Shown one piece after another: positions 1-64,000 of a stretch of 64,000 bases of DNA (its first letter is position 1; each line of letters starts with the position of its first letter). Location of the stretch: the NCBI GenBank assembly GCA_030278955.1, contig JAOANR010000009.1:33519504-33583503 (forward strand). Direction: 5' to 3'. The translations under genes were made by a program, and so were the position numbers. The notes under the pieces were generated by a model. The model did no database searches. It was not told the DNA's origin and was given only the letters and a program-made list of their open reading frames with translations. Source of the DNA: Hygrophila difformis. Its lineage: Eukaryota; Streptophyta; Magnoliopsida; Lamiales; Acanthaceae.

Positions 1-309
1 GGATGATAATGGCCAAAAAATGACCATTATTTTCAATCCATTTTCCGTGTTTTAAACGGGCATTTGATCGCATTCCGGTCTTACATTAAGTAAGAAAGCA
101 GTCGAATTGGACTAATTTATGCATAATTGTAAAAATAATAAGCTGGTGTGAAAAAGACATAAATATGTAATTTTATTACATATTTATGTTAGAAAAATCC
201 AAAAACATGAGAAAAAGAAAAGGAAACAAAAAGATGGGAAAAAGATAGAAAAGCCCACAAAAAGAATATTTTCGGCCCATCTGGCCCAATCCAGCAGGCC
301 CAGGAAGAC

Positions 310-545
310 CTTTGTCGCGGAAGCCCCTTGGCGCGATGCAGTGTTCCGCGACAAAGGCATGTTCCGCGACCAAGTGGCCCAAATGAAGAGGAGACCAGCC
401 AAGCCCCTTGGCGCGATGACCTTTGTCGCGATGGCATGCTCCGCGACAAAGGCATGTTCCGCGACCAAGATGCACAAATAGAGACACAAGACCCAGTCGA
501 GAAGCCTTGCCACATGCAGTGTGTTCCGCGACCAACTTGATGCTC
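310..545. repeat. Palindrome array A1 in Athila-1 LTR
   Basis: A cluster of TTTGTCGCGG/CCGCGACAAA half-sites in both orientations, mixed with GGCGCGATG variants. It repeats in the 3' LTR at 15615-15850. It lies upstream of the TATA box at 626, which suggests tandem binding sites in U3. Short ORFs through this block are by-products of the repeats. Confidence 0.8.
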
Positions 546-582
546 CGAGACAAAGCTGTGATGTGTGTGATGTCTTAAGACA

Positions 583-640
583 CAATGGGCTAGAATCAAG
601 GCCCATGGGCTTAGGGTTACACTTCTATAAATATGAGGTG
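583..640 (+). promoter_or_regulatory. Putative Athila-1 LTR core promoter
   Basis: An AGGCCCATGGGC palindrome (599-610) and TTAGGGTTA (611-619, telo-box-like) precede TATAAATAT at 626-634. GGCCCA and telo-box motifs followed by TATA are common plant promoter elements. The same arrangement recurs in the 3' LTR, with TATA at 15932-15940. Transcription would start near 660, leaving a very long R-U5 leader. Confidence 0.6.
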
Positions 641-1274
641 TCTCCCATGAGCTAAGGTTGGCACAGTGAAGAGATTAAAATTCTTGTAGAGCTCTTGCAG
701 GCAAGCTTAGGAGTTCCTCCTTAGGTAGAGTAGTTTAGGTTTGTTTTCATGTATTATTTAATTTTTGCTCTTAGTTTAGCTTAGTTTAGTGTTTTTACTG
801 TTCACAGTTGCTTAGATAGCCATTCTTACACTATGTTTTGGTTTCTAAACTCTTGTTTTAGGGTTTGTAATATCCAAATCATGGGTATTAACAATACCTC
901 TTCAATAATATGGGAAAACATTCATCATTTGTGTCCCAAATCATGAAATGGGTCTCACACCCCATGGATTTATGCTTTCTTTTTCATTTTGGGGTCATTT
1001 GACCCCCTTTTTGTTATTTTTATGTTTATTGTTGGCATATTATGGATAATGTTGTGTGGATGTGTGATCAAACCCTAGATTAGGACTCCTGCTTTATTTT
1101 AATATTCTGCCCATCCTTGTTATTTTTGTTTAAGCATGTTCTTCTTTATTTTGAATGTTTCTTGCTTATTTTTAGCTTAGAATAGCTTTTTGATCTGAAA
1201 TAGGGTGAGATCACGCTGTTTGCATGCCACTGTTCATTTCTGCTTTTTCTGACTTTTGTCCTGAACCACCTTGG

Positions 1275-1822
1275 GTGCCAACCGCCTTCTGGCGCGGAAC
1301 CACGTTCCGCGACAAAATGGTTGTTACGCGACCAAGGTGTTTCAAGACACTCGTCTCCATAATTTAAAACCCTTTGTCGCGGAATACCTTGTCGCGGAGC
1401 CACGTTCCGCGACAAAACTGTCCATGCATAGCGACAAAGGAGCCAAACTCTTGCATTTTGTCTTCATGGCTTTTTGTCGCGGAATCATCTTGTCGCGGAG
1501 CCACGTTCCGCGACAAAATCCCATTCTGAGACAGAAAAATTATGCCATGTTCCTTGATCTTTGAACACCTTGTCGCGGAACACCTTGTCGCGGAACCACG
1601 TTCCGCGACAAAATTTCCATGCATAGCGACAAGGGTTCAAATGCTTTAGGAATTTTCTGAAAACACTTTGTCGCGATGTCACCCTTGTCGCGGAACCACG
1701 TTCCGCGATAAAATCTTGCATAGCGACAAAGAGGCGTTATGCTGCCAAAAATTCTAAAAACTTGTCGGGATGTCCATGTCGCGGATCTCGGTCCGCGACA
1801 AAATTTATGATATCGCGACAAG
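1275..1822. repeat. Palindrome array A2 in Athila-1 LTR
   Basis: Roughly 100 bp tandem units. Each holds a near-perfect inverted repeat; the clearest, at 1585-1611, is TTGTCGCGGAAC, a CAC loop, then GTTCCGCGACAA (12 bp perfect stem). Units end in a GCATAGCGACAA(A/G)G half-site. The last unit, near 1780-1803, keeps the stem around a changed loop. A TATA-like CTCTATTTAATC sits at 1833-1844, right after the last half-site. The copy in the 3' LTR is 16574-17122. Confidence 0.85.
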
Positions 1823-4344
1823 GGTTCCTCTCCCTCTATTTAATCTCAAACAAACTTCATTCTCTCCCTATTTTATATTGCAACACTCACATCATAGCCC
1901 CACGGGTTAGGATGTAACATTCTGGAATTGCAATATAGGGTGTTATGCTGCCCAAATTTTGATTCTCCATTTGCATCACTTAACTGATTGAACCCTTGAC
2001 TCATTAATGATTAAAGATTGAGATTAGCAATAATCAAACTTCAATAATCATCATGACTAAAGGACCTTTGTTCAATTGCCATTAAAACATTCTTGTATAA
2101 ACAAAATCTCGATGGCTTAAACAGATAATCTGGACTGTAATTAATTATGGTAGGAAGGATTATTTAAGACCATCAATTGTGGACCCAATCCACAACCTTG
2201 CATGAGAAACCAATGTCTCTCATACAAGGGATCTTCTTTTGTTTCTTATTTATTTTGTCTTTGTGTGTTGTGTGGAACCATTAGTAAAGAATACATCAGA
2301 CTAATGTTGGCGGGTACTCCCTCATGGATAACTAGCTCGTATTCTGGGTATTAGTTACTAATTGTTATTTTGCATGGTCTGGATGGCTGTCAGTGGAAGC
2401 CTTGGCGGTTCGCCCATCCGGGGTTATAATAGCTGCTCGGCTGACTCCCATCCAGATACAGTTTTATTTTTATTATCTTAATTTCCAAACCTGAATCCCA
2501 ATCCGTACTGGGAGTCAGTTGGCATCAGTCAATGCCAACTGATGATCATCATAGAAGGGAAGCATGTAGGTTTTTATCCGAATTCACAGACAGTGGAGGC
2601 CCAACTGGTGTTGACACTACCATTATAGGGTCTAAGCTGTCTAAATTCGCTCCATCCGAGTGATTGGGAAATTGGACAGTAGATGTTTACAGTCCACCTG
2701 ATTATTCTGCCATTACTTTGGTCCCTTGACCACTTCATTCTGTGTTTCACCTTCTGTCTAGACCCGCATCTATATTTTGGGTCAATTAATTTTACACTTC
2801 CATATATCTTTATGCATGATAATATTATATACTATTGTGTACTATTGTGGTCTGTACTTATTTTGGGATCCTTCCCTTGGACAATAGAAGTCTAGATCTT
2901 AAACAGATATTGCTTTATAAATTTCCAACAAAAACCTCTTTATAAAATCCGGATCTGAGTAAGGGATAAATTCTTCAGTTATGACTAATTCATATTCTGT
3001 CAAGGGTTGTATTTTGGGAAATTAAGAAGCAGATTCAGCGATTAGGTCTCGCCTAGACTGAAAGGGTCTGTGTTTTAACTGAGAGTCTAGTACCTGACAG
3101 GGAATGATTTTCAAATCCATTATTTTCCAAAATTGCTGGTTGATGGAAATGTAAGATTAAGTGCTACACCGAGATGGGGTCCACTTGGATTCAAATACAG
3201 TGTAGTAAATAATCTTAGAGGAACATCATCCAGGCCTTGGTTATTTTCCAAGATAGGGTTGAGTTTTCTTTCAACTGCTATCCTCTTCTGCTAAAGCCTA
3301 CTTTTGAGTCCTGAGTGAGTGCATCCGGAACGAACTAATTTATTAGTTCGTTTCATTAGTCTGTATCTCATAATCACCCGGAAGGGAGTGAACACACTAG
3401 TGGTTCACTGAGAGCCGGGAATTCTTGATCCATACTCCTTCATTCTGATGGGGAGCTGTCTTTTACTACCAGGGTCAGATTTTCAAAACCTTCGAGTGAT
3501 AGGTTTTAAATGCTTTCTTTACCGCTTTCTTTTAACCGCTTTCATTAGAGGTCACTCGGTTGTATTGAGAGTTGTGTAACTGCTACTAGGATTGACAGTT
3601 AAGGGATAGTTTAGGGCTGAATTCAAATCTTTGGGTGTGACATGGGAGAATGATAGTGGTACTTGGCATTTCAATAAATGATGTGTCGGGTGTTGCTTTT
3701 CCACCACAGATGAAGTAACACACCCAGGCCAGGGCAGTCACGAATCTGTGGTATCTTAGAATTTGCGGTCTTAAGAACATGTAAACTCATATTGCAAGTA
3801 CCTGTCTGTTAAAGGGAAAGCCTTATTGAGAGCATGAGAATTAGCTATCTGATAGAATTATCCCAAACAAAGATCTGCGTATAAAAATGGAAGTTTAATA
3901 TTGCTGTGTCTCACTCTTGTCCAATTTTCATTCTTTTCTTCCTGTCCTTTCTGTCTACATTGTGACTCAACTTCACGGTAGGCACAATGCACATTTTCCC
4001 TGCTTTCGTAGATAATGTTTACTGCATTCCTAGAATAATTCTTATCCGCTTTCTAGAATAGATTTATTTTCTTTGTAGATTAATTTAACTGCTTTCAAGA
4101 TCTAGTTTAAATTCCCGTCAGTAGATATTAATCATCTTTCAAACCTATTGAGCAATACGAATGGAAAATCTAGTAAAACGACGTGGGACCTGCTTCTATC
4201 GCACATCCTCCAGTGAACGATCCGGTCTTACTATAAATTACTGCAATTTTTGACACCGTGCGCTTTCGGGGGCACAGTTTCTTAACTACGAGCAATAAAA
4301 ACATGACTACGTATAAATATATCCCTAATCACAACACCGCCATC

Positions 4345-4490
4345 ATAAATTGGTTTCATTAAATAAAACCTAAACCAGGATCATGATTTTTTGGAAAATA
4401 CTCATGTAGTGGGAATCTGTCAAAAAGTTTCATGGCAGGAACTCTTATGGCAAGAATTGATGAGAAGTATCATGGCATATCTGCCGGGGA
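4345..4490 (+). repeat. Degenerate duplicate of the Athila-1 U5/primer-site junction
   Basis: TGTCAAAAAGTTTCATGGC at 4419-4437 repeats the true LTR end and primer-site start (TGTCAAAAGTTTCATGGC near 4728-4745). The upstream flanks are also alike (AAATAAAACCTAAACC against AATAAATCTAACC). At 4474-4491 a second block, TGGCATATCTGCCGGGGA, matches the primer site except for five central bases. It looks like an old ~310 bp tandem duplication at the end of U5. Confidence 0.55.
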
Positions 4491-4740
4491 TCCTCAGTGT
4501 GACAGGCTGAAGGTCAACCTATCCCGGCTATGCCATGAGAGTTGTCAACATTCCATGACAGAGAGGACCACAGCGCCATTTGAAACCAACGCACCATACT
4601 TGAGTAATAAAAAGACAGTTAAGCTTAACATATATGTATCCCTAAACCCTTTCCCGTGAATCATAACTCTTTTCTTGTAATAAATCTAACCTGGTATATT
4701 TTAGAAAAAGCTCGTGGGACGGAAATTGTCAAAAGTTTCA

Positions 4741-4758
4741 TGGCGCCGTTGCCGGGGA
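4741..4758 (+). other. Primer binding site, tRNA-Asp
   Basis: TGGCGCCGTTGCCGGGGA is the reverse complement of the 3' end of plant tRNA-Asp(GUC) with its CCA tail. This is the primer used by Athila-type elements, and the site adjoins the LTR end. The 143 bases from here to the ATG at 4902 are untranslated leader. Confidence 0.9.
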
Positions 4759-4901
4759 GGATGCAGCGCCATTTTATTTAGAGAATTACATTCCTCATTG
4801 CTCCTAGAGTAGCCTATACATATAATTATAAATATTCACCTTCAGAACCACTTCTAACCTGGGGATTGTACAGGTACTGTCATTATTGAAGCCGTTGTTC
4901 T

Positions 4902-7900
4902 ATGCAAAGGAGGAAGCAGACGCCAGCCGAGATCCCGTTTAATTCAGAGATAGAAAAGACAGCTCGACGTCTTAGGGCGGAGACTAAACGAAGAAGGGAA
5001 CGGGAACGACAGGCATTACTTTCGCCAAGCACCAGCAGCGATATTTCCGAAATGGCAAACCCTGACATCCCACCAATCATTCAACCCAATCCCCCACTTC
5101 ACAACATTGAGGAAGACCCCGAAGATGCTGATCATGATGATTTGGATGATCCCCCTCCCCAGATCATACAAGGAGGTGGGAATCCACCAAACATGGAGCA
5201 GCAGCACTTCGAGGCACCCCCTCCCAACCCGAACCAAAACCCACCAAACAACCAAAACCAACCAAATCAGCAAAATTTCCCAAACCAACAGAATCAGCAA
5301 TACCATAACCCCCATCAGAATCCCCCGAATCCGAATGATTTCAATGATCCGAGGAACTATTTCATGCCTCAGAACTACTACCCACAGCAGTACCAAGGCG
5401 GGCCTGAGAACAATCATCAAGAAGCAGCTGCTGCTGATTACATGCAGCCGATTTTAGAGCCATATCTGAACATTCCTGGACAAGCTCCATTCCTGGCCAG
5501 GAATTTCGAACTGAAACCGGCCCTAATCAATCTAGTCCAGAGCAACCAGTTTGCCGGAGCAAGTCATGAAGATCCCCATGATCACCTGCAAACCTTCCTA
5601 GAATTGTGTGACACGATCAAGAATCGTGATGTACCCGCAAACACTATTCGACTAAGGCTATTCCCCTTCTCTCTGACAAGCGGAGCACGAACATGGTACA
5701 AGTCACTGCCCGTAAATCAGAAGTCTACATGGGAAGATGTGATCAGAAACTTCCTAGCAGAATACTTCCCGGAGTCCAAGGTGGATGAATGCCGCTCCAA
5801 AATTGCGGAATTCAAGATGAAACCAGACGAGTCCTTGTATGATGCAAAGGAAAGATTCTTCAACCTACTCAGAAAGTGTCCTCAACATGGCTTCCATGAC
5901 TGGGAGAGACTGAGAAAGTTCTACAGTGGTCTGACCCCAGCATGGAAATCCATGCTTGATGCTGCTGGTGGTCAACATTTGCTCTACATACCGATGGACC
6001 AAGCCTGGGCAAAGATTGAAGCCATGAGTGTAAACCGTTCTGTTCTAACTGATGATGGTAATCTCACTCCCCCTCGTAGTTTATGTGCTGTAGGTACAGT
6101 AGAGAAGTCAGACATTGAAAAACTTCAAGAGCAAGTGGCAGCGTTGTCTGTAAATCAAGGAGTTGGAAGTTCTGCGCAGGGACAGCAAACTGATGTGATC
6201 TGTGGACTGTGTCAAGGCGCTCATGCAACTGACACATGCGAGCAAGTCACAGCTGAGAGCTGTAACTATGCAGGAGCCTTTCCAAATAGACACCCGAATT
6301 TGTCTTATTCAAACAACAACGCCTTAAACTCACATCTCTTGAACAAGCCACAGCAACAACGGTTCAACCCTCAGCAGAACCAAGGATTCAATCAGAACAG
6401 GGGCCAACATTTTCAGAATCCAGGTTTCCAACCTCAGATCCAGCAGAGGCCGCCTCAGAATTTCCAGAACTTTCAGCCCAATCAGAGTTTCCAGCCTCAG
6501 TTTGTCCCAAACCAAGGCCAGTGGAATCAGAATCAGCATCAAAATCAGAATCAGAATCAAAAGCCTCCTTCAAGGCTTGAGAATCTGATGACTGATTTCA
6601 TCACTAGTCAGAAAGAGATCAACAATCAACTGCAGGCCTCCATCAGAAATGTGGAGACCCAAGTTACACAGATGGCTAACGAGATGCAGAAAAGGGACAA
6701 AGGAACATTGCCTAGTACTGCGGAAAAGAACCCGCAATGCAAGGCAATAACCTTGAAATCTGGAAGAGTACTAGCTGGACCAAAGGGAGCAGATACTGGA
6801 GCGGAATTTGAAGAAGATGATATTGTTGACAATGCTGGTAAGGAAGCTGATAATGGGAATAAAGCGGAAAAAGAGACAGCCGAATTGCAGACTGAAGCTG
6901 CGCCCAAAAAGGCTGAAACAGATAAGGGTACAGGTGAAGGTACAACTTCCTTCCCTTCACCACCAAAAATTGCTAATAACAAGTACATGCCCAGGATTCC
7001 TTATCCTGCGCGGCTTAAAAATAAAGAACATGATCTTAAATTCAAGAAATTTCTGCAACGATTAAAGTCTGTAGAGATAACCATTCCTCTCACAGAAATG
7101 ATTTCCGAAATGCCCATCTATGCTAAGTTCTTGAAAGAATTGATTTCAGGAAAAAGGCAGGTTGAGCAGGAAGAGGTAATTATTCTCAACAGCACATGCA
7201 GTGCCATCGTTCAGAGGAGAATGCCTGAAAAGAAAGAGGACCCCGGATGTTGCACACTTCCAGTACAATTCGGAAAGGCCAAAGTGAGTATGGGGCTTTG
7301 TGATTTAGGATCAAGCATCAATGTGATGCCACTAGCTATGGCTGTTCGCCTTAAGCTTGGAGAAATTCAACCGGTCAAGATGAGACTGCAACTTGCAGAC
7401 AGATCGATCACTCAGCCCGTAGGAATCCTTAAGGATGTTGTAGTCAAAACCGGGCAGGTTCTTTTCCCGGTCGACTTCATCATCCTCGACATTGAAGAGG
7501 ATTCTGAAATGCCGCTTATCCTTGGACGCCCATTTCTAGGCACTGGTGGTGCACTGATTGACGCTAAATCCGGAAAAGTCACCTTAAGGGTCGATGGCGA
7601 GGAGATCATCTTTGATATGGAGAAATTGCAGAAATTTCCGAATGACAGTTCTTGTTTCTCATTTGAAAATGTAATAGTTAGGGAAGAGCCAGACTCTGAA
7701 CTTGATTGTGAAATGATGCTGGATGAACTATCAAAGCAGGTACTGAAGCCTGCTGGCATGGAGCACAAAGGATGCAAAGCCGTTCACTTTCCCGATCCCG
7801 AAACAGGGGATTTGGAGGAATTTGACGGCATCGACTTCCATGATGATGCCAACCAAGAGGAGGAAGAGGATCCTGTACTGATGCAGGATCCCGAAGGTAA

Positions 7901-10862
7901 ATCTGTTCTCCCACTACCCAATTCTCGCAAACTACTCCCTTCCGTTGAATGTCCACCAGAGCTTGAACTTAAAACACTACCCGATCATCTCAAGTACGCG
8001 TTTCTCGCAGAACATAAAAAGTTACCCGTGATTGTTTCGGCTAAGCTCTCCCAAGAGCAAGAAAACGCTCTGGTGGACGTTCTTAAGAAACATGTACATG
8101 CAATAGGTTGGACCATTTCTGATATAAAAGGAATAAGCCCTTCTATTTGCATGCACAGGATTCTAATGGAAGAAGAGTTTAAACCCTCCCGTCAACCTCA
8201 GAGGCGATTGAACCCCCTTATGCAGGAAGTGGTGAGGAAAGAAGTTATCAAGCTCTTAGATGCTGGTATAATCTATCCTATCTCTGATAGCAAATGGGTT
8301 AGCCCGGTGCAGGTCGTACCCAAACGAGGAGGGATGTGCATAACCAAGAATGAGCAAGGAGAAGAGGTTGCAACCAGGCCAGTGACCGGATGGAGAGTTT
8401 GTATCGACTACCGGAAGCTGAACGAGGCCACACGCAAGGACCATTTTCCATTGCCATTCATTGATCAGATGCTTGAGAGGTTGGCAGGGAGAGAGTTTTA
8501 TTGCTTTTTGGATGGTTATTCTGGTTATAATCAGATTGTTATCTCTAGTGAAGACCATGAGAAAACCACTTTTACTTGCCCGTACGGCACTTTTGCCTAT
8601 CGACGGATGCCTTTTGGTTTGTGCAATGCACCTGCTACTTTTCAAAGATGCATGATGTCTATTTTCTCTGAATTTATCGAAAAATGCATTGAGGTCTTTA
8701 TGGATGACTTCTCTGTATATGGAGATACGTTCGAAGATTGTTTGACCAATCTTGCTAAGATTTTAAAGAGGTGTGAGGACACTAACTTGGTTTTAAATTG
8801 GGAAAAGTGCCATTTTATGGTCACTGAGGGCATAGTGTTAGGTCATCGCATTTCTCGTGCAGGCATTGAAGTTGATCCAGCCAAAGTTTCCATCATTTCC
8901 AATCTCCCTCTTCCTAACTCGATCAAATCAGTTAGGAGCTTCTTAGGGCATGCCGGTTTTTACCGGCGATTCATTAAGGATTTCTCTAAAATTGCCAAGC
9001 CGCTCACTAATCTGCTTTGTAAAGAAAATCCTTTCTTAATAAATGAAGCGTGTGTCCAAGCCTTTGACACGCTCAAGAAGATGTTGGTTTCTGCACCGAT
9101 AGTGCAACCACCCGATTGGTCACTGCCTTTCGAGGTAATGTGCGATGCTAGTGGTCTCGCCGTAGGCGCAGTTCTTGGACAACATAAGGATGGGAGACAC
9201 TGCGTAATTCATTACGCGAGTCACGCCCTGAATGAAGCCCAAGTTAACTACACCACAACGGAGAAAGAGATGTATGCTGTAGTCTTCGCGTTTGACAAGT
9301 TCAGACAGTACCTGATAGGTACAAAGACCATAGTATACACTGATCATACAACATTGAGATACTTGTTTAGCAAACAAGATGCAAAACCTCGATTAATCAG
9401 GTGGGTACTTCTGTTGCAAGAATTCGACATCATAATAAAAGATAGGCGAGGTCGAGATAATGGTGCTGCTGACCACTTATCTCGATTAGATAATGATAAA
9501 AAGGAAAAAGCCGTCAATGAAGATTTCCCGGACGAACAGTTGTTCGCGTTGCATCTGCATAATCAAGCTTGTCCATGGTTTTCCGACATCGCTAACTTCT
9601 TGGCATGCGGAGTAACCCCACAGTTTTCGAACTATCATCAGAGGAATAAGTTCAAACGAGATGTATTAAGTTACTTCTGGGAAGAACCTTATCTCTTCAA
9701 ACACTGCCCTGATTTAATAATCAGGCGATGTGTGACCGAGCATGAAGCTTATCAAATTGTCAGAAAATGCCATGAATCAGAATATGGAGGTCACCATGGT
9801 CCCGCTCGAACGGCCCACAAGGTCCTCGAATGTGGATTTTATTGGCCTCACATCTATGAGGATTGCAGGACATTTGTTAAGGGCTGTGACAGATGCCAAA
9901 GATTAGGAAACATCTCCAAGAGGGATGAGATGCCTCAAAAGGGGATTCTCACACTTGAGATCTTTGATGTATGGGGCATTGACTTCATGGGACCGTTTCC
10001 ACCATCTGGTGGAAACTACTATATCTTGGTAGCTGTCGATTACGTATCCAAATGGGTCGAGGCTGTCGCATTACCGACCAATGATGGTAGCCAAGTCATC
10101 AAGTTCCTCAAGAACAACATTTTCAGTCGATTTGGCGTACCTAGGGTGGTGATATCTGATGGAGGAACACACTCTATTAATAAAGGTTTTGAAACTTTAA
10201 TGAGTAAAAATGGGATCCTCCATAAGATAGGCACGCCTTACCATCCTCAGACTAGTGGTCAAGTCGAAGTATCCAATCGCGAAATCAAACACATACTCGA
10301 AGCCACTATCGGGATAACCCAAAAGGATTGGGCACGTAAGCTCAATGATGCTCTATGGGCATACCGCACAGCATATAAGACTCCCATCGGGATGTCTCCA
10401 TATAGGCTGGTCTTCGGAAAAGCCTGTCATTTACCCGTAGAGCTAGAGCATAAAGCTTACTGGGCCGTTAAAACGCTTAACTTCGATCCGAAAGTTGCTC
10501 AGAGCAAACGTAAGTTGGACCTCAATGAAATTGAGGAAATACGAGCGCAAGCTTATGAAAGCTCTCGAATTTACAAGGAGCGGACCCAGAAGTTGCACGA
10601 TCGCCGGATCAAACCTAAGTATTTTTATGTTGGTCAACATGTGTTATTGTTCAATACTAGGTTGAAGCTGTTCCCCGGAAAGCTCAAATCTAGATGGGAA
10701 GGACCACATGAAGTACTAGAGGTGTTCAAAAATGGAGCTGTCAGGATCCGAACTGATAGGGGCGATATAGTGGTGAATGGACAACGATTAAAAGAGTACC
10801 TTGGACAGTTCGATCCGGAGAAAGAAAGCCAAGCAGTGGCAGACCCGGCCTACACTCAATAA
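4902..10862 (+). CDS. gag-pol: Athila-type gag-pol polyprotein, intact (1986 aa)
   Basis: One uninterrupted frame carries all replication functions. The retrotransposon gag core is about residues 200-380. A zinc knuckle [13 protein letters not shown] at ~434-446 has the CX2CX3HX4C spacing. A Gln/Asn-rich stretch spans ~455-570. The aspartic protease motif CDLGSS has its Asp at ~801. RT carries FMDD at 1266-1269, and RNase H has CDAS with Asp ~1415. The integrase has an HHCC finger at ~1625-1668 and catalytic Asp 1694, Asp 1753 and Glu 1789 (DD35E spacing). The start is the first ATG with a basic N-terminus, as in other Athila Gag proteins. There is no stop or frameshift, so the element could be functional apart from its damaged 3' LTR. 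The flank of the second catalytic Asp reads DGGTHSINK where Athila-2 has DGGSHFVNR. Confidence 0.95.
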
Positions 10863-10969
10863 GAAACAACATTTAAAAATACAAAAATTTTAGTTTATAT
10901 ATATATATATATATAGTATATATTTACAGTACTTATTTCATGACGAGCAAGTACCCAAAGATCAATTAA
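10863..10969 (+). other. Short untranslated spacer after pol with AT microsatellite
   Basis: An AT dinucleotide run at about 10896-10922 follows the pol stop codon. Nothing else is recognisable before the hairpin module. Confidence 0.5.
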
Positions 10970-11007
10970 ACATTTAGAGTACTAAGACTCTAAATGTGAG
11001 GATGTTG
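10970..11007 (+). other. Hairpin-GTGAGGATG module 1 (end of pol)
   Basis: An 11 bp perfect stem (ACATTTAGAGT, loop ACTAAG, ACTCTAAATGT) runs straight into GAGGATGTTG. The same motif, with a different hairpin in front, recurs at 12863-12900 and before the 3' LTR at 15275-15313. An acceptor-like CTATCTTGCAG follows at 11041-11051. Confidence 0.6.
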
Positions 11008-11357
11008 ATATTTGGAGAAAATCTAATGCATTTCATTCATCTATCTTGCAGAAGTTCGGAACCCCCAAAAAGAGGAGCAGATAAGAGTAACATGGAAAAC
11101 CAGGTTCTTGGTTGGATTAGTTCCATAAGTCTAAGAAAACGTTTTCGGGAATTGAAGAAATTCAATACCCGAAACAAAATTCACAGATAAATGGAACTAA
11201 CCCAACCTAATTTTATGCAAGTGGATTGTTTAATTTTCAGCCCAGCATTTTGAATTTACTTGGACTGAATTTATTCAGCCCAAATCAAATAAAATGGACT
11301 CAGGCCCACATCACACTCGGGCCCAGTCCAAGAAAATTTGAAAATTCAAAAAAATTC
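11008..11357 (+). other. Non-coding stretch after module 1
   Basis: No gene seen. Short open frames here have no recognisable domains. The sequence lies between the possible splice acceptor at 11051 and the palindrome array. Confidence 0.4.
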
Positions 11358-11671
11358 TTTGTCGCGGAAGGTCCTTTGTCGCGATGTCATACATCGCGAC
11401 CAGGCCCTGTTCCGCGACAAACTCCCTTTTCCTTCTTAACCCTTCTCCGGTGATTGTCGCGATGCACCTTGTCGCGGAGCATGACTCCGCGACCAAGCCC
11501 TGCTCCGCGACATGATCTGCGTTGACCTTGTCTCCATACTGAGCTTTGTCGCGGTAGCCTTGTCGCGGAGCATGACTCAGCGACCAACCCTCAACTCCGC
11601 GACCTCTCTGATGTCGCTATGCCTTGTCGCGGAACCTGGTTCCGCGACAAAGTCTCGGATTCCGCGACAAA
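11358..11671. repeat. Palindrome array A3, internal copy upstream of the F-box unit
   Basis: The same TTTGTCGCGG/CCGCGACAAA half-sites as in the LTR arrays, here outside the LTR and immediately upstream of a TATA box and a short first exon. Spacing and intervening sequence differ from the LTR arrays, so this is a related rather than copied array. Confidence 0.8.
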
Positions 11672-11835
11672 AGTTCAAGTATTTATACCCCCCCACCCCC
11701 TCCAGTTTCTTTTCACTTTCTCTTGTCATTTCAACTTCCTCCAACTTCTTCATCTTCTTTTCCCCCATTTTTCTCTCATCCGAACGAACACCACGTGTTC
11801 TTCGCACTCTTGCACTCCTTTTCCAAGGGGAAACT
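11672..11835 (+). promoter_or_regulatory. Putative promoter and leader of the F-box unit
   Basis: TATTTATACC at 11680-11689 sits ~10 bases after the last palindrome half-site. A CT-rich leader follows with no ATG until 11836, where the context AAACTATGG has A at -3 and G at +4. This looks like an internal RNA polymerase II promoter. Confidence 0.5.
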
Positions 11836-13628
11836 ATGGACCGATTTCATGGACTCCTCCCAAACCTTGGACCCGTGCCTAGACCCGAGCCAAGGAGGAG
11901 AGGGTAAACCCTGTTTTCGCCATGTTCATAGCACCCATTCGGACCCTTTATTTTGTTTTTTATTTTGTTGTGTTCTTGGTGTGGTGTGGTTAATGTGTGC
12001 ATTTAACTTTAGATTTTTGGAAGTTTTCAAAGTGCTCTCGGGTATGAGCACCATTTTGAAACGCCTGAAACCCCATCTTGAAACTGGTAATGGATAAGAT
12101 TTTTGAAGTTTTAAAACTGGAAAGAACAAACTGATGAACATTTGGGTATTGTTTTGAATATCTTGATGTTGTTGGTTTGATTGATCCTGATGTGATGTGC
12201 ACAGTGTTGAGTTGGTGTAATAAAAGAGGTAAGATCTCTTTGGGCACATTTGTCCCCATGTTAGAAATCTCATGGGAATAAATGTTTGTTTGTTTATGGA
12301 AACATAGTACAAACACCCAATAGGAAGCTTCCACTTTTAATAAAAGCAACTTTTAGAAAAAGACAAAAAGAGTCATTTTTGTTTAATGTTTGACTTGAGT
12401 CTTTTGTTCCCAATGGAACACTAGTGTGAGTAAGATAGCAGTACTTTTGTCACCCAACTGCCATCCTTTTCAAAAATCCAAAATGGGACCACTCACATCC
12501 CACCTTTGTTAAATAAAACAAGTCAACCATTTTTAAAATTAAAAACAGTGTTTGCAAATTTTTGGATGCTTTAACTGTCCAAACAGTCCAAGCTATCCAG
12601 AAACAGCAGATCCGTTCCGCCACGTCTCCATTGCACATTCCAATATTCGAGCATTCCATTTCCATCTATCCATCTCATTCCACTTCCAACAAGTGTCTCG
12701 AACTTGTTTAATAAAACTGAAAACTTTTGGGCCCTATGGCCCATTAAAAAGATTTTAGGCCCAATGGCCAATTTTATTTTATTTTGGGCTCTTTAGCCCA
12801 TTTAAAACCAAATATTATTTACATGTGCTTTAAATTAAAATTCAAGTCAGAAATTTAATAATCTCACATCTAGAGCAAAGCTCTAAATGTGAGGATGTTG
12901 GTTTCTGAACTTGAATAATTTCTGAAAATTATATAAAAATTGGATTCATCGCTTCTTATCTTTTCAGGGGTAATCCTCCCATTCCAGACCCTGCTCCAGA
13001 GGGAACTAAGTTGTTGGACTTACCACTAGAACTCCTTGGTGAAATCCTCTCCCGGATAGGAGAGGATGAAATCAGGGAGGTGTTTGCCGCGCAACGTGTA
13101 TGCAAGAAGCTCAGGGATGCTGGAAACCTTACTATCGTGTACAAGCGATGCGAGGTTAACACCTCCACTGTGAAGAGATGGCAAGTAAGGATCCGTCGGC
13201 AGAAAGAGAGATTCCTGCGAATATGCACAGCGGCAGGAAACTTCAATCTTCAGCTCATCCCAGCACTCAGGGCATTTGCAGAGGGGAATGAGGAGCGCGC
13301 TTGTGAACTGCTACGCCCGGGACTTGAGGACAACCATAAGACGTCAATCTTCACCCGCGGATTGATGCTTATGAGTAAGACGGATGAAAGCCAAGTTGAG
13401 CAGGGGATCAGAATGATCGACAGGATGGTGACAGATCGATCAGTTTTTCGGTACACTTCCACCAACGTCCTCGCTTGGATAACAGACAACCCAGACAACC
13501 CACAACTGTGGGCAGGCCAAGGAGTCAGAGTCTACTGCCCAAGATGGCATGCACCTCTGAGAAACCGCGATTGGTGCCTGCGTTGTGAGCTTTCCAGCTG
13601 TGTCCTCTGGCTCCGATACATGCCCTGA
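11836..13628 (+). CDS. Captured F-box protein, predicted two exons (about 242 aa)
   Basis: Predicted exons are 11836-11903 and 12968-13628. The donor reads G|GTAAAC at 11904; the acceptor is CTTTTCAG ending at 12967, after a pyrimidine-rich stretch. Exon 1 leaves two bases that join the first base of exon 2 exactly in frame, which supports the 1064 bp intron. The product has a short Pro/Arg-rich N-terminus, then an F-box (LPLELLGEILSRI, residues ~42-54), then a region resembling the small plant F-box proteins of the At2g35280 type with a Sel1-like segment (FLRICTAAGNF, then GLMLMSKTDE). The C-terminus is rich in Cys and Trp (WCLRCELSSC). F-box proteins bind SKP1 and choose targets for SCF ubiquitin ligases. 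No pol or env similarity is visible. A shorter unspliced reading from exon 2 alone would lack an ATG near its start. Family assignment is fairly sure; splicing is inference. Confidence 0.65.
12863..12900 (+). other. Hairpin-GTGAGGATG module 2 (inside predicted intron)
   Basis: Arms CTCACATCTAGAGC and GCTCTAAATGTGAG around an AAA loop give a 14 bp stem with one mismatch. The 3' arm merges into GAGGATGTTG, 67 bases before the predicted acceptor. The rest of the intron (11904-12862) holds no other recognisable gene; short frames in it look spurious. Confidence 0.6.
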
Positions 13629-15274
13629 AGAAGAAAGGAAGAATCCTAGTTCCACTTTACCTGGCTTTATTTCATTTCCATTCTAGTAGTAGTAATCTGC
13701 AAGGGATCCCCCCTTTTGTGTGTGCAGGTTTGTATTAACTGCACGAGAATCCCTTGCCACGGATGTATTTACTGCTGTCCCTAAATTGGAACTCAGCTTT
13801 TGAGACCACTGAACAATTCTTTACTGCTTTCCTTTGAAAAGATGTCTGCACAGTCCGAGATGAATAAGTGACTGTCAGGCCAAAAATATGCTGTTGACAT
13901 ACTCAGCGAGTCAGCAGTGCCTCTTTACTGCTTTCAATTAAATAACCAGCAAAAATATGCATAAACTTGCTCTAAATTCACAGGTTGAATTTAGGCTTAT
14001 GATTAAATTTTCAGACTTTCAAATTGGGATAATATAATTGAAGACATGCATGAAATGAATTCCTGAGGTTTTGAGCTACAAAAATTTAATGATGCGATCA
14101 GCTTATTGGGTAATAAATCTGCATGTTAGAGATTTCGATTGAATAAATTGTTAGAATTAAGCTTGGATTAAATTTGAGAATATTGTATGACATGAATTAA
14201 CCCAACCTTGTGAGATTTGAGCCATGAGTCACTTTTACTCATTCATTTTCTTTGATGTGTGAATCATTTTGATTAAAGGAAACTAGAACTTGCAATTGGG
14301 ACCGATCCAAGACCATGCCATATTCCCGAAATCGAGCATATGATCGAGGCACCTAGAAAACCCAAATTTTTGGCCTTCGTTTGAAATCCAAACCCAAAAA
14401 TATTTCCCTTTAGGATTAACCAATTTGAGCCTATAAGCCTAATTTTTCTTTGAAGCCCTTCATATTATTCCTAGCCTTACAAAAAGACCAAGAAATTCAA
14501 ACCCAAGTGTGCAAGGATGAATTCTATCAAAGGCATTAAAATTATGATCATCAAAAAAAAAAAAAAAGTATTAATCGGTATTCCATGAACCGATTTAAAA
14601 AAAAAAAAAAAAAAGAGAGAAGTTGAATTTCATTCAACATCAATAAATTGCGAATGACAAGCAATTAGACAATAGTCTAATGTCATGCAAAAGAAAACCA
14701 AAAAGAAAGAAAAACATATTGACGATCATAAACTTTTAAATAAAAATATGCCATGTTATGATAATATTAATTCTTGCCACTTCTTAACCCAATAAATTCC
14801 TTTTCCTACCCAATGTTACAACCGTACGCCCCGTTATAACCCTTAAATAAGACCTCGTGATCTCGATTTGAAGAAATGAGCCGGTGGCGAGTTGGTCTGA
14901 TTGCAAGCTTATGGGATAATTTATTTAAATGTGATTTTGAGCGTTCATGATTAAACCCAATTGAGAGTGAGTGAATTTTTCCGATTCTCTTATATGTGAG
15001 GCTTTGTCTTATTACACATGTTCATGTCATCCTCTAATTCTCATCCCTAATCTTTGCATTTTTCAAACATGATATTCATGAAAGGTTGATAATAATGTTT
15101 GATTTGTAGGCCCGATGTAGTGAGCAAGTATCATTTCATTAAACACTGCAACCAAGGGAATTCAATACTTGTAATTTTTGATTGTCTTATCCCAATCCAA
15201 AAAGGATGTGATTTATGAAGCCACGAAAATGAATTGAATATGTAGAGTCCGTGTTCTTACGAACATTGACTCTG
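13629..15274 (+). other. Non-coding 3' region of Athila-1
   Basis: AT-rich, with no credible gene on either strand. Two A-runs (14553-14568 and 14599-14616) flank a short segment containing ATTAATCGGTATTCC. It ends at the hairpin before the 3' LTR. Confidence 0.5.
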
Positions 15275-15313
15275 ACTGCTCGGGGACGATCAGTATTAAA
15301 TGTGAGGATGTTG
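15275..15313 (+). other. Hairpin-GTGAGGATG module 3 / polypurine-tract region before 3' LTR
   Basis: ACTGCTCG, loop GGGA, CGATCAGT (8 bp, one mismatch) is followed by ATTAAATGTGAGGATGTTG, with the LTR starting at TGATAATGG (15312). GTGAGGATG occupies the place of the plus-strand primer, although it is not a pure purine run. Confidence 0.6.
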
Positions 15314-18300
15314 ATAATGGCAAAAAATGACCATTATTTTCAATCCATTTCCGTGTCTTAAACGGGCATTTGATCGCATTCCGGTCTTACATTAAGTAAG
15401 AAAGCAGTCGAATTGGACTAATTTATGCATAATTGTAAAAATAATAAGCTGGTGTGAAAAAGACATAAATATGTAATTTTATTACATATTTATGTTAGAA
15501 AAATCCAAAAACATGAGAAAAAGAAAAGGAAACAAAAAGATGGGAAAAAGATAGAAAAGCCCACAAAAAGAATATTTTCGGCCCATCTGGCCCAATCTAG
15601 CAGGCCCAGGAAGACCTTTGTCGCGGAAGCCCCTTGGCGCGATGCAGTGTTCCGCGACAAAGGCATGTTCCGCGACCAAGTGGCCCAAATGAAGAGGAGA
15701 CCAGCCAAGCCCCTTGGCGCGATGACCTTTGTCGCGATGGCATGCTCCGCGACAAAGGCATGTTCCGCGACCAAGATGCACAAATAGAGACACAAGACCC
15801 AGTCGAGAAGCCTTGCCACATGCAGTGTGTTCCGCGACCAACTTGATGCTCCGAGACAAAGCTGTGATGTGTGTGATGTCTTAAGACACAATGGGCTAGA
15901 ATCAAGGCCCATGGGCTTAGGGTTACACTTCTATAAATATGAGGTGTCTCCCATGAGCTAAGGTTGGCACAGTGAAGAGATTAAAATTCTTGTAGAGCTT
16001 TTGCAGGCAAGCTTAGGAGTTCCTCCTTAGGTAGAGTAGTTTAGGTTTGTTTTCATGTATTATTTAATTTTTGCTCTTAGTTTAGCTTAGTTTAGTGTTT
16101 TTACTGTTCACAGTTGCTTAGATAGCCATTCTTACACTATGTTTTGGTTTCTAAACTCTTGTTTTAGGGTTTGTAATATCCAAATCATGGGTATTAACAA
16201 TACCTCTTCAATAATATGGGAAAACATTCATCATTTGTGTCCCAAATCATGAAATGGGTCTCACACCCCATGGATTTATGCTTTCTTTTTCATTTTGGGG
16301 TCATTTGACCCCCATTTTGTTATTTTATTGTTGGCATATTATGGATAATGTTGTGTGGATGTGTGATCAAACCCTAGATTAGGACTCCTGCTTTATTTTA
16401 ATATTCTGCCCATCCTTGTTATTTTTGTTTAAGCATGTTCTTCTTTATTTTGAATGTTTCTTGCTTATTTTTAGCTTAGAATAGCTTTTTGATCTGAAAT
16501 AGGGTGAGATCACGCTGTTTGCATGCCACTGTTCATTTCTGCTTTTTCTGACTTTTGTCCTGAACCACCTTGGGCGCCAACCGCCTTCTGGCGCGGAACC
16601 ACGTTCCGCGACAAAATGGCTGTTACGCGACCAAGGTGTTTCAAGACACTCGTCTCCATAATTTAAAACCCTTTGTCGCGGAATACCTTGTCGCGGAGCC
16701 ACGTTCCGCGACAAAACTGTCCATGCATAGCGACAAAGGAGCCAAACTCTTGCATTTTGTCTTCATGGCTTTTTGTCGCGGAATCATCTTGTCGCGGAGC
16801 CACGTTCCGCGACAAAATCCCATTCTGAGACAGAAAAATTATGCCATGTTCCTTGATCTTTGAACACCTTGTCGCGGAACACCTTGTCGCGGAACCACGT
16901 TCCGCGACAAAATTTCCATGCATAGCGACAAGGGTTCAAATGCTTTAGGAATTTTCTGAAAACACTTTGTCGCGATGTCACCCTTGTCGCGGAACCACGT
17001 TCCGCGATAAAATCTTGCATAGCGACAAAGAGGCGTTATGCTGCCAAAAATTCTAAAAACTTGTCGGGATGTCCATGTCGCGGATCTCGGTCCGCGACAA
17101 AATTTATGATATCGCGACAAGGGTTCCTCTCCCTCTATTTAATCTCAAACAAACTTCATTCTCTCCCTATTTTATATTGCAACACTCACATCATAGCCCC
17201 ACGGGTTAGGATGTAACATTCTGGAATTGCAATATAGGGTGTTATGCTGCCCAAATTTTGATTCTCCATTTGCATCACTTAACTGATTGAACCCTTGACT
17301 CATTAATGATTAAAGATTGAGATTAGCAATAATCAAACTTCAATAATCATCATGACTAAAGGACCTTTGTTCAATTGCCATTAAAACATTCTTGTATAAA
17401 CAAAATCTCGATGGCTTAAACAGATAATCTGGACTGTAATTAATTATGGTAGGAAGGATTATTTAAGACCATCAATTGTGGACCCAATCCACAACCTTGT
17501 ATGAGAAACCAATGTCTCTCATACAAGGGATCTTCTTTTGTTTCTTATTTATTTTGTCTTTGTGTGTTGTGTGGAACCATTAGTAAAGAATACATCAGAC
17601 TAATGTTGGCGGGTACTCCCTCATGGATAACTAGCTCGTATTCTGGGTATTAGTTACTAATTGTTATTTTGCATGGTCTGGATGGCTGTCAGTGGAAGCC
17701 TTGGCGGTTCGCCCATCCGGGGTTATAATAGCTGCTCGGCTGACTCCCATCCAGATACAGTTTTATTTTTATTATCTTAATTTCCAAACCTGAATCCCAA
17801 TCCGTACTGGGAGTCAGTTGGCATCAGTCAATGCCAACTGATGATCATTATAGAAGGGAAGCATGTAGGTTTTTATCCGAATTCACAGACAGTGGAGGCC
17901 CAACTGGTGTTGACACCACCATTATAGGGTCTAAGCTGTCTAAATTCGCTCCATCCGAGTGATTGGGAAATTGGACAGTAGATGTTTACAGTCCACCTGA
18001 TTATTCTGCCATTACTTTGGTCCCTTGACCACTTCATTCTGTGTTTCACCTTCTGTCTAGACCCGCATCTATATTTTGGGTCAATTAATTTTACACTTCC
18101 ATATATCTTTATGCATGATAATATTATATACTATTGTGTACTATTGTGGTCTGTACTTATTTTGGGATCCTTCCCTTGGACAATAGAAGTCTAGATCTTA
18201 AACAGATATTGCTTTATAAATTTCCAACAAAAACCTCTTTATAAAATCCGGATCTGAGTAAGGGATAAATTCTTCAGTTATGACTAATTCATATTCTGTC

Positions 18301-19049
18301 AAGGGTTGTATTTTGGGAAATTAAGAAGCAGATTCAGCGATTAGGTCTCGCCTAGACTGAAAGGGTCTGTGTTTTAACTGAGAGTCTAGTACCTGACAGG
18401 GAATGATTTTCAAATCCATTATTTTCCAAAATTGCTGGTTGATGGAAATGTAAGATTAAGTGCTACACCGAGATGGGGTCCACTTGGATTCAAATACAGT
18501 GTAGTAAATAATCTTAGAGGAACATCATCCAGGCCTTGGTTATTTTCCAAGATAGGGTTGAGTTTTCTTTCAACTGCTATCCTCTTCTGCTAAAGCCTAC
18601 TTTTGAGTCCTGAGTGAGTGCATCCGGAACGAACTAATTTATTAGTTCGTTTCATTAGTCTGTATCTCATAATCACCCGGAAGGGAGTGAACACACTAGT
18701 GGTTCACTGAGAGCCGGGAATTCTTGATCCATACTCCTTCATTCTGATGGGGAGCTGTCTTTTACTACCAGGGTCAGATTTTCAAAACCTTCGAGTGATA
18801 GGTTTTAAATGCTTTCTTTACCGCTTTCTTTTAACCGCTTTCATTAGAGGTCACTCGGTTGTATTGAGAGTTGTGTAACTGCTACTAGGATTGACAGTTA
18901 AGGGATAGTTTAGGGCTGAATTCAAATCTTTGGGTGTGACATGGGAGAATGATAGTGGTACTTGGCATTTCAATAAATAATGTGTCGGGTGTTGCTTTTC
19001 CACCACAGATGAAGTAACACACCCAGGCCAGGGCAGTCACGAATCTGTG
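15312..19049 (+). repeat. Athila-1 3' LTR, truncated at its right end
   Basis: Matches 4-3750 of the window with only about a dozen differences, including a 7 bp indel near 16320. It contains the same palindrome arrays (15615-15850 and 16574-17122) and TATA box. The match stops at GAATCTGTG (19041-19049); the final ~990 bp present in the 5' copy are absent and AT-rich unrelated DNA follows. The loss must post-date the insertion. Confidence 0.9.
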
Positions 19050-19221
19050 AAAAAATTAAATAAAATATATATTCTAAAACTACATGATGTTACGATTCTA
19101 ACAAGACCCAGCTCGATTTTTTTTTTTTCAAATATGTACTTGCAATAACGTTGAGTCAAAGTTAAACAATGAACAATGTCAAAAAGTCAAACATGACAAT
19201 TATACTGGGACGGATGGAGTA
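19050..19221 (+). mobile_element. AT-rich DNA ending in a MITE-like terminus
   Basis: The block ends GGGACGGATGGAGTA (19207-19221), the reverse complement of the TACTCC(A/C)TCCGTCCC terminus common on plant Stowaway-type MITEs. The opposite terminus is not seen, so this is a fragment. From 19222 to 19680 I see only AT-rich DNA. Confidence 0.4.
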
Positions 19222-19689
19222 TTAAACTAATTAAAGTTTGTTAATGGTGAATGGTTGGACATAGCCACTGAAAAACAGAGTTATAGACAAGAGCATTATA
19301 TTTCATGTACCAAACATTCGGGAAAAAAAGGGATAAAATAGAGAATCAAACTTACTCATTATTCTTGATTTCTTTGTGAGTCAAATATTGGAATTTATTA
19401 TGAGTTCTATGATGCCAATTCGCTATTCACGTCTACAGTTAAAAAATAAGTTTTCCCTATTCTAGTTACAACTTTAAATAATGAGCCAAATTTATTATTT
19501 TATTTAATTAAGATAAATAATATATGAGTCTAAGTTAAAAAATTCCACTAATAAAGAAAAATGTTGCATTTTTTTTTTCTCTTCTTATCCATGAATTACT
19601 GAAAAATGATTTATAGTGTAACTAAAATTTACAAGACTATAAAATATTAATGCCAAAGTTTGGGGGTGGTGAGGGAGGGGGGTGCGCCC

Positions 19690-20410
19690 CCGAGCTCCAA
19701 CACAAATCCGCCACTGGCTACAGGGTCTGTTGCCTCACTTTGGGAGGATCTTTGTGGTAACCATGTGGATGGTGTGGAAGGAGAGGAATTCTCGTGTGTT
19801 TAGCGGAACGAGCAAAACACTATGGGCCTTAAGCGTGAAGTGTGGCAACTACTGGAAGATATAGAAAAGGCGCAATATTTTACTTGCACGGCGGTCATCC
19901 CCTTTGATTGGTTAGATGGAACATGCTCGGATACCAGGAAACCATTTTACATGTAGATGATAATTCATTGGGCAACCCAGGTCGTCAGGACTCAGTTTCG
20001 GTATGAGAAATGATGACGGTCAATGGATTGAGGGACGCACAGGTTTTCTAGAGATCCAGAACAATGTCTATGTTGAACTTACAGGGTCTGTTTGGGTTGG
20101 AGTTCGTTGGTAGATCAGGAACTCGGCATGTGTGTTGCTACTCCAACTCGCTTACCGCGATTAAGCTTCTCGAACATCATGACATATTCCATCCATTTGT
20201 GATAGTCCTATTGAAGATACAAGAGATCAAGAATTCCTTTTCGACTCATGTACCATTCATCTTGTTCTTCGTAAGGGCAACATGGTAGCAGACTACTTGG
20301 CTAAGCATGGCGCTTCGAAAATGAGGATTTCTACACTACTTGAGCTTTCCGTCCTCATTTCGTCCATGGGGCATTGGCCGCTGACGCATCTGACGCATAG
20401 TTTCCCCGAA
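19690..20410 (+). pseudogene. LINE remnant: RT C-terminal zinc region and RNase H
   Basis: MWMVWKERNSRVFSG (about 19762-19806) is the hallmark of the C-terminal zf-RVT segment of plant non-LTR retrotransposons. Downstream, in shifting frames, comes an RNase H-like domain: a GNPGR segment near 19975, MRNDDGQWIEG near 20008, a DSLTAIKLLEHHD-like stretch near 20150, and RKGNMVADYLAKHGAS near 20270-20318. Several stops and frameshifts make it dead. It lacks most of a LINE. Confidence 0.7.
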
Positions 20411-20995
20411 AATGATTTTTACATAGCTTGCTTTCTTTTAGTTTAATTCAATTTTATTTTTTATTTTATTTCTTTTTCTCTGGCTTTGGACTTTATATAT
20501 AGGGCAAGTGGTATCAGAGCCGAAGGTTAGGCCAAGCGCTAGTGGGAAACAAAATAGTCTGATAACGGCATTGGAGCCTCTTGCACGTTTGATTTTAGTA
20601 CGGGGATTTAGGTAATTAGTGTCAATTAGTTAATGATAATAAATTAGGTGTAAATAATAGGAACTATGAGTTATATATTTCTTTATTATTTTGACATTTT
20701 TTTCACAACGTTTATTATTTAACTTTTAATCTTAATTATTTAAGAATGAATAAACATAGTCAAGTGAGATAGGATTTTTCTAATGATGTAATTTAATCAT
20801 ATCGACTTTTTAAAATTTTTCACTTTTACATATTTTGAATTATTAATCATTAAAATTATGTATTGAATTGTGCATCCAATTCATACGGAGTATATATTTT
20901 TTAAATATGTAAAGATATTACTCCATTTCTTTCATTTGTGTTCATTTGCTTGATACTATTCATTTGTAATTTTAATTCAACTTAGACATTCCCAA
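20411..20995 (+). other. AT-rich DNA with an isolated copia-type primer site
   Basis: TGGTATCAGAGC at 20509-20520 equals the initiator tRNA-Met primer site of copia elements, but no LTR end is recognisable to its left and no gag to its right. It may be a relic or chance. The remainder is AT-rich and featureless. Confidence 0.35.
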
Positions 20996-21680
20996 TGAGC
21001 CGGTTGTTAACGCGTTATGGTGATCACACACACACTGCACAAACCAAGAACACAAATTGCAGAAATGTAAAGAACATGATGGTTTATTGACCCGGTTCGG
21101 ACCTCCTATCCTACATCCGGGGGATTCCAATCCATGCTTAGACTCCACTAAATAAGACTCAAGAACTTTACTAACTGTCCTATCAACTCTGCATCTAGAT
21201 CGGTCTCGCAATTAAAGTTCCCTTTTAACTATAGATCTCCCTCAGTATACAAGAACTTCAAAGACGACCAAACCACCTTGAATCTGAATCTATGCCTGCA
21301 ATCTGAAATCCTATCTATCTATCTATCACTCATTCAAGATACTATCTTGAATTTACAATCAGTCTCACAATCAATTTTCACACAATACAAAAGATCTAAT
21401 AAGACAAATCTTGAAGAACAATGTTTTGACTTCTAAAGACTTCTCAAGAACTTCTAACCCGAAATCAAAATGCAATGTAGAATATGTAGAAGTATTTCAA
21501 AGTCGCTCTTAAAACTACTAAAGACTCAAGACATAGTCAATATTTATAGAGTGAATCCCGTCTTGGATCTTCAGTCCATGGAGCTAATGTAGACTTAATC
21601 TGTTAAAAAATAACCACCCTGTTGTTGCTGGGATGTTGTGAAAACAGTATGAATCTGCATGAAATGTTAATGTGCCAACA
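20996..21680 (-). repeat. Copia-1 3' LTR
   Basis: On the minus strand it starts TGTTGGCAC directly after GGGGGAGAT. Its inner part carries the GGAATCCCCCGGATGTAGG...GAACCGGGT signature also seen in the other copia LTRs here. The distal border is uncertain (20996 or 21005). Confidence 0.65.
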
Positions 21681-21697
21681 ATCTCCCCCTCATTTCA
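21681..21697 (-). other. Copia-1 polypurine tract
   Basis: On the minus strand TGAAATGAGGGGGAGAT abuts the LTR start, the standard plus-strand primer of SIRE-type elements. The ~450 bases between here and the accessory ORF are non-coding. Confidence 0.75.
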
Positions 21698-22149
21698 TGA
21701 AGAGGATGAATCATCACAAGTAGTCTCAAACCAATAAGATAAATTCAAAATCAAGACATAATAATCAAAACACAGGTAGCAAATCAAGTCATAAGAAAAC
21801 ATCCAATCACTAATCAGTAATCAATCATTAAGTAAATACCAGCAAAATAGCATTAACCAAACTAAGATCAAACACATAGATCATTGACACGGAGGCAATC
21901 ATGCATCACAATTAATATCAAGCAAAACCAGTTATCAGACATCATAGTTAACCAGCTAGATAGTTCAAAAGCACCCAAAAGCAAAAACCAACAAAAACAA
22001 TATCAGAAAAACCATCAAATTAGTTACAGACCATGGCTCAAAACTTTAAAAGTGTTTGGATCAGAAAGTACCCCTTCCCAGTAGTTCTTACCACCCTCAA
22101 ACAACCATCAGACAACCATCAGTTTGAGACACATCTACCCCTTGATGAG

Positions 22150-23637
22150 TCACTCCTCGTCATCATCTTCTTCCCCAATGGGAGGTGGATCAAAGGATCC
22201 ATGCAACAACTTTAGAATGTTGACATTTTGCTTCCTAATCTGAATGCCAACATTGATGACATTGGTGACCTCTTCATTTTGTTGGAGAATGATTGTCTTC
22301 AAATGGTTCACCAGAGCAGTGCCAGAGAGGGCTGGTCCAAGAAGAATGTCATTGTGCATGTTTTGGAGATCATGTGTAGGAGTGTTCTGCTTCAGGGGAA
22401 TGCGCTCATCTCTTGGTACTTTGATTCCTTTCTTTTTCAAAAACCAGGTAATCAAGGCAGGATACGGCAATAAATCATTCTTTCCAAGAGATCCTCGAGT
22501 GTAACCTACCATCTTAGAAAGCACAGAGAGACCAAAGTTTGTCATATTCAAATATTTATCAATACATAACATCATTTTACCCATGTGAGAAGAAACTTGA
22601 CTGGCATTTATAGTTGGAAGGATATTAGAACCGCAAAGCCTGAAGAGGCAGCTGAACTTCAAGGTAAGTTGAGCAGTGCGTAGCTGTCGACATCCAAAAC
22701 CAACACTTTTGGTATTGGAGATGGTATAGGCCACCTCAGCATTTCAATAAAGTAAGTACTTGGTCACATCATCCAGAGTGTTTTTAGGCTGCACCTTTAA
22801 CAACTGTTTGATTACTGACCACGAATATACACCTTTCCAGCAAATGGGGACTCTACATCAAGAACATCGGGATGAAGATTAGCATAGAACTCACGAACAA
22901 GAGCAGGTGAGTAGTCCTCCAGTTTTGTTGTCCAGTAGTAAAGTTTGCACTCTCTAAATACTTGGAAAAACCAAGATCCTTGTAAATGGGGTGAATGAAC
23001 TGTTTTTTAGGGATAAAGTCTCTAGTGTTTAGTTCCTTCCCATAAGCGCTCCATTTCCTTGTCGTAGTACTTTAAATTTAGGGCATCTCGAACAGTCATG
23101 GGGCCAGCCTTCTTAGGTTGTTTCTCAGATGTTTCAACAACATGTTCCTTGTCCTTCCTTTTGCGAGATCTGGTCACTGGAGTGCGTGCCGCAGGGGCGT
23201 TGTTCGGGTGTGGCTTCAGCATCAGGTTCATTCTCCTGTGGTTGTGACTGATCTCCAGCAACATTCTCATCATACTCATTGGGATTGAACTCATCTTCGT
23301 CCTGGGGATGGGTTGTGGTAGTGCCATCGTCCCATTCGAGATCGAAAGTTTCCTTCTGAGGTGCGGGCAAGGCTGGTGGAGTAGGTGCGGGAAGTGCTCC
23401 GGCAGGGGGAAAATAATTGAGAGGAAAAACATCTTCTGCATCGTCGTTAGGCTGTGCCTCAGGTTACACGTCGACATTTTCACCGGAGAGAACTGGAGTG
23501 ACCGTTTCAAGTGACGGAGAACTAGTAGACATGTTCTCAACGGGGTTAACAGGAGATGAGATAGCTGGGTTATGATGATCGGAGGCTTCAGGTTGAGAGG
23601 ATGAAGCAGAGGATTTGGGAGTTGAAGATAAAGCCAT
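22150..23637 (-). pseudogene. Accessory (env-position) ORF of Copia-1, broken
   Basis: It begins with an ATG at 23637 in a Ser/Pro-rich N-terminus, is stopped at ~23464-23466, and continues in other frames through an acidic region (NPNEYDENVAGDQ) and a basic stretch. The long C-terminal frame 22734-22150 ends in an acidic tail (EEDDDEE). It lies between RNase H and the LTR, where SIRE/Maximus elements carry an env-like or transposon-protein ORF. No membrane segment is obvious. Frameshifts and stops make it non-functional. Confidence 0.6.
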
Positions 23638-23899
23638 TTGTTAGTTTCCTGTGACAAATGATAGGGAGAAAAAGCATGAGAGACAAACTAAAATGCAGTT
23701 TAAGTAAGCAAAAGAGAAGGAAGAGTAAGAGGTTTAAACCACGATGGAGAGAATCAATGAACCAATTATGGCGGTTTTGAGCGACGTGCTGGACAATGTT
23801 GAAGGGACGGTTACTGCAGTCGCAGGGTAATGATGACAGTGATCAGACACCGTATCAAATCTTCATTTTTGTCTGTCATCCGATTCTCCCTTTTCAAAT

Positions 23900-26121
23900 T
23901 ACGTGGGCCTGTAAAAATTGTTAGGAACAAAAGGAAAACATGGCCCAAAAGCATATAAAAACAAATGAGAGTAAAAGCTTAGGCCCAGAATTGTTCTAAG
24001 TATATCAAACTTATCTCCTTCCATTACAATAGTCAGGATGTCTGGTCGTTGCTCTGACGATCCTACATGTTGAATGTCACATATGTTATCTTCAACTAAA
24101 TCTCTTATAAAATGGTATCTTATATCAATGTGTTTGCTCATATTATGAAGAACTGGATTCTTAGACATATTTATTGCACTGGTGTTGTCACAGAGTTCCA
24201 AGAACTTCTTTTGAATGACTCCATAGTCTGCCAAAGTTTGCTTCATCCACATCAACTGAGAGCAGCAACATGTAGCAGCTATATACTCTGCCTCGGCAGT
24301 AGAAAGAGCAACTATGTTCTGTTTCCTTGAATACCAACTAACTAAGTTATTCCCAAGATAGAAACATCCACCGGTAGTTGATCTTCTATCATCACAGCTT
24401 CCTGCCCAATCAGAGTCTGTGTATCCTATGAGATCTACATATGATCTTTTAGGGTACTAAATTCCAAGACCAATGGTTCCCTTAATGTATCTCATAATCC
24501 TCTTGGCTGCCTTGAGATGTGTTTCCTTAGGTTGTGACTGAAATCTAGCACAAACACCTGTACTATAAGAGATGTCGGGTCTGGTAGGTCTGGTAGCTGT
24601 TAGGTAGAGAAGACTACTTATCATACTTCTGTATAGTTTCTGATCAACATCTTTGCTGGTATCATTCTTAGAAAGTTTCTCATGTAGTCCAAGTGGTGTC
24701 ATGACAATTTTGTTATCCTCTAAATTGAACTTCTTAAGCATGTTGATAGCATATTTCTCTTGTGACAGAAAAATACCATCTTTTTCTTACTTAATTTGCA
24801 ATCGAAGAAAGTAATGTAACTCTTCAAGCATGCTCATCTTGAATTCAGTCTTCATGGCATGTACAAAACTATTTCTGAGATCAACTGAGGTAGAACCGAA
24901 GATTATATCATCTACATAGACCTGAACAACCATAATATCATTTTCTGTGTGCTTTATGAACAGGGTTTTGTCCACATTCCCTCTGATATATCCTTTGTTA
25001 ACCAAAAACTGTGACAGCCTTTCATACCAAGCACGGGGTGCTTTCTTAAGTCCATATAAAGCTCCTTTGACTCTGTAAACCTAATTTGGATATCTGTAAT
25101 TAGGGGTAAATGAGACTGATAGGCTCGTAAAATATTCGGGCTAGACTCGTTCAAAGCTCGACCAAAGCTCGACTCGAAAAGGTTCGGCTCGATTCGAGAT
25201 CTGCTTGAATATTAATGAGCTCAAGCCGGGCTAACTAATACTCGGCTCGAAAGCTCGATAATAGGCTCGAATATATTATATATATATTATTTCTTTCTTA
25301 AAAATATAGTATATTTTCTTTCTTAACAAATGTGAGGAAGAGGAAGTCCAACAGTAAATTCACTCCTCCTTTTATACTTCGTACATTATATTTTACTAGG
25401 GTTAATACTAAATAAAAAAAAAACTAAATCCCAATCTCCTTCCAAATTGGGACTATTATAAGGAATTATGATTAGTTTAATATATTTCTACATAACTCCG
25501 TCTTTCAAGTTTTTAAGCTCATTAATGAATAATATAAAATTTTTTAGTCTTGAGTCCAATGTGGTCTAGGGATACCTGGTAATAAAAAAAAACAAAAACT
25601 GAAATTTATGTCGAGCTTTTTTGGCCCTTCGAGCCGAGCTCGAGCTTCAATATATTGTGTCGAGCTCGAGCCGAGCTCATTTTTGAAGCTCGTCGAGCTT
25701 CGAGCTCGAGCCAAGCCGAACTTACACTTAACCGAGCCGAGCTCGAGCTCGGCTCGAGCTTCCCTGATAAGGCTCGAGCTCGGCTCGGCTCGTTTACACC
25801 CCTATCTGTAATCTTCAAAACCAACAGGTTGGGCTACATAGCTTTCTTCCTTTATCCTCCAATTGAGAAAAGCTGTCTTGATATCCATCTGATACAACTT
25901 GAAGTTAAGACAAGAGGCAATTGAAGAAAGAATTCTTACTGCTTCCATTCTAGCTACTGGTGTATATGTCTCTCCATGGTCTAATCTTTCAATTTGTGTA
26001 AACCCTTGTGCTACCAACCTAGCTTTATTCCTCACAATGTTACCTTGCTCATCTGTCATATTTCTGAATATCCATTTGGTTCCAATAACATTGATGTTGT
26101 CAGGAGGTGGTACTAACTATT
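23900..26121 (-). pseudogene. Copia-1 RT-RNase H, broken
   Basis: Minus-strand order: RT start (NKARLVAQGFTQIE near 26020), MDIKTAFLN near 25890, then a MITE, then RT with the catalytic YVDD (VYVDDIIFGS near 24900), the RT tail (TRPTRPDISYSTGVCAR near 24580) and RNase H (NTSAINMSKNPVLHNMSKHI near 24150). The frame is broken by the 704 bp MITE and by stop codons near 24790 and 24455. It copied genomic RNA and removed the template in the live ancestor. Confidence 0.85.
25101..25804. mobile_element. hAT-type non-autonomous element (MITE) in Copia-1 RT
   Basis: Termini are TAGGGGTAAA on the left and TTTACACCCCTA on the right (reverse complement TAGGGGTGTAAA). It is flanked by perfect 8 bp direct repeats TCTGTAAT at 25093-25100 and 25805-25812. 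An 8 bp target duplication with TAGGGGTGTAAA-type ends fits the hAT superfamily. The interior is rich in GAGCTCG/GGCTCGA runs near both ends and has no transposase. RT coding sequence continues on both sides. Confidence 0.85.
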
Positions 26122-26472
26122 AGGTAATGAGGTTTTTCGGTTATTCTTTCACCCATTACATTGCTACTTCAATTCGTTTGCCTTGGATCGTTATTATATT
26201 CAACATTGTTGAGTTCATTTCGTTAGACTAAACACGAAGTTTACGTTGATGGGAGACACATTAGCTCTATATTTGTTCTGATTTATCAACTTTTTAGTGT
26301 TTTGAGTTGCATATTTACAATTGTAACACTGTAGTAGTTCTTATTAGTTGCTTCATATGTGTTGATTACTCTTTTTTCAATGATTTATTACATTAATTCA
26401 ACAGTTTGTTCTGTTTTATCAACTTTTAGTGTTTCGAGTAGCATATATGAAATTGTAACACTCGATGATTTC
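26122..26472 (+). other. Unassigned DNA upstream of host gene fragments
   Basis: The copia match stops at ~26121. I see no domain, repeat or Helitron 5' end here. It may be intron or flank of the captured fragment. Confidence 0.3.
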
Positions 26473-26881
26473 CAGGTTTGTTCACGTGCCCGCATGCACC
26501 GTTGTGCCCACATGCACTATTGGCATGGGCTCTTGCAGGATCTGATCAGCCGGGAAGGTCTGTTTCTGGAAACTGCTTGCATTCTTGTTGACGGTTTGGC
26601 GATCCTTATATGGCCACTCGTTGTCACCATGAGCATTGTAATGGCTGTATTAACGAGCTTCTTCATCGGGCTGTATGCATCCGTCGTAGTGTGCCATGTC
26701 AGTGTCTATCTGGTTATCTATCTCTAATCCAATCATCGCTTTCAGATTTTACCAAGTCTCTGTGAATGCAGGAAAGAACCTTCCGACGAGGAGTTGCTTA
26801 TGTGATTGCCATGGTGGCTGAATTCGACGAGTACACAAATGATTTGCTGTATCTTCGTGAGGGCTCAATTCTCCCAAAGTA
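26473..26881 (+). pseudogene. Fragment of a multi-pass membrane protein gene (At3g27390-like)
   Basis: Exon-like segment 1 (about 26473-26700) encodes LLQDLISREGLFLETAC, then hydrophobic segments (GLAILIWPLVV, then AVLTSFFIGLYASVVVC). Segment 2 (from ~26771, after an AATGCAG acceptor) encodes RTFRRGVAYVIAMVAEFDEY and LREGSILPK before a stop. I recognise the pattern of the plant family of uncharacterised membrane proteins typified by At3g27390. Only two internal exons remain, with the intron between them, so this is a genomic rather than cDNA-derived fragment. Confidence 0.7.
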
Positions 26882-27599
26882 AATGCTACTGTTGGCTTCT
26901 TTCGTTGTCTATGCTGGTTGTTGTAATATCTTATCGATGCCATCTTGAATCAAGACACTTGATGGCCTTGTCATTCCACTTAAAGCCATTGTCCCTTTAG
27001 GTGTTGGCAATGCAGGTGTGTCCCTCTTCCTCCCTTGTATGGCATTGTTCTTCTCCATGTTATGGCTTTCTGTTGTGTAGGATTTGTGTTTATTTAATGC
27101 TTTAAGTGGGTGATCGCTCATAAATATTTCGTTGTTGCAGTATGTACAATTTTAGTATTCATTAGATTAGATAGCATCTTGTTTGTACTGATTTTGGGTT
27201 TCTTACTTGTGACTGATGCACAAAAATACAGGTTACCATTGTTGTTGTTGCGGTGCCGAAAGGTCTTCGTTGGCTATCAATCTGACTTTAGTTTATTAAC
27301 CATCCTATCATGGATCCTTTGGTTATCGCTATTGTAAATATTCCAGGCACCAACAAAGCAGGGAATTATTATACTTGTATGATTTTCTAACATGGCCTCT
27401 ACTATTAGAGAGAGTTATTTCAAATGTGAATACCTATTTATTTCTTGCTTTTGTGGTGGCATATCATGTTCTTATTCTTGTAGCATGGCATTTAACCCAC
27501 TTGTTATATTACTAAAAATCTAAAACTATTTGCTCTTTGATCATTGTTGATTTGTAATGTTTCTATATTGATATTTATATATTGTGCTTGTAGGATCTT
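26882..27599 (+). other. Unassigned DNA between the two host gene fragments
   Basis: AT-rich, no recognisable coding. Around 27540-27623 and 27640-27755 there is a partial direct duplication sharing TATTGATATTTATATATTG and CTTGAAATTGATGATT, apparently an intron end plus exon start of the downstream gene fragment. Confidence 0.35.
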
Positions 27600-29085
27600 G
27601 AAATTGATGATTCTATGCTGGATCATTGATGATCGCTCTCTTTAATCATTGATGATTTGTAATGTTCCTATATTGATATTTATATATTGTGCTCGTAGGA
27701 TATTTATCTATGGTTGGAGCTTCAGGATCTTGAAATTGATGATTTATGCTGGTTTCTCTTGAATTGCCCAGTAAATTTCTTGAAAGTTGTCTTTCCCATG
27801 ACTTCTCCAATAGTACATATGAGACGATTTTAGAGCAGCTAAATGTGCTATTATTTCCAACCTTGACGAGGCATGCGCAATGAGCATCTTATCAAGTGTA
27901 AGCTCAATGTTCATGTTCCTTTTTCTCGGTTCCAATTTTATTTATTTATTTAGTTATTTATTTTTTGTTTTCCCTATGTGATTTTTGTTGCCCTTGCTCT
28001 GCATATTTCTCACACGATCCACATGGTGAATCAATGTAATGGAATGTTTTTCCATCCTTTTGCTTATGATTGATTTTATGTTTCTCCTGGTATTGCACCA
28101 GAATTTGCTCGCACTTGGCCTCCGCGGAAATAATCTTGAGAGCTCAGAAAGTGTGGTAAAGGTGGTGACTCAATTCAAATCACTTAGAGCTCTATGGCTG
28201 AACTATAATCCAATCACAAATGCTAGGTAAGTCTCCATGTTCATGGAAATATGATAATCATATATTGCGAGCATGATATTCATGAATTTTGTCAGGACTC
28301 GGAATTTTAAAACATTTACCATTTCTTTTCAAGTGGTAAATACTTGGAAGATACCATTGTGCAAAATTGCCTTGTACTGGAAATCTACAGCTCTTGTCTC
28401 ACTCCCAATTGTGGAAAGTGGCCTTAGGATTTTGTGGAGGATTATATGATGAAGACAATCCTGGAGATTCTTGATTCTTGTCAGGGTGATCATTCATTGC
28501 AAGACATTGCATCTCTTGACCTTTCAAATAGGGGCATTCACAATCTCATAGCTGAGGTGGGCATTTCCTATAAACTGAACTATATAATCTATAGTATTTC
28601 TTATTCAGTTAATGTACTTGACTTGCATAGTTCATTTCATCAATGCTACCTCCAGGCCTTTTCTCCATCTGAAATGCCCATTCTATCTTACTTAAATCTT
28701 CGTGGAAATCCGTTGGATGAAAAGTCTGTTGATGCACTACTAAAATAACTTGGAGGATTTATCAACTTAAACTGCTCTGGAGGTAGCTTGTCGGACTAAA
28801 AAATTTTTTCCCCCATATTGTAATTGAAAGATCTAATCATGTGTTCATTATCAATAATTTAGGTGGACATTCCTGGACCTCTTGGAGAGAATGCTTTTGA
28901 TATTATTGAAGCTCTGCCTAGACTCTCTCTATTGAATGGACTCAGTACTTCCAAAATTTTTGAATCAGAGAAGACCATTGTTGATTCAGTGTTAAAACCT
29001 CGCCTTCCTGAGTGAAATGCTGGAGAATCTCTATTAGTGAAATGCTTGTTGATGAAGAAAAGATAGATGAAGACCCTGTATGGTA
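27600..29085 (+). pseudogene. Fragment of a tubulin-tyrosine-ligase-like 12 (TTLL12) gene
   Basis: Exon-like blocks with introns retained: around 27670-27790 (LEIDD, then VSLELPSKF); 28102-28227, a leucine-rich repeat (LLALGLRGNNLESSE, FKSLRALWLNYNPI); 28330-28560 (GFCGGLYDEDNPGD, SLDLSNRGIHNLI); 28655-28747 (MPILSYLNLRGNPLDE); and 28862-29080 (VDIPGPLGENAFDIIEALP, then VDEEKIDEDPVWYV in another frame). This matches the N-terminal LRR part of plant TTLL12 proteins such as At1g77550. The SET-like and ligase parts are absent. A stop follows LKPRLPE near 29013 and a frame change comes after it. Confidence 0.7.
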
Positions 29086-29835
29086 TGTAGTCAGTGCCTA
29101 TAACCTCAAGTTTTGATATAAGGGTTGAATATTGGTATAACTGTATTAAACAGTTTCTTTGTGAAGCAATTAATGTTTACCTCATTCTTCCCTTACTATA
29201 TGTATTCATTTGATTAACCAGTAGGCCTATAAATGACAATATTTCTGTAGCACAAAACCGAGGAAAATAATTTCAGTAATGGCTTAGCCTAGACCGAACT
29301 GCTTAATCGTTACAACATGAGTAATTTATGAAATTGTTAAAAGTTGTATCACTATATTGAGTTAAGTTCTACAAAGTCCATTTTTCTGAGCATGGTGGGC
29401 ATCGCGTCTTAAGCCACTGGGAGACATGAAGGAATTTAAAATTCGTCAAAGCCATGGTAGGTACTTTAGCTCACTATTATGATTGCATATTCTGTTGCTG
29501 GCTGTAGTTATTACAGCATATTTGCTATGAGTGCAAGAGTGGCTTTATGTGGAGTATGAGTACTAGGAGAAGGATTAGGCCAATAAAAACAAGCCGTTAG
29601 AATGTAACAGGTTTAATGTTATACTCCTACTTTACAACATATATCAAAACTTTTTACACACACCTACAAATTTAAAATATTACCTACAAATGAATCATAC
29701 CAAATTCCCTCTTCCAAAAAATTTCTCTGGCTTCGGCTCCGCCAAAAAGAAATAAAAAAAAACCTTCCAAAAAATTACCTTCCAAAAACATACAATTATT
29801 TCTTTCCCCCACGGGCGGTTGTACCCCCTCGGCTC
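29086..29835 (+). other. Probable intron remnant and Helitron tail, no gene
   Basis: Begins with GTATGTAG, a plausible donor after the last TTLL12-like exon. No further exon is convincing. It ends in C-rich sequence leading into the Helitron terminus. Confidence 0.35.
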
Positions 29836-29866
29836 GCTGTGCATTTGCACAGCTTCTCCAGCTAGT
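29836..29866 (+). mobile_element. Helitron-type 3' terminus
   Basis: A perfect hairpin (GCTGTGCA, TT, TGCACAGC; 29836-29853) is followed 8 bases later by CTAG (29862-29865) and a T. A GC-containing hairpin ~8-12 nt before CTRR, with insertion before T, is the diagnostic Helitron 3' end. Helitrons capture genomic gene fragments with introns, which fits the two fragments just upstream. The 5' TC end was not located, so the element's extent is unknown. Confidence 0.55.
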
Positions 29867-29999
29867 AATAGTTATATATGTAAAAAAACAAGATTTAAGT
29901 GCAATGATGACCTGAAAGAATCATTATGATGTAGAAGCATAGGGATAAACTAGTCATGTAAACTAGTTCAAACACCTTTTGTGGACACGTTATTCAGTT

Positions 30000-30870
30000 T
30001 TAAAATAATAAGCATCGGAATAAATATGAACTGAAAAATAAACGAACTCAGAGATTTGTTGACCCAGTTCGGCACAAGCCTACATCTGGGGGATACCAAT
30101 CCAGGAGGTTTCACTACTTGTTTAACTCGATCCACGATCCAAACAATAGTGTTTCAATTTTCCCAACTCCAATCTCCAAGCAGTTGAATTGTCGAACCAA
30201 AACACTCCCTTGTTTTGGTAAAGATCTCCCCGACCTTACTCCAATTCCTTGAAGGCCCCTCCTTCAAGTTACCCTTGGTCGAAACCTGTTGGCAAACCCT
30301 CCTTCAAGAGTTGTTTTCTTTTAAGCTCGTGTATTGACGACTCCTTGGAATACTTTGACTGAATTCGTCGACTTCAATCAAGATCGTAGTAGCACACTCT
30401 TCGATCTATTCACTCAAGGTCGTGATGATCGAATACTTCCTTCAGTAAGATGTAATCGCGAACACGGAAGGAATGAATTTTCTCACGTCAGAAGGAATAC
30501 TCAAATGGCTTCAGAGATAATGAAATCAAAAGTCGTGAATATTCACTCCTTGGCCTGAGTATTTGAAGTGAGTGAAATCTCCATTCTAAGGTAAGATATT
30601 GTTTCCACAACTCTTCCTTCCTAGAGAATGGAGTTGCCCGGAATAGGAGATATTTGTTGCCATAATCCTTGAACACGATCCGGGCAAGAGATTATCTGAC
30701 CGTTGAAGATGATTTCATGCAGATTAGCCAGCTTCTCCTTCCTTGAATAGTTTGTCGGATAAAAGTGTGGTTGGTTCGAGAACGTACTCCAGACATCGGT
30801 TGTGAACACATTTGCTCAAAACTAATTCCCAATAATAGGTGATATGGTAGTTTAAGTGCAAGCCTGATGT
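30000..30870 (-). repeat. Isolated copia LTR fragment
   Basis: On the minus strand it carries GGATTGGTATCCCCCAGATG followed by GAACTGGGTCAACAAATC, the signature shared with the three other copia LTRs in the window. No gag, pol or primer site adjoins it, so it is a solo or truncated LTR. Borders are approximate. Confidence 0.5.
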
Positions 30871-31493
30871 ATTTTTTAGATAACCATGTTTTTATGTATT
30901 TTGTAGACAATATTTATAGGGTTCCTCTTGTATATTATTAATGTTTTTTTTTTTATAAATTGTGGGGAAAATTATTTCAGATGACATTAGTTAATTGGGG
31001 CTTAAAAATACTTATTCACTAAAAATAATGGACACTATTTGAAATAAATTGTGTATAATTTCGCATAGAATAACCAAAAAGAATGCAGACTATTTAAAAA
31101 ATATTGAATAATTGCAAATGACTTATTAATTAGAAAGGATGCATAACATTTTATAGTTTTGCTTATATGATAATTACTATGATCAAAAAGTTTTGATATG
31201 CACACAAAATCTACACAAAGATAAATGTAGAAGTACTTTTTGATAGAAGTATTTTTTTAGAGATGCATCTGTAGGTAGGGAGGTATTTGGTTGGTGCGGT
31301 GTTTTAGAGATGCATCTGGTTGGGAAGATGTTTTCAACGAAGTGAATGTTTAGGGATGCATCTGTGTTTGTGTTTATGTTAAAAATTCCAGACATTGTTT
31401 GTATTATATTTTCCATAAAAATGGCAAAGCCTAATAATAACGGACGGTACTACATTATTATGTAGAAAAGAAAAATGTGTAAAGCTTAAATAG
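30871..31493 (+). other. AT-rich spacer with a short imperfect repeat
   Basis: GATGCATCTG recurs at about 31262, 31310 and 31354 with TTTAGAGAT or TTTAGGGAT in front. No coding capacity. It ends at the Copia-2 LTR, with AATAG as the five flanking bases. Confidence 0.4.
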
Positions 31494-32338
31494 TGTTGTT
31501 ATCACTAACTAGCTCCTATGCAGATGAAGTAGTTCCATGGTTGTTGAAACTACGCTAGAACGACCTGAGCAGTTACAGACAGACATGTGCGACAGTTATT
31601 TGATATGTGCGCGTGTCTAACCGACCCAAGAGGATCTAATTCGTGCTTCTGAGTTTATATACCTGTGTTTAGACCCTCTGTAATTAGTTTTGAGTTTTAT
31701 TGAGTAGTAATTTTCAATTTTGAGAGATTTTGTGAGTCGGTTATTCTCTAGCTTTTCATAGATTGATTCTTGGAGAGATTAGAAAATCCCTTGATTAGAT
31801 TTCTGCACTTTTAGAAGATCTTTCATTTCATCATCAAGGTCTGCGTTGAATTTGCTTCGATAAGTTCATCTTGTTGAAGAAACACGTTTCTACATTTTTT
31901 GTGTTTCAAAGTCGTCTTGGCGAAGAGGCTTTGAAGGAATCTGAAGGAGAGGATTCAGGATATTTGCTACACCTGATTTCCAAGACTTGAAGATCAAAAC
32001 AATTGGAGGTTACTTGTTTGGCCTGACTGTCCGAGGATCGGTGTTGTGAGGGAGTCCAGACAACGATCAATCTGCAGACTGTAAGTCGTGTGAGATAGAG
32101 TCAGTTCCTTGATTGTTTGATTGTTTTAGTCTTAGTTTTCTTGAGTGATAGTATTAGAGCCTGGATTGGAATCCCCCAGACGTAGATCCGTTGGATCGAA
32201 CTGGGTTACCAAATTTGTGTGTCATTACTTTCCGCTGCATTACACTTTCTGCACACGCACACTATCGTTCACAAGTCGTTTTAACTACCGCTCGACTACG
32301 CGCTTAACACAAGATTTCAATATTATCTGGGACCAACA
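31494..32338 (+). repeat. Copia-2 5' LTR (845 bp)
   Basis: Starts TGTTGTTATCAC and ends GGGACCAACA, two bases before the primer site. It carries GGAATCCCCCAGACGTAG and GAACTGGGTTACCAAAT at 32169-32217. It differs from the 3' copy at about 18 sites over the 778 bp that can be compared. Confidence 0.9.
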
Positions 32339-32340
32339 AT

Positions 32341-32352
32341 TGGTATCAGAGC
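32341..32352 (+). other. Copia-2 primer binding site (initiator tRNA-Met)
   Basis: TGGTATCAGAGC, complementary to the 3' end of initiator tRNA-Met, two bases after the LTR. Confidence 0.9.
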
Positions 32353-32398
32353 AGCAGACTCTGACGTATTAGAGGCGATCTGAAGAAATCTTGACAAG

Positions 32399-34305
32399 AT
32401 GAGTAGAGAAGGCGCATCACTTTCAAGACAACCATTGTTCGATGGCACTAACTACAGATATTGGAGAACTCGGATGAAGATTCATCTAATGGCCCTTGGA
32501 GATGAAGTATGGGACACAGTCGAGACAGCCTGGCAACCCCCAACTCGACCACAGACTGCTCCAGCAGGTTCTACAGAACCACCTGGTAGTCGGCCAGCAA
32601 CCAAGGCTGAATATACTCAAGGTGAAAAAGATGTCAAGAAAGGAAACTATACTGCCCTAAATGCGATTTTCAGTGCTATGGACGAGACGCAGTTCCAACT
32701 AGTCACCAACCACACACTAGCTCATGATGCATGGAAAACTCTAGAGGTGATGTATGAAGGTTCTGAGGATGTTCGAGCTACCAAGTTACAGCGAGTTCGA
32801 CCATGTTCGAGAATCTGAAGATGAATAAGGACGAATCGATTTCAACCTATTACGGGAGGTTCAAAGACATTGTAAATCAAGCCTATTCCTTGGGATTGAT
32901 TTATGATAATTAAAAACTAGTTCGAAAGATGTTGAGGACTCTCACCAAGAAGTATGCCCCGAAGGTTGCTACATTGGAAGAATTGGATAAGTTGAACACT
33001 ATTACCTTGGATGGTTTAGTTGGAATTCTTCAAACCTATGAAATGAATCACTTGGAAGAAGAACTACCAAGAACCATTGCTCTAAATATTGAAGAAGATT
33101 CTGGAGATAGTTCTGAAGATGAGGTAGTCCACTTAATGAAGAAATTGAGCAGACTGCTTCAAGAAAGAACGAACAAAAGAAAGACTCAAGATCACAGTTC
33201 TGATGATGTTCAGACGACTGACAGACCACCCCACAGAGATTCTAAAAGAAAAGAGAGCAGTAAAAGTGATCGATCAGATAGAAAAAGCAAAAATCATGAG
33301 AAGCCTGACAAATTCACTTCTGTGATATGCCATGAATGTGGAGGAACGGGACACTTTAAATCTGAATGTGCCACGGCCAAAAGGAATGAAATGAAGGCAA
33401 AGAAAGCATTGCAAGCAACCCTCAATGATCGAGATGACGATGAAACTCCTAAGGATCAGATCAGTGACACAGAAGAAGTCGTTGCATTTACGTTGAGAAA
33501 TGCAAGCCTCACTCCATTGGAAGGTATAATCAAATCAATATGTTTTTCACCTAAAAAAGATTCTTCTGATTCAGGTGACAGTGATGATGAGTATGATCAA
33601 CTACTTGCTGACTACAATGAGCTTAAAGAAGAATTCGAAGCTGCTATTCGGGAAAATAAGAAGTTGTTGGGACAACTCGCGGACGTCGGAATTTCCTATG
33701 ATGAAGAAGTCGAGAAGAATGAAGTAATACAAAATGAACTAGATTCCTTGAAGAGGCAGAATGATAAGCTTAAAGCCCAAAATTCTGATTTGCAAAAGGA
33801 GTTAGATGATTTGAAACTCAAGAACGATGATTTACAAAAGGTAAACAAAGGTAAAAGTGCTCTTGATGAAATTCTAACTTCTGGAAAACGTTTTGGAGAT
33901 CAAACAGGTATAGGTTATAAGAAGAAATCAACTTCAAGCATTACCATGTTCGTAAGTGGAGGATACTTCACTTCACAATACAAGGAGACTGGCAGTGACG
34001 ATGTTACAACACCGTCCAGACGACGGAAGGACGGCAGTTATTGTCAACTACCTGGACATTCTGCAAACGCATGTATCAGAATAGTACGAGACTTAATGAA
34101 TGGTCGAGCTGTTGTTTGGCCAACCAAGGAACTTCGAAAAAGGATCAGAGTACAAAGAGTATGGATTCCAAAGAAGAAAAGTCTGCTACCAACAGATGTT
34201 GAGACCACAGGAGAACAACAATTCATATCAACTAAAGAGAATTTCAGACTTATGATTTCAGAGTCAGAAAGGGATGGTATTGGACCAACCCAACACAAAG
34301 TTTGA
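32399..34305 (+). pseudogene. gag: Copia-2 gag, broken by one frameshift and one stop
   Basis: The N-terminus (RQPLFDGTNYRYWRTRMKIH) is the copia gag start. A one-base loss near 32801 shifts the frame and a TAA at 32911-32913 interrupts it; the frame then runs open to 34305. Further features are a Lys/Ser-rich linker, a zinc knuckle CHECGGTGHFKSEC (CX2CX4HX4C) near 33328, a Leu/Lys/Glu coiled coil (~33590-33850), and a second knuckle that has lost its first Cys (YCQLPGHSANAC, near 34041). It ends shortly after VWIPKK, just where protease would begin in Copia-3. Gag forms the particle shell. Confidence 0.85.
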
Positions 34306-34965
34306 ACCGCTTGAGCTTGAGATAAAGATATGTAGCTGTGATGAAGCTGTTACTGAAGTGTCATAATTACTCACAGACTACAGTATCAATGGGTAAAAAG
34401 ATTTTCTTTTTTATTGATATATTTTTGAGCTAATGAATTTTTGATTGCTTGTTTTTAAAGAGACTTTAGGTTATTTCTAATGAACGACACCTATGAGTTT
34501 GATGATTCTTCCATCATGGGGGAGATTTGGTGTTGATGGTATGGTTCTGACTAATAGTAACTGGTAGTCATGACAACTGGGTAACGATATTTCTAAACTT
34601 TTGGATGATTATTTTGGAATGGTTATTGTTAGACAATATTTGTGGATGATTGTTTTTTTTTATGACTACTCTAATTGGATGATTTCTGAACTGAATTACT
34701 TTTGAACTTGCACTATTATTGGTCTGTAATAGTTGTTAGGTAATTCTGATGACTGCTAAACTACTTAGTTCTTATTTGCTCTGATTTTTATATCTGTACT
34801 GTGATTATGCTCTGAATGTTGATGGATGTTGTTTCTGATTCATTTTGATTATTCATTGACATCCTATTTGTGAATCACATGTATTTTGCTCTGATATGAT
34901 CTCTTATACTCTTTGGACTTAGATAGTTTCAACACCTTTTGGTGATGGAATTATCATCTCCACAA
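34306..34965 (+). other. Non-coding remnant between gag and 3' LTR of Copia-2
   Basis: No pol domain is recognisable in any frame. It contains TTCCATCATGGGGGAGATT at about 34510-34528, a second G-rich tract like the true polypurine tract, possibly an internal duplicate of the LTR border. Confidence 0.5.
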
Positions 34966-34978
34966 GAGTGGGGGAGAT
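34966..34978 (+). other. Copia-2 polypurine tract
   Basis: GAGTGGGGGAGAT directly precedes the 3' LTR start TGTTGTTATC. Confidence 0.85.
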
Positions 34979-35756
34979 TGTTGTTATCACTAACTAGCTC
35001 CTGTGCAGATGACGTAGTTCTATGGTTGTTGAAACTACGCTAGAACGACCTTAGCAGTTACAGACAGACATGTGCGACAGTTAATTGACATGTGCGCGTG
35101 TCTAACCGACCCAAGAGGATCTAATTCGTGCTTCTGAGTTTATATACCTGTGTTTAGACCCTCTGTAATTAGTTTTGAGTTTTATTGAGTTGTAATTTTC
35201 AATTTTGAGAGATTTTGTGAGTCGGTTATTCTCTAGCTTTTCATAGATTGATTCTTGGAGAGATTAGAAAATCCCTTTATGAGATTTCTGCACTTTTAGA
35301 AGATCTTTCATTTGATCATCAAGGTCTGCGTTGAATTTGCTTCGATATGTTCATCTTGTTGAAGAAACACGTTTCTACATTTTTTGTGTTTCAAAGTCGT
35401 CTTGGCGAAAAGGCTTTGAAGGAATCTGAAGGAGAGGATTCAGGATATCTGCTACACCTGATTTCCAAAACTTGAAGATCAAAACAATCGGAGGTTACCT
35501 GTTTGGCCTGACTGTCCGAGGATCGGTGTTGTGAGGGAGTCCAGACAACGATCAATCTGCAGACTGTAAGTCGTGTGAGATAGAGTCAGTTCCTTGATTG
35601 TTTGATTGTTTTAGTCTTAGTTTTCTTGAGTGATAGTATTAGAGCCTGGATTGGAATCCCCCAGACGTAGATCTGTTGGATCGAACTGGGTTACCAAATT
35701 TGTGTGTCATTACTTTCCGCTGTATTACACTTTCTGCACACGCACACTATCGTTCA
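34979..35756 (+). repeat. Copia-2 3' LTR, cut by Athila-2
   Basis: Aligns with 31494 onward and ends at ATCGTTCA. The last ~66 bp of the LTR (from ...CAAGTCG in the 5' copy) are displaced beyond Athila-2. GTTCA (35752-35756) is the predicted 5 bp target site. Confidence 0.9.
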
Positions 35757-37839
35757 TGAGGGTGATTTTCACTTCTCATATTTTACCACAAGCGGATGGT
35801 TGTCATCAAGTAATAAAAACCGGTGAATACCGGGTCGAACCCAAGGGAATTCAGAATATTATTTCATTCTGGAGAAATTTTAATTGTTCTTAAGTTCATT
35901 AATTATATTTAATATATTTAAAAAGATTTTGATTAATTCTAATGGTGATTTAATTAAAAATAGTGACATTAAATTTAAAATAAAACAAATTAAAATTATA
36001 TTTAATAAGAATATAAATGGGAGATGCTTGTAATATTTTAAATATTGCCATCTTTATATAAAATAGAAATTCCATATTGATTTAGCATTTTCCAATGTCT
36101 AAAAAGATCAATTTCTTAAAATTAATTATTTTATAAAGATTAAAAATATTATAATCTGCTAATAATCAAATTATGCTTAAACAGATTTCATGGAAGTTGG
36201 TTAAATTATCTAACATTCTGCAATCATTATTCTAGGCCTAAATTTGAGTCTTTCCCAAGCTTACAAATTTTCCTATAGCAATTAAAAGGCACTTTTCATT
36301 TCCCAAATCATTGTGCACATGCCAGAATCCATTTATAATGTAATTTATTCCCAATTCCGGTACTAAAATATTAATTCTACTTTTTATCTCCCGATTTTGC
36401 AAAGCAGAAATCACATAATTGAATTCTAACTTTTAATTATGCAGAACAGTGTAAATAATTTAACAATTATGGTAAAATAATAGCAAAACATGGTAAACTG
36501 GATTTAATTAATAATATTAAAATGCAGACAGGTTAGAATTAATGCCAGATTACTAAAAATAGGGAATTAAGATTGATCGATCATTTCAGGCTTTAGCAGA
36601 TTAATAATTTGGATAGCAGATTTAGCAAAAACACAGAATATCGATTAGTTTAATAGCATCTAACATATAATTCTAATACAGATTCTAACATCATAGCAGA
36701 TTTATCCATTTTTAGCGATCAAAACAGATTTCACCAAATTATGAAATTTCAGTTCTACGTCTATGCAGAATAGCGCTCAAACTAGATAAATCATAATCTG
36801 ACATTTTAATCATAATTCCAGATTCCAATAGAAAACAACGACACATTATATTACTTCCATAAAAGATGAATTCATACTTCAAAGTGATTCTGAACTCCCG
36901 TTCTAGAACACTTCTAACACGAACATTACAGAAATCCGTCTACAAATTAAGAACATGATAGCAGATTACATTTAGAGGCAAATTCAATTCATTACAAAGC
37001 AAGAAAAAGAAAGGCAACACCTATGATAGGAAGAACTCGATCAGAACAGCATTCTGGCCAATTCCTCCTGCTTGATTTTGTGTTTCCGGCCTTCTTCTCC
37101 CATTGTTAGATGATTTCAGAGTGTTTCTAATCGAAAATATGTGTCTGGTTTTGAAGAATGAAGAGAAAACGGTGTTTAAAACCGAGTTCGGGAGGTTAAG
37201 AAACTGCTCAACCGCGACTGTGGCGCAAAAAGTGGCGCTCGGAAGAGGTTTTCGGCGCCACCAAGGAGCTGCGGCGCATACGGAGATTTTCCGAATTTCT
37301 AAAAATGGCGCAGAAGGGCACTTTTATGCGCCGCCAAGAAGGTGCGGTGCATTCTGACAATTTCCCAAATTTTCCCCTGCGGCGCATTTTGTGGTGCTCC
37401 GGAGCAGTTTTAGGCGCCACCAAGCTATTGTGGCGCATCCTGAAGCTTTTTCAATCCGAAATTTTCCCAAGTGTTGAAGTGACGCATAAAGTGGCACTGG
37501 AGAGCATTTTTATGCGCCGCCATGCCTATGTGGCGCATTCTGGAGCATTCCAGTGTTGAAAATTCCGAATTTTGCATCCTTTGACCTCCGAACATCTTCT
37601 TTCTTCCTTTTAATGCCTGAAACATCATTGCAATGTATTAGAATTGCCAAAGTCTTATTAAAAAGCATAAAACAAGGTAAATTGGGCTCGGATAAGCTCA
37701 ATTTAACCGGTCTTATTAATATTTACACATTACATGAAATATACACTAAAAAGCAGTAATATAAGGTCTCATGCATGCAATTTAGGTTCATAGTATCATA
37801 ATTTAAGCTTATTTAAATGTGGTTTCACAGGGTGCATCA
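35757..37839 (-). repeat. Athila-2 3' LTR (about 2.1 kb)
   Basis: On the minus strand it runs TGATGCACCC... to ...CACCCTCA. It matches the 5' LTR copy at 57707-58955 with about 11 differences in ~1.25 kb. It includes palindrome array B1 near its start. Confidence 0.85.
37215..37555. repeat. Palindrome array B1 (GGCGCC type) in Athila-2 LTR
   Basis: Units of ~100 bp built from GTGGCGC, (T/A)GGCGCCACC and GTGGCGCAT blocks that pair with each other, for example TATGCGCCGCC with GTGGCGCATT near 37511-37540. The 5' LTR copy is cut before this array. Confidence 0.8.
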
Positions 37840-37878
37840 ACATCCTCACACTTAAATATTGCTTGTCCCTTGAGCAAT
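37840..37878 (-). other. Hairpin-GTGAGGATG module 5 / polypurine-tract region of Athila-2
   Basis: On the minus strand: ATTGCT, 9-base loop, AGCAAT, then ATTTAAGTGTGAGGATGT, and the LTR starts TGATGCACCC. It is the same arrangement as module 3 of Athila-1, with a weaker 6 bp stem. Confidence 0.5.
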
Positions 37879-39275
37879 GAGATCAATTAGCACATCAACT
37901 TGCCAATCAAGATAATAAAGATAAAGTCTCTATAGTTCTGCCAAATCATAGATCTCAACAACAAAATGAGATAAGAGGGTTCAAAGTTTAATGTGCTAGA
38001 ACTAGGCAAATTGATATGCATCAGCTATTAGAACCAGATATCCAAAGCACTTACAATACAGAAAACAGATTAATTATACCTAGCACTTAATATGGGAAAG
38101 TGAATGGAAATATGCTTTTCTTTTCCAGTCTTTAAATATGCTCAATCTATGGCTAGGTTTCACTATATTCTAGACACTTTGGCTGAGTTGTAGACGGTTG
38201 AATTCCAAAAGCTACTCGTGTCACCGAATATGTGCCAGTCATCCAGTCAAGAGTTTATGAATTTTTATTTGATCACCCTCTTTTTCTCTCTTTTTTTTTT
38301 AAATCTTGCATTCTTTAATTTCTCTTTCCTTTTTCTTTTTGCAAGATAACTTGTTGTTGTTGTTTTTTTTTTACAGGGTTCTCACTCTGACTTTATTTTA
38401 ATTAAGCATTTAAAAAGACTTAGAACGAGCATATTTATTTATAAATAATGATAACTCTCCACATTTTAAATAACTAGTCTAATTAATCAAAAAGTTTTCT
38501 GCAAGGCAAATAGAATTGTCATCAATAGCTCAAACAACTTGCATAACAATTTGACAAAGTCTAGGACTTTAAACTAAGAAACCTAACACTCATTAAATTG
38601 TAAAATCGGATTAAAGCAGAACATTTAGACTTATTTGGGTTTTCTCCAGATTGGCAATGATGTGATAATCTCCAAATAATAGCACCACTGGGAAAACACA
38701 ATTTAAATTTAAAATAACTAGTCATGCATGTACCATTTTATTTAAAGCATAGTAAATAGTAAAATAAACTAAAATTAAATCAACTCAAGCTCTTACCATA
38801 TTCTTCATGCAAATTGATAACATATAACATGAAAAGATCACACCTGGAATATGTAGATCCTAGAAATTCTTTCACCGTATTGGATGTCCCCCTTTTGCTT
38901 GCTTCTCGTGGCATATCCTGCTTCTTTATATATTTATATGGTATTTGCTCATACAAAAGATAATTGTTAGAACACATGGTAATTTATAGATTCAAACAAT
39001 TAAAATTCTATCCATTATTTATTTAATTCAGATTTTTACTATTTTATTTTATAAATTTCAGAATTTTGATTTTGAATAATTATTTTCATTAATTAAATAA
39101 ACAAGGACAGATTTAATTAAAATATTAAATTTCATAAATTTACCAAAAGCAAAAATACCACAAATTCTAGCAACTATTACATAAAGAAGCTAATTAAATA
39201 AGCAAGATGGTACCAAAATAATTCCAACTATTACAAATTAAACCAAAAAGGGAGCAATCCTATCTAATCAAAAAT
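37879..39275 (-). other. Non-coding 3' region of Athila-2
   Basis: AT-rich with T-runs at about 38289-38300 and 38359-38372. No gene, domain or array seen. Confidence 0.45.
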
Positions 39276-40733
39276 CTAGATTTCTAAAGATCCATCCGAA
39301 TCACCTACTTCATCTTCCCTAGGAACATCATCATTCCCTGTAGAGCTCGAACTAGTAGTAGGAGGAATATATCGATCACCTAGACTTTCAGACATGAAGA
39401 ATTCAAGTCTACTGGAAAGTTGTGCAATTTGAGCTCGTGTACTATCCTCCTTCCTCTTCATCTCCTCTCTAAGCTGATGAATCTCATAGGTCATCATATT
39501 GATTGCAATCTCTGCAGGCTCTACCTTAGTACCAGATGTACTAGGTCTATCAGGATGACAAGTGGGTGTCCCACGGGATGTAGTAGGGTAACCAAGCTCT
39601 GCACACTTTACTCCAGGCTTATTATAGAAATTCTTGAAAGAGATAGGAGGCTTTGGCTTCACATCATGAGCATAGGCCGTCATATTCACTCCAGCTTTCT
39701 CACAAAGTGTCCAGATCAGTGTGGGAAATCCCAGCACAGTCCGTGCAGTGTCAGACGCCATTTTATCCAGCTCATATGCTATCATATCTCCAATATCAAT
39801 AGGCAGCCCGTTCTTCACACAATACACAAAATAAAGCTCTTCTGCATTCGGTTGTGAAGTGTGCGAAGTAGGAAACACCTTATGCTTGTAGAGCAGGTAG
39901 ATCTGATAAAGCGGTGCAGCCATTAAAGTGGCAACAACATTCTCCTTCTTCTCCCCTATGTAGGCAACTTTCTTTTGAGTTTCGAACATCTCTTTCAAGA
40001 TTCTTTTCTCCAATTCTGGTCCTCCTTCCTCTTCATGAATAGGGTCATGAAAGTGCTTCTTCTTCGTAGCTGGGCAAGAGACATCCACAGTACCATAAAG
40101 TTCATTGATTACTGCGGGACCCTATGGCACAGGCACTCCCCTAATCCATGAAGTATAATGATCATACTGAGCATTGCACAAGAACTGTCTGGTAAGCTCC
40201 CAAGAATAAACTCCTTCCGGATGCGCAGCAAATTTCATCCATCCTCGACTCATGAGAGCATCATGAACCGAAAATCGCTCCATGTCAGCTTCAGTGAACC
40301 CTTTGTCCGGAATAATCCATCTTTCCACCATCTTCTGATAATAAGAATATGCGGTTTGATTGATGAAAATAGCCGGATTAAAAGTATCTCCTGTTAATTC
40401 TTCCAGAGGGGTAGTATCATTCTTTCTATTGTGACTCTTTCTCTTGGTTTTAGAATCACGAGGAACTTCCGGTGAGATTTCCTCCGGGGATTCAGCGACA
40501 TCTTCTTCTTGCTGTGGATCATCCTCCGTTGGTTGAGCAGAATTGAAAGAAGTATCATAACCATTATATGAATCGAGAGCTACCAGATTGTTCACAAATA
40601 TGTCTTCAGCACCCACAGCAGCCGGCTCCGGAATGGGTTCTCTAATTTCTGGTGTCTGTGATGGGGCAGGCTCTGTGGCTTTCAATTTCTTTTCACCATT
40701 GTTTCTTGGGTTATTCTTTCTCTTTGCTCTCAT
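39276..40733 (-). pseudogene. Athila-2 accessory gene 2 (env-position, plant transposon-protein domain), one internal stop
   Basis: One frame of ~486 codons, interrupted by a single TAG at 40122-40124. The N-terminus is basic, followed by an acidic/Pro region. The conserved core has MSRGWMKFAAHPEGVYSWEL, FLCNAQYDHYTSWIRGVPV and FPTLIWTLCEKAGV. The C-terminus has a short coiled-coil-like stretch and FFMSESLGDRYIPP. These positions match accessory gene 1 throughout, so the two are diverged duplicates. The RGW...NA...VRGV pattern resembles the putative plant transposon protein domain (Pfam Transposase_32) found in env position. No signal peptide or membrane segment is visible. Confidence 0.7.
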
Positions 40734-40739
40734 GGTGGC

Positions 40740-41017
40740 AGAATCTAGGAAGAAAGGATCGAGATTGGAAAGCTAATTAAACTGGAAGAAGAGAAAAATT
40801 GACAGATTTGAGAATGAGAGTATACCGATCGGTCATGCCTCTTTAATAGATGATGAAATCTTGATTTTGTTGAGATATGGCAGGATTGATTTAATCTAAG
40901 TCGAAATATACATTAAACATATGATTTGGAGTTAGTATAATGCTGTTTAGGATCCCAAAAATCGATAAGATATGATTTGAGTATTTTGGATTCGCGAATT
41001 TTTGGAAAATTTGCGAC
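40740..41017 (-). promoter_or_regulatory. Leader between array B2 and accessory gene 2
   Basis: Between the array and the ATG at 40733 the minus strand has TTATACTAAC near 40935 (TATA-like or branch-like) and pyrimidine-AG runs such as CTCTTCTTCCAG. No clear donor site was found, so splicing is uncertain here. Confidence 0.3.
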
Positions 41018-41355
41018 GATGGCGCAAAAAGTGGCGCTCCGAGGCCAATTTAGGCGCCACACAACACACATGGCGCATTTTGAAAATAATATAAATTTAA
41101 AAATAAGCCATGGCGCAAAAAATGGCGCTGAAAGGGGATTTTATGCGCCACAAAGAAGGTGTGGCGCATCCTGAAGCCAAGTTGGAAAAATTCTCATCCT
41201 GCGGCGCAAAAAGTGGCGCTGAAAGGCAGATTTAGGCGCCACCAAGCACGTGTGGCGCATTTTGGAAAAACTTAGAAAAATTTCTAAGTTTTCTGGCGCA
41301 TAAAGTGGCGCTTCAGGGCATTTTTAGGCGCCACCTAGCCTATGTGGCGCATTCT
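41018..41355. repeat. Palindrome array B2 (GGCGCC type) upstream of accessory gene 2
   Basis: About three and a half ~90-100 bp units with GTGGCGCT, TTAGGCGCCAC and TGTGGCGCAT blocks. It is closely similar to arrays B1 and B3. Confidence 0.8.
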
Positions 41356-41900
41356 GTGCCAATTCGAGCAGAATGTGTTTTTCCTAAGTTCTTCCCCATG
41401 ATGTCCAAAATCTCCAAATCACTCAACAATACCAATTTCACTCCATTTACACCTCAATCTAGTTCAAATAAACTTCATTGATCTTTTTACCAGTTCAAAA
41501 CAACTCAATTTAGCATGCTATTGGTAAGAGCTACTTTATTGAATTTAAAAGCAACTAAAAACCTTATAATCTATATAAACAACATCTAATACTCCAAATA
41601 ATCAAAAAGGGCATGAATAACAGAAATAGTATATCTAAAATAGCAAAATAATAATAGAAAATAGAGTTAGGACAATTACACCCCAAATAAAACTAACTAA
41701 AATGTAGCAAAATAGCAATAGAGTCAAATACATAGGCCTATCAATACATGTCATCTATAACTATCACAAGCCTATCTATCGCTCATCTCTCTCGCTCAGT
41801 CAGAGTCCTCAGAATCATCATCATCATTGTCTCCCACTTCTTCAGATCCATCCCCAGCATCAGCATTCTCAGCATCATCACTTCCCTCATCGCTACCATC
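41356..41900 (-). other. Non-coding stretch between array B2 and accessory gene 1
   Basis: AT-rich. It includes the 3' end of the accessory gene 1 transcript. An acidic-coding TCATCA-rich run continues at 41810-41900 just past the stop codon, suggesting the ancestral frame was longer. Confidence 0.45.
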
Positions 41901-43712
41901 TCAAGAACCGACATAGTCCTCATCATCATCGTCCTCAGAAGGTGTTTGAGGAGCGACATATCGCTGTCCTAGGCTCTGGGACATAAAATACTCCAGTCGG
42001 GCTGCGTGATAGGCCTGGGCTCGGGCATTCTTTGCAATCTGATCGCTCAAAAAGTTTTGCCTCTGAGCTACCAACCTCATCCGCTCATCCATAGTGTTCA
42101 TCCAATTTTGCTGGTTGGTCATCATCGTCTGCTGATCAATCCTCAATGCTCTAGCCCAATCAGGCTCTCCCTGATACTGCTGATGTGACTGCTGTGACTG
42201 CTGTGGCTGAGCTCTGCCACGTCCTCTACCTCTGCCTCTACCACCTCGTGTACCCCGGGTGGACTGCGAAGGAGCCTCAGAATGCTCCTGGCTAGCCTGT
42301 GAAGGTGCAGGTGGTGGTGACTGCCTGGGCATCTCCCTCGGAAGTATCATAGGCTTGCACCTTATGCCAGGCAGCTTGAAATTCCTCTTCCCAAATGGAA
42401 TAGAGGGCCTCATCCTCCAATCTCTATCAAACTGCCCCATATCCACTCCTGCCTGTGCACAAAGCTGCCATATCAAGCTGGGGAACATAAGAGCTGATCT
42501 CTTGGACACCCCCGGTGTCTGTCTCAACTCTAGTGATATAAGCTCTCCCATGTTAACCGGGCTCCCTACCTTGATGCAGTATGGGACATACATATCCAAG
42601 GCAGTAGGTCCAGAGTTGTGAGTCGATGGACTCAATCTAGATCTGTAGAACATGAGAAGCTGGTACATAGGTGCATCCATATCAGGCCCATGTAGCCTAC
42701 TCATGTCATCATCATCATATGTGACGACATCCTCCTGACCTTCAAACATCGACATCAATACAAGCTTCTTGAACTCCTCCCTATCATCAGCTCTCATCAC
42801 TGGCTCCCAAAAGTCTCTGTCGTAAGGCACATCCACTACTCCAAAAAACTGGTTGATGTGCTGAGGAGTGATGGGTACTCTAACTCCGAAAATCCAAGAA
42901 TCCTCATCCTCAGCGTTGGCTAGAAACAGCCTAGTCAACTGCCACGAATATGATCCGGCTGGATGTCTAACGAATCTCTCCCAACCTCTGGATCTAATAG
43001 CATCACGGAGTAGAGGGTGCTGCAAATCTCTATCTGAAAATCCTCTGTCAGTGATAATCCTCTTCTTGTGAAACCTCTTGTATAGCTCGTAGGCTCTGGC
43101 ACTCCTAAACACAGTGGCATCAAATATGCCCGGGCTGACATAAAACAACTCGGGGACATAGGCTCTAGGATCTTGCTTTTTCGGTCCTCCCCTATCCTGC
43201 TGCTCCTCCTGATCAACCTCCTCCTCATCTTCTTCTCCTCCTACAGCCTCAGGGACAGGCTCCTGTATGACTAGTGCTGCAGATCTCCCCCTCCTAGGTC
43301 GAGAGGAAGTGGAACTAGTGACAGGTGCCTTCCCCCGAGAGGCTCTAGAGGGGGCCTGTGAATGATCGGACGTCTCAGGCTGAATGGGCTGATCAGGCTG
43401 GTCAGGCTGATTGACCTCCTGCTGGTCATCAGCTGGTACTGTGGTATGTCTAGAAGATGCACCACTCTTGGACTTGTTCCTCCTAAAATAGGAGAGAAGT
43501 CCCTTGGACTTGGAGGCACCTCCTGATCCCTGTGGATGATCCATCTGTACCAAATTTTTAGTGCGGAGTCTGCGAGTTTCAAAAATATGCTCATCAGGAA
43601 TAGGAGCAGGAACGCTATCCGGTGACTGTGGATCATAAATCCCCATTCTTCCCTCTGGCATGGGTATATACCTATAACCCGATTTCTTAGAGAGGTTTGG
43701 AGGATTATACAT
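41901..43712 (-). CDS. Athila-2 accessory gene 1 (env-position, plant transposon-protein domain), intact 603 aa
   Basis: A Lys/Ser/Pro-rich N-terminus leads to an acidic segment (EEDEEEVDQEEQQ, ~residues 157-169) and a conserved core with IRSRGWERFVRHPAGSYSWQ, LANAEDEDSWIFGVRVPIT and FPSLIWQLCAQAGVDM. A Gln/Arg/Gly-rich stretch (RGGRGRGRGRGRAQPQQ) and a C-terminus with FMSQSLGQRYVAPQ and an acidic tail follow. It sits after pol, where Athila elements carry an env-like gene, but I see no signal peptide or membrane helix. The domain resembles Pfam Transposase_32 (putative plant transposon protein); its biochemical role is unknown. The ATG lies 11 bases after a predicted splice acceptor. Confidence 0.75.
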   Translation of the reverse strand: MYNPPNLSKKSGYRYIPMPEGRMGIYDPQSPDSVPAPIPDEHIFETRRLRTKNLVQMDHPQGSGGASKSKGLLSYFRRNKSKSGASSRHTTVPADDQQEVNQPDQPDQPIQPETSDHSQAPSRASRGKAPVTSSTSSRPRRGRSAALVIQEPVPEAVGGEEDEEEVDQEEQQDRGGPKKQDPRAYVPELFYVSPGIFDATVFRSARAYELYKRFHKKRIITDRGFSDRDLQHPLLRDAIRSRGWERFVRHPAGSYSWQLTRLFLANAEDEDSWIFGVRVPITPQHINQFFGVVDVPYDRDFWEPVMRADDREEFKKLVLMSMFEGQEDVVTYDDDDMSRLHGPDMDAPMYQLLMFYRSRLSPSTHNSGPTALDMYVPYCIKVGSPVNMGELISLELRQTPGVSKRSALMFPSLIWQLCAQAGVDMGQFDRDWRMRPSIPFGKRNFKLPGIRCKPMILPREMPRQSPPPAPSQASQEHSEAPSQSTRGTRGGRGRGRGRGRAQPQQSQQSHQQYQGEPDWARALRIDQQTMMTNQQNWMNTMDERMRLVAQRQNFLSDQIAKNARAQAYHAARLEYFMSQSLGQRYVAPQTPSEDDDDEDYVGS

Positions 43713-43723
43713 TATTTCGGTAC

Positions 43724-44541
43724 CTGGTTGTACAAAAACTCTGGGTTAGTATCATATATGCATTGCCTCCCATCCTCACACTTAAGTTTAAACCAAAGGT
43801 TTAACTTAAGTGTTAAGTACAAAGCAAACATATATATCAACCTAGAATGTGGGATTTAAATAACTCAATGACCAAGATGTTGCAGTTTAAAAATTATGAA
43901 TCCTAAACTTTGTTTAAACATAACACCCATTTTCTTTTAAAGTTTAAAATTTATGTTTAACATGTCTTTTTAATAAAAACTCCCTATTTTATTAAATTTT
44001 CATATTTAAAAACTAAAACAACCTAAACTATCAAACTAATGCATTACAAATGGTTTAAATTAATATTTAAATCCATTCCAATTTATTCATATTATAAATT
44101 AACCTATTTAAATTAACTAAATCACAAATAAGAGAGTTTTTATCAAAACATGGTTCAATTGTCTCATATTATGAAAAACATGGAATTTTTGACAAGAAAA
44201 TAACTTTATATTTTTAATATAACTAAAATGACATATTCTAGTAATGTTTCATCCATTTAATTAATCAAAAATATCATTTTAATTAATTTTAACTAATTTT
44301 CAGATTTAAAAATTCTCAAAAATTCCAACTTTTAATGTTAATCCAAAGATTTCACATTATGCATTCAAACCATGTTCAACAACATTTGTTCGTGCTAAAA
44401 CTAGAATTTAGACAATCAAAATCAAATTTTATCCCACATTCTACAAAAACCCAAAATTCAAGTAACAACACCAATACCAAGATTAATGCATTCCAAAGCA
44501 CTAGAATATGATAATAATTGAATTAGGATAGCCATTCTTAC
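43724..44541 (-). other. Predicted intron upstream of accessory gene 1
   Basis: On the minus strand the donor is CAATCTAG|GTAAGA at ~44541 and the acceptor TACAACCAG at ~43724. A consensus branch site TACTAAC (43745-43751) lies ~24 bases before the acceptor. Length is 818 bp. It contains hairpin module 4 near its 3' end, as the Athila-1 intron contains module 2. The rest is AT-rich without genes. Confidence 0.5.
43771..43813 (-). other. Hairpin-GTGAGGATG module 4 (inside predicted intron)
   Basis: Arms 43778-43794 and 43798-43813 pair over 16-17 bases with one bulge around an AAA loop (plus strand ACACTTAAGTTTAAACC against GGTTTAACTTAAGTGT). On the minus strand the 3' arm runs into GTGTGAGGATGGG. 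Confidence 0.6.
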
Positions 44542-44714
44542 CTAGATTGAAGGATTGGAACACTTTGAAGAGGAATCCCCAAAATTGGAAAACTAGGGTT
44601 GAAGAACCCTAATTTGATTCAAACAAAACAAAATTTGGGTTTTGGAATGAGAATTTGAACAATGTAGATAAGAATTGATAGGAAGAAACAAGAATTGGAA
44701 GAATTTTTACCAAA
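44542..44714 (-). promoter_or_regulatory. Leader exon region between array B3 and the predicted donor
   Basis: On the minus strand the array is followed by a pyrimidine-rich leader and an inverted AGGGTTCTTCAACCCT before the donor. No clear TATA box and no coding exon were recognised. It is placed like the promoter and exon 1 of the Athila-1 F-box unit. Confidence 0.35.
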
Positions 44715-45215
44715 GTGGCGCAAATGTGTCGCTTGGAAGAGAGGAATGGCGCACGGTGGTGAGGGAGGAAGCTCTCGGTCGATTTGGATGAAAAATGAGG
44801 AGAAGAGGTGAATTTGGGGTAAAAATCCCGATTTTAGACTCGGGTCAGGGTCCTGACCCGCCCATTTATGCGCCAAAATGGCGCTTGGAGAGGTATTTCG
44901 GCGCCACACAGTGTATGTGGCGCCTAGGCCTTTTCAGAAAAATTCTAAGTCCAAAAATGGCGCCGAAAGTGGCGCTCGAGAGCAATTTTATGCGCCACCA
45001 TGAAGGTGTGGCGCATTACCTGACTGTAACTTTTTCCAAGTTTAAAAGTGGCGCAATTTTTGGCGCTGAAGAGCAGTTTTAGGCGCCACACAGTATGTGT
45101 GGCGCATAAACTGACTCCAGATTTTTCCAAGGTTGAAATTGGCGCATAAAGTGGCGCCTGAGCTTGGTTTTAGGCGCCACCATGAAAGTGTGGCGCCTAA
45201 ACTGAGTCTGTGACA
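44715..45215. repeat. Palindrome array B3 (GGCGCC type) upstream of accessory gene 1
   Basis: About four ~98 bp units. A perfect internal inverted repeat is at 45083-45105 (GCGCCACAC, AGTAT, GTGTGGCGC). Units share GTGGCGC(C/T), GAG(C)(A/T), TTTTAGGCGCCAC and TTTTTCCAAG blocks. Confidence 0.8.
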
Positions 45216-45715
45216 CTCGAAATTCAGCTCAAACTCAACCAAAATGATAGTTTATTCAATCCCGAAGGTTAGCAAGTCATTTAGCATATATAAACTTTTT
45301 AAATCCTCCCGGGTCATAATTCTCCTCAACTAAACCAACTAGTCCATATAAATCCTCCTCCTTAACTCATCACCGAGTCAAAATTGCACATGTCAAGATC
45401 AATTCTCTAAGCACACACAAATCTATCATTTCTCAACATTTTGCTACTTATTCCAATTCAAAAGCAATGTCCTACTCAATTTATTGAACACATGCAATTC
45501 AACATAGCATAAAATTTAAATAACATAATTAAACTAAAAAGACATCTAATTTAGATTAGCTGAAGCAATAAAGCAGATAAAAACACCTCAACAATAGAAT
45601 GCAAAATATTTTTGTCTTTTTCTGTCATTTTATAATTTTTATTGGTTTTTATAAATTTAATAAATAAAGACTCAACATAATTAAATATGCAATGCAAATA
45701 CTTCAATAAGCAGAT
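45216..45715 (-). other. Spacer between array B3 and the end of pol
   Basis: AT-rich; nothing recognised. No hairpin-GTGAGGATG module was found here, unlike Athila-1 after pol. Confidence 0.4.
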
Positions 45716-48700
45716 TTAAATAACCAAAGGCTTAACATTAATTTGTTCGATGAATTTAACTTCATCTCCAAAATAATGTTTAAGTCTTTGACCATTTACA
45801 GTAAATTCTCTTTCATCTTCAGCTTTTAAAACTACTGCACCATTATCCATCACCTTAACAATCCTAAAAGGTCCTGACCATTTTGTCTTCAATTTACCAG
45901 GAAATAGTTTAAATCTAGAATTATATAAAAGCACTAATTGTCCAGCTTCAAATACCTTAGGCCTAAGCATCTTATCATGATAAAGCTTTGTTCTCTCCTT
46001 ATAAATTAACGCATTATCATAAGCTTGACGTCTAATTTCTTCTAATTCAGTAAGATCTATTTTCCTTTTTTCTTGAGCCTCTTTAAATTCAAAATTTAAT
46101 TTCTTCATAGCCCAAAGTGATTTAAACTCAAGTTCAAAAGGTAAGTGACAAGCTTTACCATAAACCAATTTAAAAGGAGTCATACCTATAGGTGTTTTAA
46201 AAGCTGTCCTATAAGCCCACAATGCTTCATCTAACTTAAAAGCCCAATCTTTTCTAGATTTTCCTACCGTGGCTTCCAAAATCTTTTTAATCTCACGATT
46301 AGTGACTTCTACTTGACCATTGGCTTGAGGATGATAGGGTGTTGTTATCCTATGATGAACATGAAATCTAGATAACAATTGATTAACAGCCCTATTAACA
46401 AAATGAGATCCACCATCACTAATGATCGCTTTAGGCACACCAAAATGAGTAATGATTTGCTTTTTCAAAAATTTAATCACTTGTTTAGCATCATTTAAAG
46501 CACATGATTCAGCTTCTACCCATTTTGAAACATACTCAACAGCAACAAGAATATACAATTCCCATTAGATGGTGGAAATGGACCCATGAAATCAATTCCC
46601 CACAAATCAAACAACTCAACAGGCATAATTCCTTTTAATGGCATTTCATCCCTTTTAGTGATATTACCAGCCCTTTGACATACATCACATTTTAGCACAA
46701 ATGATCTAGCATCACGATAAATATTAGGCCAATATAAACCACCTTCGAGTACCTTATGAGCTGTCCTATTCGGTCCAACATGTCCTCCTCCATGTCCTTC
46801 ATGGCAAGCCTTTAATACTTTTTCAAAATCTTCATCAGGGATGCATCTCCTTACGATTTGATCTGAACAGAGTCTAAACAAATAAGGTTCATCCCAAATA
46901 AAATATTTAGCATCAGTTTTAAATTTTTGTTTCTGGCTATGCCATTTTAGATGATCAGGAATTACACAACATGCTAAATAATTCACAAAATCAGCAAACC
47001 ACGGATCAGAGGAAGTGTTATTTATTAAATATAAATTTTCATCAGGAAATGCATCATTAATTAATTTTTCTTCCCCTTTTTCATGCTCCAATCTAGATAA
47101 ATGATCAGCTACAGGATTTTCATCTCCTTTTCTATCTTTAATTTCCAAGTCAAATTCCTGTAACAATAATACCCATCTAATTAACCGTGGTTTAGCATCT
47201 TTCTTTGCAAACAGATATTTAATAGCAGCATGATCAGTGTAAACTACAGTTTTTGAGCCTATCAGATATGGCCTAAACTTTTCACATGCATAAACAACAA
47301 ATAAAAGTTCTTTTTCAGTGGTGGCATAATTTCTCTGTGCAGTATTTAAAGCCTGACTAGCGTAATAAATAACATGAAGTTTCTTATCCTTTCGTTGACC
47401 CAATACTGCTCCAACAGCAAAGTCACTAGCATCGCTCATAATCTCGAATGGCAAACTCCAGTCAGGTGGCTGAATAATTGGTGCTGTCACCAATGCTTCC
47501 TTGATCCTATTGAACGCCTCAATACACTTGTCAGTAAAATCAAACTCAACATCTTTACATAGCAGCTTAAACAGAGGTAATGCAATTTTAGAAAAATCTT
47601 TTATAAGCCTTCGATAAAATCCAGCATGTCCCAGAAAACTTCTCAAAGTTTTTAAATTATTAGGAGGTGGAATTTTTGCAATCACTTCTACTTTAGCCCT
47701 ATCAACTTCATTGCCATTTTTAGAAATCCTATGTCCTAAGACAATACCTTCATTAACCATAAAATGACATTTTTCCCAATTAAGAACTAAATTTGACTCT
47801 TCACATCTAATCAGAACTTTTTCCAAGTTAATTAAGCATTTTTCAAAATCAGACCCGAATACAGAAAAATCATCCATAAATACCTCAATGCATGTCTCAA
47901 TTAAATCAGAAAATATAGACATCATGCATCTCTGAAATGTAGCTGGAGCATTACACAAACCAAATGGCATTCTCCTATATGCAAATGTACCGTAAGGACA
48001 TGTAAACGTAGTTTTATCTTGATCCTCAGGTGCGATTGGAACTTGATTATAACCAGAATAGCCATCTAAAAAGCAATAAAACTCATGACCAGCTAAACGT
48101 TCTAGCATTTGATCAATAAAAGGCAGTGGGAAATGATCTTTCCTAGTCTTATCATTCAATCTCCTATAATCAATGCATACACGCCATCCAGTAGTAGGTC
48201 TAGTAGGTACTAATTCACCATTTTCATTTCTAATCACAGTCATACCTCCCTTTTTAGGCACTACTTGAACTGGACTCACCCACTGACTATCAGAAATAGG
48301 ATAGATAATACCTGCATCGAGTAGTTTAATAACCTCTGATCTTACAGCTTCTTGTAGATGTGGATTCAATCTCCTCTGGGGCTGTCTCACTGGCTTGCCA
48401 TCCTCCTCTATATAAATCCGATGTCTACACAGTGCTGGACTCAGTCCCTTGATGTCAGCTATCGTCCAACCTATTGCTCTAACATGCTTACTCAACACTT
48501 GGGTTAATGCATCTAATTGATTATCATTCAATTTATTACTTGCAATAACAGGTAAAGTATCATTCTCACCAAGAAAAACATACCTCAAATGTGATGGCAA
48601 CTCTTTCAATGTCAATGTAGGTGGCTTTTCAACAGACGGGACTAACTTGGATTCTTCTATTGCACATGTTACTTGCACAGGTAATCCTCCCTCACACTTA

Positions 48701-48757
48701 CTTTCAGCTAAGTCCTCACAACTCTCCACTAACTGCTCAAATTTCCTATAGGGATCG
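45716..48757 (-). pseudogene. pol: Athila-2 RT, RNase H and integrase, one frameshift
   Basis: Order on the minus strand: linker ([17 protein letters not shown]), RT with [11 protein letters not shown] and catalytic FMDD at 47880-47869, RNase H ([15 protein letters not shown], with Ser where Athila-1 has Cys), the integrase HHCC finger near 46800-46670, then the integrase core. A one-base loss near 46555 shifts the frame just after PPSNGN, so the core from [15 protein letters not shown] (including DGGSHF and [10 protein letters not shown]) is in a second frame ending at 45716. Its N-terminal junction with protease is separated by the Tekay-like insertion. Confidence 0.9.
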
Positions 48758-50095
48758 AGTTGAATGAAGGAATCTGTCACAGAATTAAACGGTTCGGTTC
48801 AATACAGAAAGTTCATGGCGAAAATTGGGATAGCAAAACTTAATGTCAACGGCTGAAATTTGGACACAAGATAGATAAAGGTGTTAGGAACAACTTTTAT
48901 GTTGAAAAGTTTTCGGTTTGAATTCCCGAAGGTCGAGTTTTTGGCGAGTCTTTAAAATTGGACGAAAATAGGGTTTTTGAAAACCGATTTTTGTTACAAG
49001 CCTATATCTCGAGATTTAAACAACAAACAACCACAAAAATTTGTGAGTAAGGTTTTAACTTACTTAGAATGATGATAGGGTCGCTGGATTGGGTTTCCGG
49101 ACGTCCTAGGGTCACGACGAACGGCCAACTTCTCCGATCGCTTTTTGTTCGTTTTCCGACGTGAAATCGTAGTAAGGAAAAAGTGTTAGAATCCGAGTTT
49201 TGGAGACTTATGGATGGATGGAACACTACATTAAGACTTACCAAGGTTCTATGAGGCAGTGGCTCAGTCCCGTTCGCCTCGTCGTCGCCGGAATGTTCGC
49301 CGGAAGGTGAGTTCGGAGAGGTTTCGACTTTGGGGAGGAGTTGGAGAGAATGTGAGGAGAAGAGGCTGCTCTAGGGTTGTAATTTTCAAATTTAGGGTTA
49401 GGGAGCAGTCTATGGTCGTCCCCTATATCCTTCCATAGCCCGGGATTGAGTTTCCATCGTCGGGGGTCGAAAATATGGCAAGAAAATCGTCGGGACGCGT
49501 TGTTGCCGAATTCTGGGGGTGTCACGCGCCCTTGGCGCGCACCTAGGCCAAAGACCGCGCGGCCAGCGCGCGGCCTCCGCCTGGACCTCGGTCCGGGCGG
49601 GTCCGTGCGATCCGATCGGGCCTTTTTCTCCTCTCTTTCGGAATTCTGTGCTCCTACGTTTTCGGGCTCGATTTTTCGGGTCATTCTCGGATTATAAATT
49701 CTTATCTTAAATCAATCTCGTCTCGAGTTAATCCCGTACTTGAAATCTTGAGTCCGTTGCATTTGGATTCGTCGGCTTCTAATTCGTCGTCTTTTGACTC
49801 CCGTGCAACAATTTATCTAATTAATTTATTTCCAACTTCACGGGTTCCTGGAATTAAAATTCTTTTCTTTCTTGAATTTAGTTTCAATTCTTTTGACTCG
49901 ATTTCATGGAATGTCTTCGGGCTTCCTTTCCCTCCTTTATTCCATTTTGAATTTTTGAATCTATCGGCGTTTCATTTCCGAGCAATAATTTATTGTGATA
50001 AATTATTTTCTTCTTCTCGGAGATATTTCAACCTTGATTTGATTAAGAAATAAATTTTATTTCTTTGGACGCCGATAAAAATCCCGGGTATTACA
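48758..50095 (-). repeat. Tekay-like 3' LTR, truncated
   Basis: Starts TGTAATACCCGGG on the minus strand. It matches 53739-55076 base for base except for three substitutions, then stops at AGTTGAATG, where Athila-2 pol resumes. It is GC-rich around 49490-49620. Short ORFs here are mirrored in the other LTR and have no known domains. Confidence 0.9.
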
Positions 50096-50303
50096 GTCTA
50101 CCCCCCCTTAAGAATCAACTTCGTCCCCGAAGTTGCGCCCTCACTTTCTTTTGGGCTCAATTTAATGTTGGGGTATCTCCATCTACTTTCCTTAAGGATA
50201 AACGTCTTCCACAAGAAATTAATTTCATTCCTTTGAATGTGAATTAAATTTCTCGGGTGTTACATCCTCTCCCCCTTAGGAATCAACTTCGTCCTCGAAG
50301 TTG
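50096..50303 (-). repeat. Duplicated pol-end / polypurine tract / LTR-start junction
   Basis: Two tandem copies on the minus strand of AACTTCG(A/G)GGACGAAGTTG, then GATTC(C/T)TAA, then a G-run, then TGTAA(C/T)ACCCG. The outer copy has its LTR start at 50264; the inner one, at 50095, is the LTR in use. The sequence before each G-run reads NF(E/G)DEVDS-stop, the typical C-terminus of Tekay-type pol. Confidence 0.6.
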
Positions 50304-50552
50304 GGCGTTAGCTCCTCGTGAGCTAGGAACTAATGTAAATTTGGTTTTTATTTCTTGTATCATATCATGTCATTTTTATTTCTTATTTCGACTGTACTTA
50401 GAATTGAAATTTCTAAGTTGCCTACGTACCCCGTGAAGGGATCAAGCCATTACGTAGTTCAAAACAATTTGAATTTGTTTATTTTTTTGATTGGATACAA
50501 TTTGTAGAGTCGAACTCAAAAATAAATGCATTTATCGATGCTTGAAAACTTC
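50304..50552 (-). other. Non-coding spacer after gag of the Tekay-like element
   Basis: No pol domains in any frame. It is where a complete element would have ~3.5 kb of pol. Confidence 0.45.
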
Positions 50553-51614
50553 TTACGGTTGCTTGGGCCGAGTGGTCACGTCCTCTCTCCTATTTATGTT
50601 TTCTATTCGCGTCCGGCAGTCACGCAGCCGATGACCATGTCGACCGCACCGAAGGCATGCTCCAGGCTGAGGGCATCCTCTCGCATAGTGTGGTTTACCA
50701 CACTTTGGACATGGTGGCGCATAGTCGCCATGGTTGAAGACTATCCCCTTGTTTCGTCCATTGTCGTTTTGATGTGGTCGGTCCAAGTTTCTACGGGAAT
50801 GGTCCTTATTCCTCTTGTATCGTCCTTGTGGTCCTTGCTTAGTCCCACCTACCGGTTTCTGTTTCAGTCCTTGAACTCGTGCAACCGCTACTGCACGATC
50901 ATACACAGCTTGTAGGTCAAGATAGTGCTCGCCCGTGATCACCTTTCTAATAGATAAGTTCAATCCCATCTCGAACTTCTGTGCCTTCTCTACATCAGTT
51001 AGCACCAGTCTCGGCGCGAACCACACCAACTCCTTGAAACGATTATAGTATTCTTGGACCGTTTTTCCTCCTTGCCTCAGTGTCAGAAATTCCTCATACA
51101 TAGCAGCCTTCATGCCCATGGAATAAAAATGATCCCTAAGCAGATCCGCGAATTCTGACCATGTGTAGGGCTCGTCGTACTCTGCACGTTTCCCTTGGGT
51201 GACTTGCCACCAATCATCCGCCTCGCCTCCTAGGTAGTATGACGCTACGTGAACCTTTTCCCCGTCGGGACACTTTACGGCGTTCAACAGCTTATCGAAC
51301 GTCCGTATCCATTCCTCTAGCTGAGCCGGGTCCTCTTCGCCGGCGTAGTGGGGTGGTTGGTAAGGGTTTACCAAGGCTAAGTAGTTGACCCGGGTTACCG
51401 GTGGTGGTACACCCGCTTGTGCACGTTGCACTTCAGCATTTCCTAATACTACGAGAACTTCCTCGACAGTCCTTAGACGCTCATCCATATTGTTGGGAAC
51501 ATGAGGTACTCGCCTTCCTACGTTCTGAGGGATCTCATTATTGCTCGGTGTGTTGGGGAGGTCAGCGTTAGTGTTGTTTGGGATTTCCTTTCTCGATTTT
51601 CCCTCAGGTGCCAT
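50553..51614 (-). CDS. gag: Tekay-like Gag, intact 353 aa
   Basis: A Lys/Asn-rich N-terminus leads to the retrotransposon gag core (DPAQLEEWIRTFDKLL, ASYYLGGEADDWWQVTQGKR, FADLLRDHFYSMGMKAAMY, GGKTVQEYYNRFKELV). A basic linker and two zinc knuckles follow, CPKCGKPHYARGC and CLRCGRHGHRLRDC. The start is the first ATG after the leader. The element encodes only this capsid protein and would need RT and integrase from a relative. Confidence 0.9.
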   Translation of the reverse strand: MAPEGKSRKEIPNNTNADLPNTPSNNEIPQNVGRRVPHVPNNMDERLRTVEEVLVVLGNAEVQRAQAGVPPPVTRVNYLALVNPYQPPHYAGEEDPAQLEEWIRTFDKLLNAVKCPDGEKVHVASYYLGGEADDWWQVTQGKRAEYDEPYTWSEFADLLRDHFYSMGMKAAMYEEFLTLRQGGKTVQEYYNRFKELVWFAPRLVLTDVEKAQKFEMGLNLSIRKVITGEHYLDLQAVYDRAVAVARVQGLKQKPVGGTKQGPQGRYKRNKDHSRRNLDRPHQNDNGRNKGIVFNHGDYAPPCPKCGKPHYARGCPQPGACLRCGRHGHRLRDCRTRIENINRREDVTTRPKQP

Positions 51615-52131
51615 TCTCTGTTATCAACGCACGTGAAGATGAGTTTCTAATCTAAGGCAAGTTAGCGTTCAAGAAAATCTATAAGGTAGGATTGGAAAGA
51701 GGTAATAGATAGGAGAATGCTAAACTTAGGTGATCAAATTATAAGACTGAGGCAGAATTAGTTTAAAGCAAACGCTTCTAAGTCAAGGTCATGACCAATT
51801 TGAAGGTAAGAGTTTTGACACTATTAATTCACATAAAAAAAATTAGCGCGATATTCATGTATGTATGTATGCGAATGCATGTATGCTTTATACAATGCTA
51901 CCCCAACCCCGAAAAATATTTTCGTGACTTTAAAAACTTGTTGGAAAAATTTCTATGCATATGTAAATATTTCCCATGGGTTTAAAATAAATTTTGTTCC
52001 ATGGAAATAAAACTTAAAATTTAAAAATAATAATAATGGTATTTAAAAATTTATAAATAATATTAATATTTGTTTAAAAATCCTTGGCCTCTATATTGGC
52101 CAAAATAATAATAATTTAAAAATATTTCCGG
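51615..52131 (-). other. Leader between primer site and gag
   Basis: AT-rich non-coding; nothing recognised. Confidence 0.5.
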
Positions 52132-52143
52132 GCTCTGATACCA
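52132..52143 (-). other. Tekay-like primer binding site (initiator tRNA-Met)
   Basis: On the minus strand TGGTATCAGAGC lies three bases after the LTR end CCGGGGTGTTACA. Confidence 0.9.
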
Positions 52144-52146
52144 CTC

Positions 52147-55076
52147 TGTAACACCCCGGATTTGATAACCCAGGCCGAGGTGTCACCGCCGCACCTCCCT
52201 AGCAAGACACGGTTTCTCCGAGCTTGCTAAAGAGATGCAAGGCTATGAGCGTTGGAAAATGTTTTAAAAGCAAGTCCGGAATTACTTAAAAATAATAATG
52301 TAACATCATCCATACATGATAAAAATAATAAGTTGCAGCGGAAATTAAAATACAGGGCCGACATGGCCAAGACTCGGGTTAACAAGCCCGTATGCACGTC
52401 ATGCAAAACAAATAATTAAATGCCCAAAGTAATCCCCCGATGCATGATCATGCTCCGTACTCTGTAATGGAAAAATGAACAACGGGTTTTATCAGTATAT
52501 AAAATACTGAGTAAGTTAATCCCTAACTAACAAATAAAAGGGGTTACATGTGTTTAAACTAAAGATTTCGCTTACCATACGTAAAGTTAAAATACATAAT
52601 TTATTTGCAGCGGAGAAACATGATTAAAGGACTAAATTTTAAAAGCGTAATTTAAAGCATGAATTAAGATGCATGAATTTTGAATACATAATTAAAGACA
52701 TGATAAATACGATTTAAGCATAATGAAACACTCACACAAGTCTTTTACATTTCATCCCGTAGACTAAGAAGAGGACACCACACAAGGGAGATCACTAACG
52801 AGGCAATCTCAAAAATCATAATCAGTTAGCCGGTGGACCGGCGGCCGCAGCCATATCAGTATTGACTGCCGTTTTGGCAAGCCATGTGTATCTACCGTCA
52901 ATTTAACAGGCATGTATATCAACTGTCGTTTGACAGGCTTTTCAAACGGTTTCACTACCACTCGGGCAGGCCGTGTATTTCCCACTGCCGATTTGGCAGG
53001 CCATGTGCACAACTGCCGTTTTGGCATAGTAAGGAGACCACTAACGAGGCAGTCTCAAAAAGATAGTAGGACCACTAATGAGGCGATCCAAAAATAATGA
53101 TAGCATGAAGATCGGCTCAGCCTAGTGAACGGGATTTTTCGAAAGTTCGTATTTCAATATTATCAAATGATCGATATCGCGTTTTCATAGTTCGAGTTTT
53201 CTCAAGTTCGAAAAATCCTATTCGTGGCAGTTTACGCCTTTAAAAATTCGTCTTTTCACCAAAAATTCTGAAATTTTTACAGTAGTTCAAAAACACACAC
53301 ACGAACAACTTTCATGTTTTAAGTTTTTGGAAATAAGGTTCCGAAGTGAGTTGAAATCCGAGTTTGTCGCAAAGAATAATTTATGTCTCAAAACCGTTTT
53401 CGTCACAGGTTCGTGCAACGCCGATTAAAAATTCATTTCAAAACCAATCGATGTGAAATTTTTACAGTAACTACACGACACATTAAGGAACAACTTTCAT
53501 GTTTTAAGTTTTTGGAAATAATGAATTCTTGGTACTCAAAAATCGAGTGCAACTCACTGCATACTCATGGCCCTTAAAACGAATTCAAAAGAGTTCTAAA
53601 AACTTGGCCGCTTGACATATCAAATGAACACCAAAATTCGTGAAATTTTGTAGGCATAATCTAGACACAATTATCTACAACTTTTGTTTAGAAATGCAAA
53701 GTTAAATCATTCGAAAAATGGGTGAAAAACATGCATCAAGTTGAATGAAGGAATCTGTCACAGAATTAAACGGTTCGGTTCAATACAGAAAGTTCATGGC
53801 GAAAATTGGGATAGCAAAACTTAATGTCAACGGCTGAAATTTGGACACAAGATAGATAAAGGTGTTAGGAACAACTTTTATGTTGAAAAGTTTTCGGTTT
53901 GAATTCCCGAAGGTCGAGTTTTTGGCGAGTCTTTAAAATTGGACGAAAATAGGGTTTTTGAAAACCGATTTTTGTTACAAGCCTATATCTCGAGATTTAA
54001 ACAACAAACAACCACGAAAATTTGTGAGTAAGGTTTTAACTTACTTAGAATGATGATAGGGTTGCTGGATTGGGTTTCCGGACGTCCTAGGGTCACGACG
54101 AACGGCCAACTTCTCCGATCGCTTTTTGTTCGTTTTCCGACGTGAAATCGTAGTAAGGAAAAAGTGTTAGAATCCGAGTTTTGGAGACTTATGGATGGAT
54201 GGAACACTACATTAAGACTTACCAAGGTTCTATGAGGCAGTGGCTCAGTCCCGTTCGCCTCGTCGTCGCCGGAATGTTCGCCGGAAGGTGAGTTCGGAGA
54301 GGTTTCGACTTTGGGGAGGAGTTGGAGAGAATGTGAGGAGAAGAGGCTGCTCTAGGGTTGTAATTTTCAAATTTAGGGTTAGGGAGCAGTCTATGGTCGT
54401 CCCCTATATCCTTCCATAGCCCGGGATTGAGTTTCCATCGTCGGGGGTCGAAAATATGGCAAGAAAATCGTCGGGACGCGTTGTTGCCGAATTCTGGGGG
54501 TGTCACGCGCCCTTGGCGCGCACCTAGGCCAAAGACCGCGCGGCCAGCGCGCGGCCTCCGCCTGGACCTCGGTCCGGGCGGGTCCGTGCGATCCGATCGG
54601 GCCTTTTTCTCCTCTCTTTCGGACTTCTGTGCTCCTACGTTTTCGGGCTCGATTTTTCGGGTCATTCTCGGATTATAAATTCTTATCTTAAATCAATCTC
54701 GTCTCGAGTTAATCCCGTACTTGAAATCTTGAGTCCGTTGCATTTGGATTCGTCGGCTTCTAATTCGTCGTCTTTTGACTCCCGTGCAACAATTTATCTA
54801 ATTAATTTATTTCCAACTTCACGGGTTCCTGGAATTAAAATTCTTTTCTTTCTTGAATTTAGTTTCAATTCTTTTGACTCGATTTCATGGAATGTCTTCG
54901 GGCTTCCTTTCCCTCCTTTATTCCATTTTGAATTTTTGAATCTATCGGCGTTTCATTTCCGAGCAATAATTTATTGTGATAAATTATTTTCTTCTTCTCG
55001 GAGATATTTCAACCTTGATTTGATTAAGAAATAAATTTTATTTCTTTGGACGCCGATAAAAATCCCGGGTATTACA
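52147..55076 (-). repeat. Tekay-like 5' LTR (about 2.9 kb)
   Basis: The ends form the chromovirus-style inverted pair: minus-strand start TGTAATACCCGGG and end CCGGGGTGTTACA. It contains small palindromes at 52865-53028, a repeated (A/G)CCACTAA(C/T)GAGGC block (52791, 53036 and 53070) and a duplicated AACAACTTTCATGTTTTAAG (about 53306 and 53489). No genes. Confidence 0.85.
52865..53028. repeat. Small covarying palindromes in the Tekay-like LTR
   Basis: Four units of the form CTGCC-GNTTT-GGCAG or CTGTC-GTTT-GACAG (52865, 52919, 52984 and 53013), separated by (A/G)GGC-CATGTG-like text. One unit has both arms changed together, so pairing is kept. Confidence 0.5.
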
Positions 55077-57576
55077 AGCGTGTTGTGTTTTAGTTGTCTT
55101 AGAAATGTCAAACGACACTTGTTCATTACCTACTTTAAGTGTAATTTTACCATCATCCATATCAACCATAGCCCTACCAGTTTGCAAAAATGGTCTACCT
55201 AAAATCAGAGGAATATCAATGTCTTTTTCCATATCAAGAACAACAAAGTCAACAGGGAAAATGAAGCTCTCTACTTGAACAGGAACATCTTCTACAATGC
55301 CTAAGGGAGTCCTAATAGATCTATCAGCTAGCTGTAGCTGCATCCAAGTAGGCTTCACAACTCCTACTCCTAGTTCTCTAAAGACATGTAGAGGCATCAG
55401 ATTAATACTAGACCCGAGATCACACAGAGCTTTGTTGAATTCTTTAGTGCCAATAATGCACGGAATAGTATAACTCCCAGGATCTTTTTGTTTAATAGGT
55501 TGCCTTCTTTGTAAAATTGCACTGCATTCCCCCGTAAGGGTCACTTTCTCTTCATCATCAACACTCCTCTTTTTTGATAGAATTTCTTTTAAAAACTTAG
55601 CATACACAGGCATTTGTGCAATGGCATCAGAAAAAGGAATATCAATTCTTAAATTTTTAAAGACTTCTAAGAATTTAGCATAATCTTTATCTTCCTTAGC
55701 CCTCTTAAGACGCTGTGGATATGGAATAGGTGGCTGATATGGCTTGACTGGGACAGCAGACTTTCCTTTACCCTTATCTTGTTCAACTCTAAGTTTCTCA
55801 CTCTCCTTAGGGTCATCAGTGTTTTTATGCTGAGTTTCTTTCTCTATATCCTCATTTTGATCATCTATAGCATCAGCTAAAACCTCTGGATCATCTAAGG
55901 AAGGGTAAGGATTAGGCAATTCCTTTTTGTTCCTTAAAGTGATTGCTTTACATTGCTCTTTTGGATTAGGATCAGGCATGCTTGGTAGTGTTCCTTGCTG
56001 TCTATTTGAAGTATCCCTAGCAATTTGACCAACTTGTACTTCTAGATTTCTCATTGAGGCTTGCATTTGCTGAATTGTTTGTTGTTGAGACACGATTGTG
56101 CTCATTAACTCTTTTAAATTGACCTCATCACTTACTTGATTTTGTTGCAGCTGTTGTTGAGGTTGAAAGTTCCTAGGCTGTTGGTTAGGGTAAAAAGGTT
56201 GATTCTGATTTCTGTTTTGATTATAGTTTTGGTTTTGATTTTGGTTTTGAAAATTCTGGTTTTGATTTGGATTTTGATTTGGGTAATTTTGATTTTGGTT
56301 TTGTGGATAAGATTGACGGTTTTTTTGTGGATAGGTGTTTTGTTGAAATTGAGAATTCTGATTTGGATAGAAGTTTTGATTTTGAGGACGGTTTTGGTTG
56401 TAGTTTTGCTGCCTATTTCCCATGTAGTTCACATCTTCCACTTGCTCCTCAGTCCCCTCACACTGCATAGTCTCTTGAAGTCCTTGATCAAGCAAGTGAC
56501 AAGCTGATGACTCGTGAGGTCCATGACAAATACCGCATCTCACAACTTTAGCTTGACCTTTCTTAAGTGTAGAAACCTCCCTCATTAAAGCATCTAACTT
56601 AGAATCTATAGCAACTGCCTTTTCTACCTCATAGATTCCCCCTTTTTTTTATTTCTAGCATTTTTCTTACCAGGAAATTTTTTCATATTAGAAATCTTTT
56701 TCTCTATGATTTCCTTAGCTCTAGAGGGTCCTATAGACAGAAACGAATCTCCAGCTGTTGCATCCAACAAGTTCCTCCAATGATCAATCAACCCATTGTA
56801 GAAGAAGTGCATCTGTTGCCAATCTTCAAAACCATGATTCGGGCATCTCGCCAATAAGGTGTTATATCTATCCCATGCTTCAAGTAAAGTTTCACCCTCA
56901 TCTTGCACAAATTCTTTAATTTTTTCTTTTAATTCAATAACCTTGGATGGTGGGAAGAATTGTTCTAAGAAAGCTTCTAACATTTTATCCCAAGTAGTGA
57001 CATCCCTTAATTGAAGTGAGTTGTACCAAGTTTTAGCTTTATCTCTGAGTGAAAACGAGAACAATCTCAACTTAATTTCATCACTAGTAACACCATCTAT
57101 CTTCACTGTATCACAATAGTCCAGAAAGTTCCTTATGTGTTCTACAGCATCATTAGTAGGTGCCCATTATATTGATTAGCTTGAACCATTGTGATTAGTG
57201 CAGGCTGAAGGGTAAAGCTTAAAGCATATACATCTGGCCTAGGAGTTCTATTAAGCAGATTTCCACTAGTTCCTTGTAAGTGTTCTTCAGTGGTCATTTC
57301 AGCTTGATCATCGTGCTCCAAATCACCACCGTTACCTCCATTATTACCCTGATTATCATTATTATTCGCTGCCATGTTTAACCTATTGAACTGAGCAACT
57401 AATTGATTAGTTTGAATTGTTGAAACTCCGGTCGTTGGAGAATAGTCTTCTTCATCAGAGGATGAATTAATTAAAATTTCCAACTGAGGTGGTCTCCTAC
57501 GTTTTCCTAATCTAATAGCTCTTAGAGTACGCTCAATTTCAGGATCATAAGCTATTTCTGCTTGTTTGCTTCGCAC
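55077..57576 (-). pseudogene. gag: Athila-2 gag and protease, two frameshifts
   Basis: Starts MRSKQAEIAYDPEIERTLRA, as Athila Gag does. A one-base loss near 57167 breaks the frame after QANQYNG. The gag core follows (FSFSLRDKAKTWYNSL, FLEQFFPPSKVIELKEKI). A slip in an A/G run near 56640-56655 breaks it again. Then come a zinc knuckle CGICHGPHESSAC (CX2CX3HX4C, as in Athila-1), a long Gln/Asn-rich low-complexity region (~56420-56130), and protease with [12 protein letters not shown] near 55420. It ends where the Tekay-like element is inserted. Confidence 0.85.
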
Positions 57577-57682
57577 TGCAAATATTGAATAAAATAAAGT
57601 AAAATAAGTAACAGGTAAATTAATATTTAACTTAATAGATTTAAATCAATAAACTAAAAACAATTAAAAATTCACAACAAAT

Positions 57683-57700
57683 TCCCCGGCAACGGCGCCA
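57683..57700 (-). other. Athila-2 primer binding site, tRNA-Asp
   Basis: The minus strand reads TGGCGCCGTTGCCGGGGA, identical to the Athila-1 site, with a 6-base spacer (57701-57706) to the LTR. Confidence 0.95.
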
Positions 57701-57706
57701 AAAACT

Positions 57707-58955
57707 TGATGGGTGATTTTCACTTCTCATATTTTACCACAAGCGGATGGTTGTCATCAAGTAATAAAAACCGGTGAATACCGGGTCGAACCCAAGGGAA
57801 TTCAGAATATTATTTCATTCTGGAGAAATTTTAATTGTTCTTAAGTTCATTAATTATATTTAATATATTTAAAAAGATTTTGATTAATTCTAATGGTGAT
57901 TTAATTAAAAATAGTGACATTAAATTTAAAATAAAACAAATTAAAATTATATTTAAGAAGAATATAAATAGGAGATGCTTGTAATATTTTAAATATTGCC
58001 ATCTTTATATAAAATAGAAATTGCATATTGATTTAGCATTTTCCAATGTCTAAAAAGATCAATTTCTTAAAATTAATTATTTTATAAAGATTAAAAATAT
58101 TATAATCTGCTAATAACCAAATTATGCTTAAACAGATTTCATGGAAGTTGGTTAAATTATCTAACATTCTGCAATCATTATTCTAGGCCTAAATTTGAGT
58201 CTTTCCCAAGCTTACAAATTTTCCTATAGCAATTAAAAGGCACTTTTCATTTCCCAAATCATTGTGCACATGCCAGAATCCATTTATAATGTAATTTATT
58301 CCCAATTCCGGTACTAAAATATTAATTTTACTTTTTATCTCCCGATTTTGCAAAGCAGAAATCACATAATTGAATTCTAACATTTAGTTATGCAGAACAG
58401 TGTAAATAATTTAACAATTATGGTAAAATAATAGCAAAACATGGTAAACTGGATTTAATTAATAATATTAAAATGCAGACAGGTTAGAATTAATGCCAGA
58501 TTACTAAAAATAGGGAATTAAGATTGATCGATCATTTCAGGCTTTAGCAGATTAATAATTTGGATAACAGATTTAGCAAAAACACAGAATATCGATTAGT
58601 TTAATAGCATCTAACATATAATTCTAATACAGATTCTAACATCATAGCAGATTTATCCATTTTTAGCGATCAAAACAGATTTCACCAAATTATGAAATTT
58701 CAGTTCTACATCTATGCAGAATAGCGCTCAAACTAGATAAATCATAATCTGACATTTTAATCATAATTCCAGATTCCAATAGAAAACAACGACACATTAT
58801 ATTACTTCCATAAAAGATGAATTCATACTTCAAAGTGATTCTGAACTCCCGTTCTAGAACACTTCTAACACGAACATTACAGAAATCCGTCTACAAATTA
58901 AGAACATGATAGCAGATTACATTTAGAGGCAAATTCAATTCATTACAAAGCAAGA
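57707..58955 (-). repeat. Athila-2 5' LTR, interrupted by Copia-3
   Basis: Aligns with 35757-37004 of the left copy. It ends at CAAGA, where Copia-3 begins with TG. The remaining ~835 bp, including the palindrome array, should lie beyond Copia-3. Confidence 0.9.
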
Positions 58956-59809
58956 TGTTAGGGATATTTTTAGTATTGTGAAGATGTTCGTCATTTTGGC
59001 CGTTGTTGCAACATCGTGTCAACAACGCTTTATTATCTTCACTGGAAAAAGCACAGGATAGTACAGTGACGTGGCATTTCCCCTAGCAGGCCTTAGAGGG
59101 TTTTAGATGGGCCTTAAACCAATATAAATACCTGTCTTCGTCCTTGAGGGTGTATGAGAGTAGAGAGCCGCAATCACAGTCTAGTTTACAGAGGATTAAC
59201 AGCTTCAAGAGCTGTGATTATGGCGTTTTGAAAGCTGCTGAAGGAAAACCCCCTGGTTTACGTTGTTTGCAGAAGGCACCAACAACCATCCTGCTGCTGG
59301 TATATCTTTACCTGTTGTGTCTTCTACAATTCCTTATGGGGTATTTAGGATTGTGTTTAAGCATTTCTTAGATCATTGGTTTGTAAACACAATCAGTGTG
59401 TAGTGTAGGTGTCTTAGCACCTTTGAGCTCAATTTGATTGATTAGCTAGGTTCATCAAACACCACTTTAGTACCTGCCGATGAATTGTTTGCATTAGGGT
59501 AGATGTTTGATGCTCCCTTGTGTTCTTCCTAGTCTATTTGGGCAGATAGGAGAGTTCATTGGAATGCAAGGGTATGTAAAGTGTGATTGACCCTCGTTCA
59601 ATCAGTTTGGTGGTGATCTAGTGGAATCCCTGGCTTGGTGCCCCCAGATGTAGATCAGTGGATCGAACTGGGTGATCAAATCTCTTGTGTTCCTATTTGT
59701 TCATTCCGCACTCTGTTTCTTGTTTTTGCCTCTGGTTGTATTTTTCTGGTTGTTGAGACATCGCTCAAACAACTCTTACAGGGTTTACATATTCTGGTTG
59801 GGCCTGTCA
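58956..59809 (+). repeat. Copia-3 5' LTR (854 bp)
   Basis: Starts TGTTAGGGAT and ends GGGCCTGTCA. A TATA box, TATAAATA, is at 59123-59130. It carries the shared signature GGTGCCCCCAGATGTAG followed by GAACTGGGTGATCAAAT (59638-59681). Confidence 0.9.
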
Positions 59810-59811
59810 AT

Positions 59812-59823
59812 TGGTATCAGAGA
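59812..59823 (+). other. Copia-3 primer binding site (initiator tRNA-Met)
   Basis: TGGTATCAGAGA, two bases after the LTR. The last base differs from the usual C. Confidence 0.85.
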
Positions 59824-59856
59824 AGGGCTCTAACGTTTAACTGAGTCCGGTCCAAT

Positions 59857-62800
59857 ATGAATAGAGAAGGTGGCTCTGTCTCGAGACCTCCTCTGTTTGA
59901 TGGTTCGAATTATCCATTCTGGAAGAATCGAATGAGGATATTTCTTAAGCACACTGGTGTAGATGTCTGGAACGCTGTTCTAACTCCCTGGGAACAACCT
60001 ATGAAAGAGGTCCGCACGCCTGCTACTGAAACCTCTGCTGCCATTACTACTTTTGTTCCTGCTACTCAAGAAGAAATGTCAGCTGCTCAGAAGAACAAGG
60101 AACAAGGGAACAACACGGCATTGAATTGTCTATTCAACTCTGTGGATGAATCGCAATATCACATCATTTCGAACTGTGAGACAGCCTATGAAGCCTGGAC
60201 TGCTTTGGAAGCAGCCTACGAAGGATCCTCTGATGTTCAAGCCTTGAAGCTTCAAAGAATTGAGTCTGCCTTTGATAGCATTCGGATGCATGAGGATGAG
60301 AATATTGCTGCCTATCATGCTCGGTTTAAGAAGTTGGTCAATGAGGCACAGTCTTCTGGCTTGAAGTATGATAATGCAAAGTTGGTTCGAAAGATGCTGA
60401 GGACAGTTACTCGTAGATATCAATCTAAGGTGTCAACTCTTGAAGAACTTGAGAAGACCAAATCCTTTACTCTTGAAGCATTGGTTGGTTCACTTCAGAC
60501 TTTTGAAATGAACTACTTGGAAGAGGAGCCTACACGAAATCTAGCTTTCAAAGTTGAAGATGAGATTCAGTGCATCGACAATGAAGAGAAGGCTTACCTG
60601 ACCAAGAAGTTGGCAAGGATGTTACAGGACAAGAGAGCCAAGAAGCTGAACTTCAAGAAAGATGATAAAGGACGTTATCAGCGAAGTGTTTCATCATCCC
60701 GTGAACAACCTTCCAAGCATAAGTCAGACAACTCCTATGATAAGAGGAAGGGTTACAAGAAGATGGAATTACCTGAAACCTTCAAGAATTTAAAGTGTTA
60801 TGATTGTGAAGGTGTTGGTCATAAAGCCTCTGAATGTCCTACTGCTAAGAGAAGGGTTGGAAAAGCTCTTCAAGCTACCTTAAGTGATGGTGAGGTCAGT
60901 TGTTCGTCTAAGGAAGAAGGAGATGACAGCGAGAATGAGGAGATGATAGCCTTTACTGTGAAAGACGTTGTTCTAACAACCGATGACACTCTATCCAAAC
61001 ACTTGTCTGATACAGAGTCTCATGAATCCGACAGTGATGCTAGCAGATATGACTATGATGAACTTCTTGCAGGTTATGAATCGGTGAAAGAAGATCATGC
61101 TGTAGCTGTTGCAGAGAACAAGAAACTGCTTGATCAGAAGGGAGATCTACTGATTCTTATTGATGAGAAGGATGCTGAAATCACAAGTCTCAAGAAATCT
61201 TTGGTTACTATGACTACTGAGAGAGATACTCTGTTGGAAGAAAACACTGCTTTGCTTGCCAAAACCCAGAAGATAGATAACATGGTTAAAGGCAAAGACA
61301 AGCTGGATGCGATCATTAGTCAAGGGAAATCACCATCCAATAAAGAAGGAATTGGATACAAGCGCAATGCTAGACCTAACAAGAAAGCTGCACCTACCTT
61401 TGTGCGTGCAGGTACACTTGAGACCAGCTCATCCAAGGCACCTGATAAAGATGATTGTTCAGAGTCCCCCAAGAAAAGCAAAGACTGCCCTTATTGTAAA
61501 TTCCAGGGTCATCCTGTTCAACTCTGTCAAAGACTTACCCAAGATCTCCTTGGTGGTCGCCCGGTTGTTTGGCCATCGCTGGAACTACAGAAGCAGGTCA
61601 AACTTACTATGATGTGGATTCCCAAATCCAAGATTGTCCCCAAGATGTGTCTTGTTGTACTTTCAGCTCAGAAAGGACCCAATGATGGTAAGTGGTACTT
61701 TGACAGTGGCTGTTCTCGACATATGACAGGTAAAAAGGATTTCCTTCTTGACTATGTTGAATCTGATTGTGGAGAAGTCCTCTATGGAAATGGTGCACGT
61801 AGCAAAATTTGTGGATATGGGAAAGCAAAGGGTGCAAACATGGGGTTTCTAACTACTGTGTACTATGTTGCTGATCTATCTACAAACCTAATTTCCATAA
61901 GCCAACTCTGTGATGAGAAATTTTTTGTTGGTTTCACTGATGCTGATTGCATGGTTATTGATCCCGCATACAATTGTGTTATTAAGGGAGTTCGATCATC
62001 GAACAATTGTTATGTCTTAAAGCCTGCTGTGGAATCAGTCTTTCTGTATCAGGTTGAAACAGCAAAGTTGTGGCATCAAAGATGTGGGCATATGAATTAC
62101 AAATCTCTTATCCAACTTAGCAAATCTGGCGTTGTTCGAGGGTTGCCCAAACTACAGAGCAAAGCCAAGGTAGTCTGTGGTGCTTGCACTAAGGGTAAAC
62201 AAATCCACTCATCTCACAAAGTAGTGGATACAATTCAGACCACAAGGTGCCTTGAGCTGTTGCACATGGATTTGATGGGACCAACAGAAGTGCCTAGCCT
62301 AGGTGGTAAGAGGTACATCTTTGTATGCGTTGATGATTTTTCTCGTTATACTTGGGTTGATTTTTTAAAATCCAAAGATGAGGCTGTGTCAGTGTTCTCC
62401 AAGCTATCTTTAAAGATCATGGCTGAGAAGGATCTCAAGATAGGGCGTATTCGATCTGATCATGGAAAAGAGTTTGAAAATCAGTTGTTCGCACAACTCT
62501 GCAACAACCTTGGTATTGCTCATGAATATTCAGCCCCACATACTCCACAACAGAATGGCGTGGTTGAGCGTAAGAACCGTACTCTCCAGGAGATGGCTCG
62601 ATCTCTTCTCCATGCTAGTAACCTTGGGAAGCGTTTTTGGGCTGAAGCTGTCAATATTTCTTGCTACATCATCAATCGTGTGTACATGCAACCTCAGACA
62701 ACCACTACTCCTTATGAGATTTGGAGAGGAAAGACTCCTAACATCTCTCACCTTCATGTCTTTGGAAGCTTGTGCTATGCCTTGAAGGATCGAACTATTG

Positions 62801-64000
62801 TCAAAAAATTCGATTCCAAATCTGATGAAGCTATTTTCTTGGGATATTCAGTGGATTCAAGAGCCTACCGAGTTTATTTGAAGAGAACTTCCAAGGTTAT
62901 TGAAACTATTAATGTTGTCTTTGATGATGCTAATCTCTCTGCAGGCTCAGTCTCTTCTCAAGATGATGATGATGATCCAATTCGGATTATTCCTCATGTC
63001 TCCTCCAGTGCCTTTCCTGAAGTAATGCCTCCCTCCGATCCTATTGATGTTTCTGATACTGAAGACGGTGATCCGGTTGTTGATACAACTGATGAACAAC
63101 CTTCAGCTCCAGATTCTCCTAAAAGGCGAGGTCCAAAACGTGGTCCACGAGCACCTAAGTATCACTCTAAGGCTGATATCATTGGTGATCCCTCTGGTCC
63201 TAGACAAACTCGAGGTCATCAATTAAACATTTCTGAATTGGCAAATATGTGTTTTCATGTTATGCATTGTTTTGTTTCATCTATTGAACCTAAGAATGCT
63301 AATGAGGCTTTGCAAGATGAGTTTTGGATAGCTGCCATGCAGGATGAATTGCTACAATTTAAACGCAATGATGTTTGGGAGTTGATGGAACAACCAGCTG
63401 GTGTGAATGTCATTGGCACTAAATGGGTTTTTCGCAACAAGACTGATGAACATGGGAAAATCATTCGCAATAAAGCTCGCTTGGTTGCACAAGGCTTTAC
63501 TCAGATTGAAGGTATAGACTATGATGAGACATTCGCCCCTGTTGCTCGCATTGAGGCTGTAAGATTATTACTTGCTATCTCTTGCTCTCTTGGTTTTAAA
63601 TTATATCAAATGGACATCAAAACTGCCTTTCTGAATGGCTACATCAAGGAAGACATCTATGTGTCTCAGCCCCTTGGTTTTGAATGCCCTGATCATCCTG
63701 ACTATGTTTATAAGGTCAAGCGTGCTCTTTATGGTTTAAAGCAGGCTCCACGTGCCTGGTATGAACGCTTGTCTACCTATCTCTTGGCTAAAGGCTATGT
63801 GTGTGGTAATGTTGATAAGACGTTGTTTGTACAACGTACAAACAACCATCTATTAGTCGCACAGATTTATGTGGATGATATTGTTTTTGGCTCTACTTCA
63901 GATGAACTTCGAGATGCTTTTGTACCCTCCATGCAAACTGAATTCGAGATGAGTATGATGGGTGAGCTCACATTCTTCTTAGGATTGCAGATTAAGCAAA
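59857..64000 (+). CDS. gag-pol: Copia-3 gag-pol, open, truncated by window end (1381 codons visible)
   Basis: Starts ATG in MNREGGSVSRPPLFDGSN and stays open to the window edge. The gag core is in the N-terminal ~270 residues. A zinc knuckle CYDCEGVGHKASEC is at ~314, a Lys/Glu/Leu coiled coil at ~395-480 and a second knuckle CPYCKFQGHPVQLC at ~544. Protease has DSG with Asp ~616. The integrase finger is HQRCGH to CGAC (~740-785), with catalytic Asp 805, Asp 868 and Glu 904 (DD35E). RT starts near 1180 and has YVDD at 1338-1341. Long Gag with a coiled coil and two knuckles is typical of SIRE/Maximus. Its Gag resembles that of gag-only Copia-2, so a relative of this element could supply the enzymes Copia-2 lacks. 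Confidence 0.95.
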   Translation, partial: MNREGGSVSRPPLFDGSNYPFWKNRMRIFLKHTGVDVWNAVLTPWEQPMKEVRTPATETSAAITTFVPATQEEMSAAQKNKEQGNNTALNCLFNSVDESQYHIISNCETAYEAWTALEAAYEGSSDVQALKLQRIESAFDSIRMHEDENIAAYHARFKKLVNEAQSSGLKYDNAKLVRKMLRTVTRRYQSKVSTLEELEKTKSFTLEALVGSLQTFEMNYLEEEPTRNLAFKVEDEIQCIDNEEKAYLTKKLARMLQDKRAKKLNFKKDDKGRYQRSVSSSREQPSKHKSDNSYDKRKGYKKMELPETFKNLKCYDCEGVGHKASECPTAKRRVGKALQATLSDGEVSCSSKEEGDDSENEEMIAFTVKDVVLTTDDTLSKHLSDTESHESDSDASRYDYDELLAGYESVKEDHAVAVAENKKLLDQKGDLLILIDEKDAEITSLKKSLVTMTTERDTLLEENTALLAKTQKIDNMVKGKDKLDAIISQGKSPSNKEGIGYKRNARPNKKAAPTFVRAGTLETSSSKAPDKDDCSESPKKSKDCPYCKFQGHPVQLCQRLTQDLLGGRPVVWPSLELQKQVKLTMMWIPKSKIVPKMCLVVLSAQKGPNDGKWYFDSGCSRHMTGKKDFLLDYVESDCGEVLYGNGARSKICGYGKAKGANMGFLTTVYYVADLSTNLISISQLCDEKFFVGFTDADCMVIDPAYNCVIKGVRSSNNCYVLKPAVESVFLYQVETAKLWHQRCGHMNYKSLIQLSKSGVVRGLPKLQSKAKVVCGACTKGKQIHSSHKVVDTIQTTRCLELLHMDLMGPTEVPSLGGKRYIFVCVDDFSRYTWVDFLKSKDEAVSVFSKLSLKIMAEKDLKIGRIRSDHGKEFENQLFAQLCNNLGIAHEYSAPHTPQQNGVVERKNRTLQEMARSLLHASNLGKRFWAEAVNISCYIINRVYMQPQTTTTPYEIWRGKTPNISHLHVFGSLCYALKDRTIVKKFDSKSDEAIFLGYSVDSRAYRVYLKRTSKVIETINVVFDDANLSAGSVSSQDDDDDPIRIIPHVSSSAFPEVMPPSDPIDVSDTEDGDPVVDTTDEQPSAPDSPKRRGPKRGPRAPKYHSKADIIGDPSGPRQTRGHQLNISELANMCFHVMHCFVSSIEPKNANEALQDEFWIAAMQDELLQFKRNDVWELMEQPAGVNVIGTKWVFRNKTDEHGKIIRNKARLVAQGFTQIEGIDYDETFAPVARIEAVRLLLAISCSLGFKLYQMDIKTAFLNGYIKEDIYVSQPLGFECPDHPDYVYKVKRALYGLKQAPRAWYERLSTYLLAKGYVCGNVDKTLFVQRTNNHLLVAQIYVDDIVFGSTSDELRDAFVPSMQTEFEMSMMGELTFFLGLQIKQ

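Follow-up and report, generated by a model that had tools for sequence, protein, structure and literature searches.

Athila-type retrotransposons in the genome of Hygrophila difformis probably employ, in the slot between pol and the 3' LTR, a dedicated third gene that encodes a predicted F-box/TPR_27 protein and would act by the following mechanism. An array of GTCGCGG palindromes and a TATA-like box would form an internal promoter regulated in common with the LTR, and a short first exon would be joined by splicing to the exon carrying the protein domains. The host's SKP1-CUL1 ligase would be recruited through the conserved F-box, and the C-terminal part, which changes faster, would bind a target that most likely belongs to host defence. 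New alleles would be advantageous and would spread through recombination during reverse transcription.

The carrier element and its F-box unit

The window, the whole stretch of 64,000 nucleotides that was analysed, corresponds to positions 33519504-33583503 of contig C15 in a 915 Mb assembly. Its plus strand carries the element with the F-box gene (element 1). The stretch of the 5' LTR common to both LTRs (4-3750) matched the 3' LTR copy (15312-19049) at 99.5% identity, with 10 substitutions over 3738 aligned sites in the 3.7 kb shared. The LTR-LTR match ends at 3750, and a putative primer binding site (PBS), TGGCGCCGTTGCCGGGGA, was located by sequence match at 4741-4758; the 5' LTR possibly extends to ~4740, just 5' of this site, and the 3' LTR copy is 990 bp shorter than a 5' LTR with this PBS-defined end. 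TGGCGCCGTTGCCGGGGA would be a PBS of the Athila/Tat type, with the corresponding primer tRNA. A single plus-strand ORF of 1990 codons (4890-10862) encodes gag, protease, RT, RNaseH and integrase in one polyprotein, and the intact Athila-type gag-pol described in the initial annotation was indeed open throughout; Pfam placed gag, RT, RNaseH and integrase above cut-off and in order, with protease below cut-off. The junction between the polypurine tract (PPT) and the 3' LTR (15298-15313) carries AAATGTGAGGATGTTG. The pol of element 1 gave a 66% DNA match over 2.5 kb to that of the window's Transposase_32-bearing element, and by this match together with sequence motifs we assigned element 1, putatively, to the Athila lineage of Ty3-gypsy. 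At a substitution rate of 1.5e-8, as applied to Athila in PMC2410132, the LTR divergence corresponds to ~0.1 million years. By its LTR identity, element 1 is a young Athila-type insertion.

The putative F-box unit begins behind pol with the presumed promoter array of GTCGCGG palindromes (11358-11676), followed by TATTTATA (11680-11687), whose sequence resembles a TATA box and would be expected to function as one. The ATG at 11836, the first in the leader and the sole ATG within 11681-11838, opens exon 1 (11836-11903; 68 nt, 22 codons plus 2 nt), which ends at the donor AGG/GTAAAC. An intron of 1064 nt (11904-12967; acceptor CTTTTCAG/G) separates it from exon 2 (12968-13628, with the TGA stop at 13626-13628). 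In exon 2 numbering, the F-box covers residues 15-51 and TPR_27 residues 74-158, with a Cys-bearing tail behind them. All unit coordinates of the initial annotation held on re-checking, and its proposed join of exon 1 to exon 2 preserved the reading frame. The first in-frame ATG of exon 2 is at 13365, 3' of the F-box, and the F-box domain therefore needs an upstream start codon or exon. When splice sites were ranked with an approximate plant matrix, the acceptor came first of 64 and the exon 1 donor fourth of 75. The best donor by this matrix was GAG/GTAAGA at 12229; it was ruled out as feeding the F-box frame, because a TAA lies 5 nt upstream in the phase that exon 2 requires.

Among 24 aligned copies, 22 contained the unit in full. 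All 22 of these kept the ATG, the GT and the length of exon 1 (0 indels), and 21/22 kept the AG, with introns of 1051-1104 nt; since start codon, splice sites and exon 1 length are kept across whole copies, the gene structure of the unit is not due to chance. A junction probe for joined exon 1-exon 2 DNA, as expected of a spliced retrocopy or intron-less copy, gave 0 genome matches at ≤3 mismatches. We infer from the sites that exon 1 is probably spliced to exon 2.

The initial annotation had likened the protein to small plant F-box proteins of the At2g35280 type, and the domains recognised fit this description. The F-box scored 22.6 bits (Pfam cut-off 20.5) and TPR_27 scored 31.7 bits (cut-off 27), in the domain order of the plant F-box/TPR_27 proteins, but here in a gene borne by a retrotransposon. 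The Cys-bearing tail presumably also resembles that of At2g35280. The third gene of element 1 scored in Pfam as F-box plus TPR_27, with no similarity to Transposase_32, and the window's Transposase_32 proteins found nothing by tblastn in 10863-15311 of element 1. A search of the PDB by sequence returned no solved relative, and an AlphaFold model of exon 2 alone, from a single sequence, was unusable (pLDDT 40); SKP1 binding is predicted from the Pfam match. As expected for plant DNA, exon 2 had no matches in viral contigs and prokaryote genomes, and the element 1 pol had none in viral contigs.

In each of the window's two Athila-type elements (element 2 is described below), the internal array carried the motif of that element's LTR array. 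Within the window, 49/50 GTCGCGG sites fall in element 1, whose LTR arrays have the same motif as the internal array, and GGCGC motif clusters occur in element 2 only. Local alignment of the internal array to the same element's LTR array gave z of 17 and 37 for the two elements, compared to z of 1.8 between elements. The pairing of internal and LTR arrays suggests that the LTR and the third gene may be regulated in common. An internal promoter consisting of a complete extra LTR U3 was ruled out: the PPT and the array have counterparts in the LTR, but the 350 nt between PPT and array were unmatched (z -0.9).

Two hairpins accompany the unit on the plus strand. The first lies behind pol (10970-11007) and is followed by AAATGTGAGGATGTTG, a 16-mer identical to that of the PPT/3' LTR junction (hairpin z -5.1); the second, also with AAATGTGAGGATGTTG, is conserved in the intron (12862-12900), 67 nt upstream of the acceptor (z -5.9). 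Element 1 contains three exact copies of AAATGTGAGGATGTTG, one 3' of pol, one inside the intron and one at the PPT, and the PPT copy has no hairpin (z -1.1), unlike both internal copies. The 35-mer of the intron hairpin (12866-12900) was identical in 23/24 copies, and the hairpin had 2774 genome matches at ≤3 mismatches, compared to 0 for a reversed-pattern control. The hairpins could possibly serve as an extra PPT for plus-strand priming, or as splicing or packaging elements.

A second Athila (element 2) lies on the minus strand of the window, with LTR copies 99.3% identical and another element nested within it at 48754-55076. Behind its pol, in order, are a CG-rich array of GGCGC palindromes (44870-45205), an ATG-free leader, a donor TAG/GTAAGA at 44541 (rank 1/65 by the approximate matrix), an intron, a TGTGAGGATG hairpin at 43780 (~57 nt upstream of the acceptor), the acceptor at 43723 (rank 6/47) and a Transposase_32 exon (41901-43723, ATG at 43712). 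A 3' ORF that matches Transposase_32 is known from an active Athila in sunflower (PMC11728184). The putative F-box unit occupies the slot that element 2 fills with the customary third gene of Athilas, Transposase_32, and the order of parts (array, leader, intron and hairpin) in the two units is similar. Leaders, introns and post-pol stretches of the two window Athilas could not be aligned significantly; the layout and the TGTGAGGATG hairpin alone are shared. The initial annotation had described cargo in a self-contained transcription unit. The unit does not look like a captured gene with a foreign promoter: its array shares a motif with the arrays in the LTRs of element 1, and its layout is that of the Transposase_32 (env-like) unit of element 2. 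The initial annotation had also passed over the LTRs (3.7 kb or more), the intron hairpin and the parallel unit at 45205-41901.

Copies in the genome and constraint on the gene

When the host genome was searched at the protein level, 150 of 6345 first-look candidates were scored as copies of the F-box exon; 143/150 of these copies, picked by protein score, were free of stops. The 20 copies fetched at 7 kb each were the best-scoring protein hits and are therefore biased toward conservation. In 18 of the 20, on many contigs, RT-integrase, array, leader, exons and intron followed in the same order, and RT-integrase was open in 12 of 18 protein-picked copies. Host F-box genes form large families, and the unit might on that account be a host F-box gene hit by element insertions, or else an artefact of assembly; the repeated order of parts in 18/20 copies on many contigs makes such an origin hardly credible.

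A further sample required an exact 30-mer of the hairpin and was chosen independently of exon 2. All from contig C1, it comprised the first 28 hits listed and then 20 out of 29 that followed. Seven of the nine omitted hits already belonged to the protein-picked list and two were missed, which biases this second batch against intact copies (12/20 open). Exon 2 was open in 21/28 of the first batch and in 33/48 overall, and 15/48 lacked an open exon 2, where open means 214-226 codons with a Cys among the last 30 residues (L067 passes yet has a shifted tail). Four loci (L001, L005, L007 and L008) were removed before counting because each duplicates another locus or the window, L031 and L010 are one element, and L019 and L026, being without the 5' part of the unit, were excluded from the splice, nonsynonymous/synonymous and pol counts. 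The initial annotation had proposed a search for other element copies and a comparison of dN/dS among them. The gene was present in many copies, so that the outcome in which no other copy carries it did not occur; nor was the frame degraded in all copies, with 33/48 hairpin-picked copies open and low dN/dS.

Among 34 sequences, the hairpin-picked copies together with that of the window (561 pairs), the median dN/dS was 0.17 over the 529 pairs with dS >0.1, as for a constrained gene. The maximum pairwise value was 0.37, and no pair or domain reached 1. By part, in deep pairs, dN/dS was 0.07 for the F-box, 0.12 for TPR_27, 0.22 for the tail and 0.29 for the N-terminal stretch. RT-integrase of 18 copies, compared to that of the window, had a median of 0.18. 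These ratios show the predicted F-box gene to be under purifying selection about as strict as that on the replication enzymes (RT-integrase). Relative to the window copy, 22 protein-picked copies carried 30 nonsynonymous and 74 synonymous changes and 1 stop, against fractions of 0.67, 0.28 and 0.05 expected from the spectrum of changes in the intron; the 30:74 count is biased toward conservation, as these copies were picked by protein score. At E≤0.01, TPR_27 was recognised in 34/34 alleles and the F-box in 29/34, the other 5/34 missing the F-box model.

A genome search with TPR_27 revealed a second repeated family, with 150 copies scored among 5039 candidates, most of them with a 260-codon frame. 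One copy of this second Athila-like family, on contig C3, packs five distinct F-box ORFs into 5.7 kb, each open for 247-270 codons between stops. The integrase C-terminal end 5' of the five ORFs is Athila-like (56% identical over 120 residues, one stop inside), and 3' of them are hairpins like the window's, then a long ORF with no Pfam match. Identities among the five tandem proteins (F1 to F5) range from 25 to 54%, and their identities to the window protein from 32 to 35%; F3 fell below the Pfam cut-offs, and F4 and F5 had dN/dS of 0.12-0.29 between three copies. The fetched part of a second locus (L089) contains three F-box ORFs, one cut by the edge and one ended early by a stop, and that of a third (L090) contains two.

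These data bear on whether the gene is a mere passenger, a host F-box mRNA captured once and carried along by amplification with no use to the element. Plant LTR elements are well known to transduce genes (PMC7264820, PMC13317346), and the genome also has a locus, L091, that resembles an ordinary intron-bearing host TPR_27 gene, as would suit a capture. The window protein had no match to L091 by tblastn, however, and dN/dS was 0.17 across allele lineages with dS of up to 3.2. The excess of synonymous changes over the intron-based expectation, counted in protein-picked copies (30 vs 74, where 0.67 vs 0.28 is predicted), and the presence of F-box genes in two Athila-like families, once as five in tandem, also speak against a passenger, and we consider this origin very unlikely.

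Divergence of exon 2 and exchange of alleles

Exon 2 differed between copies far more than the DNA around it. Between allele classes, its dS was 0.5-1.5; at these loci the divergence of the intron and of the 3' flank was 0.035-0.064, with one intron patch near 12000 up to 18% divergent. The high-divergence island (12968-13675) covers all of exon 2 in the class of L032 and begins at ~13131 in the class of L029, and it ends ~45 nt past the stop. Just upstream, at 12812-12967, class means were 3-5% between classes and 3-4% within them. The L032 class differed by 26% from the start of exon 2 onward. The L029 class differed from the window class by 7% over the F-box half (12968-13130), no further than the 5-6% seen within a class, then by 14% in 13131-13500 and 32% in 13501-13628. 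From 13676 on, all classes were back at background (7%). Hypermutation or decay was ruled out as the source of the exon 2 divergence by the dN/dS of ~0.17.

The pol ends of 12 copies were compared to the window's. Eight were 97-99% identical over 657-953 aligned nt, and these eight near-identical-pol copies had exon 2 identities of 71-93% and dS of 0.27-1.18 relative to the window. The other four were 93% (L044), 93% (L056) and 86% (L049) identical or, in one case, without pol at that position. Two copies were mosaics: L041 belongs to the class of L052 over the first 100 residues and to the window class thereafter, and L038 switches class near residue 140. Because pol and flanks are alike where exon 2 is diverged, and because of the mosaics, this comparison of sequences shows that old alleles of the predicted F-box gene have been exchanged between nearly identical elements, with crossovers within the gene. 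In Arabidopsis, Athilas are known to swap env and to recombine often (PMC2410132); what is new beyond known Athila recombination is the host-type F-box gene with many alleles.

Two other readings of the allele diversity were weighed. The island might reflect long-separated families mixed by ordinary template switching, without selection for F-box diversity. The documented env swaps between distant Athila families in Arabidopsis (PMC2410132) are a precedent, the conserved hairpin just upstream would permit switching, and some exon 2 groups ride on more diverged pol (L044 and L056 at 93%, L049 at 86%); the window and L029 classes also agree over the F-box half but not 3' of it, a pattern expected of random crossovers. 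However, 4 of the 9 exon 2 groups defined at 90% identity (one of the four a mosaic pair) reside in elements whose pol is 97-99% identical, and the intron and 3' flank differ by merely 0.035-0.064 in the loci measured, which raises the question of why exon 2 alone stays diverse. We regard unselected switching as a serious possibility, though short of probable. The F-box protein might instead act on the element's own or a rival's Gag or integrase, in self-regulation or in interference between elements, rather than on host defence. Deep allelic diversity and exchange in one genome would also suit competing element lineages, and element families with different third genes coexist in this genome; we judge such a role rather unlikely.

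Our preferred reading remains a protein directed at the host. Among possible targets, we find host defence the most attractive, given that P0, an F-box protein of viruses, is able to suppress silencing by targeting AGO1. The protein may also affect silencing, as put forward in the initial annotation. The carriage of a mostly intact and constrained F-box gene, the variety of its alleles and the five-gene array suggest that the elements manipulate how host cells turn over their proteins. In its most specific form, which we put forward tentatively as something that could hold but is not the outcome we would expect, Athilas would encode diversifying substrate receptors of ubiquitin ligases, with a conserved F-box predicted to bind SKP1 and a variable part for the target. 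Old alleles would be shuffled, with five in tandem in one family, and the receptors would degrade host anti-transposon factors.

Known systems and biological meaning

Element 1 resembles the Ty3-gypsy elements Athila, Calypso and BAGY-2 in its Athila-type gag-pol, in the sense orientation of a third gene between pol and the 3' LTR and, putatively, in an Athila-type PBS. It differs from them in the third gene itself, which is F-box/TPR_27 in element 1 and Transposase_32 or env-like in theirs. An extra PPT in the third-gene region is shared with Athila4 and Calypso (PMC2829016). Sireviruses, although they belong to a different superfamily (Ty1-copia), have CG-rich palindromic arrays before the LTR TATA box and, in some, also on the 5' side of ENV (PMC2829016). 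They likewise have multiple PPT copies, theirs near the 3' LTR and mostly after ENV, and no F-box gene is named for them in the relevant passages of PMC2829016. Since some Sireviruses share both arrays and multiple PPT copies, the layout of the F-box unit is as such not new.

A host-type gene inside an LTR element is also a feature of Bs1 and Rider, which transduced host genes, and an LTR-borne gene of the F-box family has been described in Thlaspi arvense (PMC8764390). Transduced genes are present in one or a few copies each (PMC7264820), whereas the F-box gene of the window is widespread, constrained and multi-allelic. The polerovirus P0 gene is alike in that a viral genome encodes its own F-box protein; P0 is able to direct itself against AGO1 and so suppress silencing, and the role of its SKP1 binding has been called unclear (PMC6593998). 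Among the titles and abstracts listed in literature searches, none reported an LTR element with a family-wide F-box gene or an Athila with F-box cargo, in agreement with the initial annotation.

The function of the Athila third gene is a long-standing question, and here the protein in its slot allows a clear prediction of biochemical activity, that of an SCF adaptor. As the family is very abundant and offers many natural alleles, target searches and binding tests are feasible. Genes carried by transposons may also inflate the number of F-box genes counted in plant genomes of this kind. If the proposed mechanism is true, retrotransposons would hijack host ubiquitination as some plant viruses do, using a polymorphic and recombining gene family, and this would open a new front in the conflict between plants and their transposons.

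Tandem F-box genes on contig C3

Five F-box/TPR_27 ORFs lie in tandem within 16811474-16821974 of contig C3 of the host genome, downstream of an Athila-like integrase end (L093, L092 and L094, pieces of a single copy of the second Athila-like family). They are followed by a long ORF, which spans 692 codons in L094 and had no Pfam match.

The second Athila of the window and two further elements

The minus-strand second Athila of the window carries two Transposase_32 genes (39276-40772 and 41901-43745), both of which have a GGCGC palindrome array upstream; one in-frame stop breaks the second gene. Between the protease and RT of this Athila, another element is inserted at 48754-55076, bounded by 1342-bp repeats of 99.7% identity. 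The gag frame at 50553-51620 was the sole long coding frame recognised between these repeats. A further element, at 31494-35756, has 778-bp LTR-like repeats that are 97.7% identical. The only long frame seen in it (463 codons) matches a zinc knuckle at a score slightly under the Pfam cut-off, and this element is perhaps gag-only and non-autonomous.

LTR ends and a second palindrome array in element 1

The 5' LTR of element 1, the Athila-type element with the F-box/TPR_27 gene, begins 3 bp into the window. Its 3' LTR copy ends just before 19050, 990 bp short of the LTR end defined by the PBS. A degenerate PBS-like stretch (CATGGC...GCCGGGGA) occupies 4471-4490; the PBS itself follows ~270 bp downstream, at 4741. 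Inside the LTR we found a second GTCGCGG palindrome array (1280-1830 in the 5' LTR and 16579-17129 in the 3' LTR), located ~650 bp downstream of TATAAATA at 626 and followed on its 3' side by a pyrimidine-rich stretch. This array in the very long LTR possibly represents a second promoter.
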